DNA of 64,000 nt from Streptomyces sp. NBC_00102 (lineage in GTDB: Bacteria; Actinomycetota; Actinomycetes; Streptomycetales; Streptomycetaceae). This document shows, one piece after another, positions 1-64,000 of this stretch (position 1 is the first letter of the stretch; each line of letters starts with the position of its first letter). A program made the translations under genes and the position numbers. The DNA is taken from contig NZ_JAPEMC010000001.1 of NCBI RefSeq assembly GCF_026343115.1, positions 2,914,001 to 2,978,000 of the forward strand, given 5' to 3'. Below the pieces are notes generated by a model. The model worked only from the letters and a program-made list of their open reading frames with translations. It had not been told where the DNA came from and did not search any database.

Positions 1-43
1 GACCCTCACCACGCGCCCCGATGACGTCCCCCATGCTGAGGGG

Positions 44-553
44 GTGAGCAACGACGAGTTCCGGGCCGCTCTCGCGCGGCTGGCCGCCGGCGTAGTACTG
101 GTAACCGCCGAGGAGCCGGCCGACGACGAGGGCGGACACGGCGAAGAGGCCGGAATGACCGCGACGGCGTTCCTGTCCGTCTCGCTGGACCCGCCGCTGG
201 TGCTGGTCAGCCTGCGCAACGACTCCCGCATGGACGACCTGCTGGCCGAACAGCCGCTCTGGGCGGTCTCCGTCCTGGCGGCCGGTCAGCGGCAGATCGC
301 CTCCCGCTTCTCGATGAAGGGCCGGATCAGCGACCGGCTGCTCTTCGCGGACGTCCCGCACGTGCGCGGCGAGGTCTCCGGGGCACCGCTGGTGAACGGG
401 GCGCTGGCGACGCTGGAGTGCCGGACCGAGCAGCGGGTGCTGGCGGGCGACCACACCCTGGTGATCGGGCGGGTCCTCACCGCGTCCGTGCCGACGGCCA
501 CGGACGGCGAGCCGCTGCTGTACTTCAAGGGGAACTACCGGACGCTGGGCTGA
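44..553 (+). CDS. Flavin reductase family protein (FMN-binding split barrel)
   Basis: This 169-residue protein resembles the flavin reductase domain of two-component monooxygenase partners, which bind FMN/FAD and reduce it with NAD(P)H for a partner oxygenase. Family hallmarks are the N-terminal FRAALARLAAGVVLVTA segment, the MTATAFLSVSLDPPLVLVSL flavin-binding strand-turn near residues 38-57, and the C-terminal GNYRTLG. Length is normal for a single-domain reductase. The start is GTG at 44; upstream sequence is too short to judge a promoter. No partner monooxygenase is visible, so the substrate cannot be named. A pyridoxamine-oxidase-like fold is related but fits less well. Confidence 0.85.
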   Translation: MSNDEFRAALARLAAGVVLVTAEEPADDEGGHGEEAGMTATAFLSVSLDPPLVLVSLRNDSRMDDLLAEQPLWAVSVLAAGQRQIASRFSMKGRISDRLLFADVPHVRGEVSGAPLVNGALATLECRTEQRVLAGDHTLVIGRVLTASVPTATDGEPLLYFKGNYRTLG

Positions 554-598
554 GAGACGGGCCGGAGGGCCGCGCTTCGCCGATCCGCCCGGCCCGTG

Positions 599-1024
599 TC
601 ACCAGTCGCGGCCGGAGCGTCCGCGCTTGGTGTCGCTCCGCTGCTTCTTCTCCCGCAGCCGGCGTTCGTTGATCCCGCGCGGGATCTTGCGCTTGCGGCG
701 GGGCGCCGGCGGCGGCGCCGTCGCCTCCGCCAGCAGGGAGGCGAGCCGCACGGCGGCCGTCTCGCGGTTGCGCCACTGCGAACGGTGCTCGGAGGCGCGT
801 ACGGAGACCACCCCGTCGATCAGCCGGCCGGCCAGCCGCTCCAGCGCGCGCTCCTTCCAGACCTCGGGCAGCGCCTCGGTGGCGGCGAGGTCGAAGCGCA
901 GCTCCACCTGGGTGTCGCTGGTGTTGACGTGCTGCCCCCCGGGCCCGGAGGACCGCGAGAAACGCCACATGAGCTCGGCCTCCGGCAGGGAGACCGCACC
1001 GCGGATGACATAGGGCCCGGACAT
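599..1024 (-). CDS. arfB: ArfB-type peptidyl-tRNA hydrolase (ribosome rescue factor)
   Basis: A 141-residue class I release-factor-like protein. It has the catalytic GGQ at residues 29-31 (SSGPGGQHVNTSDTQVEL) and a long basic C-terminal tail (KRKIPRGINERRLREKKQ...). In ArfB/YaeJ this tail enters the empty mRNA channel of stalled ribosomes. There is no codon-recognition domain, so it is a codon-independent hydrolase releasing peptides from non-stop ribosomes, not RF1 or RF2. Length matches the family (about 140 aa). It is convergent with the flavin reductase gene, 45 bp from its stop, and divergent from terD. Start is ATG at 1024. Confidence 0.9.
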   Translation of the reverse strand: MSGPYVIRGAVSLPEAELMWRFSRSSGPGGQHVNTSDTQVELRFDLAATEALPEVWKERALERLAGRLIDGVVSVRASEHRSQWRNRETAAVRLASLLAEATAPPPAPRRKRKIPRGINERRLREKKQRSDTKRGRSGRDW

Positions 1025-1249
1025 GACACCCAGTCTCCCCGGCCCCCGGGCGGTCCGTCACCTTCTTTTGACGGGGCCGGCGGCAGCCCCGTCCCCCGGC
1101 CCGCGTACCGCGGGGACAGAACGGGACGAAAGTTCGGCAAAGAAAGTAAAGGGACCAGGAACCTCGTGGCCTCCCTCTCGCGTTATGACGGGTGACGGTA
1201 GCTTTCGTGATGGCACGAAGCCCGCACATGACGAGGAAAGGGACTTCCC

Positions 1250-1825
1250 ATGGCAGTAAGCCTGTCCAAGGGCGGCAACGTCTCGCTCACCAAGGAGGCA
1301 CCGGGCCTGACCGCCGTCACGGTCGGCCTCGGCTGGGACGTCCGCACCACCACCGGCACCGACTTCGACCTCGACGCCTCGGCGATCGCGGTGAACCCGA
1401 CGGGCAAGGTCGTCTCCGACGGCCACTTCGTCTTCTTCAACAACAAGTCGACGCCGGACCAGACCATCGTCCACACCGGTGACAACGTCACCGGCCAGGG
1501 CGAGGGCGACGACGAGCAGATCAACGTCAACCTGGCGGGCCTGCCGGCCGACGTGGACAAGATCGTCTTCCCGGTCTCCATCTACGACGCCGAGAACCGC
1601 AGCCAGAACTTCGGCCAGGTGCGGAACGCCTTCATCCGCATCATCAACCAGGCCGGCGGCACCGAGATCGCCCGCTACGACCTCAGCGAGGACGCCGCCA
1701 CCGAGACCGCGATGGTCTTCGGCGAGCTCTACCGCAACGGCGCCGAGTGGAAGTTCCGCGCGGTCGGCCAGGGTTACGCCTCGGGTCTGCGCGGCATCGC
1801 GCAGGACTTCGGCGTCAACATCTGA
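1250..1825 (+). CDS. terD: TerD family calcium-binding stress protein
   Basis: A 191-residue TerD-domain protein with the acidic calcium-site motifs DFDLDASAI (about residues 38-46) and GEGDDEQI (about 83-90). The family acts in the cytoplasm in tellurite/stress responses and, in Streptomyces, in differentiation. Length equals that of single-domain TerD proteins. The ATG at 1250 follows a purine-rich AGGAAAGGGA ribosome-binding site. It stands alone with a strong hairpin terminator about 80 bp downstream, so it is probably monocistronic. The roughly 225-bp upstream gap to arfB holds the promoter, which I could not pin down. Family membership is certain; the physiological role is inferred. Confidence 0.95.
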
Positions 1826-1906
1826 CGCGAGAGACCGTCCGCGCGTCCGGCGCGTCCAGGGCGGGCAGCCTGACGGCAGCCCCCTGACGCCCGTTCCGCG
1901 TACCCC

Positions 1907-1946
1907 GCTCAGGGCCTCTCCCGCACGCGCCGGAGAGGCCCTGAGC
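1907..1946. terminator. Hairpin terminator after terD
   Basis: A 15-bp inverted repeat (gctcagggcctctcc / ggagaggccctgagc) around a 10-nt loop. It lies between terD and the convergent M1 peptidase gene and could stop transcription from both sides. Confidence 0.75.
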
Positions 1947-1977
1947 CGCGCGGAGCGGGTGGATTCCCGCTCCACGA

Positions 1978-2025
1978 CAGGTCAGTTCTGCGGCAGGTCA
2001 GTTCTGCGACAGGTCAGTTCGGCGG
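1978..2025. repeat. Three 16-bp tandem repeats at the 3' end of the M1 peptidase gene
   Basis: Three nearly identical units of caggtcagttctgcgg occupy 1978-1993, 1994-2009 and 2010-2025. The third unit contains the peptidase stop codon (tca at 2014-2016 on the plus strand). The other two lie just past the stop and repeat it. This looks like slippage duplication of a stop-codon region. Confidence 0.8.
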
Positions 2026-3570
2026 CAGATCCGGCGCGTTCGGGTCGGCCGGGCGCTCGTCGCCGTACAGCCAGACCGACCAGAGCCGCGACAGGTCCAG
2101 GCCCGTCACCTTCTCCGCGTAGGACGTGAACTCCTCCGTCGACGCGTTGCCGTGCCGGTGCGCCCGGGTCCAGCCCTTGAGCAGGGCGAAGAACCTCTCG
2201 TCGTCGTCCACCGCGAGCCGCAGCCGGTGCACGACCATGGCTCCGCGCCCGTACACCGGTGGCTGCGAGACATCGGCCGCGGTCGGCGGCTTCGCCGGCG
2301 GGAAGGCCCAGTTGGCGTCGTCGTCGAAGGCCTCCTCGAAGCTCTCCCCCACCGGGGTGTCCTCGTGGTCCTCGCTCCAGAGCCACTCCGCGTACGTCGC
2401 GAACCCCTCGTTGAGCCACATGTCCTGCCAGTCGGCCGGAGTGACCGAATCGCCGAACCACTGGTGCGCCAGCTCGTGGACGAGGAGCCCGGTGGTCGGC
2501 GGGCCGGGGTAGTACGGCCGGTTCTGCGTCTCCAGGGCGTACTCGGAATCCTCGGCCCGGTCCACGATCGCCCCCGCCGAACGGAACGGGTACGGCCCGA
2601 ACCTCTCCGCCTCCCACGCCAGGATCCGCGGAATCCGGGCGAGTTCCGGCTCCGCCTCCGCCGCCGCCTCGGGGTCCACGGCGGTGAAGACCGTGAGGCC
2701 GCCCGCGCGGGACTCCTTCGTGACGAAACGGCCGATCGCGACCGTCGCGAGGTAGCTCGCCATGGGTTCGGTGGTGCGCCAGGTGTACGTGGTGCGGGCG
2801 GGGTCGCCGGTGGTGCCCTTGGTGGTGCGCCGGGAGGCGAGTTCGCCGTTGGAGACGGCCGTCAGGCCCTCGGGGACGGTGACCGCGACGGTGTAGGTGG
2901 CCTTGTCGCTCGGGTGGTGGTTGCCGGGGAACCACGTCGGGCCGCCCGCCGGCTCGCCGAGCGCGACGGCCCCGTCCGCAGTCCGCAGCCACCCCTCGTG
3001 GGTGCCGTCCGCGTCCGTCAGGGTGCGGGGCGCACCGGAGTAGTGGACGACCGTCTCGAAAGTGCGGCCCCTGCGGAGGCGGCCGGCGACCTGCGCGTCG
3101 GGGCGGAGGACCAGCTCGCCGCCCGCCCGGCTCACCGCGGCGGGCCGCCCCTCGACGGTCGCCCCGGTCACGTCGAGCCCGACGAGGTCGAGGTGGAAGG
3201 CGCTCAGGTCCTGGGTGGCGCGGGCGGTGATCGTCGCCGTGCCCGTCAGGTGCTCGGCGCTCCGGTCGACGGAGAGCCGGAGGTCGTAGTGGCTGACGTC
3301 GTAGCCGCCGTTCCCGAGCTTCGGGAAGTACGGATCGCGCACTCCGGCCGCGCCCGGCGTCCCGGCCACCCCGGCCCCCGCGCCCGTACAGGCCGAAGCG
3401 GTGCAGCCGAGGACGGCGCAGGCGAGCAGCAGAGCACCGGCGCGCGCGGGGAGCCGGAGGGCCGAGAGCCGCCCTCGTGCGGGGACGAGTCCACGTGCGG
3501 GGATGCGCCTGCGTGCGGGGATGCGCCTGCGTGCGGGGATGCGCCTGCGTGCGGGGATGCGCGGTTTCAC
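2014..3570 (-). CDS. Secreted M1 family zinc metallopeptidase
   Basis: A 518-residue exported M1 aminopeptidase-type enzyme. The zinc site is HELAH at residues 365-369 with the third ligand Glu388 in NEGFATY. The ALETQN stretch (345-350) sits where M1 enzymes carry the GXMEN substrate loop. A hydrophobic segment (residues 40-60, ALLLACAVLGCTASAC) serves as signal sequence and could be a lipobox, so the product is extracellular or membrane-tethered. The N-terminus before it is an unusual RIPARR hexapeptide repeated about four times, encoded by 18-bp tandem repeats; a start downstream of the repeat is possible. The C-terminal helical domain of full-length M1 enzymes is missing, as in other short actinobacterial members. 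Confidence 0.92.
   Translation of the reverse strand: MKPRIPARRRIPARRRIPARRRIPARGLVPARGRLSALRLPARAGALLLACAVLGCTASACTGAGAGVAGTPGAAGVRDPYFPKLGNGGYDVSHYDLRLSVDRSAEHLTGTATITARATQDLSAFHLDLVGLDVTGATVEGRPAAVSRAGGELVLRPDAQVAGRLRRGRTFETVVHYSGAPRTLTDADGTHEGWLRTADGAVALGEPAGGPTWFPGNHHPSDKATYTVAVTVPEGLTAVSNGELASRRTTKGTTGDPARTTYTWRTTEPMASYLATVAIGRFVTKESRAGGLTVFTAVDPEAAAEAEPELARIPRILAWEAERFGPYPFRSAGAIVDRAEDSEYALETQNRPYYPGPPTTGLLVHELAHQWFGDSVTPADWQDMWLNEGFATYAEWLWSEDHEDTPVGESFEEAFDDDANWAFPPAKPPTAADVSQPPVYGRGAMVVHRLRLAVDDDERFFALLKGWTRAHRHGNASTEEFTSYAEKVTGLDLSRLWSVWLYGDERPADPNAPDLPPN
3494..3565. repeat. Four 18-bp tandem repeats encoding RIPARR hexapeptides
   Basis: Four consecutive near-perfect 18-bp units (cgtgcggggatgcgcctg on the plus strand) lie at the 5' end of the M1 peptidase gene. 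They keep frame and encode a basic Arg/Pro repeat ahead of the signal sequence. Copy number probably varies between strains. Confidence 0.85.
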
Positions 3571-3648
3571 GGCGCCGATCCTATGTACCGGGCACGGGGT
3601 GGACCCGCCCCCGCGCGGGGGCGGGGGCGGGGGCGGGACCAGGTGCGG

Positions 3649-4275
3649 TCACCGGGCGAGGGCGGCGACCCCCGCGCGGGCGAACTTCTCGTCGAGGTCT
3701 CCGCTCGGGGCGCCCGCGACGCCGACCGCCGCGACGGGAGCGCCCTTGACCTGGACCGGGGCGCCGCCCGCGAGGAAGAGGGTGCCGGGGATGTCCTTCA
3801 GGTTCGGGGCCTGGTCCAGGCGCCCGACCAGCTCGGAGGTCGGGGCGTTCCAGGAGACCGCGGTGTACGCCTTCTTCTCGGCGGACTCCGGGGACTGCGG
3901 ACCGGCGCCGTCGCCGCGCAGGCTGACGATCGTGTTGCCGTCGCGGTCGACGACCGCGACCGAGACGCGCTGGTTCTCCTTCTGCGCGGCGTCGAGCACG
4001 GCCTGCGCGGCCTTCGTGGCGGCGGCCACCGTGAGGTGGGTCGTCTGCTGGAGGTTCCGGTTCGCGGTGGCGGCCGAGACGGCGGCCGGGGCCGAAGAGG
4101 GCGACGAGGCGGGCGCCGAGGCACTGGCGGAGACCGCGCCGAACGTACCCGCGCCCAGTGCGGCGACGGCCACCGCGCCGGTCAGGACCCGGGCCCGCAG
4201 CGAGAACCTGCGGCCGGCGGGGGTGGAAGCGGGGGCCGAGGGGGTGGCGGTGGCGGCGGGGGGAGTGACGTTCAT
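3649..4275 (-). CDS. GlcG/HbpS-like heme-binding family protein, exported
   Basis: This 208-residue protein has an N-terminal hydrophobic segment (VLTGAVAVAALGAGTFGAVSASASA, written here as one 25-residue span at about 31-55) and a C-terminal GlcG/HbpS domain. That domain carries the typical motifs ALDAAQ-like helix, VVDRDGNTIVSLRGDGAG, EKKAYTAVSW and the closing GAPVAAVGVAGAPSGDLDE. HbpS in Streptomyces is an extracellular heme/redox-responsive protein that signals through a two-component kinase. A histidine kinase-regulator pair lies divergently next door, which suggests but does not prove an HbpS-SenSR-like arrangement. ATG at 4275 was chosen because cggagg precedes it with good spacing; an upstream ATG at 4473 would add 66 low-complexity residues. 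Confidence 0.85.
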   Translation of the reverse strand: MNVTPPAATATPSAPASTPAGRRFSLRARVLTGAVAVAALGAGTFGAVSASASAPASSPSSAPAAVSAATANRNLQQTTHLTVAAATKAAQAVLDAAQKENQRVSVAVVDRDGNTIVSLRGDGAGPQSPESAEKKAYTAVSWNAPTSELVGRLDQAPNLKDIPGTLFLAGGAPVQVKGAPVAAVGVAGAPSGDLDEKFARAGVAALAR

Positions 4276-4553
4276 GGCGGGTTCCTCCGGGTTCGGTGCG
4301 GCGCCCGGCCGGTCGGCGGTGGCGCTCCGGTATCGATGCTCCGGCCGCCACCCGGCCCGTACGGTCGTCGTACCGGCTCGGGATCCGGGGCGGTCCGGCG
4401 GACTCTCCCGTCGGCCGATCGGTTGATGCGGAGGTGGCCCGGCCGGGCCACCATGGAGAAGGCACGGGCGCATCCGCCCAGCTCACGGCATGCGCGGCGG
4501 AGCCCGCCGTACGGCCGCGAGCACGACGACATCGAACGCGAGGCGGGTACGAG

Positions 4554-6005
4554 GTGCGGCTGCCGCGGCGGCGGAGAACCGGTCCAGGGCGAGCGCCGGA
4601 AGCCCCGCGCCCGCCCGCCCCTTCCGGTGCCCGGCCGCCCGCCCTCTCCGGTGCCCGCACGCCCGGCCCTTCCGGTGCCCGCACGCCCGGCCCTTCCGGT
4701 GCCCGCACGCCCGCCCTCTCCGGTGCCCGCACGCCCGCCCTCTTCGGCGCCCGCACGCCCGACCCTTCCGGTGCCCGCACGCCGGACCCCGACGCGCGAT
4801 GGCTGGCGCTGCTGCTGCACGCCGCGTTCTTCCTGCTGCTGGGCGCCTCGCTCGCCCGGTTCCTGATGCGCCACCCCGGCGAGGCCCGTACCCCGTGGGT
4901 CATCGGGCTGTCCGCCGCGCTCGCCGTCGTCTACGCCCTCGGCCCGGTGCTCGGCTCGCGGCCCACCCCGCGCCGGTTCGCCTGGCTCGCGGGGCTCGTC
5001 GCCGTCTGGATGGTGCTGGTCGTCCTCGCGCCGAGCTTCGCCTGGTGCGCCGTACCGCTCTTCTCCACCGGGCTGCGGCTGCTCCCGCCCCGCGCCGCGC
5101 TCGTCCTGGTCACCCTGCTCACCGCGTTCGTGGTGGCCGCGCAACTGCGGCTGGCCACCGGCTTCGACCCGAACCTGGTGCTGGCGCCACCCGCCGTCGC
5201 GGCCGTGGCGACCGCCGTCCTCGTCCACACGCGCCGCCAGGCCGACCGCCAGCAGGAACTCGCCGTACGCCAACGCGAACTCATCGAGGACCTGGTCCGC
5301 ACGCGGCGCGAACTCGCCGCGACCGAACGCCGCGAAGGCACCCTCGCCGAACGCCAGCGGCTCTCCATGGAGATCCACGACACCCTCGCGCAGGGCCTCT
5401 CCAGCCAGCAGATGCTGCTCCAGGCCGCCGACCGCACCTGGGACACCGAACCGGACACCGCCCGCGCCCATGTCCGTACGGCGACCGGCATCGCCGCCCG
5501 CAGCCTCGCGGAGGCCCGCCGCTTCGTCCACGACCTGGCACCCGCCGACCTCGCGGAGGGCGAAGGGCTGGAGGCCGCCCTCCGCGCGCTCGCCGCACGG
5601 GCCGGCGCGACCGGCGGGCCCACCGTGCGCTGCCACGTGGAGGGCACCGCGCGTCACCCGCTCCCGGACCGGGTGCAGTCGGCGCTGCTGCGCATCGCCC
5701 AAGGCGCGCTCGCCAACGTCGCCGAGCACGCCGGTGCCACCACCGCCGCCCTCACCCTGACCCACCTGGACGACCGGGTGGTCCTCGACGTGGCGGACGA
5801 CGGCCGAGGATTCGCCGCAGGCCCCGTGGCACCGGGCGGGGAGCAGCGCCCCACCGCGACCGGCCGGGGCCACGGGCTTCCCGCGATGCGCGCCCGGGTA
5901 CGCCAGCTCGGCGGACGACTGACCGTCGAATCGGCCCCCGGCGAGGGCACCGTCCTGTCGGCGGAGATCCCGCTGCCCACCGCCACCCCCGAGGAGCCCG
6001 TATGA
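4554..6005 (+). CDS. Sensor histidine kinase (HisKA_3 / NarL-type)
   Basis: A two-component sensor with about five membrane segments in the N-terminal 190 residues (ALLLHAAFFLLLGASLARFL, GLSAALAVVYALGPVLG, LAGLVAVWMVLVVLAP and two more), then a coiled linker. The phosphoacceptor is His275 in LSMEIHDTLAQGLSSQ, and a C-terminal HATPase contains DVADDGRGF and GHGLPAMRARVRQLGG. Autophosphorylation would pass to the regulator encoded at 6002. The start is uncertain: GTG at 4554 gives 483 aa, while ATG at 4296 would add 86 residues that look non-coding. Residues about 22-77 are seven copies of an 8-residue GARTPxPS repeat ahead of the first membrane helix, an odd extension. It is divergent from the HbpS-like gene. 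Confidence 0.85.
   Translation: MRLPRRRRTGPGRAPEAPRPPAPSGARPPALSGARTPGPSGARTPGPSGARTPALSGARTPALFGARTPDPSGARTPDPDARWLALLLHAAFFLLLGASLARFLMRHPGEARTPWVIGLSAALAVVYALGPVLGSRPTPRRFAWLAGLVAVWMVLVVLAPSFAWCAVPLFSTGLRLLPPRAALVLVTLLTAFVVAAQLRLATGFDPNLVLAPPAVAAVATAVLVHTRRQADRQQELAVRQRELIEDLVRTRRELAATERREGTLAERQRLSMEIHDTLAQGLSSQQMLLQAADRTWDTEPDTARAHVRTATGIAARSLAEARRFVHDLAPADLAEGEGLEAALRALAARAGATGGPTVRCHVEGTARHPLPDRVQSALLRIAQGALANVAEHAGATTAALTLTHLDDRVVLDVADDGRGFAAGPVAPGGEQRPTATGRGHGLPAMRARVRQLGGRLTVESAPGEGTVLSAEIPLPTATPEEPV
4617..4784. repeat. Seven 24-bp tandem repeats in the histidine kinase N-terminus
   Basis: About seven in-frame 24-bp units, consensus ggtgcccgcacgcccggcccttcc with small variations, encode the octapeptide GARTPxPS before the first membrane helix. 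The periodicity suggests slippage-prone sequence under frame constraint. Confidence 0.8.
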
Positions 6006-6703
6006 CCCGCCGCACCGTACGCGTCCTGGTCTGCGACGATCACGCCGTCGTCCGCGCCGGGCTGCTCGCCCTCCTCGGCAGCGAACCGGACCTCGACGTC
6101 GTCGGCGAGGCCGGCAGCGGCGAGGAGGCCGTGGTGCTGGCCGCCCGACTGGACCCGGACGTCGTCCTCATGGACCTCCAGCTCGGGCCCGGCATCGACG
6201 GCGTCGAAGCCACCCGCCGGATCACCGCCGCAGCGGCGGCGGGCGCCCGCAGACCGGACGCCCACGGTCCGGCAGACGGCCTCGGAGACCGTACGGGAGA
6301 CGCCCGAGGGCCCCACGTGCTCGTCCTCACGACGTACGACACCGACGCCGACATCACGCGGGCGATCGGGGCCGGCGCCACCGGCTATCTGCTGAAGGCG
6401 GAGCGCCCCGAGGAACTGTTCGCCGCGATCCGGGCCGCCGCCGAGGGCCGCACCACGCTCTCGCCGCCCGTCGCGGACCGGATGATGGCCCGGCTGCGCA
6501 CCCCGCCGCCCGCGCTCACCGACCGCGAGCGGGACATCCTCGGGCAGCTCGCCCGGGGGCTCGGCAACCGGGACATCGCCCGCGCGCTCTTCATCAGCGA
6601 GGCCACGGTCAAGACCCACCTGGGGCGCATCTACGACAAGCTGGGCGTCGAAACCCGTGCCGGAGCGGTCGCCAGGGCCAACGAGCAACGCCTGCTGCCC
6701 TGA
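6002..6703 (+). CDS. NarL/FixJ family response regulator
   Basis: A 233-residue response regulator. The receiver carries acidic pocket Asp12/Asp13, phosphoacceptor Asp58 (VVLMDLQL), Thr110/111 and Lys132 (GYLLKAE). A LuxR-type HTH sits at the C-terminus (LTDRERDILGQLARGLGNRDIA...SEATVKTHLGRIYDKLGV). The start ATG overlaps the kinase stop (GTATGA), so the pair is translationally coupled. An unusual insertion of about 25-30 residues rich in Gly/Asp/Arg (roughly residues 76-104) lies between receiver helix 3 and strand 4, lengthening a normally tight loop. The cognate kinase is the gene just upstream. Target genes are not evident; the HbpS-like gene is a candidate. Confidence 0.93.
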   Translation: MTRRTVRVLVCDDHAVVRAGLLALLGSEPDLDVVGEAGSGEEAVVLAARLDPDVVLMDLQLGPGIDGVEATRRITAAAAAGARRPDAHGPADGLGDRTGDARGPHVLVLTTYDTDADITRAIGAGATGYLLKAERPEELFAAIRAAAEGRTTLSPPVADRMMARLRTPPPALTDRERDILGQLARGLGNRDIARALFISEATVKTHLGRIYDKLGVETRAGAVARANEQRLLP

Positions 6704-6811
6704 ACGCCCTGAACACCTGCCGGACCAACGGGGGCGGCCGGTGCCGCAGGTCACTGAGGCCGGGTCCCGGGACCGTCCCGCCGCCCGCTCCCGGCATGAC
6801 ACCATCGAACC

Positions 6812-7309
6812 GTGCTCGACATCGGCTACTCCCTCTCGCGTCGCTTCCCCGACCCTCCGCAGACCGACTACCGCCGCGCGGACGTCCACGCGCTGCGCCA
6901 CGACCTGTTCTCCGGGGACGTGTACCTCGCGGACACCAAGGCGGACCGCGAAGTATCCACAGCCTGGGGATGGGTGCCGGTGCTCGACTTCGCGTGGGCA
7001 CTCTGCGACATCGTCGAGCAGATCGACCGGGACCCGCGCGGCAACCGCTCGAACAAGGAGCAGTTCGCCGAGCTGGACTTCACCGAGTCCACCGACCGCA
7101 TGCTCTTCGCACGCCGGTTCGGCTGGGTGGACGTCGAGGCCGACTGGATGGACGCCGACGAGCCGCCGCTCACCTTCACGCACTCCCTGCTGCGCCGCGA
7201 GGCCCGCGACTTCCTCCAGGACCTGATCGCCGACCTCTCCGACATGCACGACGGTCTCGCCGACAACCCGGTGATCTGGGACCTCCAGGCGCGCTTCCCC
7301 CGCGTCTGA
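6812..7309 (+). CDS. Conserved actinobacterial hypothetical protein
   Basis: A 165-residue cytoplasmic protein without signal peptide or membrane helix, rich in acidic and aromatic residues (LDFAWALCDIVEQID, WVDVEADWMDADEPPLTF, ARDFLQDLIADLSDMHDGL). It looks like a genuine gene: it has actinobacterial codon bias throughout and a well-placed GTG start at 6812. I do not recognise a catalytic motif. The sequence resembles the small uncharacterised Streptomyces proteins that predict an alpha/beta fold. It stands between the two-component system and a convergent pentapeptide-repeat gene, separated from the latter by 74 bp. No function can be offered. Confidence 0.75.
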   Translation: MLDIGYSLSRRFPDPPQTDYRRADVHALRHDLFSGDVYLADTKADREVSTAWGWVPVLDFAWALCDIVEQIDRDPRGNRSNKEQFAELDFTESTDRMLFARRFGWVDVEADWMDADEPPLTFTHSLLRREARDFLQDLIADLSDMHDGLADNPVIWDLQARFPRV

Positions 7310-7383
7310 CCTCCGGCCTCCGGCCTCCGGAGGGAGGCGGTCCGGCGGGTGCACCTCACGGCTCACTCCTCACGGCTCACGGC

Positions 7384-8127
7384 TCACGGCTCCACCCGGA
7401 CCCCGATCTGCGCCGCGAACGCCGGGGCCAGCTCCATCAGCTGCACCGGACTGATCACCGCGCCCGCCAGCCGTTCCACACCCCGCGCGATGTCCAGCTC
7501 GGCGGCGGGCCGCAGATCCACCGAGTCCATGGTGACGTTGGTGAAGTCAGCCCGCCGCAGCACGCAGTCACGGAACTCCACCCGCACCAGACGGGCATCC
7601 GCGAAGTCCGGCTCGGAGAGCACGCACCCCTCGAAGACGACGTCGGTGAGCCTGGCCCCGCGCAGATTCAGGTAGTCGATCTTCCCGCCACGGACCAGCA
7701 CCCGTTCCAGCACCGCCCCGTGCATCTGCACCCCGCCGAGGCGCGCGTCCACGATCTCCACGTCGCGCAGCGACGCCTCGGCCAGCTCGGTGGCCACGCC
7801 CCGTACGCCGGTCAGCACCGAGTCGAGGAAGCGGGCGCGCACCAGCTCCGTACGGTCCAGCGCGCAGCCGTCCAGCGCACAGTCCATGAACCGCGCACCG
7901 CGCCCCGACTGGCCGGCGAGGTCCACGGAGGAGAACCGCAGCCCGTCGTAGTCGCCGTCCGCCTCCAGCTCGGCGTCCTCGTACGGAACGAGCGGCGGCA
8001 GCCGCACCTCCGGCCGCCGCGCCGCCGCGATCTCCTTGCGCCTGCCGGTGGCGCTCTTCCCGGCGCTGCCCCTGCTGCTGTTCCTACCGCTGCTGCTGCC
8101 GCTGTTACTACCCACGCTCGCTGCCAT
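7384..8127 (-). CDS. Pentapeptide-repeat protein
   Basis: A 247-residue protein. The middle and C-terminal part reads as successive A(D/N)LXX-like pentapeptides (FMDCALDGCALDRTELVRAR, AEASLRDVEIVDARLGGVQM, LRGARLTDVVFEGCVLSEPD, RRADFTNVTM), predicting a right-handed quadrilateral beta helix. The first 35 residues are Ser/Gly/Arg-rich and probably disordered. Such proteins include DNA mimics that protect gyrase, but most have unknown roles, and nothing here points to quinolone protection. The ATG at 8127 begins the Ser-rich segment; an upstream frame extension looks non-coding. Neighbours give no functional hint. Confidence 0.85.
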   Translation of the reverse strand: MAASVGSNSGSSSGRNSSRGSAGKSATGRRKEIAAARRPEVRLPPLVPYEDAELEADGDYDGLRFSSVDLAGQSGRGARFMDCALDGCALDRTELVRARFLDSVLTGVRGVATELAEASLRDVEIVDARLGGVQMHGAVLERVLVRGGKIDYLNLRGARLTDVVFEGCVLSEPDFADARLVRVEFRDCVLRRADFTNVTMDSVDLRPAAELDIARGVERLAGAVISPVQLMELAPAFAAQIGVRVEP

Positions 8128-8237
8128 GGGCCCATCGTGGCGTACGCGACCGACAGCCCGCGCGGGTGGCCTCCGGCCCCGTACGGGCAGGCCCTGCCGG
8201 GTCGGAGCGCTCGGCTGGGCCGGGGCGCGCGGCTGGG

Positions 8238-8852
8238 TCAGGGCGCGCGGCGCAGCCCCACGGTGGACCAGCGCACGCCGGAGCGGCCGTGCAGATCCGC
8301 CCGCCCGCTGAGGTGCACCGCGCTGAGGCCCTGCTCCCGGGCCAGCCCGACCGTCTCGTCGACGGAAACGTCGAACATCCGCCGGCCCGCCGGTACGGGC
8401 CCGTGCCGCAGGGTCAGCACCACCAGCCCCCCGGGGGCCGTCACCCGCCCCAGCGTCTCCATCCCCGCCGCACGCTCGTCCTCGTCCAGATGCATCCACA
8501 CGGCGGTCAGCAGCACCAGGTCGAACCGCCGCCCCGACGCCCGTACCGCCCGCAGCTCCGGCAGCTCGTCGTCCAGCCACTCGACCGGCCGCGCCGCGTG
8601 GATCACCCGCCCCCGCTCCCGCAGTTCGGCCGTCGGCTCCACCGCCACCACCGTGTGCCCGAGCGCCGACAGCGCGGCAGCGTCCCGCCCGCTCCCCGCC
8701 CCGATGTCCAGCACCGAACTGGGCCGTTCGGGATACAGCGCCAACGCCTCGCCGTGCACATCGGCGAAGGTCACACTCTCGTACTGCTCCACCAGCACCT
8801 CGGCCGCCTCGGCGTAACCCGACGTGCTCGCACCGCTGTTGAGACCAGCCAC
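8238..8852 (-). CDS. Class I SAM-dependent methyltransferase
   Basis: About 204 residues with a Rossmann methyltransferase core. Motif I is VLDIGAGSGRDAAAL, the acidic end of strand 2 is VVAVEPT, and motif IV lies in FDLVLLTAVWMHL, followed by APGGLVVLTLRHG. The family transfers the methyl group of S-adenosylmethionine; the substrate cannot be read from sequence. Length is typical of small-molecule methyltransferases. A GTG start at 8852 preceded by ggagtgg was preferred; ATG at 8891 would add 13 Gly/Arg-rich residues. The gene is 110 bp from the pentapeptide-repeat gene and points the same way, so co-transcription is possible. Confidence 0.88.
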   Translation of the reverse strand: MAGLNSGASTSGYAEAAEVLVEQYESVTFADVHGEALALYPERPSSVLDIGAGSGRDAAALSALGHTVVAVEPTAELRERGRVIHAARPVEWLDDELPELRAVRASGRRFDLVLLTAVWMHLDEDERAAGMETLGRVTAPGGLVVLTLRHGPVPAGRRMFDVSVDETVGLAREQGLSAVHLSGRADLHGRSGVRWSTVGLRRAP

Positions 8853-9059
8853 TCCCACTCCACTCCCTCGCCCGCGCCGACCGACCCGCATGCCGTGACG
8901 AGTTCTCCTCGTGTCGAGCGACCGTATCGCCGCCGGTGAGGACCAGCCCCTGGAACGGCCCTTCGGTCACGTCGAACCCGACCGCCTCTCCGCCTGGGCC
9001 GGGGCCACCGCGAGCCGGCCCGGATTTCCGGAGGTGGCCGATCCGCGACCCCGTCTGGC

Positions 9060-9539
9060 CTACCGCGCCCCGCCCAGCCGGCCCAGCGCCTCGTCGGTCA
9101 GCCGGTACACGGTCCACTCGTCCTGCGGGCGGGCACCCAGGGACTCGTAGAAGCCGATGGACGGGGTGTTCCAGTTGAGCACCGACCACTCCAGACGGCC
9201 GTAGCCACGGTCCACGCAGATACGGGCGAGCTCGGTCAGCAACGCCTTGCCGTGGCCGCCCCCGCGACGCTCGGGGCGCACGTAGAGATCTTCGAGGTAG
9301 ATGCCGTGGACACCGCGCCACGTCGAGAAGTTGAGGAACCACAGCGCGAACCCGACCGTCTCGCCGTCCTCGTCGGAGACAGCGATGTGGGCGTAAGCAG
9401 CCGGCCGCTCACCGAAGAGCGCCTCGTGCAGCTGCTCCTCGGTCGCCTGCGCCTCGTCGAGCGCCTTCTCGTATGCGGCCAGCTCACGAACCATGGCGTG
9501 GATGGCGGGGACGTCTGCTGCGGTGGCGTTACGAATCAT
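9060..9539 (-). CDS. GNAT family N-acetyltransferase
   Basis: A 159-residue GNAT acetyltransferase of the spermidine/diamine acetyltransferase-like subgroup. It begins IRNATAADVPAIHAMVRELA, carries the acetyl-CoA pyrophosphate loop RPERRGGGHGKALL (motif A) and ends with the NWNTPSIGFYESLGA motif typical of SSAT-like enzymes. It would acetylate a primary amine with acetyl-CoA. Length is normal. It precedes the CRISPR array by about 50 bp; no functional link is implied. The 170-bp stretch between this gene and the methyltransferase contains only a weak opposite-strand frame. Confidence 0.9.
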   Translation of the reverse strand: MIRNATAADVPAIHAMVRELAAYEKALDEAQATEEQLHEALFGERPAAYAHIAVSDEDGETVGFALWFLNFSTWRGVHGIYLEDLYVRPERRGGGHGKALLTELARICVDRGYGRLEWSVLNWNTPSIGFYESLGARPQDEWTVYRLTDEALGRLGGAR

Positions 9540-9590
9540 GGGGGCAGCGTAGACGCGGCGGGTGGCGGGGTGGGTGCCTGGGAGGGCGGG

Positions 9591-10046
9591 GGAAGCAGCC
9601 CCGCGCGCGCGGGGAGCACGAAGCAGGTGACGTCAGAGGCTAGCTCCGGGAGGGACCATCCCCGCACGCGCGGGGAGCACGACGTCCCGCCCGGGCGCGC
9701 GCTGTCCGCCCGGGGACCATCCCCGCACGCGCGGGGAGCACGACGTCCCGCCCGGGCGCGCGCTGTCCGCCCGGGGACCATCCCCGCACGCGCGGGGAGC
9801 ACCTTCTGAGCGTTCGAGACGGCGAGCTTGGCGAGGGACCATCCCCGCACGCGCGGGGAGCACGCGGGTCCTTTCCGGGGAGCGGCGGGCCGGGGGGGAC
9901 CATCCCCGCACGCGCGGGGAGCACAACCAGGGTGAGCCGTACGTGGTCCCCGCCGAGGGACCATCCCCGCACGCGCGGGGAGCACCTGTACGTCGCCGTG
10001 AAGTACGGCGGCTACTCGGGACCATCCCCGCACGCGCGGGGAGCAC
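9591..10046 (-). CRISPR. Type I-E-like CRISPR array, 8 repeats and 7 spacers, no adjacent cas genes
   Basis: Eight 29-bp repeats lie at 9591-9619, 9652-9680, 9713-9741, 9774-9802, 9835-9863, 9896-9924, 9957-9985 and 10018-10046, separated by seven spacers of exactly 32 bp. Repeats 2-8 are identical. On the minus strand they begin GTGCTCCCC and carry the CCCCGCGCGTGCGGGG palindrome, as Streptomyces type I-E repeats do. Repeat 1 (9591) has four mismatches, marking it as the leader-distal end. The leader should therefore lie above 10046, with transcription on the minus strand. Spacers 2 and 3 (9681-9712 and 9742-9773) are identical. No cas gene is in the window, so interference proteins would have to act in trans. 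Confidence 0.97.
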
Positions 10047-10246
10047 TCTTTCTGACCTGCGGGTTCATCGCGCCGAGGACCCGGAATCGGCCAACTTCAC
10101 CGACTCCGACATATCAACCATTCCACCCAATCGCGTCCGCCAGGCATCCTCGGCCCCGCGCACCGCAGAGCCCCGCCCCAACAACCGCCCCCAGTCTCCC
10201 GCATGCGAGACGCCCGGGCCCGCAACTCCCGCTACAGGGAAGCAAA

Positions 10247-10285
10247 GTACGGGAGTACGGGAGTACGGGAATACGGGAGTACGGG
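10247..10285. repeat. Five tandem 8-bp units (gtacggga)
   Basis: Five head-to-tail copies of gtacggga, the fourth reading atacggga and the fifth lacking its last base. An octamer repeat cannot preserve a coding frame, consistent with its non-coding location. Confidence 0.85.
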
Positions 10286-10345
10286 CCGGACCAGACCCCC
10301 GCCGTATGCCGCCGCCCCGCGGAACAGCGACAGCAACAACGGCAA

Positions 10346-10409
10346 CGGCCCCGCGCCCACCGTGACGACGGAACGCCGGGGCGTTCGTCGTCCGTGGGGC
10401 GCGGGGCCG
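10346..10409 (-). terminator. Long hairpin terminator after the GH31 gene
   Basis: An extended inverted repeat: outer arms cggccccgcgccca and tggggcgcggggccg, inner arms gacgacg...ggcgttcgtcgtc. It lies about 35 bp past the stop of the GH31 gene and is very G/C-rich with no U-tract, as usual in Streptomyces. Confidence 0.75.
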
Positions 10410-10443
10410 CCCGTGTTCCGGTCGGGCCGCTACGCGCGGGGCG

Positions 10444-13400
10444 CTACCGCACGGTCACCGTGACCGCCGAGTGCACGGACTGGCTGGGAAGGGTGACGGT
10501 GAGGGTGCCCGTGGCGCTGTCCCAGTGGTACGCATCGCGGGAGAGGCGCTTGCCGTGGGCGGTGACCTCGGTGGGGGCGTGGGTGGTGCCCAGGAGGGAG
10601 AGGGTCCAGCGGCGGTTCTTGACCTGGCCCTTGTACGAGCCCTTGGCCGCGGCGATGGACACGGTCTTGAGCGTGTCCTTGCCCGAGCCCTTCTCCTTGT
10701 AGGAGACGGCCGTGGTGGCGTTCCGGTCCTTCGTCGTGGTGGTGCCGTCGTCCTCGTAGAGCTTGTACGAGCCGGAGGCGCCTGCGGCGATGGAGAGGGT
10801 CACGTCGGTCAGCGGGTTGCGGTCGTTGTCGGTGACATTCGTGGTGCGGGTGGGCATGATGCCGCCGGACTTGATGAAGACGGGCATCGTGTCGAGGGTG
10901 GTGGCCACGTCCTGCGTGGTGCCGCCCTGGTAGGTCTTGCCGGTGAAGTAGTCCGTCCACTGGCTGCCCGGCGGGAACCAGACCGAGGTGGTGGCGCTCT
11001 CGCCCGGCGTGGTCACCGGAGCGACCAGGACGTCGGAGCCGTAGAAGTACTCGCTGTCGGCCGCCGCGTAGGCCGTCGGCTCCTCGGGGTACTCCAGGTA
11101 GGTCGGGCGGACGATCGGTACGCCGGTCCGGTTCGCTTCCTCGGCGAGGGTGTAGGTGTAAGGCACCAGGTTCTCGCGGAGGTTGAGGAAGGCGTCGGCC
11201 GACTTGCGGGCCGCCGGGCCGTACTGCCAGGGCAGCCGGTCGCTGTGGTTGCTGTGCAGGCGGTCGACGGGCTGGAAGGTGCCGAGCTGGACCCAGCGGG
11301 CGTACAGGTCGTCGGGGAGCTTGTTGGTGCCCTTCTCCGAACCGGCGAGACCCGCCGTGTCGACGTGGCCGCCGATGTCGTGGGTGATGGAGGCCATGCC
11401 GGTCGCCGCAGACTCGCCCGGGGTGTAGCCGACCTCGAAGCGCAGCGTGCCCCAGGTGGAGAGGGTGTCACCGGTGAAGTGGAGGGTGGTGCGCTTGTCC
11501 GCCCACGGCCCGGTCGGCAGGGCCTGCTGGCCGCTGTATCCGCCGGCCTGGAGAGAGCCGTAGGCGCGGGACATGACGAAGCCGCGGCCGATGGCCCGGG
11601 CGGAGTCGTCGGCGTAACTCTGGTTGATCCACGCGTCGGGCGTCACGCCCTGCAGCGAGGACTGCGAGGAGTCGCAGCACCAGTCGAGCCACCAGAAGTC
11701 GACGCCCTGCTCGTCCATGGTCCGGTGCAGGTCCATGTAGGCCTTGAGCTGGTCGGCGTCGCCGAAGTCGAAGGTGTAGCAGTCGCTTCCGCAGGCGCCC
11801 TTGGCGAGCTTGCCCTTGGCGGTGGCCTGCGCCTGGGCGAACTGGGGGTCGGAACCCTGGATGCTCGGGTGCGTGTTGAGGGTGTTGTGCAGGCCCTGGC
11901 TGTCGGACCAGTCGAAGAACCCCTTGGCGTCGGGGAACTTGTTCTCGTCGATCTCCCAACCGCGCCAGGTGTCGACGGCCTTGAAGTCGGTGTCGGTCAC
12001 CAGCACGTCGAGGGGCACACCCTCCTTACGGAAGGCGGGCAGGATCGTGTTCTGGTAGTCGGCGGCCGTACGGTCGATGTACTCGGAGTACCAGACGCCG
12101 TAGGCCCAGGTGGGCAGCAGCGCCGGCGGGCCGGTCAGGGTGGCCAGGTCGGTCAGGCCCTGCTTGTAGTCGTGGCCGTAGCCGAAGACGTAACCGTCCT
12201 GGTAGGGAGCTCCGCCGTGGGTGGGGCGGGGGGTCACCTTCTTCGCCCCGGTGTCGTACAGGGCGGACGGTGAGTCGTCCAGCAGGTACCAGCCGTCCTG
12301 GCTGAGCAGGCCCGGTGTGGTGACGGGGGCCGCGTTGTCGCCGTTCACGCCGTCCAGGCCGCGGCGGTAGCCGCCGAGCGCGAGGTGAGGCTGCGGTGCG
12401 GCCGACTTCGGGGAGGCCACGGAGAGGGTGTCCGCGTTGATGTGGCAGCTGCCGCCGTCGGGGCAGCCGAGGGTGAGGTCATTGGCGCCCGCCTTGAGGG
12501 TGACGGGGACGGAGGCCGTCTGCCAGTCGTCCCAGTCCTTGGTGGCGGGGAGTTCCAGGGTGGCGGTCGACGGGGTGGACCCGGCCGCCGACCCGGTGGT
12601 CACCACGGAGGCGGTACGGGCCTGGTGGAGGCCGTCGCCGCCCTGGCCGTTGGCGTACCGCACCCGGAGCGTGTAGACGCCGTCCGCGGGGACGCCGACC
12701 ACGTGCGTGGTCAGGCCGGAGTTCTGGTTGAGCTCGGCGACGAAACCGTTGCCCGCGTACCCCTGGTGGTCCAGGGCTCCGGTGGCGCTGCCCGCCAGCC
12801 GGGCCGACTCCGCCTCGCAACTCGTGCCGTAGAGACAGTCCTTGATGGCGGTGGTGGCGGCGGAGGGGTACGAGTCGTCGTCGGCCGCCAACAGGGCGAC
12901 GCTGTCGACGTTCACCGAACCGGAGTCCGAGGCGGTCCGGGTCAGCGCCACCGTGTGCTGGCCCTTGGTGAGCTTCAGCTGCGCGGTGGCCTTGGCCCAG
13001 GTGTCCCAGCTCCCGGTGGCGGGCAGCTCGACCTTCTGCGGGGCGCCGCCGTCGACGGAGAGCGAGAGCGTGCGGGTCTCCGTCTTGCCGTCGCCACCCT
13101 GGGCGTTGGCGTAACGCAGAGCGAACCGGTAGGCACCGTCGGCACTGACATCGATGTCAGTGGAGACCGAACTGCCGGTCGCCTCGAAGCCCGCGGCGAA
13201 GGCCGCGCCGGTGTGGTCGCGATGGTCGGACGCGGTGCCGAGCCCTTCGAGCCGGAGGTCCTCCGCCTCGCACAGCGCGCCGAGCGCGCAGACGAGCCGC
13301 TGCCACGGGGCGGCGGTCACCGGCCGTGTACCCGCGTCGAGTTGGACGGAGAGGTTCTCGGCGTCGAACGGCCCGGAGCCGACCCGGTAGCGCAGGGTCA

Positions 13401-13731
13401 TCCCGCTCGTCCGGATGGTCAGCCAGCCGTCCTTCGTCCGCGCGGTGTAGGAGGCCGGGGTGAACCCGTCCCGCCCGATCGCGTTGAAGGTCGGCGCGTC
13501 GGTGAACTTGCCGTCGCCCGCGTACTCGGTACGGACCAGGGTCGGCGAGAGGATCTCGAAGCGGGCACCCCCGGAGGTGACGGTCGGTATCCGGACCGCG
13601 TGGTTCCCGCCGGCGGTGGCGGTTCCCGCGCCGGTCAGAGTCGTCGAGGCGGCCACGGCCAGGGCGGCGACCGTACCCGCTCTCCGGCGCACGCGTTGAC
13701 TTCCGGCACGGCTCTTCGATGCGGCTTCCAC
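10444..13731 (-). CDS. Secreted glycoside hydrolase family 31 with two embedded CBM35-like modules
   Basis: A 1095-residue exported alpha-glycosidase. A signal peptide (about residues 17-41) precedes the GH31 N-terminal beta domain (about 45-150). Two carbohydrate-binding-like modules follow, about 155-281 and 303-440, both with the YRF/YTLRVRYANxQGGDG signature of CBM6/35 folds. Then come the rest of the N-terminal domain, the TIM barrel and C-terminal beta domains. The nucleophile is Asp683 in FWWLDWCCD; the acid/base is probably the Asp in HFTGDTLSTW. GH31 members cleave alpha-glucosides, alpha-xylosides or related linkages; the exact substrate is not evident. The GTG start follows ggag with 7-nt spacing. 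The position of the binding modules inside the catalytic architecture is unusual. Confidence 0.92.
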   Translation of the reverse strand: MEAASKSRAGSQRVRRRAGTVAALAVAASTTLTGAGTATAGGNHAVRIPTVTSGGARFEILSPTLVRTEYAGDGKFTDAPTFNAIGRDGFTPASYTARTKDGWLTIRTSGMTLRYRVGSGPFDAENLSVQLDAGTRPVTAAPWQRLVCALGALCEAEDLRLEGLGTASDHRDHTGAAFAAGFEATGSSVSTDIDVSADGAYRFALRYANAQGGDGKTETRTLSLSVDGGAPQKVELPATGSWDTWAKATAQLKLTKGQHTVALTRTASDSGSVNVDSVALLAADDDSYPSAATTAIKDCLYGTSCEAESARLAGSATGALDHQGYAGNGFVAELNQNSGLTTHVVGVPADGVYTLRVRYANGQGGDGLHQARTASVVTTGSAAGSTPSTATLELPATKDWDDWQTASVPVTLKAGANDLTLGCPDGGSCHINADTLSVASPKSAAPQPHLALGGYRRGLDGVNGDNAAPVTTPGLLSQDGWYLLDDSPSALYDTGAKKVTPRPTHGGAPYQDGYVFGYGHDYKQGLTDLATLTGPPALLPTWAYGVWYSEYIDRTAADYQNTILPAFRKEGVPLDVLVTDTDFKAVDTWRGWEIDENKFPDAKGFFDWSDSQGLHNTLNTHPSIQGSDPQFAQAQATAKGKLAKGACGSDCYTFDFGDADQLKAYMDLHRTMDEQGVDFWWLDWCCDSSQSSLQGVTPDAWINQSYADDSARAIGRGFVMSRAYGSLQAGGYSGQQALPTGPWADKRTTLHFTGDTLSTWGTLRFEVGYTPGESAATGMASITHDIGGHVDTAGLAGSEKGTNKLPDDLYARWVQLGTFQPVDRLHSNHSDRLPWQYGPAARKSADAFLNLRENLVPYTYTLAEEANRTGVPIVRPTYLEYPEEPTAYAAADSEYFYGSDVLVAPVTTPGESATTSVWFPPGSQWTDYFTGKTYQGGTTQDVATTLDTMPVFIKSGGIMPTRTTNVTDNDRNPLTDVTLSIAAGASGSYKLYEDDGTTTTKDRNATTAVSYKEKGSGKDTLKTVSIAAAKGSYKGQVKNRRWTLSLLGTTHAPTEVTAHGKRLSRDAYHWDSATGTLTVTLPSQSVHSAVTVTVR

Positions 13732-13961
13732 AGCGCAACTCCGTTCATTTGTACGCCGGTTCGCGACTCGTCCCCGCCGCGTCGGCTACGTTCTCCACGT
13801 CTTTCCCACGTTGCAAACAGACACTCGGGATGCAGGAGAACACGGGCTCTCGCGCGGTGTCCATAACGCTGCACCGTCTGCCGCACGTGGGCAGCCGGGG
13901 CGACCAGGCCTTCGGCGACCACCCCGGGAGGCGGGGAGAGTTGAGGGTTGATGACTCACCG

Positions 13962-14942
13962 TCACCGACCGAGCAGCCGCCGGGCGATCTCGGCGTGGTC
14001 CGGGGCGAGGGTGTGCGCGCCGGACCTGCTGCGCCAGAGCACGTTCTGGAGGACCCGGCCCAGCGTCCAGGCGCGGGCCCGCTCACGGTCGTAACCGGGA
14101 CCGAGCGCCTCGCTGAGGGCGTCGAAGCGCCAGAGGACGTCCGCCGCGTCGAAGCGGTTGTCCAGGGCCGGGAAGAGCTCGAACCCGGGGTCGCCGGCGA
14201 GGGGCTTGGGGTCCAACGCGACCCACTCATGGGCGCGTTCCGTACCGGGGCGGCCGGCCAGGACGTTGTCGTAGTGCAGATCCCAGTGGAGCAGCCGGTC
14301 CCCCGGTTCGCCGGCCACCTCGCGCAGTGCCGCCGCGCAGTCCGCGACCAGCCGCCGCTCCTGGTCGTCGGCGAGCAGGGGCAGGGCGCGGGGCGCCTCC
14401 GCCAGCATCCGCGCCGCCATGTCCGCCAGCGTGCGCAGCCCCCGCGGCGCGGGTACGGCCACCAGCCGGGCCAGCGCCTGCGCGAGGACGCCCACCGCCT
14501 CATGGACGTCGGGGAGCGCCGACAGCGGCCGGTTCTCGTCCAGGCGCTCCAGCAGCATCGCGCCGGTCACCGGGTCGTGGTCGAGCAGCGCGACCGTCCC
14601 TGCCCCCGCCTCGCCCCAGACCCGCAGCGCGAGCGCCTCGCCCGCCGACTCCTCGTCCAGCAGCTGGAGTTTCAGCGCCGCCGGAAGGCCGGCCGGGACG
14701 CCCTCGCCCGGGACGCCTCCGCCCGGGACGCCCTCGCCCAGGGCGTCTTCGCCCGGGGAGCCGTCCCGGACCACCGGGAGGACCAGCGCGCACATCCCGT
14801 ACATCGGCGGGCCGTCGACGCGCAGCCCCCACTCCCGCACGTAGCGGGCGGCCAGCTCCGGCAGGGCGTCGGTGAACGCCCTGCCGGCCGCCCCGTTGAA
14901 CATGGTCTGGGTGGCGATCAGCTCTTCCGGGATGTCGATCAC
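13962..14942 (-). CDS. Aminoglycoside/streptomycin 6-phosphotransferase-like kinase
   Basis: A 326-residue APH(6)-type kinase-fold protein. The catalytic loop is LLHWDLHYDNVLAG and the metal-binding motif is WVALDPKPLAGDPGFELFPAL, both matching the streptomycin 6-kinase/hydroxyurea phosphotransferase family. It would transfer phosphate from ATP to a hydroxyl of a small molecule. In producers this can give self-resistance, but no streptomycin cluster is visible. Residues about 60-85 hold a low-complexity stretch of GEGVPGG-like repeats inserted in the N-lobe. GTG at 14942 was chosen because gatcggggg precedes it; the longer frame would overlap the divergent rhomboid-like gene start. Confidence 0.85.
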   Translation of the reverse strand: MIDIPEELIATQTMFNGAAGRAFTDALPELAARYVREWGLRVDGPPMYGMCALVLPVVRDGSPGEDALGEGVPGGGVPGEGVPAGLPAALKLQLLDEESAGEALALRVWGEAGAGTVALLDHDPVTGAMLLERLDENRPLSALPDVHEAVGVLAQALARLVAVPAPRGLRTLADMAARMLAEAPRALPLLADDQERRLVADCAAALREVAGEPGDRLLHWDLHYDNVLAGRPGTERAHEWVALDPKPLAGDPGFELFPALDNRFDAADVLWRFDALSEALGPGYDRERARAWTLGRVLQNVLWRSRSGAHTLAPDHAEIARRLLGR

Positions 14943-14977
14943 GCCCCCGATCGTAGGGCCGTGCGTCAATCGGGACC

Positions 14978-15685
14978 ATGGAGCGAAACCGCCCGGCAAC
15001 AGCCGTCGCCTCCGCGATCGGCGGCTGGATGGCCCGGGCCCCGGGCACGTACCTCTGGTTGACGGTCCTCCTCGTCACCACCCACCTGCTGGGTCCGCTG
15101 CTGCCCGCGGCCGAGGAGCTCGTCCGGGTGCCCGCACCCACCGACCCGCACGTCCTCGTGGACCGGCCGTTCCGCGTGTTCCTCGCCGGTCTGCTCTGGC
15201 TTCCGCAGGGCGGACACTGGGCGCTCTGCGCGGTGCTCTTCACCCTCCTCCACGCGCCCGCCGAACACTGGCTGGGAACGTGGCGGTGGTGCGCGGTGGT
15301 GGCCGTCGCGTACGTACCCGCCGGGCTGCTCGCGGAGGCCGTACTGCTCTGGGCGGTACGGCACGGGCACGCACCGCTCTCCGCGACCGACTCCCTCGTG
15401 TACGCCACCGATCAGGGGATCGCGGGGATCGCCGCGGTGCTCACCTACCGGCTGCCGCGCGTCTGGCGTTACGCGTACGCCTTCGCCGTCCTCGTCTTCT
15501 GCGGGGTCCCGCTGGGCGCCGGACCCGACGTGACCGACCTCGGCCGCTTCGCGGCGGCCCTCGCCGGACTGGCCTGCTACCCGCTGACCCGCAGGCCCCG
15601 ACCCCGGGCGGGACGCCCAACGCACCCCGTACGTGCGCCGGGTGGACGGCGGCCCCGCGAGACGGGACGGGCCGCGGCCCAGTAA
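14978..15685 (+). CDS. Rhomboid-like multi-pass membrane protein
   Basis: A 235-residue protein with about six hydrophobic helices (TYLWLTVLLVTTHLLGPLLP, RVFLAGLLWL, WALCAVLFTLLHAPAEH, WCAVVAVAYVPAGLLAEAVL, IAGIAAVLTY, YAYAFAVLVFCGVPLG), arranged like the small actinobacterial rhomboid-related family. The canonical catalytic GxSG serine motif is not obvious: the corresponding region reads TDSLVYATDQGIAGIAAV. Protease activity is therefore doubtful. The C-terminal 40 residues are basic and presumably cytosolic. The gene starts 36 bp from the divergent kinase gene, so the two promoters must overlap or lie inside the coding regions. Confidence 0.75.
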   Translation: MERNRPATAVASAIGGWMARAPGTYLWLTVLLVTTHLLGPLLPAAEELVRVPAPTDPHVLVDRPFRVFLAGLLWLPQGGHWALCAVLFTLLHAPAEHWLGTWRWCAVVAVAYVPAGLLAEAVLLWAVRHGHAPLSATDSLVYATDQGIAGIAAVLTYRLPRVWRYAYAFAVLVFCGVPLGAGPDVTDLGRFAAALAGLACYPLTRRPRPRAGRPTHPVRAPGGRRPRETGRAAAQ

Positions 15686-15835
15686 TCTCCCGCAACGGGC
15701 GGCACTTTCCCCATGAATGCTGTCCGCCGACGCGCCGGTCATCCCTACGCGTCGCCCCAACGCACCGGATCTCCCCGATGCCCCGGTCACCCCACCGCAC
15801 CGGATCTCCCCGACGCACCGGACAGCAGAGGCAGC

Positions 15836-17245
15836 ATGAGCAGCGGCAGAACCGCCGGAACCGTCAACGGCGGCATATCGTTCTGGTTCGCGCGGGCGGG
15901 CATCCCCGCCCCCCGCGAGCCCCTGCCCGGCGACACCCACGCCGACGTGTGCATCGTCGGCGGCGGTTACACCGGGCTCTGGACGGCGTACTACCTGAAG
16001 AAGGCCGTCCCCTTCCTCAACATCACCGTGCTGGAAGCCAAGTTCTGCGGTTACGGAGCCTCCGGCCGCAACGGCGGCTGGCTCTACAACGGCGTCGCGG
16101 GCCGCGACCGCTACGCCAAGCTGCACGGTCACGACGCGGCGGTCCGGCTCCAACGGGCCATGAACGACACGGTCGGCGAGGTCGTCCGGGTCGCCGCCGA
16201 GGAGAAGATCGACGCCGACATCCACCGGGGCGGCGTCCTCGAAGTCGCGTACACCCCGGCGCAGCTCGCCCGGCTCAAGGACTACCACTCCGTCGAGATC
16301 GCCTTCGGCGAGCGGGACCGGGTGCTGCGCGGCGCCCGCGAGACCGCCGAACGGATCAAGGTCAACGGTGCGGTCGGCTCCACCTGGACCCCGCACGGCG
16401 CCCGCCTCCACCCCGCGAAACTGGTCACCGGGCTCGCGGCGGCCGTCGAGGCGCTCGGCGTCACCGTCCACGAGTCGACCCCGGTCACCGAGATCCGGCC
16501 CAAGCACGCCGTCACCCCGTACGGCACGGTCCGCGCCCCGTACATCCTGCGCTGCACCGAAGGGTTCACCGCGAGCGTCAAGGGCCACCGGCGCACCTGG
16601 CTCCCGATGAACTCCTCGATGATCGTCACCGAACCCCTGCCGGCCGCCCTCTGGGACACCCTCGGCTGGGAGGGCCGCGAGACCCTCGGCGACATGGCGC
16701 ACGCCTACATGTACGCCCAGCGCACCGCCGACGACCGGATCGCGCTCGGCGGGCGCGGCGTCCCGTACCGCTTCGGCTCGAAGACCGACACCGACGGGCG
16801 CACGGCCCCCGGCACGGTCGAGGCGCTGCGCGACCTCCTCGTCCGCTTCTTCCCCGCCGCCGCCGGGGTCGCCGTCGACCACGCCTGGTCGGGGGTGCTC
16901 GGCGTGCCGCGCGACTGGTGCGCGACGGTCACCCTGGACCGCTCCACCGGCCTCGGCTGGGCGGGCGGCTACGTCGGCTCCGGCGTCGCCACCGCCAACC
17001 TCGCCGCCCGCACCCTGCGCGACCTGATCCAGCAGGACTCCGGGCAGGCCGGCCCGACCGGGCTGACCGCCCTGCCGTGGGTGAACCACCGGGTACGCCG
17101 CTGGGAACCCGAACCGCTGCGCTGGCTCGGCGTCCACGGCATGTACGCCGCCTACCGGGCCGCCGACCGCCGGGAGACATCGTCCTCGCGCGCGGACTCC
17201 GACCCGCTGGCCCGGGTGGCGGACCGGATCGCGGGGCGGCACTGA
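15836..17245 (+). CDS. FAD-dependent amine oxidoreductase (DAO family)
   Basis: A 469-residue flavoprotein with the FAD-binding dinucleotide fold at its start (DVCIVGGGYTGLWTAYYL) and the conserved GYGASGRNGGW of the glycine oxidase/gamma-glutamylputrescine oxidase branch. Other features are GVLEVAYTPAQ, the substrate-domain strand WLPMNSSMIVTEPLP, and a C-terminal GLGWAGGYVGSGV closing the FAD site. It should oxidise an amine or amino acid with O2 or an acceptor in the cytoplasm. ATG at 15836 follows gcagaggcagc; a longer frame from 15713 adds 41 residues of Pro/Arg-rich sequence and was not used. No dedicated operon partner is obvious. Confidence 0.9.
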   Translation: MSSGRTAGTVNGGISFWFARAGIPAPREPLPGDTHADVCIVGGGYTGLWTAYYLKKAVPFLNITVLEAKFCGYGASGRNGGWLYNGVAGRDRYAKLHGHDAAVRLQRAMNDTVGEVVRVAAEEKIDADIHRGGVLEVAYTPAQLARLKDYHSVEIAFGERDRVLRGARETAERIKVNGAVGSTWTPHGARLHPAKLVTGLAAAVEALGVTVHESTPVTEIRPKHAVTPYGTVRAPYILRCTEGFTASVKGHRRTWLPMNSSMIVTEPLPAALWDTLGWEGRETLGDMAHAYMYAQRTADDRIALGGRGVPYRFGSKTDTDGRTAPGTVEALRDLLVRFFPAAAGVAVDHAWSGVLGVPRDWCATVTLDRSTGLGWAGGYVGSGVATANLAARTLRDLIQQDSGQAGPTGLTALPWVNHRVRRWEPEPLRWLGVHGMYAAYRAADRRETSSSRADSDPLARVADRIAGRH

Positions 17246-17322
17246 GGAACGGCGCTGCGGGGCGACGGCGGGGTGGCGTGAACACGCTTCCGCACCGCGC
17301 CCCCCAGCCCTACGCTGCCGCC

Positions 17323-17991
17323 ATGACCGCGAACCGCGCCACCCCCTTCGAACTGGTGATCTTCGACTGCGACGGCGTCCTGGTGGACAGCGAGCGCATC
17401 TACGTCACGGTGGACGCCTTCGTCATGGCGGAGCTGGGGGCGCCGTTCACCGAGGCGGAGATCGTCGAACGGTTCGTGGGCTCCTCCACGGAGGTGCTGC
17501 GGGCCGCGATCGAGGAGCGGCTCGGCCGGCCCCTGGGCCACGACTGGGATGCGCCGTACGCCCACCTGTACCGCGCCGCGCTCGCCGAACTGACCCCCGT
17601 GGACGGCATCCCCGAGGTACTGGCCGCGCTCACCGTCCCCTACTGCCTCGCCTCCAACGGCTCCCACCGCTCCATCCGCCGCAGCCTGACCACGACCGCG
17701 CTGAGCCACCACTTCGAGGGCCGCGTCTTCAGCGCCGCCGACGTCGCCCGGGGCAAGCCCGCCCCCGACCTCTTCCTGCACGCGGCCCGCACCCTGGGGG
17801 CCGACCCCGCACGGTGCGCGGTGATCGAGGACAGTGCGTACGGGGTCGCCGCGGCCCGCGCCGCCGGTATGCGGGCCTTCGGCTACAGCGGCGGCCTCAC
17901 CCCGGCGGCCCGCCTCGAAGGCCCCGGCACGGTCGTCTTCGACGACATGCGCGCTCTGCCGGGGCTGCTGGCCGCCGCCGCAGCGGGCTGA
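17323..17991 (+). CDS. HAD superfamily phosphatase (beta-phosphoglucomutase/GPH-like)
   Basis: A 222-residue HAD hydrolase. Motif I is IFDCDGVLVDSE with the nucleophile and acid Asp pair, motif II is CLASNGS, motif III Lys is in ARGKPAPDLFLHAA, and motif IV is CAVIEDSAYGVAAARAAGM. A helical cap lies between motifs I and II. Such enzymes dephosphorylate sugar phosphates or phosphoglycolate; the substrate cannot be assigned. It is transcribed in the same direction as the FAD oxidoreductase, 77 bp downstream, so a small operon is possible. Length and motif order are entirely regular. Confidence 0.92.
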   Translation: MTANRATPFELVIFDCDGVLVDSERIYVTVDAFVMAELGAPFTEAEIVERFVGSSTEVLRAAIEERLGRPLGHDWDAPYAHLYRAALAELTPVDGIPEVLAALTVPYCLASNGSHRSIRRSLTTTALSHHFEGRVFSAADVARGKPAPDLFLHAARTLGADPARCAVIEDSAYGVAAARAAGMRAFGYSGGLTPAARLEGPGTVVFDDMRALPGLLAAAAAG

Positions 17992-18095
17992 ACGGGCTCC
18001 GCACGGGCGTGCGCGTCCGTACTCCGCCCGGCGGACGCGCCGGGGGAACGAGGAGATCGGGGGGAACGGGGGGAACGGGGGGGGGGAACGCGCCG

Positions 18096-18797
18096 TCAGG
18101 CGGGCGTCTGCGGATAGGTGTGCCGGAGCGCTTCGAACGCCGTGGGGCGCGGGCGGTCCCGCAGGAACTCCCGGATGCGCCGGGCGCACTCACCGGGGTC
18201 CAACTCCGCCGTTTCGAGGTCGAGATCATGCGGGCCGTGCGCGTGCACGAGCGGGAACTGCAGCGCCGCCAGCCCCTGCGGCCGGTCCCCCCGCGCCCCC
18301 TCCCTGCGCTCCAGTTCCGGCAGTGGGCAGCGGACCGCCACGAGCACGGTGTCCTGCGGCACCAGCAGCGTGAGCAGGTCGAGCAGCCGCCAGCGGCGGC
18401 TGAGCGGATGGTCGACCACCACGTTGTTCCCCGCGGCGGCCATACCGGCCACCGCACGGTGGAACCCCTTGACCGTCCGGTCGATCTCGGCCTGGAGCTC
18501 TTCCTCCGGCAGGGCGCTTCCGCCTCGCATCGCGTGGAACGCGTCCACCGCCAGGTGGAACCAGCTCCCCTCAAGGGTCGCCATGAGCTCCCGGGCGATG
18601 CTCGACTTGCCCGAACTGGAGGTGCCGTTGAGCAGCACGACCGTGCCGCCCGCCGGGGTGGGCGGCACCACGGCGTGCGCGGGGTCGTCCCCGGGCGCGC
18701 CGGCCCGCACGGGACCGTCTCCGAGCACGACACTCGCGCCGGGTGCACCGGGTGTTGGGGGCCCGCTCGTGTCCACGGGTCCGCTGCCGGTTCTCAT
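18096..18797 (-). CDS. Chloramphenicol phosphotransferase-like (CPT) kinase
   Basis: A 233-residue P-loop kinase. The Walker A is VVLLNGTSSSGKSSIARELM, and the downstream WFHLAVDAFHAMRG, GNNVVVDHPLSRRWRL and VRCPLPELERRE match the CPT family first known from the chloramphenicol producer, where it phosphorylates the antibiotic for self-resistance. Many Streptomyces carry such genes without making chloramphenicol, so the substrate here is open. The N-terminal 55 residues are Pro/Gly/Ala-rich. ATG at 18797 has a good gaggagagg ribosome-binding site; an ATG at 18911 would add a poor-quality extension. The stop is near a G-run at 18058-18087 in the intergenic region. Confidence 0.88.
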   Translation of the reverse strand: MRTGSGPVDTSGPPTPGAPGASVVLGDGPVRAGAPGDDPAHAVVPPTPAGGTVVLLNGTSSSGKSSIARELMATLEGSWFHLAVDAFHAMRGGSALPEEELQAEIDRTVKGFHRAVAGMAAAGNNVVVDHPLSRRWRLLDLLTLLVPQDTVLVAVRCPLPELERREGARGDRPQGLAALQFPLVHAHGPHDLDLETAELDPGECARRIREFLRDRPRPTAFEALRHTYPQTPA

Positions 18798-18992
18798 GGG
18801 TGCCTGCCTCTCCTCGGATCCTCGGACCGCCGCGCGTCCGTCATGCTCCCAGCCGCACCGGCCCTCCGGGAGCATCGGGCCCGCCCCGGGCGCGCGGTCA
18901 CCTCCCACCACCAGGCACTATCGGTGTCCGGGGTGGCATCCGTACGCCGCCTCCGGGCCCTGGGGCCCGCCGCCCACCTCTCCGGAGCACGC

Positions 18993-20219
18993 ATGTCCTA
19001 CGACGTCCACGCGGTCCGCGCGCAGATCCCCGCCCTGAAGTCCGGCTCGGCGCGCTTCGACGCCCCCGGGGGCACGCAGACCCCGCAGCCGGTGATCGAC
19101 GCCATCGTCGACGCGCTGGCCCACCCCCTCGCCGTAAGGGGCGTCCAGAACGAGGGCGAGCGCAACGCCGAGGCCATCGTCACCGGCGCCCGCTCCGCGC
19201 TCGCGGACCTGCTGGGAGCGGACCCGCGCGGCATCGTCTTCGGGCGCAGCTCCACCCAGCTCACCTACGACCTCGCGCGCACCCTCGCCAAGGGCTGGGG
19301 CCCGGGCGACGAGATCGTCGTCAGCCGCCTCGACCACGACTCCAACATCCGCCCGTGGATCCAGGCCGCCGAAGCCGTGGGCGCGACAGTCCGCTGGGCC
19401 GATTTCGATCCGGAAACCAGCGAACTGACCGTGCGTCATGTCGCTGACGCCATCGGCGACCGGACCCGGCTGGTCGCCGTCACCGGCGCTTCCAACCTCA
19501 CCGGCACCCGCCCCCACCTGCCCGCGATCGCCCGACTCGTGCACGACGCGGGCGCCCTGCTGCACGTGGACGCGGTCCACCTCGCGGCGCACGCCCCGGT
19601 CGACCTCGCCGCCCTCGGCGCGGACTTCCTGGTCTGCTCGCCGTACAAGTTCCTCGGCCCGCACCACGGCGTCCTCGCGAGCCGCCCCGAACTGCTGGAG
19701 ACCCTCCACCCCGACAAGCTGCTCCCGTCGACCGACGCCGTCCCGGAACGCTTCGAACTGGGCACCCTGCCGTACGAGTTGCTGACCGCGTCCCGCGCAG
19801 CCGTGGACTTCCTCGCCACGCTGGCACCGGCCTCGGCCACCGGCTCCCGCCGTGAGCGCCTGACCGCCGCCTTCGAGGCGATCGAGGCCCACGAGGACGC
19901 CCTGCGCGTACGCATCGAGACCGGACTCGCGGCACTCGACGGCGTCACCGTCCACTCCCGGGCCGCCCTGCGCACCCCGACGCTGCTGCTCACCTTCCCG
20001 GGCCGCTCGGCGGCCGACGCCTCGCGCCACCTGGCCGCACGCGGCGTCGACGCCCCCGCCGGCTCGTTCTACGCCCTGGAGGCCTCCCGCCACCTCGGCC
20101 TCGGCGACGGGGGCGGCCTGCGCGTCGGCCTGGCGCCGTACAGCAGCGAGGAGGACGTCGACCTGCTGCTCGACGCCCTGGCCGACTACCTCACCACCAC
20201 CCCCGCCCAGGGGGACTGA
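18993..20219 (+). CDS. Class V aminotransferase / cysteine desulfurase-like PLP enzyme
   Basis: A 408-residue fold-type I PLP enzyme of the actinobacterial cysteine-desulfurase-like subfamily. Features: FGRSSTQLTYDLARTL phosphate-binding stretch, SRLDHDSNIRPW, LLHVDAVHLAAH with the PLP-interacting Asp, and the Schiff-base lysine in LVCSPYKFLGPHHG. Length matches the family. It should transaminate or remove sulfur or selenium from an amino acid, but the IscS/SufS active-site cysteine loop is not evident, so the reaction remains undefined. It is convergent with ridA. RidA-family proteins remove reactive enamines made by PLP enzymes, so the adjacency may be functional. Confidence 0.88.
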   Translation: MSYDVHAVRAQIPALKSGSARFDAPGGTQTPQPVIDAIVDALAHPLAVRGVQNEGERNAEAIVTGARSALADLLGADPRGIVFGRSSTQLTYDLARTLAKGWGPGDEIVVSRLDHDSNIRPWIQAAEAVGATVRWADFDPETSELTVRHVADAIGDRTRLVAVTGASNLTGTRPHLPAIARLVHDAGALLHVDAVHLAAHAPVDLAALGADFLVCSPYKFLGPHHGVLASRPELLETLHPDKLLPSTDAVPERFELGTLPYELLTASRAAVDFLATLAPASATGSRRERLTAAFEAIEAHEDALRVRIETGLAALDGVTVHSRAALRTPTLLLTFPGRSAADASRHLAARGVDAPAGSFYALEASRHLGLGDGGGLRVGLAPYSSEEDVDLLLDALADYLTTTPAQGD

Positions 20220-20220
20220 G

Positions 20221-20316
20221 CGGGGCAGCTCCTACCGCCGCACGCGGTCGGTCGAGGCAGCTCCTACCCCCGCACGCGGTCGGTCGGGGCAGCTCCTACC
20301 CCCGCACGCGGCCGGT
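20221..20316. repeat. Three 32-bp tandem repeats at the ridA 3' end
   Basis: Units at 20221-20252, 20253-20284 and 20285-20316 differ by only a few bases (core ggcagctcctacccccgcac). The third unit overlaps the last codons and stop of the RidA gene (20296). The first two repeat this end region beyond the stop and abut the aminotransferase stop at 20219. Confidence 0.9.
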
Positions 20317-20721
20317 CGGGATCACCGCGAACGCCTCGACCTCCATGACCAGTTCGGGCCGGTACAGGGCGACCACCTGTACCGCCGAGCTGGCGGGCCG
20401 GCGCTCCACGTCGACGTAGAGGTCGCGCACGGCGCGGACGGCGGGCAGGTGCGCGACGTCGGTGACGAAGTAGGTCAGCTTGACGACGTCCGCGAACGTC
20501 CCCCCGGCCGCCTCGAGGCAGCGGTTCAGGTTCGCGAAGACCTGCCGTGCCTGCGCGTCGGCGTCACCGGGGCCGACGACCTCGCCCGCCTCGTCCAGGG
20601 CGACCTGGCCGGAGATCGCGACCCACTGCCCGACGCCGGTGACGACGTGCGTGTAGCCCACGGCGGGCAGGACTCCCTCCGGGGCGGCGATGTGCGTGAG
20701 GTGCGTGTTCGTGTTGTCCAT
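20296..20721 (-). CDS. RidA family protein (reactive intermediate deaminase-like)
   Basis: A 141-residue YjgF/YER057c/UK114-fold protein. Conserved features: GQVALDEAGEVVGPGDADAQARQVFANLNRCLEAAGG, split here as the GQVALDE strand and QARQVFANLNRCLEA helix; then FADVVKLTYFVTD, and the C-terminal RPELVMEVEAFAVIP. RidA enzymes hydrolyse enamine/imine intermediates in the cytoplasm. In the active subgroup an Arg precedes the ligand-binding Glu; here RPELVMEVEA resembles the Rid2-7 types, where activity is unproven. Convergent with the PLP enzyme gene. Its 3' end lies inside tandem repeats. Confidence 0.9.
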   Translation of the reverse strand: MDNTNTHLTHIAAPEGVLPAVGYTHVVTGVGQWVAISGQVALDEAGEVVGPGDADAQARQVFANLNRCLEAAGGTFADVVKLTYFVTDVAHLPAVRAVRDLYVDVERRPASSAVQVVALYRPELVMEVEAFAVIPTGRVRG

Positions 20722-20769
20722 ACCGGAATCTTCCCCGAAGCCTGACGCTCCGTCGCACCACCCTGCGCT

Positions 20770-20807
20770 GCGCCGCCCCCTCCGGCACGAACCGGAAGGG
20801 GCGGCGC
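20770..20807 (-). terminator. Hairpin terminator after the L,D-transpeptidase-like gene
   Basis: A stem gcgccgcccc(ct)ccgg / ccgg(a)aggggcggcgc lies 14 bp beyond the stop at 20821, between it and the downstream ridA start. Confidence 0.75.
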
Positions 20808-20820
20808 GGTGGCGACGGTG

Positions 20821-21966
20821 TCAGCCGACCCGGAGGGTCAGGTTCTTCGGCCAGTGGGCCGAGTTCAGGCGGGAGAACAGGTCCCTGATGTCGTTGGGCG
20901 AAAGCTTCACGCACCCCTCGGACGCGTAGTTGCCCCGCCAGCGGCTCGCGCCGTCCTTCGTCATGTTGCTGTGGATGAACAGATCGCCGCGCAGCACCGC
21001 CTTCCGGCCCCGCTCCGGGTGGCAGACCTTGTCCTGCAGGCGGATCGCGTACCCCTTGATCCTGGTGTCGCGGTTGGTCTGGTGCCCGAGCACCTTGTAC
21101 GTACCCGCGGGCAGCCAACCCTTGCCCTTGGCGCACTCGTCGGTGCTGCCCGAGCCGGAGCCCGCACGGTAGCTCTTCACGAGCCGTCCGTCGCGGTAGA
21201 GGGAGAGCTTCGAGTTCTGGGACTTCGTCCAGTTCCTGGCGAAGCGCAGCACGTACCCGCGCTCCGCGGGTGCCCCGCCAACCGGCCCGGCGGCCAGGTT
21301 CCTCCACGTGTCGGCCCCGACCACACCGTCCACGTGCAACTGCCGCTGCCGCTGCCGCTGGAACCCCTTCACCGCGGCCACGGTACGAGAGCCGAACACC
21401 CCGTCCGCCTTCACCGCGTGCCCCCGCGCGCCCAGCAGGACCTGCGCCGCCGTGACGGCGTGCCCCCGGCTGCCCGACCTCACGGTGACGGCCAGCGCCC
21501 GCCAGGTGTCCGCCCCGACCACACCGTCCGCGCGCAGCTGACGCTGCCGCTGGAACCCCTTCACCGCGGCCGTGCTGCGCGCGCCGAACACCCCGTCCGC
21601 CCTCACCGCGTGCCCGTGCGCACTCAGCAGATGCTGCACGGCGGTCACGGCCGTCCCACGGCTCCCGGAGCGCAGCGTCGGCCACTGACCGGCGTGCGAG
21701 ACGCCGGCCCCCTTCGCCTCGGGGTGGACGATCCCCGACACCAACGCGCCGTGCCGCGCCGGAGCTGTCGTACCGAAAGCCTGGGCGGATGCGGTACCGG
21801 CGGGCGCGGCCACGCCCAGCAAGGAGAGAAGGCCCGCGGCCACGGCGGTGACGGCGACGGCCCGCAGGTTGGCGGGGTGCGTCAGCACGCTCCTCGGGTT
21901 CTTCGGGTCCTTCAGGTTCCTCGGGTTCTTCGGGTCCTTCAGGTTCCTCGGGTTCTTCGCGTTCAT
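20821..21966 (-). CDS. Exported peptidoglycan-binding L,D-transpeptidase-like protein
   Basis: A 381-residue cell-wall protein. The signal sequence (VTAVAAGLLSLLGVAAPAGTASA) follows a Lys/Asn-rich N-terminus made of NPRNLKDPK repeats. Two PG_binding_1 modules follow (about 98-150 and 160-215), each with GSRG.AV.A.Q..L, ADGVFG and AVKGFQRQRQ. The C-terminal domain ends FIHSNMTKDG...NYASEGCVKLSPNDIRDLFSRL, equivalent to the HxxSxGC active site of L,D-transpeptidases, with Cys as nucleophile. It should act on muropeptides outside the membrane. ATG at 21966 is preceded by gaaaggg; an upstream frame extension is unlikely. Divergent from an HTH-membrane protein gene. Confidence 0.9.
   Translation of the reverse strand: MNAKNPRNLKDPKNPRNLKDPKNPRSVLTHPANLRAVAVTAVAAGLLSLLGVAAPAGTASAQAFGTTAPARHGALVSGIVHPEAKGAGVSHAGQWPTLRSGSRGTAVTAVQHLLSAHGHAVRADGVFGARSTAAVKGFQRQRQLRADGVVGADTWRALAVTVRSGSRGHAVTAAQVLLGARGHAVKADGVFGSRTVAAVKGFQRQRQRQLHVDGVVGADTWRNLAAGPVGGAPAERGYVLRFARNWTKSQNSKLSLYRDGRLVKSYRAGSGSGSTDECAKGKGWLPAGTYKVLGHQTNRDTRIKGYAIRLQDKVCHPERGRKAVLRGDLFIHSNMTKDGASRWRGNYASEGCVKLSPNDIRDLFSRLNSAHWPKNLTLRVG
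21898..21951. repeat. Two 27-bp tandem repeats encoding NPRNLKDPK
   Basis: Two perfect in-frame 27-bp copies (21898-21924 and 21925-21951) and a partial third unit lie at the extreme 5' end of the L,D-transpeptidase-like gene and add a charged, pre-signal N-terminal extension. Confidence 0.85.
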
Positions 21967-22258
21967 GAGGGTTAGCCCTTTCGTGTCATGTCTCCGAACG
22001 GGCCCGTGACGGCCAGGACATGGCTCCGCCACGGACTTCTCGGGAGGGGGGCGGCCGGGAGGTCCTCACCGGCTCGCCACCACTGTGAACCACCGGCCGG
22101 GGCGGATCTACGCTGTGCGCGGTACCGGTCATACACGCATATACACGGACCTCGTGCATGGGGTCTGACCTGGTACTTCAGATCGCGCGAGATCCCTCGC
22201 GACACGACATCGACATGGCAGACCGGCATGACAGCCGACCCGACGGAGGGAGCGACCG

Positions 22259-23290
22259 GTGGACCCCCAGCCGCCCGACGACGCCGACACCAGCCCGGAA
22301 CCCTCGACGCCCGCAGGCGTCGAGCTGGGGCAGGTCCTCAAACGGTGGCGCGAGGAGAGCAACCGGAGTCAGTCCGTGGTCGCCAGGAAACTGGGGACCA
22401 GACAACCGACCGTCTCGCGCTGGGAGTCCGGCACCAGCCTGCCGACCACCGAGGTGATCCGTGCGCTCTGGCGACTCCGTAACCGGGAGGCCGATCCGGT
22501 GAGCGGCGACACCCAGCTCACCGAGGCCCTCGTCCTGCACCGGCGGGCGGAAACGGAACGCAACCGGGCCCCGGTACCGGTGGCGGCCGTGCCGACCGTG
22601 CCGACCGTGCCCGTAACGCCTCCCGCACCGCCCGCCGAGCCGCAGGCGGACGTGGCGAAGATGGCGGAGGCACCGAAGGCGGGAACCGGCCGGAGGAGGA
22701 CGGCAGCCCGGTCGCTCCTCGCCGTCTGCGGGCTGACGGCCCTCCTCGGACTGGTGTTCCTGGCCCAGCACTTCGCGGGCTCCGCGCCGTCCGGCGGTAC
22801 GGAACTGGCCCCGGCGGCGGGCGCGGAAGCCGGGACGGGGGCGTTGGCCGGTACGGGGGCGTTGGCCGGGGCGGGGGCGTTGGCCGGAACGGGGGCGACG
22901 GCCCCCGCGACGGCCGCCAAGCCCTCGCCGCCCGTCACGTGCCGCGGTGACTCGTGCACCTCGGTGGAGCCGAAGGGGAGCGTCTGCGCGGGGGACGCCG
23001 TAACCGCTTTCACCGGCCGCCGCTACGGCGTGCTCGTGGAACTCCGCTACAGCCCGTCGTGCCAGGCGGCCTGGGCCAAGATGCAGGGCGGCTCGCCCGG
23101 AGACCGGATCATGCTCACCCTCTCCCACGACGAGGAGAGCGCGCAGGAGTACCGCCAGCGGGACGGAAAGGACGCCCATACCCCCATGGCGCACGTGGTC
23201 GACCTCTCCGTCGTCCGCGCCTGCGCCATCGTGGAGGGCCGGGGCACCGTCTGCGCCACCAAGGCCGCCTCACCCGTCACCCGGCCCTGA
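22259..23290 (+). CDS. HTH-DUF2690 membrane-anchored regulator-like protein
   Basis: A 343-residue protein. An N-terminal XRE-type HTH (about residues 22-75: LGQVLKRWREESNRSQSVVARKL...QPTVSRWESG) is followed by a Pro/Ala linker and a single membrane helix (SLLAVCGLTALLGLVFLAQHF, about 152-172). Next is a GALAGTG repeat linker and a C-terminal cysteine-containing DUF2690 domain (VTCRGDSCTSVEPKGSVCAG ... VELRYSPSCQAAWAKM). The layout suggests a cytosolic DNA-binding head linked to an extracytoplasmic sensor domain with disulfides. Such proteins are common in Streptomyces but uncharacterised. GTG start at 22259 with ggaggg upstream. Divergent from the cell-wall L,D-transpeptidase-like gene, a plausible target. 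Confidence 0.88.
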   Translation: MDPQPPDDADTSPEPSTPAGVELGQVLKRWREESNRSQSVVARKLGTRQPTVSRWESGTSLPTTEVIRALWRLRNREADPVSGDTQLTEALVLHRRAETERNRAPVPVAAVPTVPTVPVTPPAPPAEPQADVAKMAEAPKAGTGRRRTAARSLLAVCGLTALLGLVFLAQHFAGSAPSGGTELAPAAGAEAGTGALAGTGALAGAGALAGTGATAPATAAKPSPPVTCRGDSCTSVEPKGSVCAGDAVTAFTGRRYGVLVELRYSPSCQAAWAKMQGGSPGDRIMLTLSHDEESAQEYRQRDGKDAHTPMAHVVDLSVVRACAIVEGRGTVCATKAASPVTRP

Positions 23291-23399
23291 CGACGATCGG
23301 CGGCGGACCGGGGCGAGGGGTGGCGGGGCGGTGGGCCGCGGGACCGGGGTGCCCCGGGATCGCGAAGCCGCGGCATGCGGAAGTGCCCACACTGGGTGA

Positions 23400-23721
23400 A
23401 TGAGTAGCCCGGTGAGCGAAGAGCACGAGGACGACGAGATCGGAGACCTGCGGAGGGAGGTCGCCGGCCTCCTGCTGAACCACGTCTACGCACCGCTGCT
23501 GGAAGACCAGCACGTACGGGGCGTCCTGCCGGCGCCATCGGGGGCCCCTGCGGTCCGGGTCGCCCTCGGCGACAGACGTGATCGCCGCCGACGTACGCCC
23601 CGGAGGTGCGCTCACCGCCCTCCTGGCAGCGCTGCCCTCACTGCTGGGCGAAGAATGGCGGGCCTCGGGCGCCACCGACGACCCGCACTGCCGGTACCTG
23701 GTGGACCTCACCGGCTGGTGA
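23400..23721 (+). pseudogene. Frameshifted small conserved gene
   Basis: The first 58 codons from ATG 23400 read like a real protein (EEHEDDEIGDLRREVAGLL, NHVYAPLLEDQHVRGVLPAP). Then the frame degenerates into Arg-rich sequence, while the next frame reads DVIAADVRPGGALTALLAA, LPSLLGEEWRASG and HCRYLVDLTGW before a TGA at 23719. Skipping one base near 23570 (ggcgac-a-gacgtg) joins the two into a continuous protein of about 107 residues. This is either a true frameshift or a sequencing error. Function is unknown; no motif is recognised. It sits 108 bp after the HTH-DUF2690 gene and is convergent with the HAD gene. Confidence 0.65.
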
Positions 23722-23761
23722 ACCGGCACAACGACCGCACCGCCGCCCGAACTGGCTGGAA

Positions 23762-24430
23762 TCAGCTCTGCACGGCGACGGTCGCCGTCAGCCCGAGCAG
23801 GCTCTCGAGCTCGGCGACCGCGGTGTCCTCGTCCGTCGCGAGGACGGTAGTGATCCCAAGAGCCTCGGCAGGCGGAAGGTTGACCGGATGGTCGTCGACG
23901 AACACGCACGACGTTCCGGGAAGGCCGAGGCGGTCCAAGGTCAGTTGGTAGATCGCCGGGTCCGGCTTCGCCATGCCGACCACTTCGGAGATGACGTGCA
24001 CGTCGAAGAGGTCCCAGATACCGACGTGCTCGTACGGGTTGAAGGGGGCAAGACCGAAGCTGTTCGACAGGAGTGCGAGCCGGTGGCCCGCCTCCTTGGC
24101 CGAGCGAGCGAGGGCCGCCATGCGAGCTGCCGGCGGCACGTTGAACCACGCGCGGCCCATCAGATTCACCGGGTCGACGTCCGCGCCGAGCAGAGCGGCT
24201 GTCCGGGCGTTCCACTCGACCTGACCGAGCTGACCGATCTCCAGCGCCGCATAGAGGCGTCGTCCTTCGGCGGTGTCGTTGAGAGTGGCGCGCCACGCCT
24301 CCGCGTGCAGGCCCTCCGCCTCGGCCCAGAGGCGGAGGGCCGGCCGGGGATCGGCAGTAAGCACTCCGGCGAAGTCCAGGATGAGCCCGCGCGGGGCTGT
24401 GGGCTCGGGGGTACCGGCGGGCATCGGCAT
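23762..24430 (-). CDS. HAD family hydrolase (haloacid dehalogenase-like)
   Basis: A 222-residue HAD hydrolase. Motif I reads LILDFAGVLTADPRPAL: the nucleophile is Asp, but the second Asp of DxD is replaced (DFAG), as in haloacid dehalogenase/epoxide hydrolase-like subgroups that are not classic phosphatases. Other motifs: LALLSNSFG (II), AKPDPAIYQLTLDRLGL (III, Lys) and CVFVDDHPVNLPPAEALGI (IV). The reaction could be dehalogenation or an atypical phosphohydrolysis. ATG at 24430 was chosen as the start with ggagagg upstream; ATG at 24424 or 24460 are alternatives. It is divergent from the gene at 24790 across 360 bp. Confidence 0.88.
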   Translation of the reverse strand: MPMPAGTPEPTAPRGLILDFAGVLTADPRPALRLWAEAEGLHAEAWRATLNDTAEGRRLYAALEIGQLGQVEWNARTAALLGADVDPVNLMGRAWFNVPPAARMAALARSAKEAGHRLALLSNSFGLAPFNPYEHVGIWDLFDVHVISEVVGMAKPDPAIYQLTLDRLGLPGTSCVFVDDHPVNLPPAEALGITTVLATDEDTAVAELESLLGLTATVAVQS

Positions 24431-24789
24431 GGTGGCGAACGTCCTCTCCGTCGACCTCATGGAAACGCTACCCGCGACGAGGCGGCGAGAGAGCTCCCGT
24501 GGCCGACACCGCGCATGGCTGACATCACCGGCAGTGTCAGGGAGTCGATCGCGCACCCTCGCGGAACCCGCTGGTCCACGGCATCGGCCTGCCTCTGCCA
24601 CGCGGACACAAAGCCGTACTACCGAGCCGGCTCGACAGGCGGCATCCGTCAGTCCAGTCCAGTCCACTAACGTCCAGATAACCCAGGGAGTAACGTGCAT
24701 TAGCGGGTAGACACGGCAACTTGGCTTGTGTCAGAGTCAGTTCTGCCGCCAGACAAGGAACGGTGGCCGCACACCCTTGGGGAGGGTTC
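24431..24789. other. Divergent intergenic region between HAD hydrolase and hypothetical gene
   Basis: A 359-bp gene-free stretch that must hold the promoters for both flanking genes. I see two near copies of taacgt (in ctaacgtccag and gtaacgtgcat, around 24668-24694) about 20 bp apart, but no clear -10/-35 pair or riboswitch. Confidence 0.4.
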
Positions 24790-25311
24790 ATGACGCAGGA
24801 CACACAGCTTCAGTTCGTCTCGGTGCCGGTACCGAGCCAGTACGTCACGCAGGTGTACGCCTATCTCGCCGAACTGGCCGGGACCACGGCTGTTACTCCC
24901 CCCGCCTCCGGGGTTCCGCCGGTGGACCCGCCGGAGCATCCGACGGCCGACTCCTCGGACGGCGGCTCGCTTCCGGTGGTGGAGTGGACCGTGGAGGATC
25001 TCCGCCGACTGGCCATCGAGCCGTTGAGCTCGGTCCAGGCGGTCGCCCGTGTACTGGACCTCCTGGCGAAGCAGCCCGACACCCGGGTGAGCTACACCGC
25101 GATCGCCCGCCACTTGGAGATCGAGAAGAAGAACCTGCAAGGCAACCTCTCGGCATTCACCCGCACCGTGCGCAAGCACTACAAGCGCCGCAACTGGCCG
25201 ATGACGTGGGCAGAGGCCCTCACAGACGAGCCGGGGCTGAATTCGGAGTTCTTCTACACGTTGAGCGCACCGGTCGCCGAGCGCTGGCTCCGGGCTCGCG
25301 CCCAGAGCTGA
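24790..25311 (+). CDS. Conserved hypothetical protein with helical DNA-binding-like C-terminus
   Basis: A 173-residue cytoplasmic protein. The N-terminal third is Pro-rich after an initial hydrophobic/aromatic segment (YVTQVYAYLAELAG). From about residue 75 it becomes helical and charged: WTVEDLRRLAIEPLSSVQAVARVLDLLAKQP, split by a Pro, then YTAIARHLEIEKKNLQGNLSAF and FTRTVRKHYKRRNWPMTW. The last block resembles a winged-helix recognition region, so DNA binding is possible but unproven. ATG at 24790 follows ggggagggttc. It is the last chromosomal gene before the tRNA-Thr island and its terminator side faces attL. I do not assign a family. Confidence 0.7.
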   Translation: MTQDTQLQFVSVPVPSQYVTQVYAYLAELAGTTAVTPPASGVPPVDPPEHPTADSSDGGSLPVVEWTVEDLRRLAIEPLSSVQAVARVLDLLAKQPDTRVSYTAIARHLEIEKKNLQGNLSAFTRTVRKHYKRRNWPMTWAEALTDEPGLNSEFFYTLSAPVAERWLRARAQS

Positions 25312-25412
25312 TCTGCCGGACGGGGTGAGGGAGCGGGTCGAGTCGCGCCTTCACCTCCCGCCGGCGGCGCGGCCGAGCACGCTGATCGCTCCCAGCGCAT
25401 CCCCTGAACGAC

Positions 25413-25449
25413 AAAACCCCAGCTCAGAGCGCATCTGAGCTGGGGTTTT
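25413..25449 (-). terminator. Original chromosomal terminator of tRNA-Thr
   Basis: A perfect 16-bp stem aaaaccccagctcaga / tctgagctggggtttt around gcgca, immediately past the displaced tRNA 3' fragment. Before island insertion it would have ended the tRNA-Thr transcript. Confidence 0.8.
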
Positions 25450-25453
25450 CGCG

Positions 25454-25496
25454 GAGCCCCCTGTCGGATTCGAACCGACGACCTACGCATTACAAG
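25454..25496 (-). repeat. attL: 43-bp duplicated 3' end of tRNA-Thr
   Basis: This 43-bp block is identical to 43119-43161 and equals the tRNA-Thr 3' half from the anticodon loop through the T-arm and acceptor stem. Identity stops abruptly on both sides (gcg / tcc before it, ggcc / tgcg after it). It is the left boundary of the genomic island. Confidence 0.93.
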
Positions 25497-25812
25497 GGCC
25501 TGCAAGATCATCCCTTGTGGTGCTGGGCGGTGCCTGTGAATCCCGTTTCCCCAGGTGGGAGACCTGAACCGCTCGCTACGCGTACCACCCGATCCATGCG
25601 GTGCCGCCCCGTCCGCTCACGCACTCCGGGCACGTGATCGCTCGGCCAACACGCCTTCCGTAACCAGAACTGCAACCGCCGAACAGGTCTGCGGTGGGCA
25701 ATCGGCACGCGCGCCGCGTGCTTGCAGCACAGCGAACATGTCCATGACTCCGTTGTGTCACAAGGGGATGGTTTCCCTGCCTGGCCGGTCCCGTGCTGAC
25801 GAAGATGCGCCT
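25497..25812. other. Inner left end of the island, no gene recognised
   Basis: Starts directly after attL. It includes an in-frame upstream extension of the membrane-protein ORF (from 25555), but its residue composition (Arg/Ser/Pro, scattered Cys) is not protein-like. It probably holds the promoter for the membrane protein-helicase-PLD genes. Confidence 0.4.
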
Positions 25813-27051
25813 ATGAACGCGCAAAGCCCCTCGTCGGATGTACTAGAGGTTCCTCCACAGCGTGCCTCTACCGCTCGGCAAGAGCAAGCTACGGCCGAGG
25901 GCCTCAGAGATGGATCCCATACTCAGCCCGCCAGACCAAGGCGGCAGTTGCCGTTGCTCAAGGATCGCGCGACTACGTTGGTCTGGGGTAGGCGACGGGC
26001 CGCAGCTCGCCGTGAGGCCGAGAAGGCAATCGCTGACCTTAGCAAGGCAGCGAACCGCATTGGAATCTCCAGGCCCATGCCGAGGTCAGTACACCTGGCC
26101 GTGCGTCGGGCGCATGCAGGTCGCCGCATCCCATTTCGGATCGTTCAGATGACCCTTGTGCTGTATGCCACTGTTTGGGCATGGCCGGTGCTGCGGGCAC
26201 TGGGCAAGGCTGGCGCCGTAGTGTGGCAGCAGGGGCCGGACCCCACTACATGGTCGAGCTTGGCTGGAGCAGTCCAAAGCTGGACTCATGGGTCCCCCGA
26301 CTACGTTGCCGGCCCCGCCATGCTTTGGCTCATTGCGTCGGTGCCCATTGGCCTGGCCGTGGTGGTGATGACGTATTTCGGCCCCCTCGTGGCCGGCTTC
26401 CTCGCATTTCGGGGCCGTTACCCCGGGCCGCTGGCTGACATGGCAACTGGTGCCCTTGCGTACCGCTACAACCTCACTCTCGTCGCTGCGGAAGCGGTCG
26501 TGGCATGTGGTGAGGCGTACGGGGCGGGAAACGGAGGCCGCGGAGCCCAACGTATGCGCAGCGTGGGCGCGGCCGTGCGTGACGTCGAGGCCGCTGTATG
26601 GGCGGCACGTCAGACCCGAGGGGTTACTCCAGGCCGTCGCTGGCACCGCCGCAAGGCGTTGCACCGACATGCAGGACAGGTCGTAGCGCGTCTTCGCGTG
26701 GCAGAGGAACGTCTCGACGTAGATCCTGCTGCAGCATTGCGCGAACTCGGCGGCCTTCTGGTCACTGTGGCTGAGCGTTACAGCGATGGGCGCGTCGGCG
26801 CACTGCTCGACGAGGCCGAGCTGACCGACGTCACTCCGGCCCGCGATCGTGAAGTGCTGCGACTCGTAGCTGTCGCAGGCCTTACTGCTGTAGGCGCTGC
26901 CCTTTTGTCCATGAGCGGTTTACCGGAGGGAGCGATGGGGCCGGCCATCGCGGCTGTGGGCCTGTGCGCTGTGGCGCTGGTCTACCGGCGACGCGCCCTG
27001 AAGATGCTCGAGATCCTCCCGGTTCCATTCGGTAACGGCGGGCAGCAATGA
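25813..27051 (+). CDS. Multi-pass membrane protein of unknown function, possible defence component
   Basis: A 412-residue protein with a basic cytosolic N-terminus (KDRATTLVWGRRRAAARREAEKA). It has about four membrane helices: MTLVLYATVWAWPVLRAL, AMLWLIASVPIGLAVVVM into YFGPLVAGFLAF, and a C-terminal pair LRLVAVAGLTAVGAALL and AMGPAIAAVGLCAVALVY. A soluble helical loop of about 140 residues (AVRDVEAAVWAARQTRG, VARLRVAEERLDVDPAAALREL) separates the pairs. I recognise no family. Codon 370 is TTA (26920-26922), so full translation needs the bldA leucine tRNA. It precedes the kinase-helicase gene in the same direction, with a small overlapping ORF between, so it may be part of the same operon. 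ATG at 25813 has a weak ribosome-binding site; the start is uncertain. Confidence 0.7.
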   Translation: MNAQSPSSDVLEVPPQRASTARQEQATAEGLRDGSHTQPARPRRQLPLLKDRATTLVWGRRRAAARREAEKAIADLSKAANRIGISRPMPRSVHLAVRRAHAGRRIPFRIVQMTLVLYATVWAWPVLRALGKAGAVVWQQGPDPTTWSSLAGAVQSWTHGSPDYVAGPAMLWLIASVPIGLAVVVMTYFGPLVAGFLAFRGRYPGPLADMATGALAYRYNLTLVAAEAVVACGEAYGAGNGGRGAQRMRSVGAAVRDVEAAVWAARQTRGVTPGRRWHRRKALHRHAGQVVARLRVAEERLDVDPAAALRELGGLLVTVAERYSDGRVGALLDEAELTDVTPARDREVLRLVAVAGLTAVGAALLSMSGLPEGAMGPAIAAVGLCAVALVYRRRALKMLEILPVPFGNGGQQ

Positions 27052-27335
27052 CCGTCATCCGGGAGCGAGGCGGGCTACTACACCATGGGCGGCTCACACG
27101 TCGCCCCCGTGTGCGAAGCGCGTTCTGCCGACGCCGAAGGGCTGACTGCAATCACGCCTCGTTGCCTAGGTCAGGGAAAGCATCTGTCTCGCAGAACGAC
27201 TCCGCAAAAGTCATCGCTCGCCGAGTCCTCGCTGCCTCCGGGCAAACTCCTGACCCGAGGGGAAACGACTGGCAAGATGGCTACTTGGGTGCGCTGCGCG
27301 GCAGCGGGGGAGCAAGGAGCAGTGGGTGGGAATGA
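27048..27335 (+). CDS. Possible small overlapping ORF between membrane protein and kinase-helicase
   Basis: A 95-codon frame starts with ATGA overlap on the membrane-protein stop and ends 9 bp inside the kinase-helicase gene, an arrangement typical of translational coupling. The C-terminal half (AKVIARRVLAASGQTPDP, NDWQDGYLGALRG) is protein-like; the first half is Arg/Cys-rich and less convincing. Codon use is mixed, including CTA and TTG. It could be a real 95-residue protein, a truncated gene, or chance. No family is recognised. Confidence 0.35.
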   Translation: MTVIRERGGLLHHGRLTRRPRVRSAFCRRRRADCNHASLPRSGKASVSQNDSAKVIARRVLAASGQTPDPRGNDWQDGYLGALRGSGGARSSGWE

Positions 27336-30300
27336 CGATCAACGGCCGTTTTCTGTTGCTCCCTCAGGAGGCGCGACTAGGAGGTCTATCTGAGGTTCGC
27401 AAGGCCGTGGACATCAAGAGTGCTGGCGGTGAGCACGTCGCTGTGAAGCTACTCAAACAGCGCGAGGACGACGCGATCACTCGGATCTTCCTGGAGCGGG
27501 AGACCTCCGCGCTCAAGGCACTGAACCACCCTCACATCGTACGGATGCTCGATTCCGGTTGGGATCAAGGGTTGGAGCGGTACTTCATCGCCCTGGAGTG
27601 GATTGACCGCAGCCTCAAGGACGAGATGGCAGACGGCCGCCCCCTTGACTGGTCGGCCTACTTCACGCGTACAGCCAGACCGCTGGTTTCCGCGCTCGCG
27701 TATGCCCACGAGAAGGAGATCGAGCACCGTGATCTGAAGCCGGGAAACGTCCTGCTGACCAGTGACGGCACGGTGAAGCTCGCCGACTTCGGGATCGCCA
27801 AGATTCTGTCCAAGGCCGCGGCCGTGACCGACGAGACGGTAGCGGACTTCCGGTCCGCCCTATACTCGCCGCCCGAGCAGAGTGAGGCAGTCCCGTACGT
27901 CCGTGACGTGTACGCCTATGCGGTCCTGGCCATTCAGGTCCTCTCTCGCAGCCAGGCACGTGACTACCACGATTTGGCGACAGTCCTCGACGGTCTGGAA
28001 CTCGACACCGAGGTCCGCAATGTCCTAAGAACTTGCATCGACTTCGACCCTAAGAAGCGTCCAGCCAACGCTATCGTCCTGGAGCACCGGCTCCTGGAGG
28101 CCGAGCGGGTCTGCGAAAACCGTGATGCCCGCCAACGCAACTCCCTCTGGCTGAAGATGACCCGTCGCGCGGCCGAAAGCCTCAGCGCCGCCCCGGCCAG
28201 CGAAGAGATCGACTGGGACGCTGTGAAGAACACGGTGCTGGCGGACATCTCCGGCACCGTGCACGTCGACTACGGCTACAACGCGCAGAGCGACGAGGTC
28301 GACACCGGCACGGTGCGAGTGTTCGGCCAGAGCCTGTTCCTACGCCTGGTCAACGACGAGGGTCAACGTGACCGGTGCGTAATCGTCTCAGCGGAGGAAC
28401 GAGCAGAGGAATGGATGGCCAAGCGCCGTGCGTCCGCCCTCAAACTCGGCCCCATCCTCACCTGGACGTTCAACGACCCCGGCGAGGACCCGGCGTACGA
28501 CGGCCTCAACCTGCTGCTGGACAGCCTCAATGCGGAACTAGATGCGCGCGAGACCCTGGCCAAGGAGGGTAAGCGCCAGCAGCTCGGCGACCTATTCGAC
28601 GGCTGGCGCCGCGTCCTGGAAGCCCGCGAGGAGGTGGCGGCTAACGGACGGCAGCCGATTCAATACGAACGGTTGGAAGGCGGCGGCCGCACCCGGGTCT
28701 TCCATCTGGCCGCGCCCGATACCACCGCGGAAATCGGCGAAGAGTGGTCGGTCGCGGAGTACCCCTACAGCCGACCTATCGACCGTGGTGAAATCACCAA
28801 CCGTACCGACGACACCGTCGTCCTGCGGATGACGCGTCCCCAGGCCGTCCTGCCTGCCCGGGGTGTGCTGCTGCCCTTTCTCGGACCCAGCCAAAACGCG
28901 ATCAACCGGCAGCGCGACGCGCTCACAGCGGTCGCCGCCGAGCAGACTGCCAATCCCGACCTGCGGCAGATCATCGCAAACCCCACGTCCGTTGAGGTTG
29001 GTCCGCCCACCGAAGTCACCACCTGGGTCCGCGCCGATCTCGACTCAAGCAAACGAGATGTCGTCGCCCATGCCCTAGGCACTCAGGACCTGCTGCTCGT
29101 AGAGGGGCCACCCGGCACCGGCAAGACCACCGTGATCGCTGAGATTGTCGAGCAGACCCTCAGTCGGCACCCCGCCGCGCGCATCCTCATCGTCAGCCAG
29201 ACCCACATCGCCATCGACAACGCCCTCAAGCGTCTTGAAGACGCAGGCATCACCGAACTCGTCCGCCTCGGCCGCGTCGACGATCCACGCGTCGCAGAAA
29301 GCGCCCAGCCGCTGCTGCTCGACCGGCAAGTCAAGAAGTGGACCCAGGGCGTCCGCACGCGCGCAGAACGGCATCTGGAGAATGTGGCCGCCAACAGCGG
29401 CCAGCAGCCCAGCCACCTCAAGGCGGCCCTGGTGCTGGAAGAACTCGCTGCCGTGGCCGCCAACCTCGCCCACGTGACAACTCGCCTCGACGAGCTGGCG
29501 AACCAGCCTGTGCCTGAGCGCACCACCTCAGCCAGGGAGCTCGGCGAGGAAGTCGTCACCACCCGGGCCCGCCGAGAGCAGCTCCTCGAACAGCGGGCGG
29601 AGCTGTTCGCCGACGTGCAGACAATGCTCGACGGCGAGCTCACCCTCCGCGAGGAAATGAGTGCCGCCGACGCCCGCGACGTCGTCGAGGTACTTCTCGG
29701 CCCGGCCGGGCCCGGACGGGAACTGATGCACCTGCTGAGCCTGCAGGGCGAATGGCTGCAGCGTATCGGCACCGACCAGAACCTGATCGCCGGCTTCCTG
29801 CGCACCCGGCGTGTCATCGGCGGGACCGCGCTCGGATTTCTCGGTCACCCGGCGGCCCGGGACCTCGAATTCGACCTGTGTATCTTCGACGAGGCGTCCA
29901 AAGCGACTGCCACCGAGGCGCTGGTGCCGATGGCCAGGGCCAAGCGGTGGGTGTTAGTCGGCGACACCAACCAGCTGCCTCCCATCGATGAGGATCTGCT
30001 GCGCGACGAGAAGATCATGGCCGATCACCAGCTTATCCCTGAATTGGTGAAGACCACCCTGTTCCAGTACTTCGCTAACTCCACCAAGGCCCCCGTCAAG
30101 CATCTACTGCGCGAGCAATACCGGATGATTCCGGCGATCGGCAACATGATCAGCAGCTGCTTCTACGACAACAAGCTGATCTCGCCGAACGATCATGCCC
30201 TTCCCGGCTACAGCACGGTCAACAAGCCCGTTCTCTGGCTGGACACCAGCGCCCTACCGAACCGCCGCGAGGACGAGCAGTCCGCCGCGCAGACCAGTAT

Positions 30301-30754
30301 CTCCAACCGTCTTGAGGGCCAGCTCGCCATGCGACGCCTGGAAGTGATCGACCGGGCCATCGACAAGGGTGTGATCAAGACTCCCAACGGCAAGCGCCTC
30401 GATGTCCTGCTGATCGCCCCCTACGGTCGCCAGGTCGAAGAACTCACCAAGCGCCTAGCCTCCTTGAGGCTCAAGCACATCGCTCCAGAAGTACTCTCCG
30501 TCGACGCGGTACAGGGCCGAGAGTGCGATCTCGTCGTGTTCTCCGTGACCCGCAGTAACCTCAGCGGCCGCTTCGGATTCCTTGGTCAGCCGTACTGGCG
30601 CCGCATTAACGTCGCACTCTCCCGTGCCCGCTACGGCCTGATTATCGTCGGCGATGCCGGCTTCTGCCGCAGCAAGCCAGGCGCTCTGCGCGACGTCCTC
30701 GACTACATGAGCGGCCACCCGGAAGACTGCGAGATCCGCAATGCCTACCTCTAG
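27326..30754 (+). CDS. Ser/Thr kinase-SF1 (COG1112-like) helicase fusion, Mokosh type I-like MkoA
   Basis: A 1142-residue fusion. The N-terminal Hanks-type kinase (about 5-270) has Lys41 (VAVKLLK), catalytic loop HRDLKPGN at 134-141 and DFG at 154-156, but a degenerate Gly-rich loop (EARLGGLSEVRK). A linker of about 290 residues precedes a Upf1-like superfamily 1 helicase: Walker A GPPGTGKT 594-601, Walker B DEAS 855-858, motif III VGDTNQLPPI, LREQYRM, and C-terminal SVDAVQGRECDLVVFSVTRSN (21 residues, beginning SVDAVQG) and RRINVALSRAR. A coiled-coil insertion (about 690-790) splits the helicase. The fusion plus the downstream PLD gene matches what I recall of Mokosh type I anti-phage systems. 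Codon 877 is TTA (29954-29956) within WVLVGD. GTG at 27326 follows aaggag with 6-nt spacing. Confidence 0.88.
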   Translation: MGMTINGRFLLLPQEARLGGLSEVRKAVDIKSAGGEHVAVKLLKQREDDAITRIFLERETSALKALNHPHIVRMLDSGWDQGLERYFIALEWIDRSLKDEMADGRPLDWSAYFTRTARPLVSALAYAHEKEIEHRDLKPGNVLLTSDGTVKLADFGIAKILSKAAAVTDETVADFRSALYSPPEQSEAVPYVRDVYAYAVLAIQVLSRSQARDYHDLATVLDGLELDTEVRNVLRTCIDFDPKKRPANAIVLEHRLLEAERVCENRDARQRNSLWLKMTRRAAESLSAAPASEEIDWDAVKNTVLADISGTVHVDYGYNAQSDEVDTGTVRVFGQSLFLRLVNDEGQRDRCVIVSAEERAEEWMAKRRASALKLGPILTWTFNDPGEDPAYDGLNLLLDSLNAELDARETLAKEGKRQQLGDLFDGWRRVLEAREEVAANGRQPIQYERLEGGGRTRVFHLAAPDTTAEIGEEWSVAEYPYSRPIDRGEITNRTDDTVVLRMTRPQAVLPARGVLLPFLGPSQNAINRQRDALTAVAAEQTANPDLRQIIANPTSVEVGPPTEVTTWVRADLDSSKRDVVAHALGTQDLLLVEGPPGTGKTTVIAEIVEQTLSRHPAARILIVSQTHIAIDNALKRLEDAGITELVRLGRVDDPRVAESAQPLLLDRQVKKWTQGVRTRAERHLENVAANSGQQPSHLKAALVLEELAAVAANLAHVTTRLDELANQPVPERTTSARELGEEVVTTRARREQLLEQRAELFADVQTMLDGELTLREEMSAADARDVVEVLLGPAGPGRELMHLLSLQGEWLQRIGTDQNLIAGFLRTRRVIGGTALGFLGHPAARDLEFDLCIFDEASKATATEALVPMARAKRWVLVGDTNQLPPIDEDLLRDEKIMADHQLIPELVKTTLFQYFANSTKAPVKHLLREQYRMIPAIGNMISSCFYDNKLISPNDHALPGYSTVNKPVLWLDTSALPNRREDEQSAAQTSISNRLEGQLAMRRLEVIDRAIDKGVIKTPNGKRLDVLLIAPYGRQVEELTKRLASLRLKHIAPEVLSVDAVQGRECDLVVFSVTRSNLSGRFGFLGQPYWRRINVALSRARYGLIIVGDAGFCRSKPGALRDVLDYMSGHPEDCEIRNAYL

Positions 30755-32153
30755 CCCTGCCTTCGGCGACGACAGCCTCTTGGCCCTCCGCTTCCACAAC
30801 ACTCGTCCCGGACTCGAACTGATCCAGATCGCGGACGCCGCACTGCCCGTCGCCCGGATCACCGCCGAGGTCCTCGCCCAGGACAGCAAGGACCTCCCGC
30901 TCATGGAGGAATTTGTACTGCGGCTGGTCGAGCACAACGTGAGCAGTGCGCGTGGCATTGCCGGCCTGCTTGGCCTGCCTGAAAATATGGTCGAGCGGAC
31001 CATCGCCGTGCTGTTCGGTTCAGATGACCTTAAATGGGCCCGCCCCACCGCAGCAGACGCAGACCGGGCCCCCGGTCTGCGTCTCACCGACAAGGGTCAT
31101 CTCACCGCTCAGAAAGCCGCTGCGGTAGCGCCCGTGCGGGTCAACCAGCCCCTCGTCTATGACCAGATGCTGTGGAAGGTAGCCCCCTACGACCGCCGCA
31201 CCACCATCCCGCGCGGGCAGGCCGAGGAACACGGCATGATCATGCTGCCCGTGGCGCAGTCCGGGCCCGTCAACGACGGAGCCATCACCGCCGCGGAAAT
31301 CACCGCTCTGCTCCGCGAGAACGGCAACAACAAGCGCGAAGTCCTCCAGGTCAAAGGCATCTCCCAGGCCCCAGCTCGCCGTGTTCTGCCAGTCAAACTC
31401 CTGGTGTACGCCGACCCAGACCGTACCGACGTCGAAGTCGGCATCGTCGTTGACGGCGAACTCAGTCAGGCGCACGAACTCGCCCTCATCGGTCACGGCG
31501 GTGCCAAGGCTCTCGGCATCACCGTGGCGCCACCCCCAGAACGCCCTCTCCTGGACCCGGACCTTGAAAAGGCCCGCGTGCCGCTACAGGAGGTCACCCA
31601 GCACCGTGTAGAACAGGCCGCGTTCCAGCTCGGCGCTCAAGCGCCGACGCCCGGCCCTCCGGCAGTTCAGCGGCGGCCTCAGGCAGACGAGATCCGAGCC
31701 ATCGGCGTCTTCGAGCACCCGGACGTCCTTCACGACGCACTCACCAACGCTCGCCGCCGAATCCTAATCATCTCACCATGGATTAAGAACGCGATCATCA
31801 CCACCGACTTCCTTAGCAACCTTGAACGACGGGTCAACCAAGGCGTCAAAGTAGACATCGCCTACGGCTACGAAGAGAACGACACCAAGACCGACTCGGC
31901 CTCCGTCCGTAAACTCACCAACCTCGCCGACCGCTACCGCGACAAATTCAGCTTCACGCGCCTGAAGAGCACTCACGCAAAGGTTCTCGTCTACGACGAC
32001 GTTTGGGTGACCACGTCCTTCAACTGGCTCTCCTTTAAAGGTGACCCCGAACGCACGTACCGAATGGAAGAAGGAAGCCTCGTCCGTAGCCGCCAGATCG
32101 CCGATACCCAGTACACCCGGTATCTTGAGTTGGTCTCCGACCATCGCAGATAA
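30741..32153 (+). CDS. PLD-family nuclease-like protein, Mokosh type I-like partner
   Basis: A 470-residue protein overlapping the helicase gene by 14 bp. The N-terminal 125 residues look like a winged-helix region (FVLRLVEHNVSSARGIAGLL ... LRLTDKGHLTAQ). The middle holds an uncharacterised beta-rich domain, and a Pro/Gln linker leads to a C-terminal phospholipase-D-type domain. That domain has ILIISPWIKNAIITTDFL and one HxKxxxxD motif, His412-Lys414-Asp419 (STHAKVLVYDDVWVTTSFN). A single HKD per chain implies dimerisation to form the active site, as in Nuc/BfiI-type nucleases. Beside a COG1112 helicase it would be the nuclease effector, acting on nucleic acid unwound or sensed by the helicase; that role is inferred. 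Confidence 0.85.
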   Translation: MPTSSPAFGDDSLLALRFHNTRPGLELIQIADAALPVARITAEVLAQDSKDLPLMEEFVLRLVEHNVSSARGIAGLLGLPENMVERTIAVLFGSDDLKWARPTAADADRAPGLRLTDKGHLTAQKAAAVAPVRVNQPLVYDQMLWKVAPYDRRTTIPRGQAEEHGMIMLPVAQSGPVNDGAITAAEITALLRENGNNKREVLQVKGISQAPARRVLPVKLLVYADPDRTDVEVGIVVDGELSQAHELALIGHGGAKALGITVAPPPERPLLDPDLEKARVPLQEVTQHRVEQAAFQLGAQAPTPGPPAVQRRPQADEIRAIGVFEHPDVLHDALTNARRRILIISPWIKNAIITTDFLSNLERRVNQGVKVDIAYGYEENDTKTDSASVRKLTNLADRYRDKFSFTRLKSTHAKVLVYDDVWVTTSFNWLSFKGDPERTYRMEEGSLVRSRQIADTQYTRYLELVSDHRR

Positions 32154-32233
32154 CTGAGCTGTGTCTACTGAGGTTTAACTCGTGGTGTCGTTACGCAGAT
32201 CTGATGGTCAGGCCGGTCTCGGCGAGGCAGCCG

Positions 32234-32809
32234 TCAATGAGGTTTGCTGCGGTACTGGATGTGCCGGAGACCGCTGCGGACCGTGCGGATGAGATGTTCT
32301 GGCGTGGAGAAGGCGACGTTGGAGAGCCAGCCGCGACGTAGCAGGGACCAGATGCCCTCGACGGGGTTGAGGTCGGGGGCGTAGGACGGCAAGTAGAGGA
32401 TGGTCAGCCAGTCACGGGATTCGGCGAACTCCCGTAGACCTGCGGCCTTGTGGACGTTGAGGTTGTCCCAGATGAGGACGATCGGGCCGCCGAGTTGCTG
32501 GTGGGCTGCGATCAGCAGGTCGCGGTAGTCGCGCCAGGAGAAGCTTTTGCGCCCGTCCCGGTTGCCTCCGTCCCGTCGCGGCCGGTAGATCAGCCGGGAG
32601 CGGTGGCCGGGCTTGTAGCAGGTCGGGGCGGCGATCGATATCCGTCTGCGCGAGCGGCCACGGACCCGCACCACCGGGGTCCGCCCGCGCTGCGACCAGG
32701 TCCTTGCGTGCGACGGCGTCATGGAGAAGCCGGCTTCGTCCTCGAAGACCAGCCATGCTCCACGGGCCGCCGCTAGCCTTCCGCGCGGGGCCACACCTCC
32801 TTGACCCAC
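32234..32809 (-). CDS. IS630 transposase, DDE catalytic part (orfB)
   Basis: Carries the three catalytic residues of the IS630/mariner type: Asp in WLVFEDEAGF, Asp in VLIWDNLNVH and Glu in DLNPVEGIWSLLRRG. It lies downstream of and overlaps (32773-32809) the HTH part in the -1 frame; the natural product is presumably an orfA-orfB frameshift fusion made near 32775-32800. The frame as written starts at ATG 32809, inside the overlap. The catalytic triad is intact, so the copy may still be active. Confidence 0.85.
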   Translation of the reverse strand: MGQGGVAPRGRLAAARGAWLVFEDEAGFSMTPSHARTWSQRGRTPVVRVRGRSRRRISIAAPTCYKPGHRSRLIYRPRRDGGNRDGRKSFSWRDYRDLLIAAHQQLGGPIVLIWDNLNVHKAAGLREFAESRDWLTILYLPSYAPDLNPVEGIWSLLRRGWLSNVAFSTPEHLIRTVRSGLRHIQYRSKPH

Positions 32810-33258
32810 CCGGCCACCGCCTCGTCGTCCCGCTCCAGGGCACGACGGGCCGGGACCTGGCAGGACCAGCCGTTACGCACCAACAGCTTGCGGACACCCT
32901 GAATCGTGTACGTGAGGTGGAAGCGCCGTCCGATCACCGTCTTCACACGGTTCAGAGTCCAGCGCTGGTCCTCCCAGCCGTGCGCGGCCGGCCCTTTGGC
33001 CAGCTCCGACTTCAGCTGAGCGAACTGCTTCTCACTCAGCCGCGGCAGCGACGCGGGCCCCTGCGACCGCAAGGACCGTGGGCCGCCCTCGGACCACGCG
33101 TGACGCCACCGCTGCACCGATCGGACACTGACCCGCAGATCCCTGGCGATCGCCGTACTGCCCTCGCCACGAGCGAACCGCTCAGCCGCCTGGAGCCGTA
33201 ACTCCTCGCGCCTGCACTGCCGTTCAGCGGTCAACCCGCCACCCTGTGGATACCTCAT
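32773..33258 (-). CDS. IS630 transposase, HTH DNA-binding part (orfA)
   Basis: A 161-residue N-terminal half with a helix-turn-helix (AERFARGEGSTAIARDL, VSVRSVQRWRHAW) and the winged-helix-like WTLNRVKTVIGRRFHL segment that binds the terminal repeats. It ends at TAG in WPRAEG. A -1 shift on the cgcgcggaagg stretch continues into the catalytic orfB. It acts with orfB as one transposase. Confidence 0.83.
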   Translation of the reverse strand: MRYPQGGGLTAERQCRREELRLQAAERFARGEGSTAIARDLRVSVRSVQRWRHAWSEGGPRSLRSQGPASLPRLSEKQFAQLKSELAKGPAAHGWEDQRWTLNRVKTVIGRRFHLTYTIQGVRKLLVRNGWSCQVPARRALERDDEAVAGWVKEVWPRAEG

Positions 33259-33319
33259 CCTCCCGTGATACCGCAGGCAAGCACCCCCCGTCAGCCCCTA
33301 CGACTTCACGAGTTCAATC

Positions 33320-33864
33320 TCAGTAGAGGATCGCCCGGGCGACCCGTTGCTTCAGCCGCTCATCGGCAAGGCTCTCCACCGTGCGCCAAGCGGCATCCGT
33401 GACCTCTTCGGCCTGCAGTTCGCCGATGTTGGCGGTGTACGAAACAGGAAGCGGAAGTCGAAGTGCTGGTGGGCGGGCTCGTTCTTGGCCGGGTTGGCGT
33501 CGATGGGGTGGACGTCGATGTGCAGCGGGATCTCGCTGTGCGGGGTGACGACGTAGGGCGGGATGCCGGTCTCTTCCGCGAGTTCGCGGCCGGCGGCTTG
33601 CAAGAGCGTGTCGTCGGAAGGCTCGATGTGGCCGCCGGGCAGCAGCCATTTGCCGGTGGCGTTGTGGAGGATGTGCAGGACGCGGCCGTCGCGGCCCACG
33701 AGGATCGCGCCTGCGGTGGCGTGTCCCGGCAGGGACTTGCGGCTGGCGAGGTCGTTACCGTCGTCGAGAAGGCCCTGGACGACGGCGATCTCGCGCTTGT
33801 CCTCGGGGTGCTGGTCGAGGTACGCGGTGATGGTCGCGCGGATGTGGTTCGCCGTGATGGGCAT
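33320..33864 (-). pseudogene. NUDIX hydrolase gene with one-base frameshift and IS630 in its stop codon
   Basis: The frame from ATG 33864 (or coupled GTG 33873) has a NUDIX box: GGHIEPSDDTLLQAAGRELAEETGI, of the form Gx5Ex7REUxEExGI. A NUDIX enzyme cleaves nucleoside diphosphates linked to X. After HQHFDFRFLF the frame goes wrong, and the next frame continues SYTANIGELQAEEVTDAAW and ESLADERLKQRVARAIL. Adding one T (an A-tract at 33442-33444 on the plus strand) rejoins them. The stop TGA at 33320-33322 comes from the IS630 end; without the IS the stop is TAG at the same point. So one extra residue was gained but nothing was lost. It is the last gene of the five-gene minus-strand operon. Confidence 0.78.
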
Positions 33865-33869
33865 GGTGA

Positions 33870-34991
33870 TCACCTGTTGAAGTAGGAGAGCCAGGTCGCC
33901 GCGATGGCCTCGCGGTCGGGTGCGGAGACCTCGTGGATGCCAGGGGTGAGGTCCCCGCGGGTGAGCATCCTGATCGCGGCGAGGATCTCGGCCTGGATCA
34001 GGAAGATGAACGGTCCAACGCTTGCGCCGTGGATGAAGTTGACGGCGTTGCCGCCGTTCGCCAGATAGAAGTAATGGCCGGTGGTCTGGTAGCGGGTGAC
34101 GTGGTCTCCGACGACTGTGCGGGTGTAGACGTCCGGCAGGCCGGCAAGGTCGAGCTCGTCCTCGCTGGAGGTGACGGTGGCGACGTAGGCGCCGTTGCGG
34201 AGGTGGGCGAAGTCCTCGCCGCGGAGGGAGACCGCGCCGGTCGCGCAGAGCACCAGGCCGGCGCCGGTAAGCGCGCTCTCGCGGTCGCGTGCGACGGTGA
34301 AGCCCTGGGACAGGGCCTGGGTGCGGCGTACGGGGTTGATGTCGAAGACGGTGACCTGGACACCCTTGGCGTGCAGGAGTCGGGCGATGGAGGAGCCGAG
34401 TTTGCCGAAGCCGATCACGAGGGCGGGGCGGCCGTGGAGGATGTCGCCGCGCCCGCGCATGACGGCCTCGGTGGAGAACACGACGGATTGGCCGACGAGG
34501 TAGTCCTCGGGGTCCTTGAGCGGGGAGCGGGCCACCGAGACGACGGGGCAGGGCAGTTTGTCGAGGGCCTCGTAGCGGCGGTGGCCGTTCTCGGTGTCCT
34601 CGACGACGCCGACCAAGCGCCCGGTGAAGCGGCTGTGGAGGTCGGTGAGGGTGGGGGTGAAGTAGCCGCCGACGTCAAGGAGGGAGACGGGTTCTCCGGC
34701 GGCCCGGGATTCGAAGTAGTCCAGCGCGGTATCCGGGTCGGTGAACAGTTCGCGGGTCAGGGTGTCGACGACGACGGTCCGCTCGGTCTCTCGCTGGGCA
34801 GCCGGGTGTACGGACTTCGGCTTGGGCAGCACCGCCGTCAGCCGGGTCATCGCGGCAACGGCGCGGACGAATGCGGGACGCTCGGCCAGCAGGTGGGTGA
34901 TCAGGAACGACGAGGTCTGCTCGTCGGGGGCGAACTGGGCGGCGATCCGCGCGAAGTATGCGTCCAGCTTGGCGCGTTCGAAGGTTTCCAC
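33870..34991 (-). CDS. Adenosylhomocysteinase-like NAD-binding protein
   Basis: A 373-residue protein resembling S-adenosylhomocysteine hydrolase. It has an NAD-binding Rossmann fold ALVIGFGKLGSSIARLLHAKGVQVTVFDIN (GFGKLG nucleotide loop, Asp ending strand 2), VVFSTEAVMRGRGDIL preceding it, and YLANGGNAVNFIHGASVGPFIF like the SAHH NLxxGxPxxM region. It is about 60-100 residues shorter than true SAHH and lacks its signature catalytic sequences, so SAH cleavage is doubtful. NAD(H)-dependent oxidation-elimination on a related nucleoside is plausible. It overlaps the NUDIX start by GTGA, so the two are coupled. A nucleotide- or nucleoside-related pathway is inferred. Confidence 0.75.
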   Translation of the reverse strand: METFERAKLDAYFARIAAQFAPDEQTSSFLITHLLAERPAFVRAVAAMTRLTAVLPKPKSVHPAAQRETERTVVVDTLTRELFTDPDTALDYFESRAAGEPVSLLDVGGYFTPTLTDLHSRFTGRLVGVVEDTENGHRRYEALDKLPCPVVSVARSPLKDPEDYLVGQSVVFSTEAVMRGRGDILHGRPALVIGFGKLGSSIARLLHAKGVQVTVFDINPVRRTQALSQGFTVARDRESALTGAGLVLCATGAVSLRGEDFAHLRNGAYVATVTSSEDELDLAGLPDVYTRTVVGDHVTRYQTTGHYFYLANGGNAVNFIHGASVGPFIFLIQAEILAAIRMLTRGDLTPGIHEVSAPDREAIAATWLSYFNR

Positions 34992-35043
34992 GGTAGGTGC
35001 CTCTCATCCGTATAACCGGGGCCGTGCAGGAAGTTCCCGGGCG

Positions 35044-35514
35044 TCAGCGGCTGCGGGCGAGTCCGAACAGCAGCCGGTCGGTCGTGCTAGAGAGATCCAG
35101 ATAGGTGTCGAGCTGAGAAGCGTCGGCGGACTGCGACAGCGGTTCCAGACCGAGCAGGAGAACGGCTGTGCCGGTGCGAGCGACCAGCGCCGTCCAGTCG
35201 GGACGGCTCGGCAGCCGCACCCTGCGGGAGGCGCCTGGGAAGTGCAGAAACACGTGGTGGCCGACGATGTGCAGGCAGCGGCCGACATCACGGACCACGT
35301 CCCCCGCCCCGCCCAGTCCGCCGGAGCTGTCTGCGACACGCCGCACGCGGGCTTCTGGCGCTTCAGTAGAGCCGGGAAGAGCGGAAACAGGACAGTGGGC
35401 GATCAGGATGTGGGCGATCTCGCGGCCGTCCGGTCCGGTGCCCGGCCAGCTCCATGCGGGGAGCGAAACCAGTAGCCGAAGATCAAGGCCGGCCGAAGTA
35501 TGGATGGTGCTCAC
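35044..35514 (-). CDS. Hypothetical protein of the HTH/SAHH-like module
   Basis: A 156-residue protein, no signal peptide. It begins STIHTSAGLDLRLLVSLPAW and contains hydrophobic strands (HILIAHCPVSALPGS, LHIVGHHVFLHFPGASRRV, LVARTGTAVLLLGLEPL) that suggest a mixed alpha/beta domain, but I recognise no family. The GTG start overlaps the upstream HATPase stop (GTGA), so it is translationally coupled to it and 52 bp from the SAHH-like gene. The coupling suggests that it works with the HATPase protein. Confidence 0.65.
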   Translation of the reverse strand: MSTIHTSAGLDLRLLVSLPAWSWPGTGPDGREIAHILIAHCPVSALPGSTEAPEARVRRVADSSGGLGGAGDVVRDVGRCLHIVGHHVFLHFPGASRRVRLPSRPDWTALVARTGTAVLLLGLEPLSQSADASQLDTYLDLSSTTDRLLFGLARSR

Positions 35515-35924
35515 GTGGTCGTCCCGCCCGCGGCCTTGAAGCAGGACCAAACGATCTTTCCGAGCGGTGCGCGGTCGCGCACTCCCCACTCGTCGGCGAG
35601 CTCGGCCACGAGGGCGAGACCACGTCCGGACAGGTCGGTACTGGCGGCCTGTCGGGGCCGGGGCCGCCGACGACGGCTGTCGTGCACCTCCAGGCGCACG
35701 ATGTCGTCCTCGATGTCGAGGCGGACCAGGAATCCGTGGTCGGAGACAGTGCCGTGGACCAGCGCGTTGGTCGCCAACTCGGATACGCAGAGGCGAATGT
35801 CGTCGATCCGCTCCGGCAGGCCCCATGCGGTCAGGGTCTCGTCAGCGAATTTCCTTGCCTGTCCGACGGATTCGGGGCGGGCCGTGAAGAAGCGCTGCAC
35901 CGTCTCGGTCATGGCTGTCCTCAT
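35511..35924 (-). CDS. ATP-binding protein, RsbW/anti-sigma-type HATPase
   Basis: A 137-residue stand-alone HATPase domain: RLCVSELATNALVHGT (N box), VRLEVHDSRRR, and DLSGRGLALVAELADEWGV (G boxes). Streptomyces has many such anti-sigma/regulatory proteins. They bind partner proteins in an ATP-dependent manner, and some phosphorylate anti-anti-sigma factors. No partner sigma factor is present in the island. Two starts are possible, ATG 35924 (ggag, 8 nt away) and ATG 35912 (gagga, 5 nt); the longer is used. It belongs to the five-gene minus operon beginning at 36349. Confidence 0.82.
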   Translation of the reverse strand: MRTAMTETVQRFFTARPESVGQARKFADETLTAWGLPERIDDIRLCVSELATNALVHGTVSDHGFLVRLDIEDDIVRLEVHDSRRRRPRPRQAASTDLSGRGLALVAELADEWGVRDRAPLGKIVWSCFKAAGGTTT

Positions 35925-35995
35925 GTTTCGGTCTCCAGGAGGCTTGCGGTTCCGGGGCTGTGGCGGCAGGCCACCGGGCTGGGGGCGGTCGGCTT

Positions 35996-36349
35996 CTACG
36001 AATGGTGGGGTCGGCGGACCAGCAGCAGCCGGGAGCCGGCCGCCTTGATCCACCGATCGCGTTCAGCGGCTATCGCTCTTGGGCCAAGGTGTGATGCGGC
36101 CGGGGCGAGTACGCCGTAGACGTCCGGCAGGGCCAACACGTCCAGCAGGCCGGTGAAGGCCGCCGAGCCGGGGCCGGCACTCGCTTCGCGTTCGGTGAAG
36201 ACGCCGGACAGCTCCAGTTCGTGGCTACGGCAGTACTCGGCGAGCGAGGCGGCCAGCGCCTCCTGTCGGGCTTCGGAGACCCGCACGAGCCGCAGAAAGC
36301 CGTAAACGACGGGGCCGCTGACCAGGCGAAGTTCCGTGAGGGGTTCCAT
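35996..36349 (-). CDS. Stand-alone serine-recombinase N-terminal-like domain protein
   Basis: A 117-residue protein whose core (YGFLRLVRVSEARQEALAASL, AEYCRSHELELSGVFTERE) fits the N-terminal resolvase fold: the conserved YxRVSxxxQ with Ser25 and the following helix/strand. The usual arginine motif (DRLxR) is altered (ASHLGPRAIAAERDRW), and there is no DNA-binding tail. Recombination is unlikely; it may be a regulatory or degenerate relative. It opens the minus operon and is divergent from the HTH-TPR gene across 150 bp that should hold both promoters. Confidence 0.6.
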   Translation of the reverse strand: MEPLTELRLVSGPVVYGFLRLVRVSEARQEALAASLAEYCRSHELELSGVFTEREASAGPGSAAFTGLLDVLALPDVYGVLAPAASHLGPRAIAAERDRWIKAAGSRLLLVRRPHHS

Positions 36350-36501
36350 GCGGGGACCGTCCAAAGAGTCGACACGGGGTGACGATCCTGAGCATGGAGG
36401 ACCCCGAACTCCCGGCCAATCACTTGCTGTTCTACTTCCGTTCCACTTCCGTCCCGCCATCCCCAGCCATCTGCTTCGATGACGGTGGAAGGGAGTGAGG
36501 C

Positions 36502-37602
36502 GTGGCAACCGTGCACCAGTGGACCGGCCTGGAGGCCAGGGCTCTGCGTCTCGCCCTACGTTTGAGCGTGCGGGCCTTTGCCGAGCACCTCGGCGTGGCC
36601 GTCGCAACGGTTTCGAAGTGGGAGAGCAAGCGCGCCGAAACCGAGCCCAGACCCGACACCCAGGCAATCCTCGACACCGCCCTCGGACGCGCCGACGCCC
36701 ACGCCCACCTGCGCTTCGAGACACTCCTGTCCGAGATGGCCGGCACCGTGCAAGGCGCCGGCCGCCGGGTCACCACCTCCGGCCCCCGAGCCTGGGAGTA
36801 CGAATCGTGGACCGACGACCTGGACCGCGTCGTGGTCGCGCTCGCGCGCCAGAATTTCGCCTTCGCCGACAGCCTGCTCAACCGCTGGTTGGTGCGGTTC
36901 GACGCCCGGGAACTGGACGAAAAGGGCCTGTACCTCTTCGCTCGCTCGACGGCGCTGCTGGGTGACCTCAAACGCGACCAAGGCTCAGTGATCGGCCCAC
37001 TCTCCGCCCACCACTCCTACGCCGGAGCCCGCGCGGTCTTCACCCAGCTCGACATCCCACGTCGTGTCGCCCAGCTCGACCTTTCTCTCGCGGTGGTCAC
37101 GGAAATGTCCGGCAAGCTGGAGATCGCTGCCCGCCTATACGAAACCCTCGCCGTCGACGACCGGCTTTCCCGCCGTGACCGTGCCAGGGCCCGCCTGTGG
37201 GTGGGTACCGCGCTGAGCAAGAGCGGTCGGCACGACTACGCGACCCGCGTCATGCAGGCCGCGACCCGCGACTTCGAGGACCTCACCGAACCCGACGACT
37301 GGTCGGTGGCCCACCAGAAACTCGCCCTCGCCCGCCGTGGCGCGGGCGACCTCAGCCAAGCCCTGCACTTCATCGACATCGCCCGCAGCAGCGGCGCCAC
37401 CGACTCACCGATGCAACGCGTTCGGCTGGACACCGCCCATGGCCACATCCTGCTCTCCGACGCAGCGACCCGAGATGATGGACTCCTCGTCCTCGATCAG
37501 GCCACCCGCACGGCCGCGCAGTACGGACTCGTGCATCAACTGCGCAGTATCGAGGGCATCAAGGCCATGAGCGAGGGGCCGACCGGCCCTCGGCGACGGT
37601 GA
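36502..37602 (+). CDS. XRE-type HTH regulator with TPR-like C-terminus
   Basis: A 366-residue protein. The N-terminal HTH (about 8-65: LEARALRLALRLSVRAFAEHLGVAVATVSKWES) is preceded by a good ggaaggg ribosome-binding site for the GTG at 36502. The rest is all-helical with TPR-like repeats (about residues 170-360: ARLYETLAVDDRLSRRDRARARLWVG, LALARRGAGDLSQALHFIDIA). This layout is common in Streptomyces regulators, which sense small ligands or peptides through the TPR part. It is divergent from the resolvase-like/HATPase operon and overlaps the upstream side of ydcF by one base, so it is the probable regulator of the module. Confidence 0.82.
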   Translation: MATVHQWTGLEARALRLALRLSVRAFAEHLGVAVATVSKWESKRAETEPRPDTQAILDTALGRADAHAHLRFETLLSEMAGTVQGAGRRVTTSGPRAWEYESWTDDLDRVVVALARQNFAFADSLLNRWLVRFDARELDEKGLYLFARSTALLGDLKRDQGSVIGPLSAHHSYAGARAVFTQLDIPRRVAQLDLSLAVVTEMSGKLEIAARLYETLAVDDRLSRRDRARARLWVGTALSKSGRHDYATRVMQAATRDFEDLTEPDDWSVAHQKLALARRGAGDLSQALHFIDIARSSGATDSPMQRVRLDTAHGHILLSDAATRDDGLLVLDQATRTAAQYGLVHQLRSIEGIKAMSEGPTGPRRR

Positions 37603-37616
37603 CCAGGGAGAAATGC

Positions 37617-38285
37617 GTGAGCGACAACCAGCAGGCCATCACCGAGGACCAGCGGCGCCGGGCCGCCCTGATCTGGGATTACCACCAGATGCACCACCCA
37701 CTGCGCCCCGTCGACGTGGCGATCGGACTGGGCAGCCACGACCTCGGAGTCGCCACCCACTCCGCCGACCTGTACCGCGCCGGGCTCTTCCCGACTCTGG
37801 TCTTCACCGGCGGCAACAGCCCCACCACCGCCAAGGTCTTCCCGCGCGGCGAAGCTGTCCACTACCGCGAGCACGCCCTCTGTCTGGGCGTCCCCGCCGA
37901 AGCGATCCTGCTGGAACCAAAGGCCGGCAACACCGGGCAGAACATCACCCTTTCCCGTGAAGTCCTCGCCGCCGCCGGCATCACCCCGGCCACGGTGCTG
38001 CTGGTCTCCAAGCCCTACATGGAACGGCGGTCGTTCGCGACCGCACGCAAGCTGTGGCCCGACGTCGAGATCCTCTGCACGTCGGAGCCGCTGGAGCTCG
38101 ACGGCTACATGAAATCCATCGGCGACGAAAAGCTCGTCCTGGACATGCTCGTCGGCGACCTCCAGCGAGTCATCGAGTATCCGAAGCTCGGATTCGCCAT
38201 CGAGCAGCAGGTCCCGGAGGACGTGCATGGAGCGTACGAATCCCTCATCGACGACGGCTTCACCAGCCGCCTCATCACTACCTGA
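37617..38285 (+). CDS. YdcF/SanA family protein
   Basis: A 222-residue DUF218 (YdcF/ElyC/SanA) protein. The core reads VDVAIGLGSHDLGVATHSADLY, FTGGNSP, EAILLEPKAGNTGQNITLSREVL and LLVSKPYMERRSFATARKLWPD, the usual Rossmann-like motifs. No membrane helix is present, so it would be cytosolic, as E. coli YdcF is. YdcF binds S-adenosylmethionine in vitro; the enzymatic role is unknown. That is notable next to the SAHH-like and NUDIX genes. GTG at 37617 has cagggag with 6-nt spacing; a GTG at 37599 overlaps the regulator stop. The 3' end overlaps the WbqC gene by 59 bp. Confidence 0.82.
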   Translation: MSDNQQAITEDQRRRAALIWDYHQMHHPLRPVDVAIGLGSHDLGVATHSADLYRAGLFPTLVFTGGNSPTTAKVFPRGEAVHYREHALCLGVPAEAILLEPKAGNTGQNITLSREVLAAAGITPATVLLVSKPYMERRSFATARKLWPDVEILCTSEPLELDGYMKSIGDEKLVLDMLVGDLQRVIEYPKLGFAIEQQVPEDVHGAYESLIDDGFTSRLITT

Positions 38286-39003
38286 CCTGCCAGAACCGGG
38301 CGGGCTGTGCGCCATTCATCAGCCCAACCTGTTCCCCAGACTGACCACACTGGCCAAGCTGTTCGCGGCGGACTACTGGATTGTCCTGGACGACGTACAG
38401 TTCACCCGCCGCGACTACCAGCACCGAACCCGCCTCGGTGACCTCGACGAACCGGACCGTCGGCAGTGGCTCACCATTCCCACCCAGCTTTCCAAGGGGC
38501 GGCAAACTCTCATTCGGGACGCGTTGATCGGTGACCCCGGCCTGGCCCGTCGAAAGACGGCGGGGGTGCTGCGGCAGTACTACGGAGCGAGCCCACACTG
38601 GCCGGCCCTCGCACGGGCCCTGGACCCAGTACTGGATGCCTTCGTCACGGGCCGGACCGCCACAGTCGCCGAAACCTCCACCCGTGCTCTACTCGGGCTG
38701 CTCGGCTGGCAGGGCAAGATTCTCAACAGCAGCGAACTGCCCTCCCAGCCGGGCCGCTCCCAGCGGCTCGCCGATCTTTCCGCCATCACCGGTGCCCGCT
38801 CCTATCTCTGCGGAACCGGCGGCATGACGTACCTCGACCCGGCACCGTTTGCCGCCAAGGACATCGCCGTCACGCCGTTCCGGCCGCCGACGACCGGCAT
38901 CTGGTCCTCGGGCCGAAGTCTCAGTTCGCTCGGGGCATTGGCAGCACTCGGCCCGCAGGAAGTGGCCACCATTATGCAGAGGATCGCCTCGGACCACGCT
39001 TGA
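38227..39003 (+). CDS. WbqC family protein
   Basis: A 258-residue WbqC-like protein with the family signature CAIHQPNLFPRLTTLAKLFAADYWIVLDDVQFTRRDYQHR (HQPN.FP, then VLDDVQF.RR). WbqC proteins occur in O-antigen and other surface-glycan loci and are proposed to act in sugar-amine transfer, but biochemistry is scarce. It overlaps ydcF by 59 bp, a large overlap suggesting tight coupling. A start at a downstream codon is possible, but the overlap region is well conserved in composition. It is followed within 60 bp by the ISL3-type insertion sequence. Confidence 0.85.
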   Translation: MERTNPSSTTASPAASSLPDLPEPGGLCAIHQPNLFPRLTTLAKLFAADYWIVLDDVQFTRRDYQHRTRLGDLDEPDRRQWLTIPTQLSKGRQTLIRDALIGDPGLARRKTAGVLRQYYGASPHWPALARALDPVLDAFVTGRTATVAETSTRALLGLLGWQGKILNSSELPSQPGRSQRLADLSAITGARSYLCGTGGMTYLDPAPFAAKDIAVTPFRPPTTGIWSSGRSLSSLGALAALGPQEVATIMQRIASDHA

Positions 39004-39024
39004 TGTCGGGACTGTAAAACGTTC

Positions 39025-40653
39025 GGCTCTGTTCCGTAGTCGGTGGTGACGGTCGGTGGGCAGTTATTGAAGCAGGATGCGGTGGCGGAGGAGGTCGAAT
39101 CCTGCTCGGCCGTGCATCTGTCGCATGATCTTCTTGGTTCGGGTGTTGACGCCTTCGGTCCGGCCGTTGTGGTGGGGCAGGGTGAGGCCGGCATTCACGG
39201 CGGCGCGGTCGAGTTCGAGGCCGTTGCAGAAGCTGTGCAGGTGGGGCAGGTCGGCGGTACGGACGGTAGTGATCCACTGGGTGAGCGCGTCGTGGTTGGC
39301 CTGGGCCGGGGTCAACAGCGCGGCGAACTCGCCAGTAAGCCGGGCGAGTGCCGTCATCTCCGGGCAGGCAGCGGTGAGGAGGCCGAGCAGGTCGGTGTCC
39401 TTGGTCCACAGGTGCTCGGGGTGAGTTAGCAGAAGCCGGGCGAGGCGGCGGGGAGTTGTGACGGGACGGTGGCCTTCGGCGCGGCCCTGGTTGAGGTAGC
39501 GGACCAGCAGGTTGGCACTGCCGGTGTAGCCCAGTTCCCTGATCTCGTCGAGGAGGTGGGTGACGGGCACGGCCGGGTCCTGCGCCCGTCGTTGACGCAG
39601 GTGGTCGCGGTAGGGGTCGACCAGCGTGGGCCTGTAGCGTGGGGTGATGCGATCGGCGGACGGTTCGGGGATGCGGGCGTAGCGCTTGACGGTGTTCAGG
39701 GCGAGGCTCAGTCTGCGGGCACATTCGAGTAGGCCGACGCCGGAGTCGAGGAGGGCGTGGACTTTGTGCCAGCGCTCGCGGATGGTCTGCTCGTGGATGC
39801 CGCCGGGCCGGGGCGGGTTGACGGTGGCCCAGCAGGGGGCGTGGGCCCGGACCTCGGCCAGGACCTTGTCGCACAGGTTCTGCCACAGATGCCAGCGGTC
39901 GCTGACCTGCACTGCGTCGGGCAGTGCCCGGCGGATCGCCTCGGCATAGGTGGCCGAGCCGTCCCGGCACACGACCTCGACCCCCTTCTTCGTGCGCAGC
40001 CATGCCTCCAGCGTGGCTGCCTCGCGGTCGGGCAGAACATCGATGCGCTCCCCGGTCTCGGCGTCGATGATGATCGTGGCGTAGCGGTGGCGGCGGCGCA
40101 GGGCGAAGTCGTCGACCCCGATCACCCGTGGGGCGGCCACCGTCGGGAGGGGGATGCGCCGCAGGAGGCGCAGGGCGGTGGCGTAGGAGAGGGGCGTGGC
40201 CAGGTACCGGGTGAGACGGGCGGCTGCCCGGCCGCATAACTCCTTGGCCACCTCTGAGACCTGGCTGGTCAGGCGCGTGGTGCGGCGTTGAAGGCGCTCG
40301 ATCAGCCCAGGGACTTGCTCGCGGAAGGTCTGTCGCCGGCAGCCCAGGACCGGGCAGACCAGGCGCCGCACCCGGACGCGTACTACGACCCGGCGGCCAT
40401 CGACCGGCACATCCGCCACCGTCCGGACGTGATACCCGTGCACCTTCCCCGTCGGTACCCCGCACACCGGGCAGGGCACCGGAACATCACGGGTCCGGGC
40501 GAGCACCCGGACTACCTGGCCGTCATCCACCACATCCTCGATGACCAGCGCCGAGAGTCCTGAAAACACCACGGCAACAAGGGAGTTGACATCTCGCATA
40601 TAACATCAACGACGCCTGTCACCTGCCGTCACCACCGACTACGAAACAGAGCC
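39025..40653 (-). mobile_element. ISL3 family insertion sequence
   Basis: Terminal inverted repeats: left ggctctgttccgtagtcg followed by gtggtgacgg, right complement ggctctgtttcgtagtcg followed by gtggtgacgg. They enclose one transposase gene. No clear 8-bp target duplication flanks the ends. The outer sequences themselves look like a further partial inverted repeat (aaacgttc / gctcgttt), so the element may have been involved in rearrangement. Its right end lies directly against the remains of the integrase gene, whose 5' part is missing. Confidence 0.85.
39064..40599 (-). CDS. ISL3 family transposase
   Basis: A 511-residue transposase. An N-terminal zinc-finger-like segment CPVCGVPTGKVHGYH with VCPVLGCRRQTF leads to an HTH region. 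The DDE catalytic domain has Asp in VIGVDDFALRRRHRYATI, Asp in VQVSDRWHLWQNL and Glu in HNGRTEGVNTRTKKIMRQM. Length and motifs match ISL3. It is intact, so the IS may still be functional. Confidence 0.92.
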   Translation of the reverse strand: MRDVNSLVAVVFSGLSALVIEDVVDDGQVVRVLARTRDVPVPCPVCGVPTGKVHGYHVRTVADVPVDGRRVVVRVRVRRLVCPVLGCRRQTFREQVPGLIERLQRRTTRLTSQVSEVAKELCGRAAARLTRYLATPLSYATALRLLRRIPLPTVAAPRVIGVDDFALRRRHRYATIIIDAETGERIDVLPDREAATLEAWLRTKKGVEVVCRDGSATYAEAIRRALPDAVQVSDRWHLWQNLCDKVLAEVRAHAPCWATVNPPRPGGIHEQTIRERWHKVHALLDSGVGLLECARRLSLALNTVKRYARIPEPSADRITPRYRPTLVDPYRDHLRQRRAQDPAVPVTHLLDEIRELGYTGSANLLVRYLNQGRAEGHRPVTTPRRLARLLLTHPEHLWTKDTDLLGLLTAACPEMTALARLTGEFAALLTPAQANHDALTQWITTVRTADLPHLHSFCNGLELDRAAVNAGLTLPHHNGRTEGVNTRTKKIMRQMHGRAGFDLLRHRILLQ

Positions 40654-40735
40654 GCTCGTTTGACAGACCCACCGTTGGCTGGCCGGCAAGCGGATCCGCA
40701 AGTCCGGCCTGAACCGCTACGAGACCGACGTCCGC

Positions 40736-41902
40736 GTGCACCTCAAACCGCACATCGGCGGCCGGCGCCTCGACCGGCTACGCGTCAGCCACCTCAGCGA
40801 GATGTTCACGGCCATCGCGGACGCCAACGCCGAGGCCCTGGAGCAGAACGCCCAGCGGCGATCAGCGGTCGATGAGCTGGCTGCTGTTCCGTGGAAGGGA
40901 TTGGAGAATCGCGCTCGCCGAAAGGCCCTCAAAGCGGCGATCGACGCGATGCCGCCCTACCGCCGCGTCACCGGTCCCTCGACGCGCCAGCACGTCAAGG
41001 CCACGCTCCGCGCCGCCCTGAACGACGCGATCGGCCAGCAGATCATCACGTTCAACCCGGCAGCCCACGTCGAGATCGACGCGGCGCGTAAGCCGAAGGC
41101 ACTGGTCTGGACAGACGAGCGAGTCGCCAAGTGGCGGCAGACCGGCGAGAAGCCCTCCCCCGTCATGGTGTGGACTCCGGAACACACCGGGGCCTTCCTC
41201 GACTTCGTCGCCGAGGACCGGCTGTACGCCATGTGGCACCTGATCGCCTTCCGCGGCCTGCGCCGGGGCGAGGCGTGCGGGCAGCCGTGGTCGGAGACCA
41301 ACCTCGACCGGCACTCCCTCACTGTCTCGGGCCAGCTCGTGCAGGACGGCTGGGACATCGAGGCGTCGGAACCGAAGACCGACAGCGGCTTCCGCGTCGT
41401 GGCGCTGGACGACGACACCGTCGGCGTCCTGAAGCGGCACCGCGAGCAACAGCAGGCGGACCGCGAGGCGTGGGGACCGGCCTGGGTGGATACCGGGCTC
41501 GTCTTCACTCAGGAGGACGGCTCCTGGCTCCACCCCGGCAAGGTGACCGACCTCTTCGAGCGTCTCGTCGCGGCCTCGGGCCTGCCACCGATTCGCCTGC
41601 ACGACCTCCGCCACGGAGCGGCCACCCTGATGCTCGCCGCCGGCATCGACGTCAAGATCGTGTCCGACACCCTCGGCCACAGCGATACCCGGATCACCCG
41701 TGACATCTACCAGAGCGTCCTCCCCCACGTCGGCAGGAGCGCCGCCGAGGCCACCGCCAAGCTGGTCCCGCTCCAGCGGAAGACCGAGGCGGAGGAAGCC
41801 GCCCGCAAAGTGGAGAAGGCCCGGAAGAAGGCCCAGCGCGCCAAGAAGGCCCAGGTCCTGTCGGCGAAGAAAGCGAAGCACAACGTGAGCCCCCAAGCCT
41901 AA
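40736..41902 (+). CDS. Tyrosine integrase, 5' end removed by the ISL3 IS
   Basis: The C-terminal catalytic domain is complete: Arg in FRGLRRGEACGQPW, HxxR in LHDLRHGAATLML, His in DTLGHSDTRITRDIYQSVL with the Tyr nucleophile, and a Lys-rich tail. Upstream of GTG 40736 the same frame still reads integrase-like sequence (HRWLAGKRIRKSGLNRYETD) back to an IS-proximal stop at 40661, so the N-terminal arm and part of the core-binding domain were lost to the IS. The 388-residue ORF as found should not be functional, although the catalytic domain is intact. In related elements this enzyme integrates at tRNA 3' ends, fitting attL/attR here. Confidence 0.9.
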   Translation: MHLKPHIGGRRLDRLRVSHLSEMFTAIADANAEALEQNAQRRSAVDELAAVPWKGLENRARRKALKAAIDAMPPYRRVTGPSTRQHVKATLRAALNDAIGQQIITFNPAAHVEIDAARKPKALVWTDERVAKWRQTGEKPSPVMVWTPEHTGAFLDFVAEDRLYAMWHLIAFRGLRRGEACGQPWSETNLDRHSLTVSGQLVQDGWDIEASEPKTDSGFRVVALDDDTVGVLKRHREQQQADREAWGPAWVDTGLVFTQEDGSWLHPGKVTDLFERLVAASGLPPIRLHDLRHGAATLMLAAGIDVKIVSDTLGHSDTRITRDIYQSVLPHVGRSAAEATAKLVPLQRKTEAEEAARKVEKARKKAQRAKKAQVLSAKKAKHNVSPQA

Positions 41903-42114
41903 GCAGAGCACCAGAAGCCCGGGAGGTAGCCATCGGCGGCTCATCCAGGTACACCACGGCACCTCCCTGCTTTTTACGCCCTGCTTCGGGTGAGCTCCAC
42001 GCGGCGACGACGGCAGCGCCTTGTTCCCGCAACCCATGAGGAGCGTTCACCTAAGCCGCGTCCCGCCCGACGCACCGTTTCCAAGTGCATGCCAAACCGA
42101 CATGATTAGCTGCC

Positions 42115-42918
42115 GTGAAGGACTTCGTGATTCCTCTCGTGATCGCAGTGATCGGATTGGCTGCAACCGGGCTAGGCGCCCTTGTTGGAGCACGAGCAGC
42201 CAGGTTCGGCGCCGAGAGGAACGCCGAGACCGTTCGACGACAAGTGCAGGACCAAGCCGCCGTGGAACACGGCCACTGGCTGAGGCAGCAGCGGCTCAGT
42301 ACGTACGAGAGCTTCCTCGAAGCCTGGGATGAATGCCTACGAATCACCCAAGCATCGGCAGCAGTGCACGACCCAGATTCCACGGGCCTCGAAAATCTCG
42401 GAGAAGCCGCAGGTCGAATGGCGGAACGTGCACGGCGCATCGCACTCCTGGGACCGGAAGAGGTCACACGCACAGCTGAGGAGCTGACCGAGACGATGCA
42501 GGAAGACGTCAGAGTCTCCACCCGGTTCATCGAGGTAGCCCAAGCTGCGACAGCAGCGGTCGACAGCCGAGCGGTTCCCCCCGACGCCATGGCCAATGCA
42601 ACAGAGGAGTACAGGCAACACACCGAGCAACTTGGTGAGCTCATGCGCTCCTATCGCGATCAAGGGCGGAGCCTACGAGATCTTGATGGCCATCCCCTTT
42701 TGGGCGAGCTGATGAGGAGCATCCAGCAGTACCGTCACGCTTCCGGGGAAGCGCAGGAAGCACTGGAGGAGAATTTCGCGCGCCTGTCGGGGGCAGCGGA
42801 AGCGGCATCCGCGATGGTGGCTGCCCTCACACGCAACAAGCAGGCCCGGGAACTCAGTCGGGAACGCTTCACCAGCGCGGTACGGCAGACACTCGGTACG
42901 CCACCCATGACCCGGTAG
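42115..42918 (+). CDS. Membrane-anchored coiled-coil protein of unknown function
   Basis: A 267-residue protein with one N-terminal membrane helix (VIPLVIAVIGLAATGLGALVGARAA). The rest is helical and highly charged (GEAAGRMAERARRIALLGPEEVTRTAEELTE, RSYRDQGRSLRDLDGHPLLGELMRSIQQ), probably a coiled coil in the cytosol. It is the last gene of the island before the tRNA. GTG start at 42115; no homologous family is recognised. Such anchored coiled coils occur in mobile-element accessory proteins, but the function is unknown. Confidence 0.7.
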   Translation: MKDFVIPLVIAVIGLAATGLGALVGARAARFGAERNAETVRRQVQDQAAVEHGHWLRQQRLSTYESFLEAWDECLRITQASAAVHDPDSTGLENLGEAAGRMAERARRIALLGPEEVTRTAEELTETMQEDVRVSTRFIEVAQAATAAVDSRAVPPDAMANATEEYRQHTEQLGELMRSYRDQGRSLRDLDGHPLLGELMRSIQQYRHASGEAQEALEENFARLSGAAEAASAMVAALTRNKQARELSRERFTSAVRQTLGTPPMTR

Positions 42919-43080
42919 CTCAAGCAGGAAAGAAAGCTGGCTGAGAGCAACGGAAGGGCCAGGTCGCCAGGCGGAGCAGGCTCGCCCAGTAGGCCCTGGC
43001 CCCCGCCGCTCACGCAGCGCTCACGCAAGCGATCCCCCGGCACCCCACCCATCTGACGCGCCACGCCCGGAGCAGCAGAA

Positions 43081-43113
43081 AACCCCAGGCCACGGGCTAT
43101 GTGACCTGGGGTT
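43081..43113 (-). terminator. Island-encoded terminator of tRNA-Thr
   Basis: aaccccagg / cctggggtt stem directly past the tRNA 3' end. It resembles but is not identical to the original terminator at 25413-25449, so the island brought its own. Confidence 0.75.
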
Positions 43114-43118
43114 CTTCC

Positions 43119-43161
43119 GAGCCCCCTGTCGGATTCGAACCGACGACCTACGCATTACAAG
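43119..43161 (-). repeat. attR: 43-bp repeat within tRNA-Thr
   Basis: Perfect copy of 25454-25496; it lies in the 3' half of the intact tRNA-Thr gene and marks the right boundary of the island. Confidence 0.93.
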
Positions 43162-43194
43162 TGCGTTGCTCTGGCCGGACTGAGCTAAGGAGGC
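43120..43194 (-). tRNA. tRNA-Thr (UGU)
   Basis: 75-nt tRNA on the minus strand: acceptor GCCTCCT/AGGGGGC (one G-U), D-arm GCTC...GAGC, anticodon arm ACGCA-CTTGTAA-TGCGT with anticodon TGT, variable AGGTC, T-arm GTCGG-TTCGAAT-CCGAC, discriminator T; no encoded CCA. Its 3' half was reconstituted by the island (attR). Anticodon UGU decodes ACA/ACG threonine codons. Confidence 0.97.
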
Positions 43195-43324
43195 GAGCGC
43201 GGGCGCGTGCCCTGTGCGGACCCGTCGCGTGCCCGTGCAGTGTAACCAATGCGGCGTGTGTCCAGGGCGTGAAATTCACGTGGCCTGAACTACAGACAGA
43301 ACGGAAAACGCCAGGTAGCGTCAC

Positions 43325-43340
43325 CTCGGGTTCACCCGAG
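43325..43340. promoter_or_regulatory. Perfect 7-bp inverted repeat upstream of msiK
   Basis: ctcgggt-tc-acccgag, about 67 bp upstream of the msiK start. The size and position suit a repressor operator. In Streptomyces, sugar-transport genes are often under ROK/LacI-type repressors, but the binding protein is unknown. Only the symmetry is seen directly. Confidence 0.4.
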
Positions 43341-43406
43341 TGGACCATCTCACTCCGTTACTCGGATCGTCCGGCACGTTCCTGCCGGTGAAGGAGAAGC
43401 ATCAGC

Positions 43407-44543
<1,137 letters not shown>

Positions 44544-44896
44544 TCCGTTCCCGGCGCGCATCGCCGCGCGGGCGCCTGACCGCCCCGGGCGGCAGCACCT
44601 GAACACATCGACGGTCCCGTCTCCTTCCGAGGAGGCGGGACCGTCGTCGTACCCGCCCGTCGCGCGCACGTACATGCCCGCCTGCCTACGCACGCGGCCG
44701 GCCCGGCGCCCACGCGACCAAGCCGACGGGTTTGGAGTCCGGGATGTCCGGGATGCCTTACGAGCGGTGAATACCGGCCCCACCCGGGGCAATTCACCCC
44801 TCTCCGTCAACCTCGGATTCGAAAAATGCGCTCGAACTCTCCCCCGCGAGAGTGACGGAAGGTCGTCGAATCATCACGGAACGCTACGCTCGCTGC
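44544..44896. other. Intergenic region after msiK
   Basis: A 353-bp stretch containing the msiK terminator (44609-44646) and then about 250 bp without a convincing frame. The right part should hold the promoter of the small exported protein gene. Confidence 0.5.
44609..44646 (+). terminator. Hairpin terminator after msiK
   Basis: Stem cgacggtcccg(t)ctcc / ggag(g)cgggaccgtcg around ttccga, 65 bp past the msiK stop. Confidence 0.8.
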
Positions 44897-45310
44897 GTGA
44901 CCCACACCGCGCGCCGAATCGGCCGAACTCTCGCCTTCGTCCTGCCCGTCGTCATGGTCCTGTCCGGGACGCTCGCGGTCACCCGCGTGCCGTGGTCAGC
45001 ACCGAACACGGACACCCAGCTGCTGACCGCGGCTTCCGCGACCGTGTCGCAGAAGGCCAAGCCGCTCGCCCCGCAGGACATCCTGCGCGAGAAGCTGCTC
45101 GTCGAACTCAAGGAGCAGGACCCGGGCGTCGCCCTGACGGACCTTCAGCGGGCCGTGGAGCAGAAGCCCTCGCTCGCCCGGCACTGCATGTCGATCGCCA
45201 AGGCGCTCGGCAAGGCGGCCGTCGAGCAGTACGGTCCGACGCGCGCGCACCGCTTCTCGCGGCCGGTCTGCGACACCTCGTTCGCCTCGGGCGTCGCGCA
45301 GTTCAGCTGA
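44897..45310 (+). CDS. Small exported/membrane protein, Streptomyces hypothetical
   Basis: A 137-residue protein with a long hydrophobic N-terminal segment (LAFVLPVVMVLSGTLAVT) acting as signal or anchor. A helical external domain follows, with two cysteines (ARHCMSIAKAL, SRPVCDTSFASGVAQFS) that could form a disulfide. No catalytic motif is seen. GTG at 44897 gives a compact positively charged N-terminus (THTARRIGR); the ORF could begin 45 bp earlier at 44852. It follows msiK in the same direction but beyond a terminator. Confidence 0.72.
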   Translation: MTHTARRIGRTLAFVLPVVMVLSGTLAVTRVPWSAPNTDTQLLTAASATVSQKAKPLAPQDILREKLLVELKEQDPGVALTDLQRAVEQKPSLARHCMSIAKALGKAAVEQYGPTRAHRFSRPVCDTSFASGVAQFS

Positions 45311-45380
45311 GCCCGTACGGTCCGGCCGGCCCCGCAGTTCGGCCGAACACCACCGGCCGGCACGGCATATCGTGCCTGGC

Positions 45381-46103
45381 ATGCTGCATACGTATCCGAC
45401 GCAGGCCGTGGTCCTGGCCGGTGGCCAGGGGTCGCGACTGCGCCCGTACACCGATGACCGTCCCAAGCCGATGGTCGAGATCCCGGGCACCGGGACCCCG
45501 ATCATCGGCCATCAGCTTTCCTGGCTGGCCGCCGAGGGCGTCACCGACGTCGTGATCTCGTGCGGCCATCTTGCCGAGGTGCTCCAGGAGTGGCTGGATT
45601 CGGCCGTCCTCCCGCTGAACGTGATGACGGTCGTCGAGAACGAGCCCCTGGGGCGTGGCGGTGGGCTGAAGTACGCCGCCGCCCGGCTGCCCGATCCGGA
45701 GCAGCCCTGGTACGCCACGAACGGCGACATCTGGACCCGCTTCTCGCTGCGCGAGATGGCCGCGTTCCACACGGAGCGCGACGCCACGGCCACGCTCGCC
45801 CTGGCCCGGCCGCGCATTCCGTGGGGTGCCGTGGAGACGGACGCGTTCGGGCACATCACCGACTTCATCGAGTCGCCGCCGTCCCCGTACCTGATCAACG
45901 CGGGTGTGTACGTGTTCTCCCCGGCCTTCACTGAGCTGCTGCCCGACCGGGGCGACCATGAGCGGACCACCTTCCCCCGGCTGGCCCGCGAGCGTCTGCT
46001 CGCCGGGTACCCGCTGCCGCAGGGCGCCTACTGGCGGGCCATCGACACGGCGAAGGACCTGACCGAGGCCGCCAAGGAACTCGGCGCACGCTCCGCCGGC
46101 TGA
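45381..46103 (+). CDS. Sugar nucleotidyltransferase (NDP-sugar pyrophosphorylase-like)
   Basis: A 240-residue nucleotidyltransferase. The nucleotide-binding loop is VVLAGGQGSRLRPYTDDRPKPM with the catalytic/binding GGxGxRxxP...K, then ENEPLGRGGGLKYAA, the metal-binding Asp in WYATNGDIW, and a C-terminal YLINAGVYVFS. It should couple a sugar-1-phosphate to an NTP, yielding an NDP-sugar for glycan or wall synthesis. It is short, with no left-handed helix domain, as in mannose-1-P guanylyltransferase-like relatives. The substrate is not certain. GTG 45372 is a nearby alternative start. It could supply sugars to the neighbouring glycan genes. Confidence 0.88.
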   Translation: MLHTYPTQAVVLAGGQGSRLRPYTDDRPKPMVEIPGTGTPIIGHQLSWLAAEGVTDVVISCGHLAEVLQEWLDSAVLPLNVMTVVENEPLGRGGGLKYAAARLPDPEQPWYATNGDIWTRFSLREMAAFHTERDATATLALARPRIPWGAVETDAFGHITDFIESPPSPYLINAGVYVFSPAFTELLPDRGDHERTTFPRLARERLLAGYPLPQGAYWRAIDTAKDLTEAAKELGARSAG

Positions 46104-46158
46104 CCACCCGCGCATCACGTCCAGCCCCGGCCCCCGAACCTCCCCGCAGGTACGCGAA

Positions 46159-46203
46159 CGGCGAAGAGGTCCCACCGGAACGTCCGGTGGGACCTCTTCG
46201 CCG
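46159..46203. terminator. Bidirectional terminator between nucleotidyltransferase and DoxX genes
   Basis: A 21-bp near-perfect stem cggcgaagaggtcccaccgg / ccggtgggacctcttcgccg around a short loop, between two convergent genes. Confidence 0.85.
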
Positions 46204-46231
46204 TACTCCTGCCGTCGTGCGCGGCGCCCGC

Positions 46232-47896
46232 TCAGCCGAGGAGGCCGCCGAGCGGGTTCCGGCCGCCGCCGGAGGTCGAGTCGCCGGAACCGCTGTCGCC
46301 GTCGGACGGGTCCGAGCCGTCGCCTCCGCCGGCACCGCCTCCGTCGCCGGTGGTGGAACCGGAGGAGGACGGGCCGGAGCTGGCGGACGGGGGCGCCTGC
46401 GGGGGCGTCTCCTGCCGCGGGGGCTGCTGGACGGTGCCCTGCGTCGCGCTGGGCTCGGCACCCGAGCCCGTGGAGTCCTCACCGGCGGTGGACTCGTCGC
46501 TCGGGGCGGTGCGCTCCGCGGACGGGGTCGCCGGGGCGACGGAGCGGGACGGTACCGGGGTGTGCTCCTGGACCGGCTTCTTCGGCGCCTTGGACTCCTC
46601 GGGGGTCTCCTCCGGGAGCGGCATACCGGGAAGCTGGTTGGTCGGCTTCTCGTTCGGGCCGGGCACGGTGACCACCTGGGTGGAGCGGACCGCCCCGCCC
46701 AGCACCGAGCCGACGAGGAGAGTGAGTCCGACGACCACGCTCGCCAGAACCGATCCGCGTCGCAGGACCCGGCTGCGGAGGTCCCAGATCCCGGAGCGCG
46801 GGCCGAGCCGGCGCCACGCCTCGCCGGCCAGCCGGGCGTCCACCGAGTAGACCGGGGCGCCCGCGATGACGAGCGGGCTCCAGGCCGCGAGGAAGATGAT
46901 GTCCGGGGCGTCGAAGACGGCGACGGTGTGCCAGCTGACCGTCACCAGCAGCGCGGCGGAGAGCAGCGCGCCGAAGGCGGCGGCGACGCGCTGCCAGAGG
47001 CCGAGGACGGTGAGCACACCGACGACGACCTGCAGGAAGGCGACGGTGAGTCCGGCGCCGACCGGGTGGGTGAGGGCGGCGTCCCGCAGCGGTTCGGCCG
47101 CCTCCCACGGGTGGAGCGAGTTCAGCCACTTGACCATGGAGCCGCGTTCGCCGCCGTCGAAGAAGACGGGGTCGCTGAGCTTGCCCATGCCCGCGTAGAC
47201 GGAGATGAGGCCGAGGAAGACGCGGAGCGGGAAGAGAACGACGCCGAGGTTCATGCGGCGGCCCGGGTAGTAGGCGTGCCGGACGGAGTCGCCGGTGGAC
47301 CGCCGGTCGCGGACCTCGGGGTCCTCGTCCAGGTCGTCGTCCAGGTCGTCGAACCGGCCCTCGCCGTACTTCTCTTCGTACCGGTCGAAGCGGCCGTCGT
47401 ATCCGTTGCCCGTGCCGTCGTATCCGCTGCCCGTGCCGTCGTACGCGGGACCGGTCCCGTCGTACGCGCCGACCGCCTGTCGCATGGGCGGGAGGAGCGG
47501 ACCGCCGGTGCGCTCCTGGCTGGGCAGCACCGGGTTGGGCTGCGTCTCGTCCAGGCGTGGGACGAGCCGGGTGGCACCGGTGGCCGTACGGGGGTCCAGA
47601 TGTCCGGTGGAGGAGTTGCGTACGGCCTGGAGCAGGCCCGACGCGCCCGGGTCGCCCGGCTCCGACCTCCCGCTCCAGACGACCGGGGCCCGCCTGCGCC
47701 CCCCGGCTCCGCTCATCGCCGGGACGCGTGCGGCGCCGACCGGAGCCGCACCCCGCAGCCGTGCGCGCTGGCCCGGGGGAAGCTGCACCCGGAAGCTGGC
47801 GTGGTTGACGATGACCTGCGCGGGGTCGCTGTCCACCTTGGTCATGCTCAGGGCGGGTTGATCGTCGAACCGAGGCGTTCTGGTGTCCACACTCAT
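46232..47896 (-). CDS. DoxX family membrane protein with Ser/Pro-rich C-terminus
   Basis: A 554-residue protein. A long cytosolic N-terminus (about 240 residues, with GYDGTG repeats and an acidic DDLDDDLDEDPE stretch) leads to a DoxX-type membrane domain. It has about four helices (PLRVFLGLISVYAGMGKL, LTVAFLQVVVGVLTVLGL, FGALLSAALLVTVSWHTV, IIFLAAWSPLVIAGAP) and one more near residues 390-410 (LASVVVGLTLLVGSVLGG). The C-terminal 140 residues are Pro/Ser/Thr/Glu-rich and probably extracellular. DoxX proteins are linked to quinone or redox functions, but the role here is unknown. It is convergent with the nucleotidyltransferase gene. Confidence 0.85.
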   Translation of the reverse strand: MSVDTRTPRFDDQPALSMTKVDSDPAQVIVNHASFRVQLPPGQRARLRGAAPVGAARVPAMSGAGGRRRAPVVWSGRSEPGDPGASGLLQAVRNSSTGHLDPRTATGATRLVPRLDETQPNPVLPSQERTGGPLLPPMRQAVGAYDGTGPAYDGTGSGYDGTGNGYDGRFDRYEEKYGEGRFDDLDDDLDEDPEVRDRRSTGDSVRHAYYPGRRMNLGVVLFPLRVFLGLISVYAGMGKLSDPVFFDGGERGSMVKWLNSLHPWEAAEPLRDAALTHPVGAGLTVAFLQVVVGVLTVLGLWQRVAAAFGALLSAALLVTVSWHTVAVFDAPDIIFLAAWSPLVIAGAPVYSVDARLAGEAWRRLGPRSGIWDLRSRVLRRGSVLASVVVGLTLLVGSVLGGAVRSTQVVTVPGPNEKPTNQLPGMPLPEETPEESKAPKKPVQEHTPVPSRSVAPATPSAERTAPSDESTAGEDSTGSGAEPSATQGTVQQPPRQETPPQAPPSASSGPSSSGSTTGDGGGAGGGDGSDPSDGDSGSGDSTSGGGRNPLGGLLG

Positions 47897-48073
47897 CTAA
47901 CCGAGTGACGTGACGTTAGGACACTGCCTTGACCTCGCCTAAGTGTCCGAGAACCGTCAACAGGTCGAGTGGAGTTCCTCGTTCCGGTTCACGGCCCGCC
48001 CGGAATGCCCCGTGCGTACCGCTGTGCGTACCCTCGCACGTCCCCCGTGCGGACCACTGCCGCCGTGTCCCGG

Positions 48074-49159
48074 TCAGGAGGTGAGGGGCTCCCACCAGGC
48101 ACGGTTGTCCCGGTACCAGGCGGTGGTCTCGGCGAGCGCCTCGGGGAGCGCGCGACGCGGCCGGTAGCCCAGTTCCGAACAGGCGCGCGACCACGCGGCG
48201 CGGGGCGGCCCCACGTCGCCCGGACGCGTGGACGCCCCGGCGCGGCGGGGCACCGGGCTGCCGCCGTACACCTCCGCCACCAGCCCGGTCAGCTCCGCCT
48301 CGCTCAGCTCCGCGCCGCCGCCGAGGTTGTACGTCCGGCCGGGGCGGCCCCGGGTCCGGGCGAGTTCGACGCCCCGGCAGTGGTCGTCGACGTGCAGCCA
48401 GTCCCGCACCCGCCCGTCCCCGGCGCCGCCCCCGGCCCCGCTTCCGCGCGGCACGTCGAGGCCGCCCAGCAGCCGGGTCACGACGGACGGCACGGTGTGC
48501 TCGGGGAACTGGTGCGGGCCGTACGTGCCGGCCGCCCGGACCACACGCACGTCCAGGCCGTGGGTGCGGTGGTGGGCCAGCGCGATCAGGTCGGCGGACG
48601 CCTTCGACGCGGAGTACGGGGAGGCGGGGGCGAGCGGGGCGTCCTCGGCGCGCGGACCGGCGCCCCCGGGCCCGTACACCTCGTCGGTGGATATGTGGAC
48701 GAACCTGCGGACCCCGCCGCGCAGGGCGGCCTGGGCGAGGGTCTGCGTACCGAGCACGTTGGTCGACACGAAGACCGCCGTACCGTCGACCGACCGGTCC
48801 ACCTGGGTCTCGGCCGCGAAGTGGACGATCTCGTCGTGCCGGGCGACCAGCCGGGCGACGACCGCGGGGTCGCAGACGTCCCCGTGGACGAAGCCGAACC
48901 GCGGATCGGCCAGCACCGTCGTGAGGTTGGTCAGGGTGCCCGCGTGGGTCAGCTTGTCCAGGACGGTCACGGTCACGTCGCCCGGCCCTTCGGGCCCGAG
49001 GAGCCGGCGTACGTACGCGGAGCCGACGAAGCCCGCCCCACCGGTGACGAGAAGACGGGTCGGGCCGCCGCGGGACTCGCGGAGCCCGCCACCGACCCGG
49101 GACGGCGAGCCCTCCACCCCGTTCCGGAAATTCGTTCCTGGAATTATCTCTCTCCGCAC
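48074..49159 (-). CDS. NAD-dependent sugar-nucleotide dehydratase/epimerase (SDR extended)
   Basis: A 361-residue extended short-chain dehydrogenase. The NAD loop is LLVTGGAGFVGSAYVRRLL, followed by FVHGDVCDPA, VHFAAETQVDRSV and the catalytic Thr/Tyr-Lys in HISTDEVYGPGG and SPYSASKASADLI, then VRAAGTYGP. This layout is that of dTDP-glucose 4,6-dehydratases (RmlB/StrE), including the DE pair adjacent to the catalytic Tyr. It would make a 4-keto-6-deoxy sugar nucleotide for the neighbouring glycosyltransferase/sulfotransferase locus. The first about 35 residues are disordered and absent from RmlB. It is divergent from the sulfotransferase gene with about 150 bp between. Confidence 0.88.
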   Translation of the reverse strand: MRREIIPGTNFRNGVEGSPSRVGGGLRESRGGPTRLLVTGGAGFVGSAYVRRLLGPEGPGDVTVTVLDKLTHAGTLTNLTTVLADPRFGFVHGDVCDPAVVARLVARHDEIVHFAAETQVDRSVDGTAVFVSTNVLGTQTLAQAALRGGVRRFVHISTDEVYGPGGAGPRAEDAPLAPASPYSASKASADLIALAHHRTHGLDVRVVRAAGTYGPHQFPEHTVPSVVTRLLGGLDVPRGSGAGGGAGDGRVRDWLHVDDHCRGVELARTRGRPGRTYNLGGGAELSEAELTGLVAEVYGGSPVPRRAGASTRPGDVGPPRAAWSRACSELGYRPRRALPEALAETTAWYRDNRAWWEPLTS

Positions 49160-49311
49160 GCAGGCGACCGTAACACAGCCCCCTTTCTCATCAACATTTC
49201 AGAAAGATCTCACCAACGGCACAGTTCCGAATCACGGCCGCTTAATGAACACGTAATAAAACTCGGGGTACGCAGTGCGGAATGCCGCATGTCCGAGGAG
49301 GTACGAACCGA

Positions 49312-50163
49312 ATGCTCCAGCACGACCCACGGGTGAGGGCGGCCGGCCGCCGGGCCCGCCGGACGTTGCGCGCCCTGAGGAACCGCGTGGGCGCGGCGAC
49401 CACCCGACGACCGGCACCCGCGAGGCCCGCTCCCCGGGGCGCACGGCTGGTTCCGGACCCCGTCTTCGTCATCTCGTCCGTGCGCTCCGGCTCCACCCTG
49501 CTGCGGGTGCTGCTCAACAGCCACCCCTCGGTGCGCGCCCCCCACGAGATGCACCTGCGCACCCTGGAGGTGCGGCTGCAGAAGGCGTACAGCGAAAAGG
49601 CGATGGACAAGCTCGGCCTTGACCAGCAAGAACTGGAGCATCTGCTCTGGGACCGGGTGCTCCACCGCGAACTGGTGCACAGCGGCAAGGACGTCATCGT
49701 CGACAAGACGCCGGGCAACGCCCTCATCTGGCGGCGGCTCCACGAGGCCTGGCCGGACGCCCGGTTCGTCTTCCTGCTGCGCCACCCGGCCTCGATGGTC
49801 AGCTCGCTCATCGACGGCCGCCCCGACCGCGACCTCGACCGGACCGTCTCCGAGGTGAAGACCTACGTGGACGCCGTCCACGAGGCGCGCGCCGCCCTGC
49901 CGGGGCTCACCGTGCGGTACGAGGAATTGACCGAGGACCCCGCCACCGTCACCCAGGAAATCTGCGAATTCATCGGTGTCGAATGGACCCCGGAAATGCT
50001 GAATTACGGAAAGCAGGACCACGGTCCTTTCCAGGCATTCATCGGGGACTGGAGCGACAACATCAAGTCCGGCCGAATCCAGCCGGCCCGCGCACTGCCC
50101 TCCGCCGAGGAAGTCCCCGCCCGGCTGCGCGAGATCTCCCGCGCCTGGGGGTACCCGTGCTGA
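49312..50163 (+). CDS. Sulfotransferase (PAPS-dependent)
   Basis: A 283-residue sulfotransferase. The 5'-phosphosulfate-binding loop is FVISSVRSGSTLLRVLLNSHPS near residues 51-72, followed by the 3'-phosphate region FVFLLRHPASMVSSLI. It transfers the sulfuryl group from PAPS to a hydroxyl or amine, likely of a glycan or glycolipid. ATG at 49312 follows gaggaggtacgaaccga. The gene overlaps cysC by a few bases, so the PAPS-making genes are coupled to it. Cytosolic, although a basic N-terminal 45-residue stretch may mediate membrane contact. It starts the sulfation operon. Confidence 0.9.
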   Translation: MLQHDPRVRAAGRRARRTLRALRNRVGAATTRRPAPARPAPRGARLVPDPVFVISSVRSGSTLLRVLLNSHPSVRAPHEMHLRTLEVRLQKAYSEKAMDKLGLDQQELEHLLWDRVLHRELVHSGKDVIVDKTPGNALIWRRLHEAWPDARFVFLLRHPASMVSSLIDGRPDRDLDRTVSEVKTYVDAVHEARAALPGLTVRYEELTEDPATVTQEICEFIGVEWTPEMLNYGKQDHGPFQAFIGDWSDNIKSGRIQPARALPSAEEVPARLREISRAWGYPC

Positions 50164-50750
50164 ACCCCTGCCGCATCCCGTCCGGCGGCGCCACCGTCTG
50201 GCTGACCGGCCTGCCCAGCTCCGGCAAGAGCACCGTGGCCCGTGCGGTCGAGGAGCGGCTGCGCGCGGCGGGCCGCCGGGTCGAGGTGCTGGACGGCGAC
50301 GAGATCCGTACGTTCCTCTCCGCCGGACTCGGCTTCTCCCGCGAGGACCGGTACACCAACGTCCAGCGCATCGGACTGGTCGCCGAAGTCCTCGCACGCA
50401 ACGGCGTCGTCGCCGTCGTCCCGGTCATCGCCCCGTACGCCGACAGCCGCGAGGCGGTCCGCGCCCGGCACGCGAAGAGCGGCACCCGCTATCTGGAGGT
50501 CCATGTCGCGACCCCGGTGGAGGTCTGCTCGGTACGCGACGTGAAGGGCCTGTACGCCCAGCAGGCCGCGGGCGAGATCAGCGGCCTCACCGGCGTGGAC
50601 GACCCGTACGAAGCACCGGAGTCGCCCGATCTGCGGATCGGGACCCACCGCCGGACGGTGGCCGCATCGGCCGAGGCCGTCCTGGAACTGCTCGACGGAC
50701 CGGCCCGCCCCGGCGCGCCGGTCCCGCACGACGGGGAGGACCCCGCATGA
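50157..50750 (+). CDS. cysC: Adenylyl-sulfate (APS) kinase
   Basis: A 197-residue APS kinase. The P-loop is GLPSSGKSTVARAVEERL, and further motifs are VEVLDGDEIRTFLSAGLGFSREDR, the NVQRIGLVAEVLARNG helix and the lid-like VKGLYAQQAAGEISGLTGVDDPYEAPESPDLRI. It phosphorylates APS to PAPS. Start GTG overlaps the sulfotransferase stop and its end overlaps the cysD ATG (ATGA), giving a coupled block. Housekeeping sulfate assimilation in Streptomyces normally reduces APS directly, so a CysC beside a sulfotransferase points to PAPS for sulfation. Confidence 0.93.
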   Translation: MLNPCRIPSGGATVWLTGLPSSGKSTVARAVEERLRAAGRRVEVLDGDEIRTFLSAGLGFSREDRYTNVQRIGLVAEVLARNGVVAVVPVIAPYADSREAVRARHAKSGTRYLEVHVATPVEVCSVRDVKGLYAQQAAGEISGLTGVDDPYEAPESPDLRIGTHRRTVAASAEAVLELLDGPARPGAPVPHDGEDPA

Positions 50751-51796
50751 ACACCCGCACGGCCGTCCCGGCCCCCACGACCCTCACGACCCTCACGATG
50801 TCGACGGCCACCCGCGCCGACGCCCGCGGTACGCACACCGGCCCGGCGCCCCGCACCGACACGGTCACGGGCCCCCGCCCGACGGCCCCCGAGCGCGTGC
50901 GCCCCGAACGCTCGCACCTCGATTCGCTGGAGTCGGAGGCGGTGCACATCTTCCGTGAGGTGGCGGGGGAGTTCGAGCGGCCGGTGATCCTCTTCTCCGG
51001 CGGCAAGGACTCCATCGTGATGCTCCACCTCGCGCTGAAGGCCTTCGCCCCCGCCCCCATCCCCTTCACGCTCCTGCATGTCGACACCGGGCACAACTTC
51101 CCCGAGGTCCTCGACCACCGCGACCGCGCCGTCGCCGCCCACGGGCTGCGCCTGCACATCGCCTCCGTCCAGGACTACATCGACGCCGGCACCCTGCGCG
51201 AACGCCCCGACGGCACCCGCAACCCGCTCCAGACCGTCCCCCTCACCGAAGCGATCCAGCAGCACCGCTTCGACGCCGTCTTCGGCGGCGGACGCCGCGA
51301 CGAGGAGAAGGCCCGCGCCAAGGAACGCGTCTTCTCGCTGCGTGACGAGTTCTCCCAGTGGGACCCCCGCCGCCAGCGCCCCGAACTCTGGCAGCTCTAC
51401 AACGGCCGCCACGCCCCCGGCGAACACGTCCGCGTCTTCCCGATCTCCAACTGGACCGAACTCGACGTCTGGCAGTACATCCAGCGCGAGCGCATCGAGC
51501 TCCCCGAGATCTACTTCGCCCACCACCGCGAGGTCTTCGACCGGGGCGGCATGTGGCTCACCGCAGGCGACTGGGGCGGCCCCAAGGACACCGAACCCAC
51601 CGAAACCCGCCTCGTGCGCTACCGCACCGTCGGCGACATGTCCTGCACCGGAGCCGTCGACTCCGACGCCACCACCCTCGACGCCGTCATCGCCGAAATC
51701 GCCGCCTCCCGCCTCACCGAACGCGGCGCCACCCGCGCCGACGACAAGATGAGCGAAGCCGCGATGGAAGACCGCAAGCGCGAGGGGTACTTCTAA
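50747..51796 (+). CDS. cysD: Sulfate adenylyltransferase subunit 2 (CysD)
   Basis: A 349-residue PP-ATPase with the PP-loop LFSGGKDSIVMLHLALKAF. It further carries FTLLHVDTGHNFPEVLDHRD, DAVFGGGRRDEEKARAKER and SNWTELDVWQYIQRERIELP, all standard CysD motifs. With CysN it makes APS from sulfate and ATP. The N-terminal 45 residues are Thr/Ala-rich and longer than usual. Overlaps cysC (ATGA) and abuts cysN (TAAATG). It is part of the sulfotransferase-cysCDN operon. Confidence 0.94.
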   Translation: MNTRTAVPAPTTLTTLTMSTATRADARGTHTGPAPRTDTVTGPRPTAPERVRPERSHLDSLESEAVHIFREVAGEFERPVILFSGGKDSIVMLHLALKAFAPAPIPFTLLHVDTGHNFPEVLDHRDRAVAAHGLRLHIASVQDYIDAGTLRERPDGTRNPLQTVPLTEAIQQHRFDAVFGGGRRDEEKARAKERVFSLRDEFSQWDPRRQRPELWQLYNGRHAPGEHVRVFPISNWTELDVWQYIQRERIELPEIYFAHHREVFDRGGMWLTAGDWGGPKDTEPTETRLVRYRTVGDMSCTGAVDSDATTLDAVIAEIAASRLTERGATRADDKMSEAAMEDRKREGYF

Positions 51797-53026
51797 ATGA
51801 CCACCACCACAACGCCGTTGGCCGAAACCACCCTGCTGCGCTTCGCCACCGCCGGCTCCGTCGACGACGGCAAGTCCACCCTCGTCGGCAGGCTCCTCCA
51901 CGACTCCAAGTCCGTCCTCACCGACCAGCTGGAGGCCGTCGAGCACGCCTCCCGCAACCGCGGCCAGGACACCCCCGACCTCGCCCTCCTCACCGACGGC
52001 CTGCGCGCCGAACGCGAGCAGGGCATCACCATCGACGTCGCCTACCGCTACTTCGCCACCGCCCGGCGCCGGTTCATCCTCGCCGACACCCCCGGCCACG
52101 TGCAGTACACCCGCAACATGGTCACCGGCGCCTCCACCGCCGAACTCGCCGTCGTCCTCGTCGACGCCCGCAACGGCGTCGTCGAACAGACCCGCCGCCA
52201 CGCCGCCGTCGCCGCCCTCCTGCGCGTCCCCCACGTCGTCCTCGCCGTCAACAAGATGGACCTGGTCGACTGGTCCGAGAAGGAGTTCCTGCGGATCTCC
52301 GAGGACTTCGCCCGGTGCGCGGCCGAACTCGATCACCCCATGACGGAGTTCACCGCGATACCGGTCTCCGCACTGACCGGCGACAACGTCGTGGACCGCT
52401 CCGCGCACATGGACTGGTACACGGGTCCCACCCTCCTCGACCATCTGGAGACCGTCCGCACCGACGACACGGCGGCGGACACTCCGGCCCGGCTCCCCGT
52501 GCAGTACGTCATCCGGCACGGCGACGACCGTTGGTACGCGGGCCAGTTGGCCTCCGGCGAGCTGCGCGCCGGTGACGCGGTGGTGGTGCTCCCCTCGGGC
52601 GTCACCTCCACCGTCACCGCCGTCGACCGGCTCGGCCGGCGCGTCGACGCCGCGTACGCCCTGGACTCGGTCTCCGTACGCCTCGCCGACGACCTGGACA
52701 TCGGCAGGGGCGACCTCATCGCGCCGGTGGCCGAGGCGCCCGCACTCACCCGGGACGTCGACGCGGACGTCTGCCACCTGCACGACCGCGCCCTGCGCGT
52801 CGGAGACCGGGTGCTGCTCCGGCACACCACCCGTACGGTCAAGGCGATCGTCCGGGACCTGCCCGGCCGGCCCGACGGCCTCACCACCAACGTGCTGGGC
52901 CGGATACGCCTCCGCACGGCCGAACCGCTCGCCGCCGACCCGTACGCCGCCTCGCGCCGGACCGGCTCCTTCCTCCTCATCGACCCCGCTGACGGCGCCA
53001 CGCTGACCGCGGGCATGGTCCGGTGA
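51797..53026 (+). CDS. cysN: Sulfate adenylyltransferase subunit 1 (CysN GTPase)
   Basis: A 409-residue translational-GTPase-like CysN: G1 GSVDDGKSTLVGRLLHDS, G2 REQGITIDVAYRYF, G3 DTPGHVQYTRNM, G4 NKMDLVDWSE, and beta domains. GTP hydrolysis drives the CysD adenylyl transfer. The C-terminal barrel is present, and the protein is slightly shorter than the E. coli CysN (about 475). The ATG directly follows the cysD stop. The block cysC-cysD-cysN with a sulfotransferase is a compact PAPS-supply operon. Confidence 0.93.
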   Translation: MTTTTTPLAETTLLRFATAGSVDDGKSTLVGRLLHDSKSVLTDQLEAVEHASRNRGQDTPDLALLTDGLRAEREQGITIDVAYRYFATARRRFILADTPGHVQYTRNMVTGASTAELAVVLVDARNGVVEQTRRHAAVAALLRVPHVVLAVNKMDLVDWSEKEFLRISEDFARCAAELDHPMTEFTAIPVSALTGDNVVDRSAHMDWYTGPTLLDHLETVRTDDTAADTPARLPVQYVIRHGDDRWYAGQLASGELRAGDAVVVLPSGVTSTVTAVDRLGRRVDAAYALDSVSVRLADDLDIGRGDLIAPVAEAPALTRDVDADVCHLHDRALRVGDRVLLRHTTRTVKAIVRDLPGRPDGLTTNVLGRIRLRTAEPLAADPYAASRRTGSFLLIDPADGATLTAGMVR

Positions 53027-53030
53027 TCGC

Positions 53031-53762
53031 GTGCCGACCCCGGGCCGGGCGCCCGCACTCGTCCTGAAGCAGGTCACCCACACCTACCGGACCGGCGAGC
53101 CGCCGGTGCTCGACCGGCTCGATCTCACCGTCGGGCAGGGGGAGTTCCTCTGCGTGCTCGGCGCGTCCGGCTCCGGGAAGTCCACCCTGCTGAGCCTGCT
53201 CGGCGGGCTGGAGCACCCTTCCTCGGGCACGGTGTCGCTGCCGTCGCCGCGACCCGCCCTGATGTTCCAGGAGCACGCGCTGTTCCCCTGGCTCACCGCG
53301 GGCGGGAACGTCGAACTCGCGCTCCGCTTCGGCGGGTTGCCGAAGGCGGAGCGGGACGCGGAGGCCCGGCGGCTGCTCGCCCTGGTGCGGCTCCCGGGCG
53401 CGTACGACCGGCCCGTGCACGAACTCTCCGGCGGCATGCGGCAACGCGTCGCCCTGGCCCGCGCGCTCGCGCAGGGCAGCCGGGTCCTGCTGATGGACGA
53501 ACCCTTCGCCGCGCTCGACACGATCACCCGCGACGTCCTGCACGAGGTGTTCCTCGACGTCTGGAAGGCACGCGGGCTCACCGTCGTCTTCGTCACCCAC
53601 CAGGTGTCCGAGGCCGTCCGGCTCGCCACCCGCGTCGTGCTGCTCTCCTCGCACCCCGGCCGGATCGCCCACAGCTGGCGGGCCGGTGAGCCCGGGGCCG
53701 ACGGCGCGACCATCACCGCACGGCTGCGGGAGGAGATCCGGCGCCATGCCCCCGCCCACTGA
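53031..53762 (+). CDS. ABC transporter ATP-binding protein (SsuB/TauB type)
   Basis: A 243-residue ABC ATPase. Walker A is GASGSGKSTLLSLLGG, Q loop LMFQEHALFPWLTA, signature LSGGMRQRVALARALAQG, Walker B VLLMDEPFAALDTITRD and switch VTHQVSEAVRLATRV. The subfamily belongs to nitrate/sulfonate/taurine importers. GTG at 53031 follows the cysN stop by 5 bp, and its end overlaps the permease ATG by 17 bp. Together they form an SsuBC-like pair that would import a sulfur compound for the PAPS genes. No periplasmic/lipoprotein binding subunit is seen in the window, so it must be encoded elsewhere or is lost. Confidence 0.88.
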   Translation: MPTPGRAPALVLKQVTHTYRTGEPPVLDRLDLTVGQGEFLCVLGASGSGKSTLLSLLGGLEHPSSGTVSLPSPRPALMFQEHALFPWLTAGGNVELALRFGGLPKAERDAEARRLLALVRLPGAYDRPVHELSGGMRQRVALARALAQGSRVLLMDEPFAALDTITRDVLHEVFLDVWKARGLTVVFVTHQVSEAVRLATRVVLLSSHPGRIAHSWRAGEPGADGATITARLREEIRRHAPAH

Positions 53763-54645
53763 AGAGAAGGAGCGGACCGCCGGGACCACTGCTCTCACCG
53801 AGGGCCTCGACCGCCTGGAGACCGCCCCGGTACGCCGCCCGGCGCACGCCGGAAACGCCCGGAGACGGGTCGCCCGCCTCCGCGCCACGGCCGGCGCCCC
53901 GGCCCTCTCCGCACTCGTCCTGCTGCTGCTCTGGCAGGGCGCGTACGCACTCGGCCTCTCCGCCACCCTCCCCTCCCCCGCCGCCGTCGCCTCGTCCCTG
54001 GGCGACGCGCGGCGGGACGGCACCCTGTGGCCGTCTCTCGGCCACAGCCTGCTGCGCACGGCCTGCGGGTTCACGGTCTCCGCGGTGCTCGGCACCCTCC
54101 TCGGGCTGCTGATCCACCGGGTGCGCGCCGCGCGCGGGGCGCTCGCCCCGGTCCTCTCGGCGCTCCAGTCGCTCCCCGCCGCCGGTCTCGTACCGCTCGG
54201 GGTCATCGCCTTCGGCGAGTCCGAGAAGGCGGTGTACGCGGTGGTGCTGCTCGGGGCCGTACCGTCCGTGGCACTCGGCGTGGCCGGGGCGCTCGGGCAG
54301 ATCCCGCCGCTGCTGGTGCGGGCCGGGCGCTCGCTGGGCGCCACCGGGCCCCCGCTCGTCCGGCACATCCTGCTGCCGGCCGCGCTGCCCGGGCTGGTGG
54401 CCGCGCTGCGGCAGGGCTGGACCTTCGGCTGGCGGGCGCTGATGACCGCGGAGCTGATCACCGCGACCCCGCTGCCCGGCGTCGGCGGGCTGCTCAACTC
54501 CGGCAAGGAGAACGACGACACCGCACTCGTGCTCGCCGCCGTCCTCCTCGTGCTCGCCGTCGGCATCGTCATGGAATCCGCTCTCTTCACCCCGGTGGAA
54601 CGCCGGGTGCTGCGCGCCCGGGGCCTGCTCCCCGGCCGGCTCTGA
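53746..54645 (+). CDS. ABC transporter permease (SsuC/TauC type)
   Basis: A 299-residue permease with about six membrane helices (LSALVLLLLWQGAYALGL, FTVSAVLGTLLGLLIHRV, LPAAGLVPLGVIAFG, AVVLLGAVPSVALGVAGAL, VLAAVLLVLAVGIVMES and one more) and the BPD_transp_1 EAA-like motif ARSLGATGPPLVRHILLPAALPGL (here read as RAGRSLGATGPPLVRHILLP). Overlaps the ATPase gene by 17 bp. With it, this is the transmembrane half of a sulfonate-type importer. The cytosolic N-terminus of about 50 residues is charged and longer than usual. Confidence 0.88.
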   Translation: MPPPTEEKERTAGTTALTEGLDRLETAPVRRPAHAGNARRRVARLRATAGAPALSALVLLLLWQGAYALGLSATLPSPAAVASSLGDARRDGTLWPSLGHSLLRTACGFTVSAVLGTLLGLLIHRVRAARGALAPVLSALQSLPAAGLVPLGVIAFGESEKAVYAVVLLGAVPSVALGVAGALGQIPPLLVRAGRSLGATGPPLVRHILLPAALPGLVAALRQGWTFGWRALMTAELITATPLPGVGGLLNSGKENDDTALVLAAVLLVLAVGIVMESALFTPVERRVLRARGLLPGRL

Positions 54646-54695
54646 ACACCGACACCCCCCTTCGCGTACGTCCGCACGCCCCGAAAGGCACCGCC

Positions 54696-56240
54696 ATGAG
54701 CCCGGCCTCCTCCCCTCCGCCGAAGGTCAGCGTCGTCGTCCCCGTGTACAACCCCGGTGCGCACATGGACGAGTTGATCGACTCACTGCTCCACCAGACG
54801 CTGGCCCCGGACGAGTTCGAGGTGATCTTCGTGGACGACGGCTCGACGGACGGCACCGGAGCACGACTGGACCGGCTCGCCGCGGAGCACCCGCACTTCG
54901 CGGTCGTCCACATACCCAACTCCGGCTGGCCCTCGCGCCCCCGCAACCTGGGGATCGAGCGCGCCCGGGGCACCTACGTCCAATTCGCCGACAACGACGA
55001 CTGGTTCGGCACCGAGGCCCTGCAACGGCTGTACGCGTACGCCGAGGAGAACGGCTCCGACATCGTGGTCGGCCGGATGGCCGGCCGGGGCCGGGGCGTC
55101 CCCCGTGAGCTGTTCCGCAGGAACCTCCCCGACGCCCGGCCGGAGAAGAGCGCGCTGGTCGACAGCCTCACCCCGCACAAGATGTTCCGGCGGTCCTTCC
55201 TGCTGGAGCACGGGCTGCGCTTCCCCGAGGGCAGACGCCGGCTGGAGGACCACGTCTTCGTGATGGCCGCCTACTTCGCGGCCCGGCGGATCTCGGTCCT
55301 CTCCGACTACGTCTGCTACTACCACGTGGCCCGCCCCGACCACTCCAACGCGGGCTTCCGCACCTTCGACCCCGCCGGATACTTCGGCAACCTCCGCGAG
55401 GCGCTCGACATCGTCGACGCGAACACCGCACCCGGCGCCGTCCGCGACCGGCTGCACCGGCGGTGGCTCCGGGTCGAGACGGTCGAGCGGCTCAGCGGGA
55501 AGCGGTTCCTGGACGCCCCCGAGGAGTGGCGCGCGGAGTTCTTCCGCGAGGCCCGCCGCCTGGTCGCCGAGCGCTTCGGCCCGGGGGTCGCCGCAGGGCT
55601 GCCCGCCCGCCAGCGCGCGGCGGCCGAACTCCTCGTCCAGGACCGCATCGACGCCGTGCGCGAGCTCGCCGGATGGGAGTCGGCGGTCCGCGCGAAGGCC
55701 ACCGCCTCCGCCCCGTCCGTCGAGGAGATCACCGCGACCGGCGAGCTGCTCTCCGGCGGCTCCCCGCTCACCTTCACCCACCGCCCGGACGGCGCCGACG
55801 CCCTGGCCGTGCCGGTGGACGGCATCCCCGCCGAAGCGCTGGACGTCACCAAGGCACTCAGGAACGCCACGATGGACGTGCTGGCCCGGCGCAGGGGCGG
55901 CGCCGAGGAGTTCTTCGTCCCGTCGAAGACCAGCGTCACCCGGATACCGGACCCGAGCGCCCCGGGCGCCTTCCGGACCGTCCACACCACCGTCGCCACG
56001 ATCGCCCCGGACACCCTCAACTCGGGCCGTAACGCCGGAACATGGGACCTCAAGGTGCGCATCAGCAGCTGCGGCTGGCAACGCGACGCCCCGCTGCCGC
56101 TCAGCCTCCTCATCAGTACGGACGGCGCCCCGCCCGTGCTCACCACCCCGCCCGCCCGCCCCGTCACGGTCCTCCGCCTCAAGCGGGCGGCCCGGCGCAG
56201 GGCGGCGGCCCTGCTGGCGCGGCTCCGCGGGCTGGTCTGA
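54696..56240 (+). CDS. GT2 family glycosyltransferase with large C-terminal domain
   Basis: A 514-residue GT-A glycosyltransferase. The N-terminus is VSVVVPVYNPGAHMDELIDSLL, then EVIFVDDGSTDGTGARLDRL, the metal-site region YVQFADNDDWFG and LEDHVFVMAAYFAARR. Residues beyond about 270 form an extended C-terminal region with no recognised catalytic signature, perhaps a second, beta-rich domain (VPSKTSVTRIPDPSAPGAFR). It should transfer a sugar from an NDP donor in the cytosol. It lies 51 bp past the permease in the same direction, the likely last gene of the operon. The joint locus (dehydratase, sulfotransferase, PAPS genes, GT2) suggests a sulfated glycan or glycolipid. Confidence 0.88.
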   Translation: MSPASSPPPKVSVVVPVYNPGAHMDELIDSLLHQTLAPDEFEVIFVDDGSTDGTGARLDRLAAEHPHFAVVHIPNSGWPSRPRNLGIERARGTYVQFADNDDWFGTEALQRLYAYAEENGSDIVVGRMAGRGRGVPRELFRRNLPDARPEKSALVDSLTPHKMFRRSFLLEHGLRFPEGRRRLEDHVFVMAAYFAARRISVLSDYVCYYHVARPDHSNAGFRTFDPAGYFGNLREALDIVDANTAPGAVRDRLHRRWLRVETVERLSGKRFLDAPEEWRAEFFREARRLVAERFGPGVAAGLPARQRAAAELLVQDRIDAVRELAGWESAVRAKATASAPSVEEITATGELLSGGSPLTFTHRPDGADALAVPVDGIPAEALDVTKALRNATMDVLARRRGGAEEFFVPSKTSVTRIPDPSAPGAFRTVHTTVATIAPDTLNSGRNAGTWDLKVRISSCGWQRDAPLPLSLLISTDGAPPVLTTPPARPVTVLRLKRAARRRAAALLARLRGLV

Positions 56241-56310
56241 GCCACCCCCCTCGTACGGTCCGAGAGCACCGCCGTACGAAAGCGGCCCCGAGACCCCCGC
56301 CGTACGAAAG

Positions 56311-56352
56311 CGGCCCCGGGGCCACCCGCTCGTGCGGGCGGCCCCGGGGCCG
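56311..56352. terminator. Bidirectional terminator between GT2 and rlmB
   Basis: Outer stem cggccccggggcc / ggccccggggccg with an inner cccgc-tcgt-gcggg stem. Two copies of ccgccgtacgaaagcggcccc precede it at 56270-56318. It lies between convergent genes. Confidence 0.8.
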
Positions 56353-56409
56353 TTCTCGTCATGCGTACCGGCCCGGGCGCGTGGTACCGGGCCGGTGGTC
56401 AGTGGGCGC

Positions 56410-57366
56410 TCACGCGCGGCGGCGGGCCACCTCGTAGAGCACGATGCCGGCCGCGACACCGGCGTTCAGCGACTCGGCGCCACCCGGCATCGAGATGCGG
56501 ACGCGGTAGTCGCAGGTCTCGCCCACGAGGCGGCCGAGGCCCTTGCCCTCGCTGCCGATCACGATGACGACCGGACCGGCCAGCTGCTCCAGGTCCTCCA
56601 CCGTGTGCTCGCCGTCGGCGGCCAGACCGACGACCGTGAGGCCCGCCTTCTGGTAGCCCTCCAGCGCGCGGGTCAGGTTGGTGACCCGGGAGACCGGGGT
56701 GCGCGCGGCCGTACCGGCCGACGACTTCCAGGCGCCCGCCGTCATGCCGGCCGCACGCCGCTCGGGGACGACCACGCCGTGGCCGCCGAACGCCGACACG
56801 GACCGGACGATCGCGCCCAGGTTGCGCGGGTCGGTGACCCCGTCGAGCGCCACGATCAGCGGGTCCTCGCCGTTGTCGTACGCGGCGGCGGTCAGGTCCT
56901 CCGGGTGCGCGTACTCGTACGGCGGGACCTGGAGGACGAGGCCCTGGTGGTTCAGGCCGTTCGTCATCCGGTCGAGCTCGGGGCGCGGCGCCTCCATGAG
57001 GTTGATGTTGCCGCGGTCGGCGGCGAGCTTGAGCGCGTCACGCACCCGCTCGTCGTTGTCGATGAACTGCTGGACGTAGAGCGTCACCGCGGGGACGCCG
57101 TCGCGCAGCGCCTCGTAGACCGGGTTGCGGCCGACGACCATCTCCGAGGTGCCCTTGACGCCGCCGCGCCGCGGGGCGGGGCGACGGGCCGCCGCCTGCT
57201 TGGCCGCGGCGTTCGCGATGCGGTTCTTCTTGTGTCCCTTGCGGGCGGAGGCGGGCGGCGTCGGGCCCTTGCCTTCGAGGCCACGGCGTCGCTGCCCACC
57301 GCTGCCGACCTGCGCGCCCTTCTTGTTGGACGTGCGGCGGTTCCTGCGCTGGCTGTTCCCGGCCAT
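56410..57366 (-). CDS. rlmB: 23S rRNA (guanosine(2251)-2'-O)-methyltransferase RlmB
   Basis: A 318-residue SpoU/TrmH-family methyltransferase. The N-terminal basic extension ([13 protein letters not shown]..., typical of actinobacteria) is followed by [11 protein letters not shown] and the substrate-binding domain. The knotted catalytic domain has [18 protein letters not shown] (motif 1), [11 protein letters not shown] (motif 2) and [18 protein letters not shown] (motif 3). It methylates ribose O2' of 23S G2251 with SAM. It is transcribed divergently from nothing else and follows cysS; a hairpin lies between the two. Core chromosomal gene. Confidence 0.95.
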
Positions 57367-57411
57367 GACCTACCTGTTTCGTTGCTTCAGAAATGCTTCT
57401 ACAAGTGAAAG

Positions 57412-57439
57412 TGTGCCGCCCGGACGGCCGGGCGGCACA
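57412..57439 (-). terminator. Hairpin between cysS and rlmB
   Basis: Stem tgtgccgcccgg / ccgggcggcaca with acgg loop, located past the cysS stop (57474, minus strand) and before rlmB. Confidence 0.75.
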
Positions 57440-57473
57440 TTCGCGCCGGTGGGCGCCGTGCGATACGCGGTGC

Positions 57474-58874
57474 TCAGCGCGGTCCCAGCGTCCACCGGGG
57501 ACCGCTCGCGCTGTCCTCGATGACCAACCCGGACTGGTTCAGCTGGTCGCGGATCGCGTCCGCGGCGGCCCAGTCCTTGCGCTCGCGGGCGCCCTGGCGC
57601 TGGTCCAGCACGAGCCGGACGAGCGTGTCGACGACACCGTGCAGATCCTCGCCCCGGTCGCCCTCGCCCGCCCAGTGCGGGTCGAGCGGATCCAGGCCGA
57701 GGACGCCGAGCATGGCCCGGACCTCGGCGAGACGGGCGATCGCGGCTTCCTTGTCGTCGGCGGCGAGCGCGGAGTTGCCCTGGCGCACGGTGGTGTGGAC
57801 GATCGCGAGCGCCTGCGGGACGCCCAGGTCGTCGTCCATCGCCTCGGCGAAGGCCGGCGGCACCTCGGTGGCGGGCTCGACCGTCTCGCCCGTCTTCTCG
57901 GTGACCCGCTGCGCGAAGCCCTCGATCCGCGCGAACGCGGACTCGGCGTCGCGCAGGGACGCCTCGCTGTACTCGATCATCGAGCGGTAGTGCGCGCTGC
58001 CGAGGTAGTAGCGGAGCACGATCGGCCGCCACGCCTTCACCATCTCGCTCACCAGCACGGAGTTGCCGAGCGACTTCGACATCTTCTCGCCGGCCATGGT
58101 GACCCAGCCGTTGTGCACCCAGTACTTCGCGAAGGTGTCGCCGAACGCCTTGGACTGGGCGATCTCGTTCTCGTGGTGCGGGAAGATCAAGTCGATCCCG
58201 CCGCCATGGATGTCGAACTCGGTACCGAGGTACTTGTGCGCCATCGCGGAGCACTCCAGGTGCCAGCCCGGGCGGCCGCGGCCCCACGGGGTGTCCCAGC
58301 TGGGCTCGCCCTGCTTCGCGGACTTCCACATGGCGAAGTCGCGCTGGTCGCGCTTGCCGGTCTCGCCCTCGCCGGACGGCTGGCGCAGGTCGTCGAGGTT
58401 CTGGTTGGAGAGCTCCAGGTACCCGGGGAACGAGCGCACGTCGAAGTAGACGTTGCCGTCCGCCGCGTAGGCGTGGCCACGCTCGATGAGGCCGCGCATC
58501 ATCTCGATCATCTCGGTGATGTGGCCGGTGGCGCGGGGCTCGTAGGTGGGCGGCAGGCAGCCGAGGGCGGCGTAACCGTCGTTGAACGCGCGCTCGTTCT
58601 CGTACCCGATCGACCACCAGGGGCGGCCCTGCTCCTCGGACTTCCGGATGATCTTGTCGTCGATGTCCGTGACGTTCCGGACGAACGTCACGTCGTAGCC
58701 GCGGTACGCGAACCAGCGGCGCATGATGTCGAAGTTCAGGCCGGAACGGATGTGCCCGATGTGCGGTGCGGCCTGGACGGTAGCGCCACAGAGGTAGATC
58801 GAGACACAGCCCGCGGTGAGCGGGACGAAGTCACGGATCTGCCGGGCGCTGGTGTCGTACAGGCGAATAGTCAC
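57474..58874 (-). CDS. cysS: Cysteinyl-tRNA synthetase
   Basis: A 466-residue class I synthetase of the normal CysRS length. The catalytic HIGH-equivalent is in APHIGHIRSGLNFDIM, zinc cysteine in IYLCGATVQ, and the KMSKS-equivalent in TMAGEKMSKSLGNSVLV; the anticodon-binding C-terminus is present. It attaches cysteine to tRNA-Cys. The GTG start at 58874 gives the standard N-terminus TIRLYDTSARQIRDF. Eight codons further upstream look non-native. It lies in the conserved order ispD-ispF-cysS-rlmB in Streptomyces. Confidence 0.96.
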   Translation of the reverse strand: MTIRLYDTSARQIRDFVPLTAGCVSIYLCGATVQAAPHIGHIRSGLNFDIMRRWFAYRGYDVTFVRNVTDIDDKIIRKSEEQGRPWWSIGYENERAFNDGYAALGCLPPTYEPRATGHITEMIEMMRGLIERGHAYAADGNVYFDVRSFPGYLELSNQNLDDLRQPSGEGETGKRDQRDFAMWKSAKQGEPSWDTPWGRGRPGWHLECSAMAHKYLGTEFDIHGGGIDLIFPHHENEIAQSKAFGDTFAKYWVHNGWVTMAGEKMSKSLGNSVLVSEMVKAWRPIVLRYYLGSAHYRSMIEYSEASLRDAESAFARIEGFAQRVTEKTGETVEPATEVPPAFAEAMDDDLGVPQALAIVHTTVRQGNSALAADDKEAAIARLAEVRAMLGVLGLDPLDPHWAGEGDRGEDLHGVVDTLVRLVLDQRQGARERKDWAAADAIRDQLNQSGLVIEDSASGPRWTLGPR

Positions 58875-59013
58875 GGCTCCAGGGTAGTAGGCCGACACCA
58901 GTGCCCCGCGACCTCTGGGAGGTCACGGGGTAACTTTTCTGCTATGCGGGCCTCGGGAGGGCCTTTCCACGGGGCACGGGGTGCAGGTGGGAGGCGTGGG
59001 GCGGGTGTGGCAC

Positions 59014-59061
59014 GGCCGCCCGCCCGCGCGGAAAACTCTCCACGGCGCGGGCGGCGGCGGC
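59014..59061 (-). terminator. Hairpin terminator after the F420-type oxidoreductase gene
   Basis: G/C-rich inverted repeat ccgcccgcccgcgc / gcgcgggcggcggc around aactctccac, immediately beyond the stop at 59067. Confidence 0.65.
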
Positions 59062-59066
59062 CTGCC

Positions 59067-59471
59067 TCAGATCCGGCCGACCACCTTGCGCGGGGTGATC
59101 CGCACGACCACCCGCTCGGCGTCGTTCACCGAGTCCGGGTTGAAGTCCGCGTACCCCTTGCCGGTGTACTTCCGCGACAGCTGGTCGATGAGCTCCTGGC
59201 CGCCCTCGGTGGACAGGGTCGCCTCGCCGCGGATCTCGGCGTACGAGTACGGCGCGTCGAACGGCTGGAGCAGGACGGTGACCCGGGGATCGCGGCGCAG
59301 GTTCTTCTCCTTGCGCCGGCCGACCGTGGTGGAGATCAGCACGTCGTCACCGTCCCGCGCCACCCACACGGGTGACACCTGCGGGCTGCCGTCCGGCTGG
59401 ATGGTGGCGACGTTGACGAAGACGGGCGTGTCCAGCAGTTTCTTGAGCTCATCGGAAAGTGCGGCGGTCAT
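59067..59471 (-). CDS. PPOX-class F420-dependent oxidoreductase-like protein
   Basis: A 134-residue split-barrel flavin/F420-binding protein: DELKKLLDTPVFVNVATIQPDGSPQVSPVWVARDGDDVLI, split here into the VFVNVATIQPDG and SPVWVARDGD strands, then NLRRDPRVTVLLQ and the C-terminal ADFNPDSVNDAERVVVRI. Actinobacterial members use F420H2 to reduce quinones or other compounds, or bind heme; the substrate is not known. It is short, as typical. The gene follows cysS in the divergent sense, with ispF next on the same strand. Its own promoter is probable. Confidence 0.85.
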   Translation of the reverse strand: MTAALSDELKKLLDTPVFVNVATIQPDGSPQVSPVWVARDGDDVLISTTVGRRKEKNLRRDPRVTVLLQPFDAPYSYAEIRGEATLSTEGGQELIDQLSRKYTGKGYADFNPDSVNDAERVVVRITPRKVVGRI

Positions 59472-59656
59472 GACCTACATCCTCCTGCGCATGGCGGTGA
59501 CGGGCTGTGACGGTACGTGATCTGCGTCTCGTACCCCCGTAACCACGCGGCCGCTCCGTTCGTTCCCGGACCGGCCCCACCGGAAGAGTGAAAACCGGAC
59601 GGGAGTGGGCGGGCCTCCGGGCCCGCGACCGTACGGCGGCGGGCCCGGGTCCGGCC

Positions 59657-60172
59657 TCAGGGGGCGCGGTACACCAGCGCGGTGGCGATCCCCGCGATGC
59701 CCTCGCCCCGGCCGGTGAAGCCGAGACCGTCCGAGGTGGCGGCGGAGAGCGAGACGGGCGCGCCGACGACGTCCGAGAGCACCTGCTGCGCCTCCTCGCG
59801 GCGCTTGCCGATCTTGGGCCGTACCCCGACGACCTGCACGGCGACGTTGCCGATCTCGAAGCCCGCCGCCCGGACGATGCGCGCGGCCTCGGTCAGCAGG
59901 GTGACGCCGGAGGCGCCGGACCACTCCGGGCGACCGGTGCCGAAGTGCTGCCCCAGGTCGCCGAGGCCCGCGGCGGAGAAGAGGGCGTTGCAGGCGGCGT
60001 GCGCGACGACGTCCGCGTCGGAGTGCCCGGCCAGTCCCGGCCCCTCGCCCTCCCACTTCAGGCCCGCGCACCAGAGCTCGCGGCCCTCCTCGAAGGCGTG
60101 GATGTCGGTCCCGATCCCGACGAGCGGGATCACGGGGCGGGAATCGGGAACGGGACGGGGATCAGAAGCCAT
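59657..60172 (-). CDS. ispF: 2-C-methyl-D-erythritol 2,4-cyclodiphosphate synthase
   Basis: A 171-residue IspF: the metal ligands lie in GIGTDIHAF and [25 protein letters not shown], with [25 protein letters not shown] and the closing [13 protein letters not shown]. Forms MECDP in the MEP isoprenoid pathway. It overlaps ispD by 11 bp, so the two are translationally coupled. Length is normal for the enzyme. Confidence 0.96.
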
Positions 60173-61007
60173 CGTTCGCCCTCCGGCGTGCGAGTACCGC
60201 CTCGGCCAGCACGAGATCGAGCGGCCGGGTCACCTTGAACGCCTCTTCGTGGCCGGGCACCACGACGACGGGTTCGCCGAGACGTTCCACCATGCCCGCG
60301 TCGTCGGTGGCGCCCTCGGCGCCGAACACCACGGTCGCGTGCGCCCGCACCAGGGTGTCGCGGTCGAAGCCCTGCGGGGTCTGCACCGCGCGCAGCCTGG
60401 CCCGTACGGGGGTCGAGAGCACCGGCTCCGGGGCGCCCGGGGCCACCGAGGGCTCGACCTCCTTGACGGTGTCGGCGAGCGGCACGGCGGGCACCACGGC
60501 CGGGGCTCCGCCGCGTACCGCCTCGATGACCGCGTCCACGGTGTCGACCGGCACCAGCGGGCGGGCCGCGTCGTGCACCAGGACCGTGGCCACGTCCTCG
60601 GGCAGCGCCTCCAGGCCGAGGCGGACGGACTCCTGGCGGGTCTCGCCGCCGGGCACCACCACGTAGTCGGTGCGCTCGGGCAGGGCGTGCGCGTCGAGCA
60701 GGTTCTTCACGGCGGGGGCTCCGTCCGGCGGGGCGACCACCACGACGAGCGAGACGGCGCGTGAGGCCGCCATGGCCCGCACGGCGTGGATCAGCATGGG
60801 CGTGCCGCTCAGGGTGCGCAGCGCCTTGGGGGCGCCGGGGCCGAGCCGGACCCCGCGGCCGGCCGCGGGGATGACTGCGGCGGTCCGCCGAGGACGCCCT
60901 GGCCGGGCCGTATCGCCGGCCGGGGCGGCTCCGACGGGCGCCTGCGCGCCCCCGGGGAGCCGCGGCACGTCGGGCGGCGGCACGTCGGACGGTGACATGG
61001 GTGACAT
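60162..61007 (-). CDS. ispD: 2-C-methyl-D-erythritol 4-phosphate cytidylyltransferase
   Basis: A 281-residue Isp[20 protein letters not shown] nucleotide loop, [34 protein letters not shown] and the C-terminal DLVLAEAVL. It condenses MEP with CTP in the MEP isoprenoid pathway. A Pro/Ala-rich N-terminal extension (about 40 residues) precedes the domain. ATG 61007 is used as ggag lies 8 nt upstream; GTG 61016 and ATG 60998 are alternatives. It is coupled to ispF by an 11-bp overlap; carD is the upstream neighbour. Confidence 0.93.
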
Positions 61008-61560
61008 CGCTTGCACTCCGAAGCTTCAGCAGGTTTGTCGCCACGGCCGACGTGGGTAGGGCACCGGGCGAGCCGCCGTACAACGGCCTGCCTCGGTCCG
61101 GACCCCTTCCGTGACCCGGTCGAGCGAGTCGTGGCGACGGCACGTGGCGGCCGGTGCGTCGACCGGCCGAGGGGGACGCTAGCTGTACAGGTACCGGCGC
61201 GACCACCACCTGGTATCCGGCCGAATTCAGCCGTATCCGGGTGGCCGAAAAAGAATCTTGAAATGCGCCGGGCGCCCAGGTGTCCGGCCCCCCGCACGCG
61301 GTGATTCCGGTGCGGTGGGTTCCGCCGCATCGGAAACCCGCCGCACCGGGACCGGAAGTCGGTGGCGCGGGGGCATGAACGCCGGCCGAGGCGCGCGCGT
61401 GGCCGGGTACGAGCGGTCCCAGGCGCGGGCGAAAGACGCACCGTGCCCACCGACCACACACGCCCAGAACGCGAACATGCCGCGGCCCCCGGAGACTCGC
61501 CGTGCAAAACGGCTGGTCAGCGGGGACTACGGCATATTCGTACGACCGGTGTGATCCGGT
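61008..61560. other. Intergenic region between carD and ispD
   Basis: A 553-bp gene-free stretch upstream of ispD on the minus strand. It contains a strong imperfect hairpin at 61307-61349 and no convincing coding frame. A reading frame at 61258-61554 is Arg/Gly-rich and looks like noise. It should carry the carD 3' end signals and the promoter of ispD. Confidence 0.5.
61307..61349. promoter_or_regulatory. Imperfect hairpin between carD and ispD
   Basis: ccggtgcggtgggttccg / cggaaacccgccgcaccgg around ccgcat, with one bulge and one mismatch. It could be a carD terminator or an ispD leader structure; the distance of about 210 bp from carD and 300 bp from ispD leaves it undecided. Confidence 0.4.
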
Positions 61561-62043
61561 TCAGGACGCGAGAACCTCGTCGAGCAGGGCTTCGGCCTTG
61601 TCCTCGTTCGTGTTTTCCGCGAGAGCGAGCTCACTCACCAGGATCTGGCGGGCCTTGGCGAGCATGCGCTTTTCTCCGGCGGAGAGTCCACGCTCGCGCT
61701 CACGACGCCACAGGTCGCGCACCACTTCGGCGACCTTGATGACATCGCCAGAGGCGAGCTTCTCCAGATTTGCCTTGTAGCGACGGGACCAGTTCGTCGG
61801 CTCTTCGGCGTACGGCGCGCGAAGCACCTCGAAGACCCGGTCCAGCCCGTCCTGCCCGACCACGTCGCGCACGCCCACGAACTCCGCATTGTCCGCAGGC
61901 ACACGAACCGTCAAGTCGCCCTGGGCGACCTTGAGCACCAAGTAGGTCTTGTCCACGCCTTTGATCTGGCGAGTTTCGATAGCCTCGATCAGCGCGGCCC
62001 CGTGATGGGGATAGACCACGGTGTCGCCAACCTTGAACGTCAT
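61561..62043 (-). CDS. carD: CarD family transcriptional regulator
   Basis: A 160-residue CarD/CdnL-type protein. The N-terminal RNA polymerase-interacting domain is [21 protein letters not shown] with [19 protein letters not shown], and the C-terminal helical DNA-binding domain is [43 protein letters not shown], read as continuous helices. It binds RNA polymerase beta and stabilises open complexes at promoters including rRNA. Essential in many actinobacteria. The ATG follows ggaaggggtacctgtcac, with the ribosome-binding site about 12 nt upstream. Confidence 0.97.
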
Positions 62044-62774
62044 GTGACAGGTACCCCTTCCGTGGCTATCCAGGGTAACACGAGAACCGCTCCTCCTGAA
62101 TGGCGTTTTCGCAGGTCAGGGCATATCTCGGGGCTTGACAACAGCATCCGGAACGTGCTGCGCGAGGCTTCGCGAAGACGGTATTCGCAGGTCGGAGCCG
62201 TTGTACGACCGGCCGGAAACGCGCCGTTCCCACGCCCGGGAACGCTGCCCGAACGGGTTAAAGATCCCGTTTTGCCGGATTCGAGGAGCCGCACTTTCTT
62301 CCATGCGTTCGGAGATCGATCACACGATCGAAGGAAGTTTCGCCACCCCATTGAAATTGATCAAGCGGATCGTGACAACCGCCACGACAACGACCGCCAC
62401 AACGACTGCGGCAACGGCCCTCTCGCTTTTCCGCCGACGAATGCGTCACCGGCGGGAAAATTGATCATTCGCGTTTTGTGAACGCCGGATGTCGGAGGGT
62501 GTCCGGGACGCCGGGGCCACCCGCGGGGTGATCGGTCCGGGCGCGCCGGGGGCCGGGGACCCGGGTGGGCCGCGCGGGTCCCGGTGAAGAGCCTCGGGGC
62601 AAAGGGGCGGGTCGGGTGTGAGGCGTGAGCGGCGGCTCGGTAGCCTAAGGCCGCTGACACACCCTTAGGGCGGCTTTACGTCACTCGGTCCGCCGCCCTG
62701 CGCGGTCGTGCAGTGCACCTGCGCACCACGTCCGTAGTCCGCAGAAACCGAACGTTCAAGGAGTTGCCGCCGCC
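62044..62774. other. Divergent intergenic region between carD and the lipoprotein gene
   Basis: A 731-bp gene-free stretch between divergent genes. It must contain the carD promoter and the promoter of the lipoprotein gene. A tagcct -10-like hexamer and a cctaag/cttagg inverted pair lie at 62640-62669. Nothing else stands out; the small ORFs in it are not protein-like. Confidence 0.5.
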
Positions 62775-63398
62775 GTGAGCCGCAGCCTTCGACACGGCGC
62801 TCTCGCCGCCACTGCCCTTGTGATCTCGATCGCCTCGCTGTCCGCGTGCGCCGCGGGCAACGACGCGGCAACGCTCCAGGTCCGGCCGGACAACGCGGCC
62901 ACCTCGGTCGGCGACATCAAGATCCAGAACGTGAACGTCGTCACCCAGCCCGAGCACGACGCCGAGGGTCCCGCCGTGGTCACCGGTGCGCTGTTCAACC
63001 AGGGAACCGAGGACGAGACGCTGGAGGCCATCACGCTGCCCCGGTCCAGCACCGAGGTGGAGCTGCACGCCGCCAAGGGCGACGGGCCGCTCGTGGTCCC
63101 GGCCGGCGGCAAGATCGTCCTCGGCGGCGAGGGCAACGCGTCCGCCGTCATCGAGAACGGCCGCCAGGCCACTCAGAACGGCAACATCGAGCAGGTCGTC
63201 TTCCGCCTCAGCGACAGCGGCGACATCGCGCTGGGCGCCACGGTCGTCCCCTCCCGCTCCTACTTCAAGGGCTTCGGGCCGAGCGCGCTGCCCACCGCCG
63301 CCGCGTCGCCCGACGCCTCGGCCTCCCCGGACGCCACCGCGTCCCCGGACGCCTCCGCGACCCCGACCGGCGGCGAGACGTCCCCCGCCGCCGAGTGA
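62775..63398 (+). CDS. Exported lipoprotein with Ala/Ser/Pro-rich tail
   Basis: A 207-residue protein with an N-terminal signal and a lipobox ending at Cys (ATALVISIASLSACAAG, Cys near residue 25). It is followed by a beta-rich domain (DIKIQNVNVVTQPEH, AVVTGALFNQGTEDETLEAITL, GGKIVLGGEGNASAVIENG). The C-terminal ASPDAS repeats (SPDASASPDATASPDAS) form a disordered tail. It is conserved next to phoP in Streptomyces; no function is established. It resembles copper-chaperone/DUF461-type beta folds, but only weakly. GTG start at 62775, after ccgccgcc. Confidence 0.85.
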   Translation: MSRSLRHGALAATALVISIASLSACAAGNDAATLQVRPDNAATSVGDIKIQNVNVVTQPEHDAEGPAVVTGALFNQGTEDETLEAITLPRSSTEVELHAAKGDGPLVVPAGGKIVLGGEGNASAVIENGRQATQNGNIEQVVFRLSDSGDIALGATVVPSRSYFKGFGPSALPTAAASPDASASPDATASPDASATPTGGETSPAAE

Positions 63399-63421
63399 GG
63401 CCGGCTCCGCCACGCGCACAC

Positions 63422-63463
63422 GAGTGAAGGGCGCCTTCCCCGAGGGGGAGGCGCCCTTCACTC
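63422..63463. terminator. Bidirectional terminator between the lipoprotein gene and phoP
   Basis: Perfect stem gagtgaagggcgcc / ggcgcccttcactc around ttccccgaggggga, located between the convergent genes. Confidence 0.85.
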
Positions 63464-63492
63464 ATCCGTGTGCCCGATGGCCGGCCACCGGT

Positions 63493-64000
63493 TTACGGCT
63501 CGAACTTGTAGCCCAGGCCGCGGACCGTCACCAGGTAGCGCGGGGCGCCCGGGTCGGGCTCGATCTTGGCGCGCAGCCGCTTCACGTGCACGTCGAGGGT
63601 CTTGGTGTCACCCACGTAGTCGGCGCCCCAGACCCGGTCGATGAGCTGCATGCGGGTCAGCACCCGGCCCGCGTTGCGCAGCAGCATCTCCAGGAGGTCG
63701 AACTCCTTGAGCGGGAGGTCCACCTTGCCGCCGGAGACGGTGACCACGTGACGGTCGACGTCCATGCGGACCGGACCGGCCTCCAGGGCCGCCGGCGTGA
63801 CCTCCTCCGGCTCGCCGCGGCGGCGCAGCACCGCGCGGATGCGCGCCACCAGCTCGCGCGAGGAGAACGGCTTGGTCACGTAGTCGTCGGCTCCTATCTC
63901 CAGACCGACCACCTTGTCGATCTCGCTGTCCTTGGCGGTGACCATGATCACCGGGACGTTGGAGCGGTTGCGCAGTTGCCGGCAGACCTCGGTACCGGGC
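63493..64000 (-). CDS. phoP: Response regulator PhoP, partial (5' end beyond the window)
   Basis: C-terminal part of an OmpR/PhoB-type regulator, about 169 codons visible; the 5' end runs off the window edge. It shows the receiver end (VIMVTAKDSEIDKVVGLEIGADDYVTKPFSSRELVARI) with the conserved Thr and Lys. A winged-helix DNA-binding domain follows (LPLKEFDLLEMLLRNAGRVLTRMQLIDRVWG, DTKTLDVHVKRLRAKIE, YLVTVRGLGYKF). Streptomyces PhoP, with the PhoR kinase, controls phosphate starvation genes and antibiotic production. The neighbours (carD, lipoprotein) are as expected for the phoP region. phoR is outside the window. Confidence 0.93.
   Translation of the reverse strand, partial: PGTEVCRQLRNRSNVPVIMVTAKDSEIDKVVGLEIGADDYVTKPFSSRELVARIRAVLRRRGEPEEVTPAALEAGPVRMDVDRHVVTVSGGKVDLPLKEFDLLEMLLRNAGRVLTRMQLIDRVWGADYVGDTKTLDVHVKRLRAKIEPDPGAPRYLVTVRGLGYKFEP

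Follow-up and report, generated by a model that had tools for sequence, protein, structure and literature searches.

The window analysed here, a stretch of 64,000 nucleotides of Streptomyces sp. NBC_00102, contains at positions 27326-32153 a Mokosh type I operon that is complete in its sequence (Table 1). Mokosh is an anti-phage system already known, and this copy itself is ordinary. We consider it probable that the operon, located on a tRNA-Thr island, is complete and apparently functional and would act by RNA-sensing, kinase-gated PLD cleavage.

Table 1. Features of the Mokosh operon and of the island carrying it (window positions)
Feature	Positions	Strand	Remarks
Left att copy, repeating 43 bp of the tRNA-Thr 3' end exactly	25454..25496		Left island end
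Conserved leader/promoter region and ribosome-binding site GCAAGGAGC before the GTG start	27112..27325	+	Edge of the block common to relatives
mkoA	27326..30754	+	Fusion of a Ser/Thr kinase, roughly aa 1-260, with a Upf1-like SF1 helicase, roughly aa 420-1142
mkoB	30741..32153	+	From N- to C-terminus: beta-rich part, winged helix, middle domain, PLD nuclease-like domain with a single HKD
MkoB winged-helix domain (aa 49-129)	30885..31127	+	
MkoB HxKxxxxD catalytic motif (aa 412-419)	31974..31997	+	Alignment of 121 sequences
IS630-type insertion sequence, two overlapping ORFs, inverted repeats	32164..33326	-	DDE_3 and HTH_33 domains; ends by eye
ISL3-family insertion sequence (transposase 39064-40599), beside the truncated integrase	39024..40653	-	Ends by eye from inverted repeats
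Tyrosine integrase, N-terminally truncated (ORF from 40736)	40673..41902	+	Phage_integrase E 3.6e-17
tRNA-Thr (TGT), insertion target	43119..43194	-	Right att copy = 43119-43161

Identity and organization of the operon

The original prediction had read the kinase-helicase gene and its PLD neighbour as Mokosh type I and had named a missing Mokosh profile match as the outcome speaking against it; in the PADLOC search both proteins matched. The protein of 27326-30754 matches the MkoA profile PDLC03920 (E 4.8e-235) over residues 5-1138, and that of 30741-32153 matches the MkoB profile PDLC03922 (E 1.1e-76) over residues 31-406 and a C-terminal stretch, with profile positions of about 391-544 left out of the alignment; the PLD half of this profile also matches ordinary PLD proteins. 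The overlap of the two genes is 14 bp, as had been noted before. The Mokosh type II profile MkoC (PDLC03924) reaches E 1.9e-31 for MkoA and 5.1e-18 for MkoB.

The assignment to type I because of two genes and a kinase agrees with the definition given in a passage of PMC11672841, according to which type I has a kinase domain, with helicase and PLD in separate genes, and type II is a single fused gene. As in Mokosh type I, there are two adjacent genes, one for a COG1112/Upf1-type helicase with a Ser/Thr kinase attached, the other for a separate PLD protein sharing the N-terminal part. Helicase and PLD halves are also common to the window and type II, whereas the window possesses two genes and a kinase and type II one fused polypeptide. 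A further difference concerns the PDLC03922-matching proteins: MkoB of the window has a single HKD, whereas eight of the nine others examined have two in the matched piece, the ninth piece spanning the N-terminal part only. The profile may have been built from longer, two-HKD members.

At the DNA level, six close relatives share with the window a block at 90-92% identity, the left edge of which lies at 27112-27161 and the right edge at 32155-32156. An ORF at 27085-27393 was rejected as a gene; it overlaps the start of mkoA, and the aligned upstream DNA of the relatives is rich in indels. Equally rejected as a third Mokosh gene was the 412-aa ORF at 25813-27051, which was matched in none of 20 related loci (upstream DNA 10 kb in nine, 8 kb in L021, and less than 1 kb in the other ten); searches of Pfam (with a 498-aa reading), PHROG, PADLOC and NCBIfam yielded no family worth keeping for it. 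Two scores beyond the island have other explanations: an aminotransferase domain accounts for the weak SspA/DndA score of 17814-20219, and an ABC ATPase for the mad3 score of 43407-44543.

The kinase-helicase MkoA

The kinase, helicase and PLD residues predicted earlier were located at the same positions in an alignment of the window with 120 listed sequences: K41/HRD/DFG, Walker A/B and the HKD residues are conserved in 116 to 121 of the 121, the exceptions being mostly gaps, and the helicase residues K600, T601, D855 and E856 are identical in all 121. Pfam detects a Pkinase domain (E 1.1e-28; K41, HRD and DFG present) and AAA_11/AAA_12 domains in MkoA. In structure comparison the kinase fold is PknB-like and the structure nearest to the helicase is RNA-bound IGHMBP2, followed by Upf1 and others; Dna2, a DNA enzyme with the same helicase fold, is among the structural neighbours. 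Fold coverage is sparse for residues of about 265-415. The kinase domain is also present in 119 of the 120 listed proteins that match the helicase region (the best 120 of 1419 hits).

The lone kinase PD-T4-6 was rejected as identity, since its kinase-only profile (E 1.2e-37, residues 5-221) is outscored by the full-length MkoA match. Concerning the NERD domain, which a table in PMC10952713 gives for Mokosh type I, PF08378 is absent from the 25 best of 29 Pfam matches (E up to 0.1), and a NERD-bearing subgroup was not assigned.

The PLD protein MkoB

MkoB is a PLD-family protein encoded by its own gene, with a predicted nuclease role. The winged helix expected near its N-terminus is found at aa 49-129 and is MarR-like in structure comparison, a typical DNA-binding fold. 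The HxKxxxxD described for aa 412-419 was seen as well; it is the single HKD of the protein, as in 116 of the 121 sequences, with H412 and K414 conserved in 117 and D419 in 116 (window included).

The structure model (pLDDT 89.9) has a C-terminal PLD fold, for which Pfam PLDc_2 scores 26.7 bits, slightly below the 27-bit cut-off; fold coverage is sparse for residues 1-48 and about 130-258. The best Foldseek matches of the PLD domain are the nucleases NucT and Nuc, and in VIA, SauUSI and NucT are close to the top; phospholipase D, phosphatidylserine synthase and FAM83 (lipid-acting or non-nuclease PLD folds) score about equal to the nucleases. Since these folds match too, and since Dna2 works on DNA and the PLD restriction enzymes SauUSI, BfiI and NgoAVII are DNA cutters, the PLD and helicase folds give no answer as to the substrate. 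A sequence search of solved structures with MkoB gave no match below E 0.3, and a search of the phage collection no MkoB match. DISARM DrmC (24.3 bits vs a curated cut-off of 133) and Dpd DpdK (22.4 bits vs 100) were rejected as identities.

Pairing, selection and distribution

Of 17 distinct relatives, 16 have MkoB adjoining MkoA; in the exception (L018) the helicase is matched only in part, with no MkoB in the locus DNA searched. A Mantel test of MkoA against MkoB (19 rows, one a duplicate locus) gave r 0.994 (0 of 5000 permutations), in line with joint inheritance of the two genes. Purifying selection is indicated by dN/dS, which, computed against six relatives, lies between 0.03 and 0.26 in each of the five segments, and the operon is apparently functional. 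Its distribution is patchy, with matches in 10 of 199 same-genus genomes (one of them partial only), and among related loci Mokosh-like pairs occur on islands and plasmids.

The tRNA-Thr island

The location on a genomic island, also proposed originally, is supported by the tRNA-Thr att duplication, the truncated integrase and a drop in GC. The criteria for a tRNA island, namely a tRNA target, a duplicated tRNA 3' end and an integrase near the tRNA, are all present, and the att copies 25454-25496 and 43119-43161 enclose 17.7 kb of lower-GC DNA. Homology to the integrases of two relatives starts abruptly at 40673; as read from the DNA, the island integrase is without its N-terminal part, and the intact integrase taken as criterion of self-mobility is not found. 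The IS630-type element begins about 10 bp past the mkoB stop.

A related integrase in the same geometry exists in G068 and G042, and these two and the window are the 3 of 17 genomes in which Mokosh has tRNA-Thr on one side and an att copy on the other, a count in which an att site on a different contig would escape notice in draft genomes. The att fragment of G042 reaches only 77% over 83 bp, and L019 has a weak att-like match (75%) upstream. Among the six relatives compared, an empty insertion site was not cleanly found. To the left of tRNA-Thr, three of the six share the chromosomal backbone of the window, which stops at about 17245, where different variable DNA takes over, such that the tRNA-Thr site constitutes a hotspot. 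A PADLOC scan of island ORFs, the small ones in part, gave beyond Mokosh only a NUDIX match (E 4e-4) and one for an HTH protein (E 0.008); with no second convincing match among the ORFs scanned, a multi-system defence island was rejected and the island has the appearance of a single-system one.

Variant loci

Despite the same gene order and the N-terminal homology of MkoB, there are differences between the window and plasmid loci of Rhizobiales. In all six examined, MkoB is without HKD and an annotated PP2C phosphatase gene comes next, and three of the six have DUF3800; the window operon shows neither the HKD loss nor the PP2C gene nor DUF3800. The kinase and helicase residues of Rhizobiales MkoA equal those of the window at 18 sites compared, save two exceptions; unlike the window, all six have DYG for DFG, and Microvirga has one serine in Walker A. 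K41, HRD and D154 are conserved in 13 of 13 proteins compared.

MkoB of M. marinum is also without HKD, and PLD cleavage is thus not universal, considering this protein and the six Rhizobiales relatives. An S1 RNA-binding domain is annotated in two MkoBs of mycobacteria (E 1.2e-17 in the plasmid-borne one of M. gallinarum). In four Streptomyces genomes, a split kinase, an MkoA-like helicase, an MkoB-N protein that is without HKD and has a HEPN-like RNxxxH at its end, and an AAA protein are found. Such variant loci provide testable hints on the Mokosh mechanism.

Proposed mechanism and alternatives

In the mechanism that we propose, the IGHMBP2/Upf1-like helicase of MkoA would bind aberrant nucleic acid of the phage, most probably RNA, and translocate on it. 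ATP-driven engagement, combined with signalling by the kinase, which would phosphorylate itself or MkoB, would turn the complex on. MkoB would be placed by its winged helix, its single-HKD PLD domains would dimerise to form one active site, and the dimer would cleave the bound nucleic acid, such that phage or cell is stopped. A passage of a 2026 review (PMC12926258) places Mokosh among systems of unknown mechanism.

Alternatively, Mokosh type I might act on DNA, with MkoA sensing single-stranded or replicating phage DNA like GajB or Dna2-type helicases and MkoB being a PLD DNA endonuclease. We regard this as possible, though somewhat doubtful: Dna2 and PLD restriction nucleases among the structural neighbours and the MarR-like winged helix of MkoB are consistent with it, whereas the best helicase match, RNA-bound IGHMBP2, and the S1 domain of the mycobacterial plasmid MkoB argue for RNA. 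A table row in PMC10286901 sets Mokosh beside functional phage proteins, DNA polymerase and ssDNA-binding protein among them, apparently escape mutations, and also fits DNA-replication sensing; passages of PMC11672841 and PMC10013915, however, term the Mokosh helicase an RNA helicase, and one of PMC11291487 has viral transcripts degraded by Mokosh, in each case stated without own experiments.

Rather unlikely is a toxic output of the kinase itself, which would phosphorylate host targets after phage sensing and cause shutdown, PLD cleavage serving trigger processing or being accessory. The invariant K41, HRD and D154, the missing HKD in the six loci with adjacent PP2C, and the inclusion of lone kinases (PD-T4-6) as defence proteins in PADLOC suggest such a role; the HKD conserved in 116 to 117 of 121 sequences and the purifying selection on MkoB, however, indicate that the nuclease matters in the branch of the window, and the Rhizobiales loci may represent one evolutionary event. 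Relatives of Upf1 and IGHMBP2 function in RNA turnover in eukaryotes, which would suit an RNA quality-control or housekeeping pair outside defence, but the patchy occurrence, the locations on islands and plasmids and the matches to defence profiles render this highly improbable.

Implications

The operon adds one further well-conserved Mokosh type I of Streptomyces, a cassette carried by an integrative element of tRNA-Thr. Beyond this, the operon is of value for comparison: across the loci examined the kinase and helicase residues are conserved and the nuclease end differs, some loci having S1 or PP2C. Owing to this variation, the signal sensed by Mokosh and the purpose of its kinase can be tested directly on natural variants. 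Tentatively, sensing and signalling might be the task of a conserved core, the kinase-helicase MkoA, with the nuclease as an output that can be exchanged; the window would then belong to the single-HKD PLD branch. If this were true, Mokosh would be an RNA-triggered, kinase-gated switch with swappable effectors, the threshold of which would be set by kinase and phosphatase.

Identity of the gene pair

The two open reading frames of the original prediction, which overlap by 14 bases, were borne out on re-reading of the sequence, and each of the kinase, helicase, and PLD motifs claimed is present. Their proposed assignment to Mokosh type I was supported by profile search, in which the PADLOC profiles for both MkoA and MkoB matched: the former covers residues 5-1138 of MkoA (E = 4.8e-235), whereas the best non-Mokosh profile, PD-T4-6 (a lone kinase), is more than 100 orders of magnitude weaker (1.2e-37); MkoB matches its profile at 1.1e-76, with a second C-terminal stretch in addition, and its best non-Mokosh profile, DrmC, is about 70 orders weaker (2.1e-6). 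Taken by itself, the MkoB profile also matches, at E 1e-10, 3 of 14 control genomes and, within the phylum, 26 of 396; at 1e-3 the number of controls matched rises to 9 of 14. The window's own genome contains a second match. The majority of the phylum matches fall within the PLD half of the profile, a long N-terminal match being found among them in the window and two further genomes (G107 and G515) only. Since the profile matches controls too, the identity rests on this N-terminal match and on the adjoining MkoA.

Positions of the features discussed (L-numbers denote related loci)
Feature	Sequence	Position	Strand	Remark
att copy	window	25454-25496
mkoA	window	27326-30754	+
mkoB	window	30741-32153	+
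IS630-type element	window	32164-33326		similar terminal inverted repeats; about 10 bp 3' of mkoB, mkoB intact
ISL3-family insertion	window	39024-40653		adjoins shortened integrase
Integrase	window	40673-41902		N-terminal part missing; homology begins abruptly at 40673
tRNA-Thr	window	43119-43194	-
Four-gene relative	L060	3658-12454		also in L061, L109, L110
M. gallinarum plasmid MkoB	L114	4950-6719
M. marinum plasmid MkoB	L124	5004-6857

Intactness, selection, and spread

Translation of mkoA starts at a GTG at 27326, which is preceded by a GCAAGGAGC-like ribosome-binding site and kept across an alignment of 12 rows (the window and 11 relatives); an in-frame ATG 6 bases past it occurs in the window only. 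The catalytic residues are kept nearly throughout the 121 sequences compared (the window and the 120 matches listed), with the exceptions being mostly gaps: in MkoA, D136 and D154 each in 120 and K600 in all 121, in MkoB, H412 and K414 each in 117 and D419 in 116. Between the window and six relatives, dN/dS ranges from 0.03 to 0.26 across five segments, and the distances of MkoA and MkoB are concordant (Mantel r 0.994, 0 of 5000 permutations), r being inflated by relatedness and the 19 rows including one duplicate locus (L013 = L027). From the low dN/dS and these concordant distances, both genes appear to be under selection as one unit.

Within the genus, which is Streptomyces (the same-genus genome G033 and the named S. 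diastatochromogenes locus L020 are one contig), 10 of 199 genomes, the window's own included, match a kinase-less MkoA query at E 1e-20, one of them (G117) with a partial helicase only. The 20 loci L010-L029 collapse to 17 distinct relatives, and mkoB lies immediately 3' of mkoA in 16 of these 17; none of the remaining island genes of the window is found next to them with any consistency. In five named relatives (MkoA 96-97% identical to that of the window) and in genome G068, the common DNA begins 165-214 bases 5' of the start codon and ends 2-3 bases past the mkoB stop; judged from these limits, the transferable unit consists of the promoter, mkoA, and mkoB. Among plasmids, three Streptomyces records carry a related pair (about 75% identity), and MkoB relatives turn up in 25 records out of 72,556; the phage collection yielded none.

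The genomic island

The predicted location on a genomic island stood as well, its tRNA-Thr att duplicate, integrase, and GC drop all being found. The att copy is an exact 43-bp duplicate of the 3' end of tRNA-Thr(TGT) embedded in 86 bp of 87% similarity that extend into the terminator, and GC is 0.664 across the 17.7 kb between the copies versus 0.724 outside. Besides Mokosh, the island contains NUDIX, adenosylhomocysteinase-like, ATPase, HTH, DUF218, and WbqC-like genes, together with the IS630-type element, the ISL3 element, and the integrase. Of the 160 residues that two relatives possess ahead of the start of the window's integrase reading frame, all but the last 21 lack an equivalent in the window; self-mobility of the island has probably been lost.

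The layout of att copy, Mokosh, related integrase, and full tRNA-Thr is found in 3 of 17 genomes checked: the window, G068 (92% for the integrase and 85% for the att fragment), and G042 (88% and 77%, respectively; tRNA-Thr CGT). In G019 this tRNA is occupied by another element, whose integrase-side end is 88% similar. The tRNA-Thr site is a variable hotspot. A related integrase lies beside the tRNA-Thr site in G009. Left of the island (17245-25412), colinearity with the backbone of three relatives is lost past about 17245. Also outside the island, at 13962-14999, lies an APH_6_hur-type kinase (aminoglycoside/hydroxyurea resistance kinase family), counterparts of which occupy the same place in three relatives.

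Variants among related loci

Four of the 199 same-genus genomes possess a four-gene relative, composed of a separate kinase, an MkoA-like helicase, an MkoB-N-like protein, and an AAA protein matching the PADLOC candidate PDC-M26A; a fifth (G127) matches it partially. The MkoB-N-like protein has a winged helix and, instead of the HKD motif, RNNATH, which is kept in all four and which we take to be HEPN-like; the single such protein scanned gave no Pfam HEPN match.

Twelve plasmid loci were inspected out of the 25 MkoB-matching records. In the six from Rhizobiales (L113, L117-L121), the MkoB-like protein is without HKD and the adjoining next gene is annotated as PP2C (Pfam-confirmed in L113), followed by DUF3800 in three. 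The other six retain HKD in five cases and have no annotated PP2C as next gene in a gene table that is incomplete, with several neighbours hypothetical. As the six Rhizobiales loci fall in one order, loss of HKD and presence of PP2C may represent a single event. In all 13 proteins (window included), K41, HRD, and D154 of the kinase are unchanged, as is the Walker lysine of the helicase. In place of DFG, the six Rhizobiales proteins have DYG and the two from Mycobacterium DFA; G599 is replaced by S in Microvirga. The plasmid-borne MkoB of M. gallinarum contains an S1 RNA-binding domain (Pfam S1, E 1.2e-17), and such a domain is annotated in that of M. marinum, in which the equivalent of H412 is V.

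Putative mechanism and implications

The combination of domains suggests that the helicase of MkoA would act as sensor, its kinase as gate on the response, and MkoB as cutter. RNA is favoured as the target because of the neighbours of the helicase and the S1 domain of the M. gallinarum protein; DNA may be the target instead, toward which Dna2 and PLD restriction enzymes among the comparisons count. Published statements on the mechanism disagree: viral transcripts are degraded by Mokosh according to a passage of PMC11291487, a table in PMC12926258 gives the mechanism as unknown, and PMC10286901 has Mokosh in a table row dealing with functional phage proteins, apparently concerning escape mutations.

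In the literature searched, which is thin in subscription titles, no mention of a phosphatase-bearing Mokosh was found with the terms used, nor any paper treating COG1112, kinase, and phospholipase D together; a single paper names both Mokosh and a phosphatase, in mutually unrelated passages. The locus is an intact Mokosh type I member on a genomic island and ordinary in itself; its interest lies in the comparative leads.
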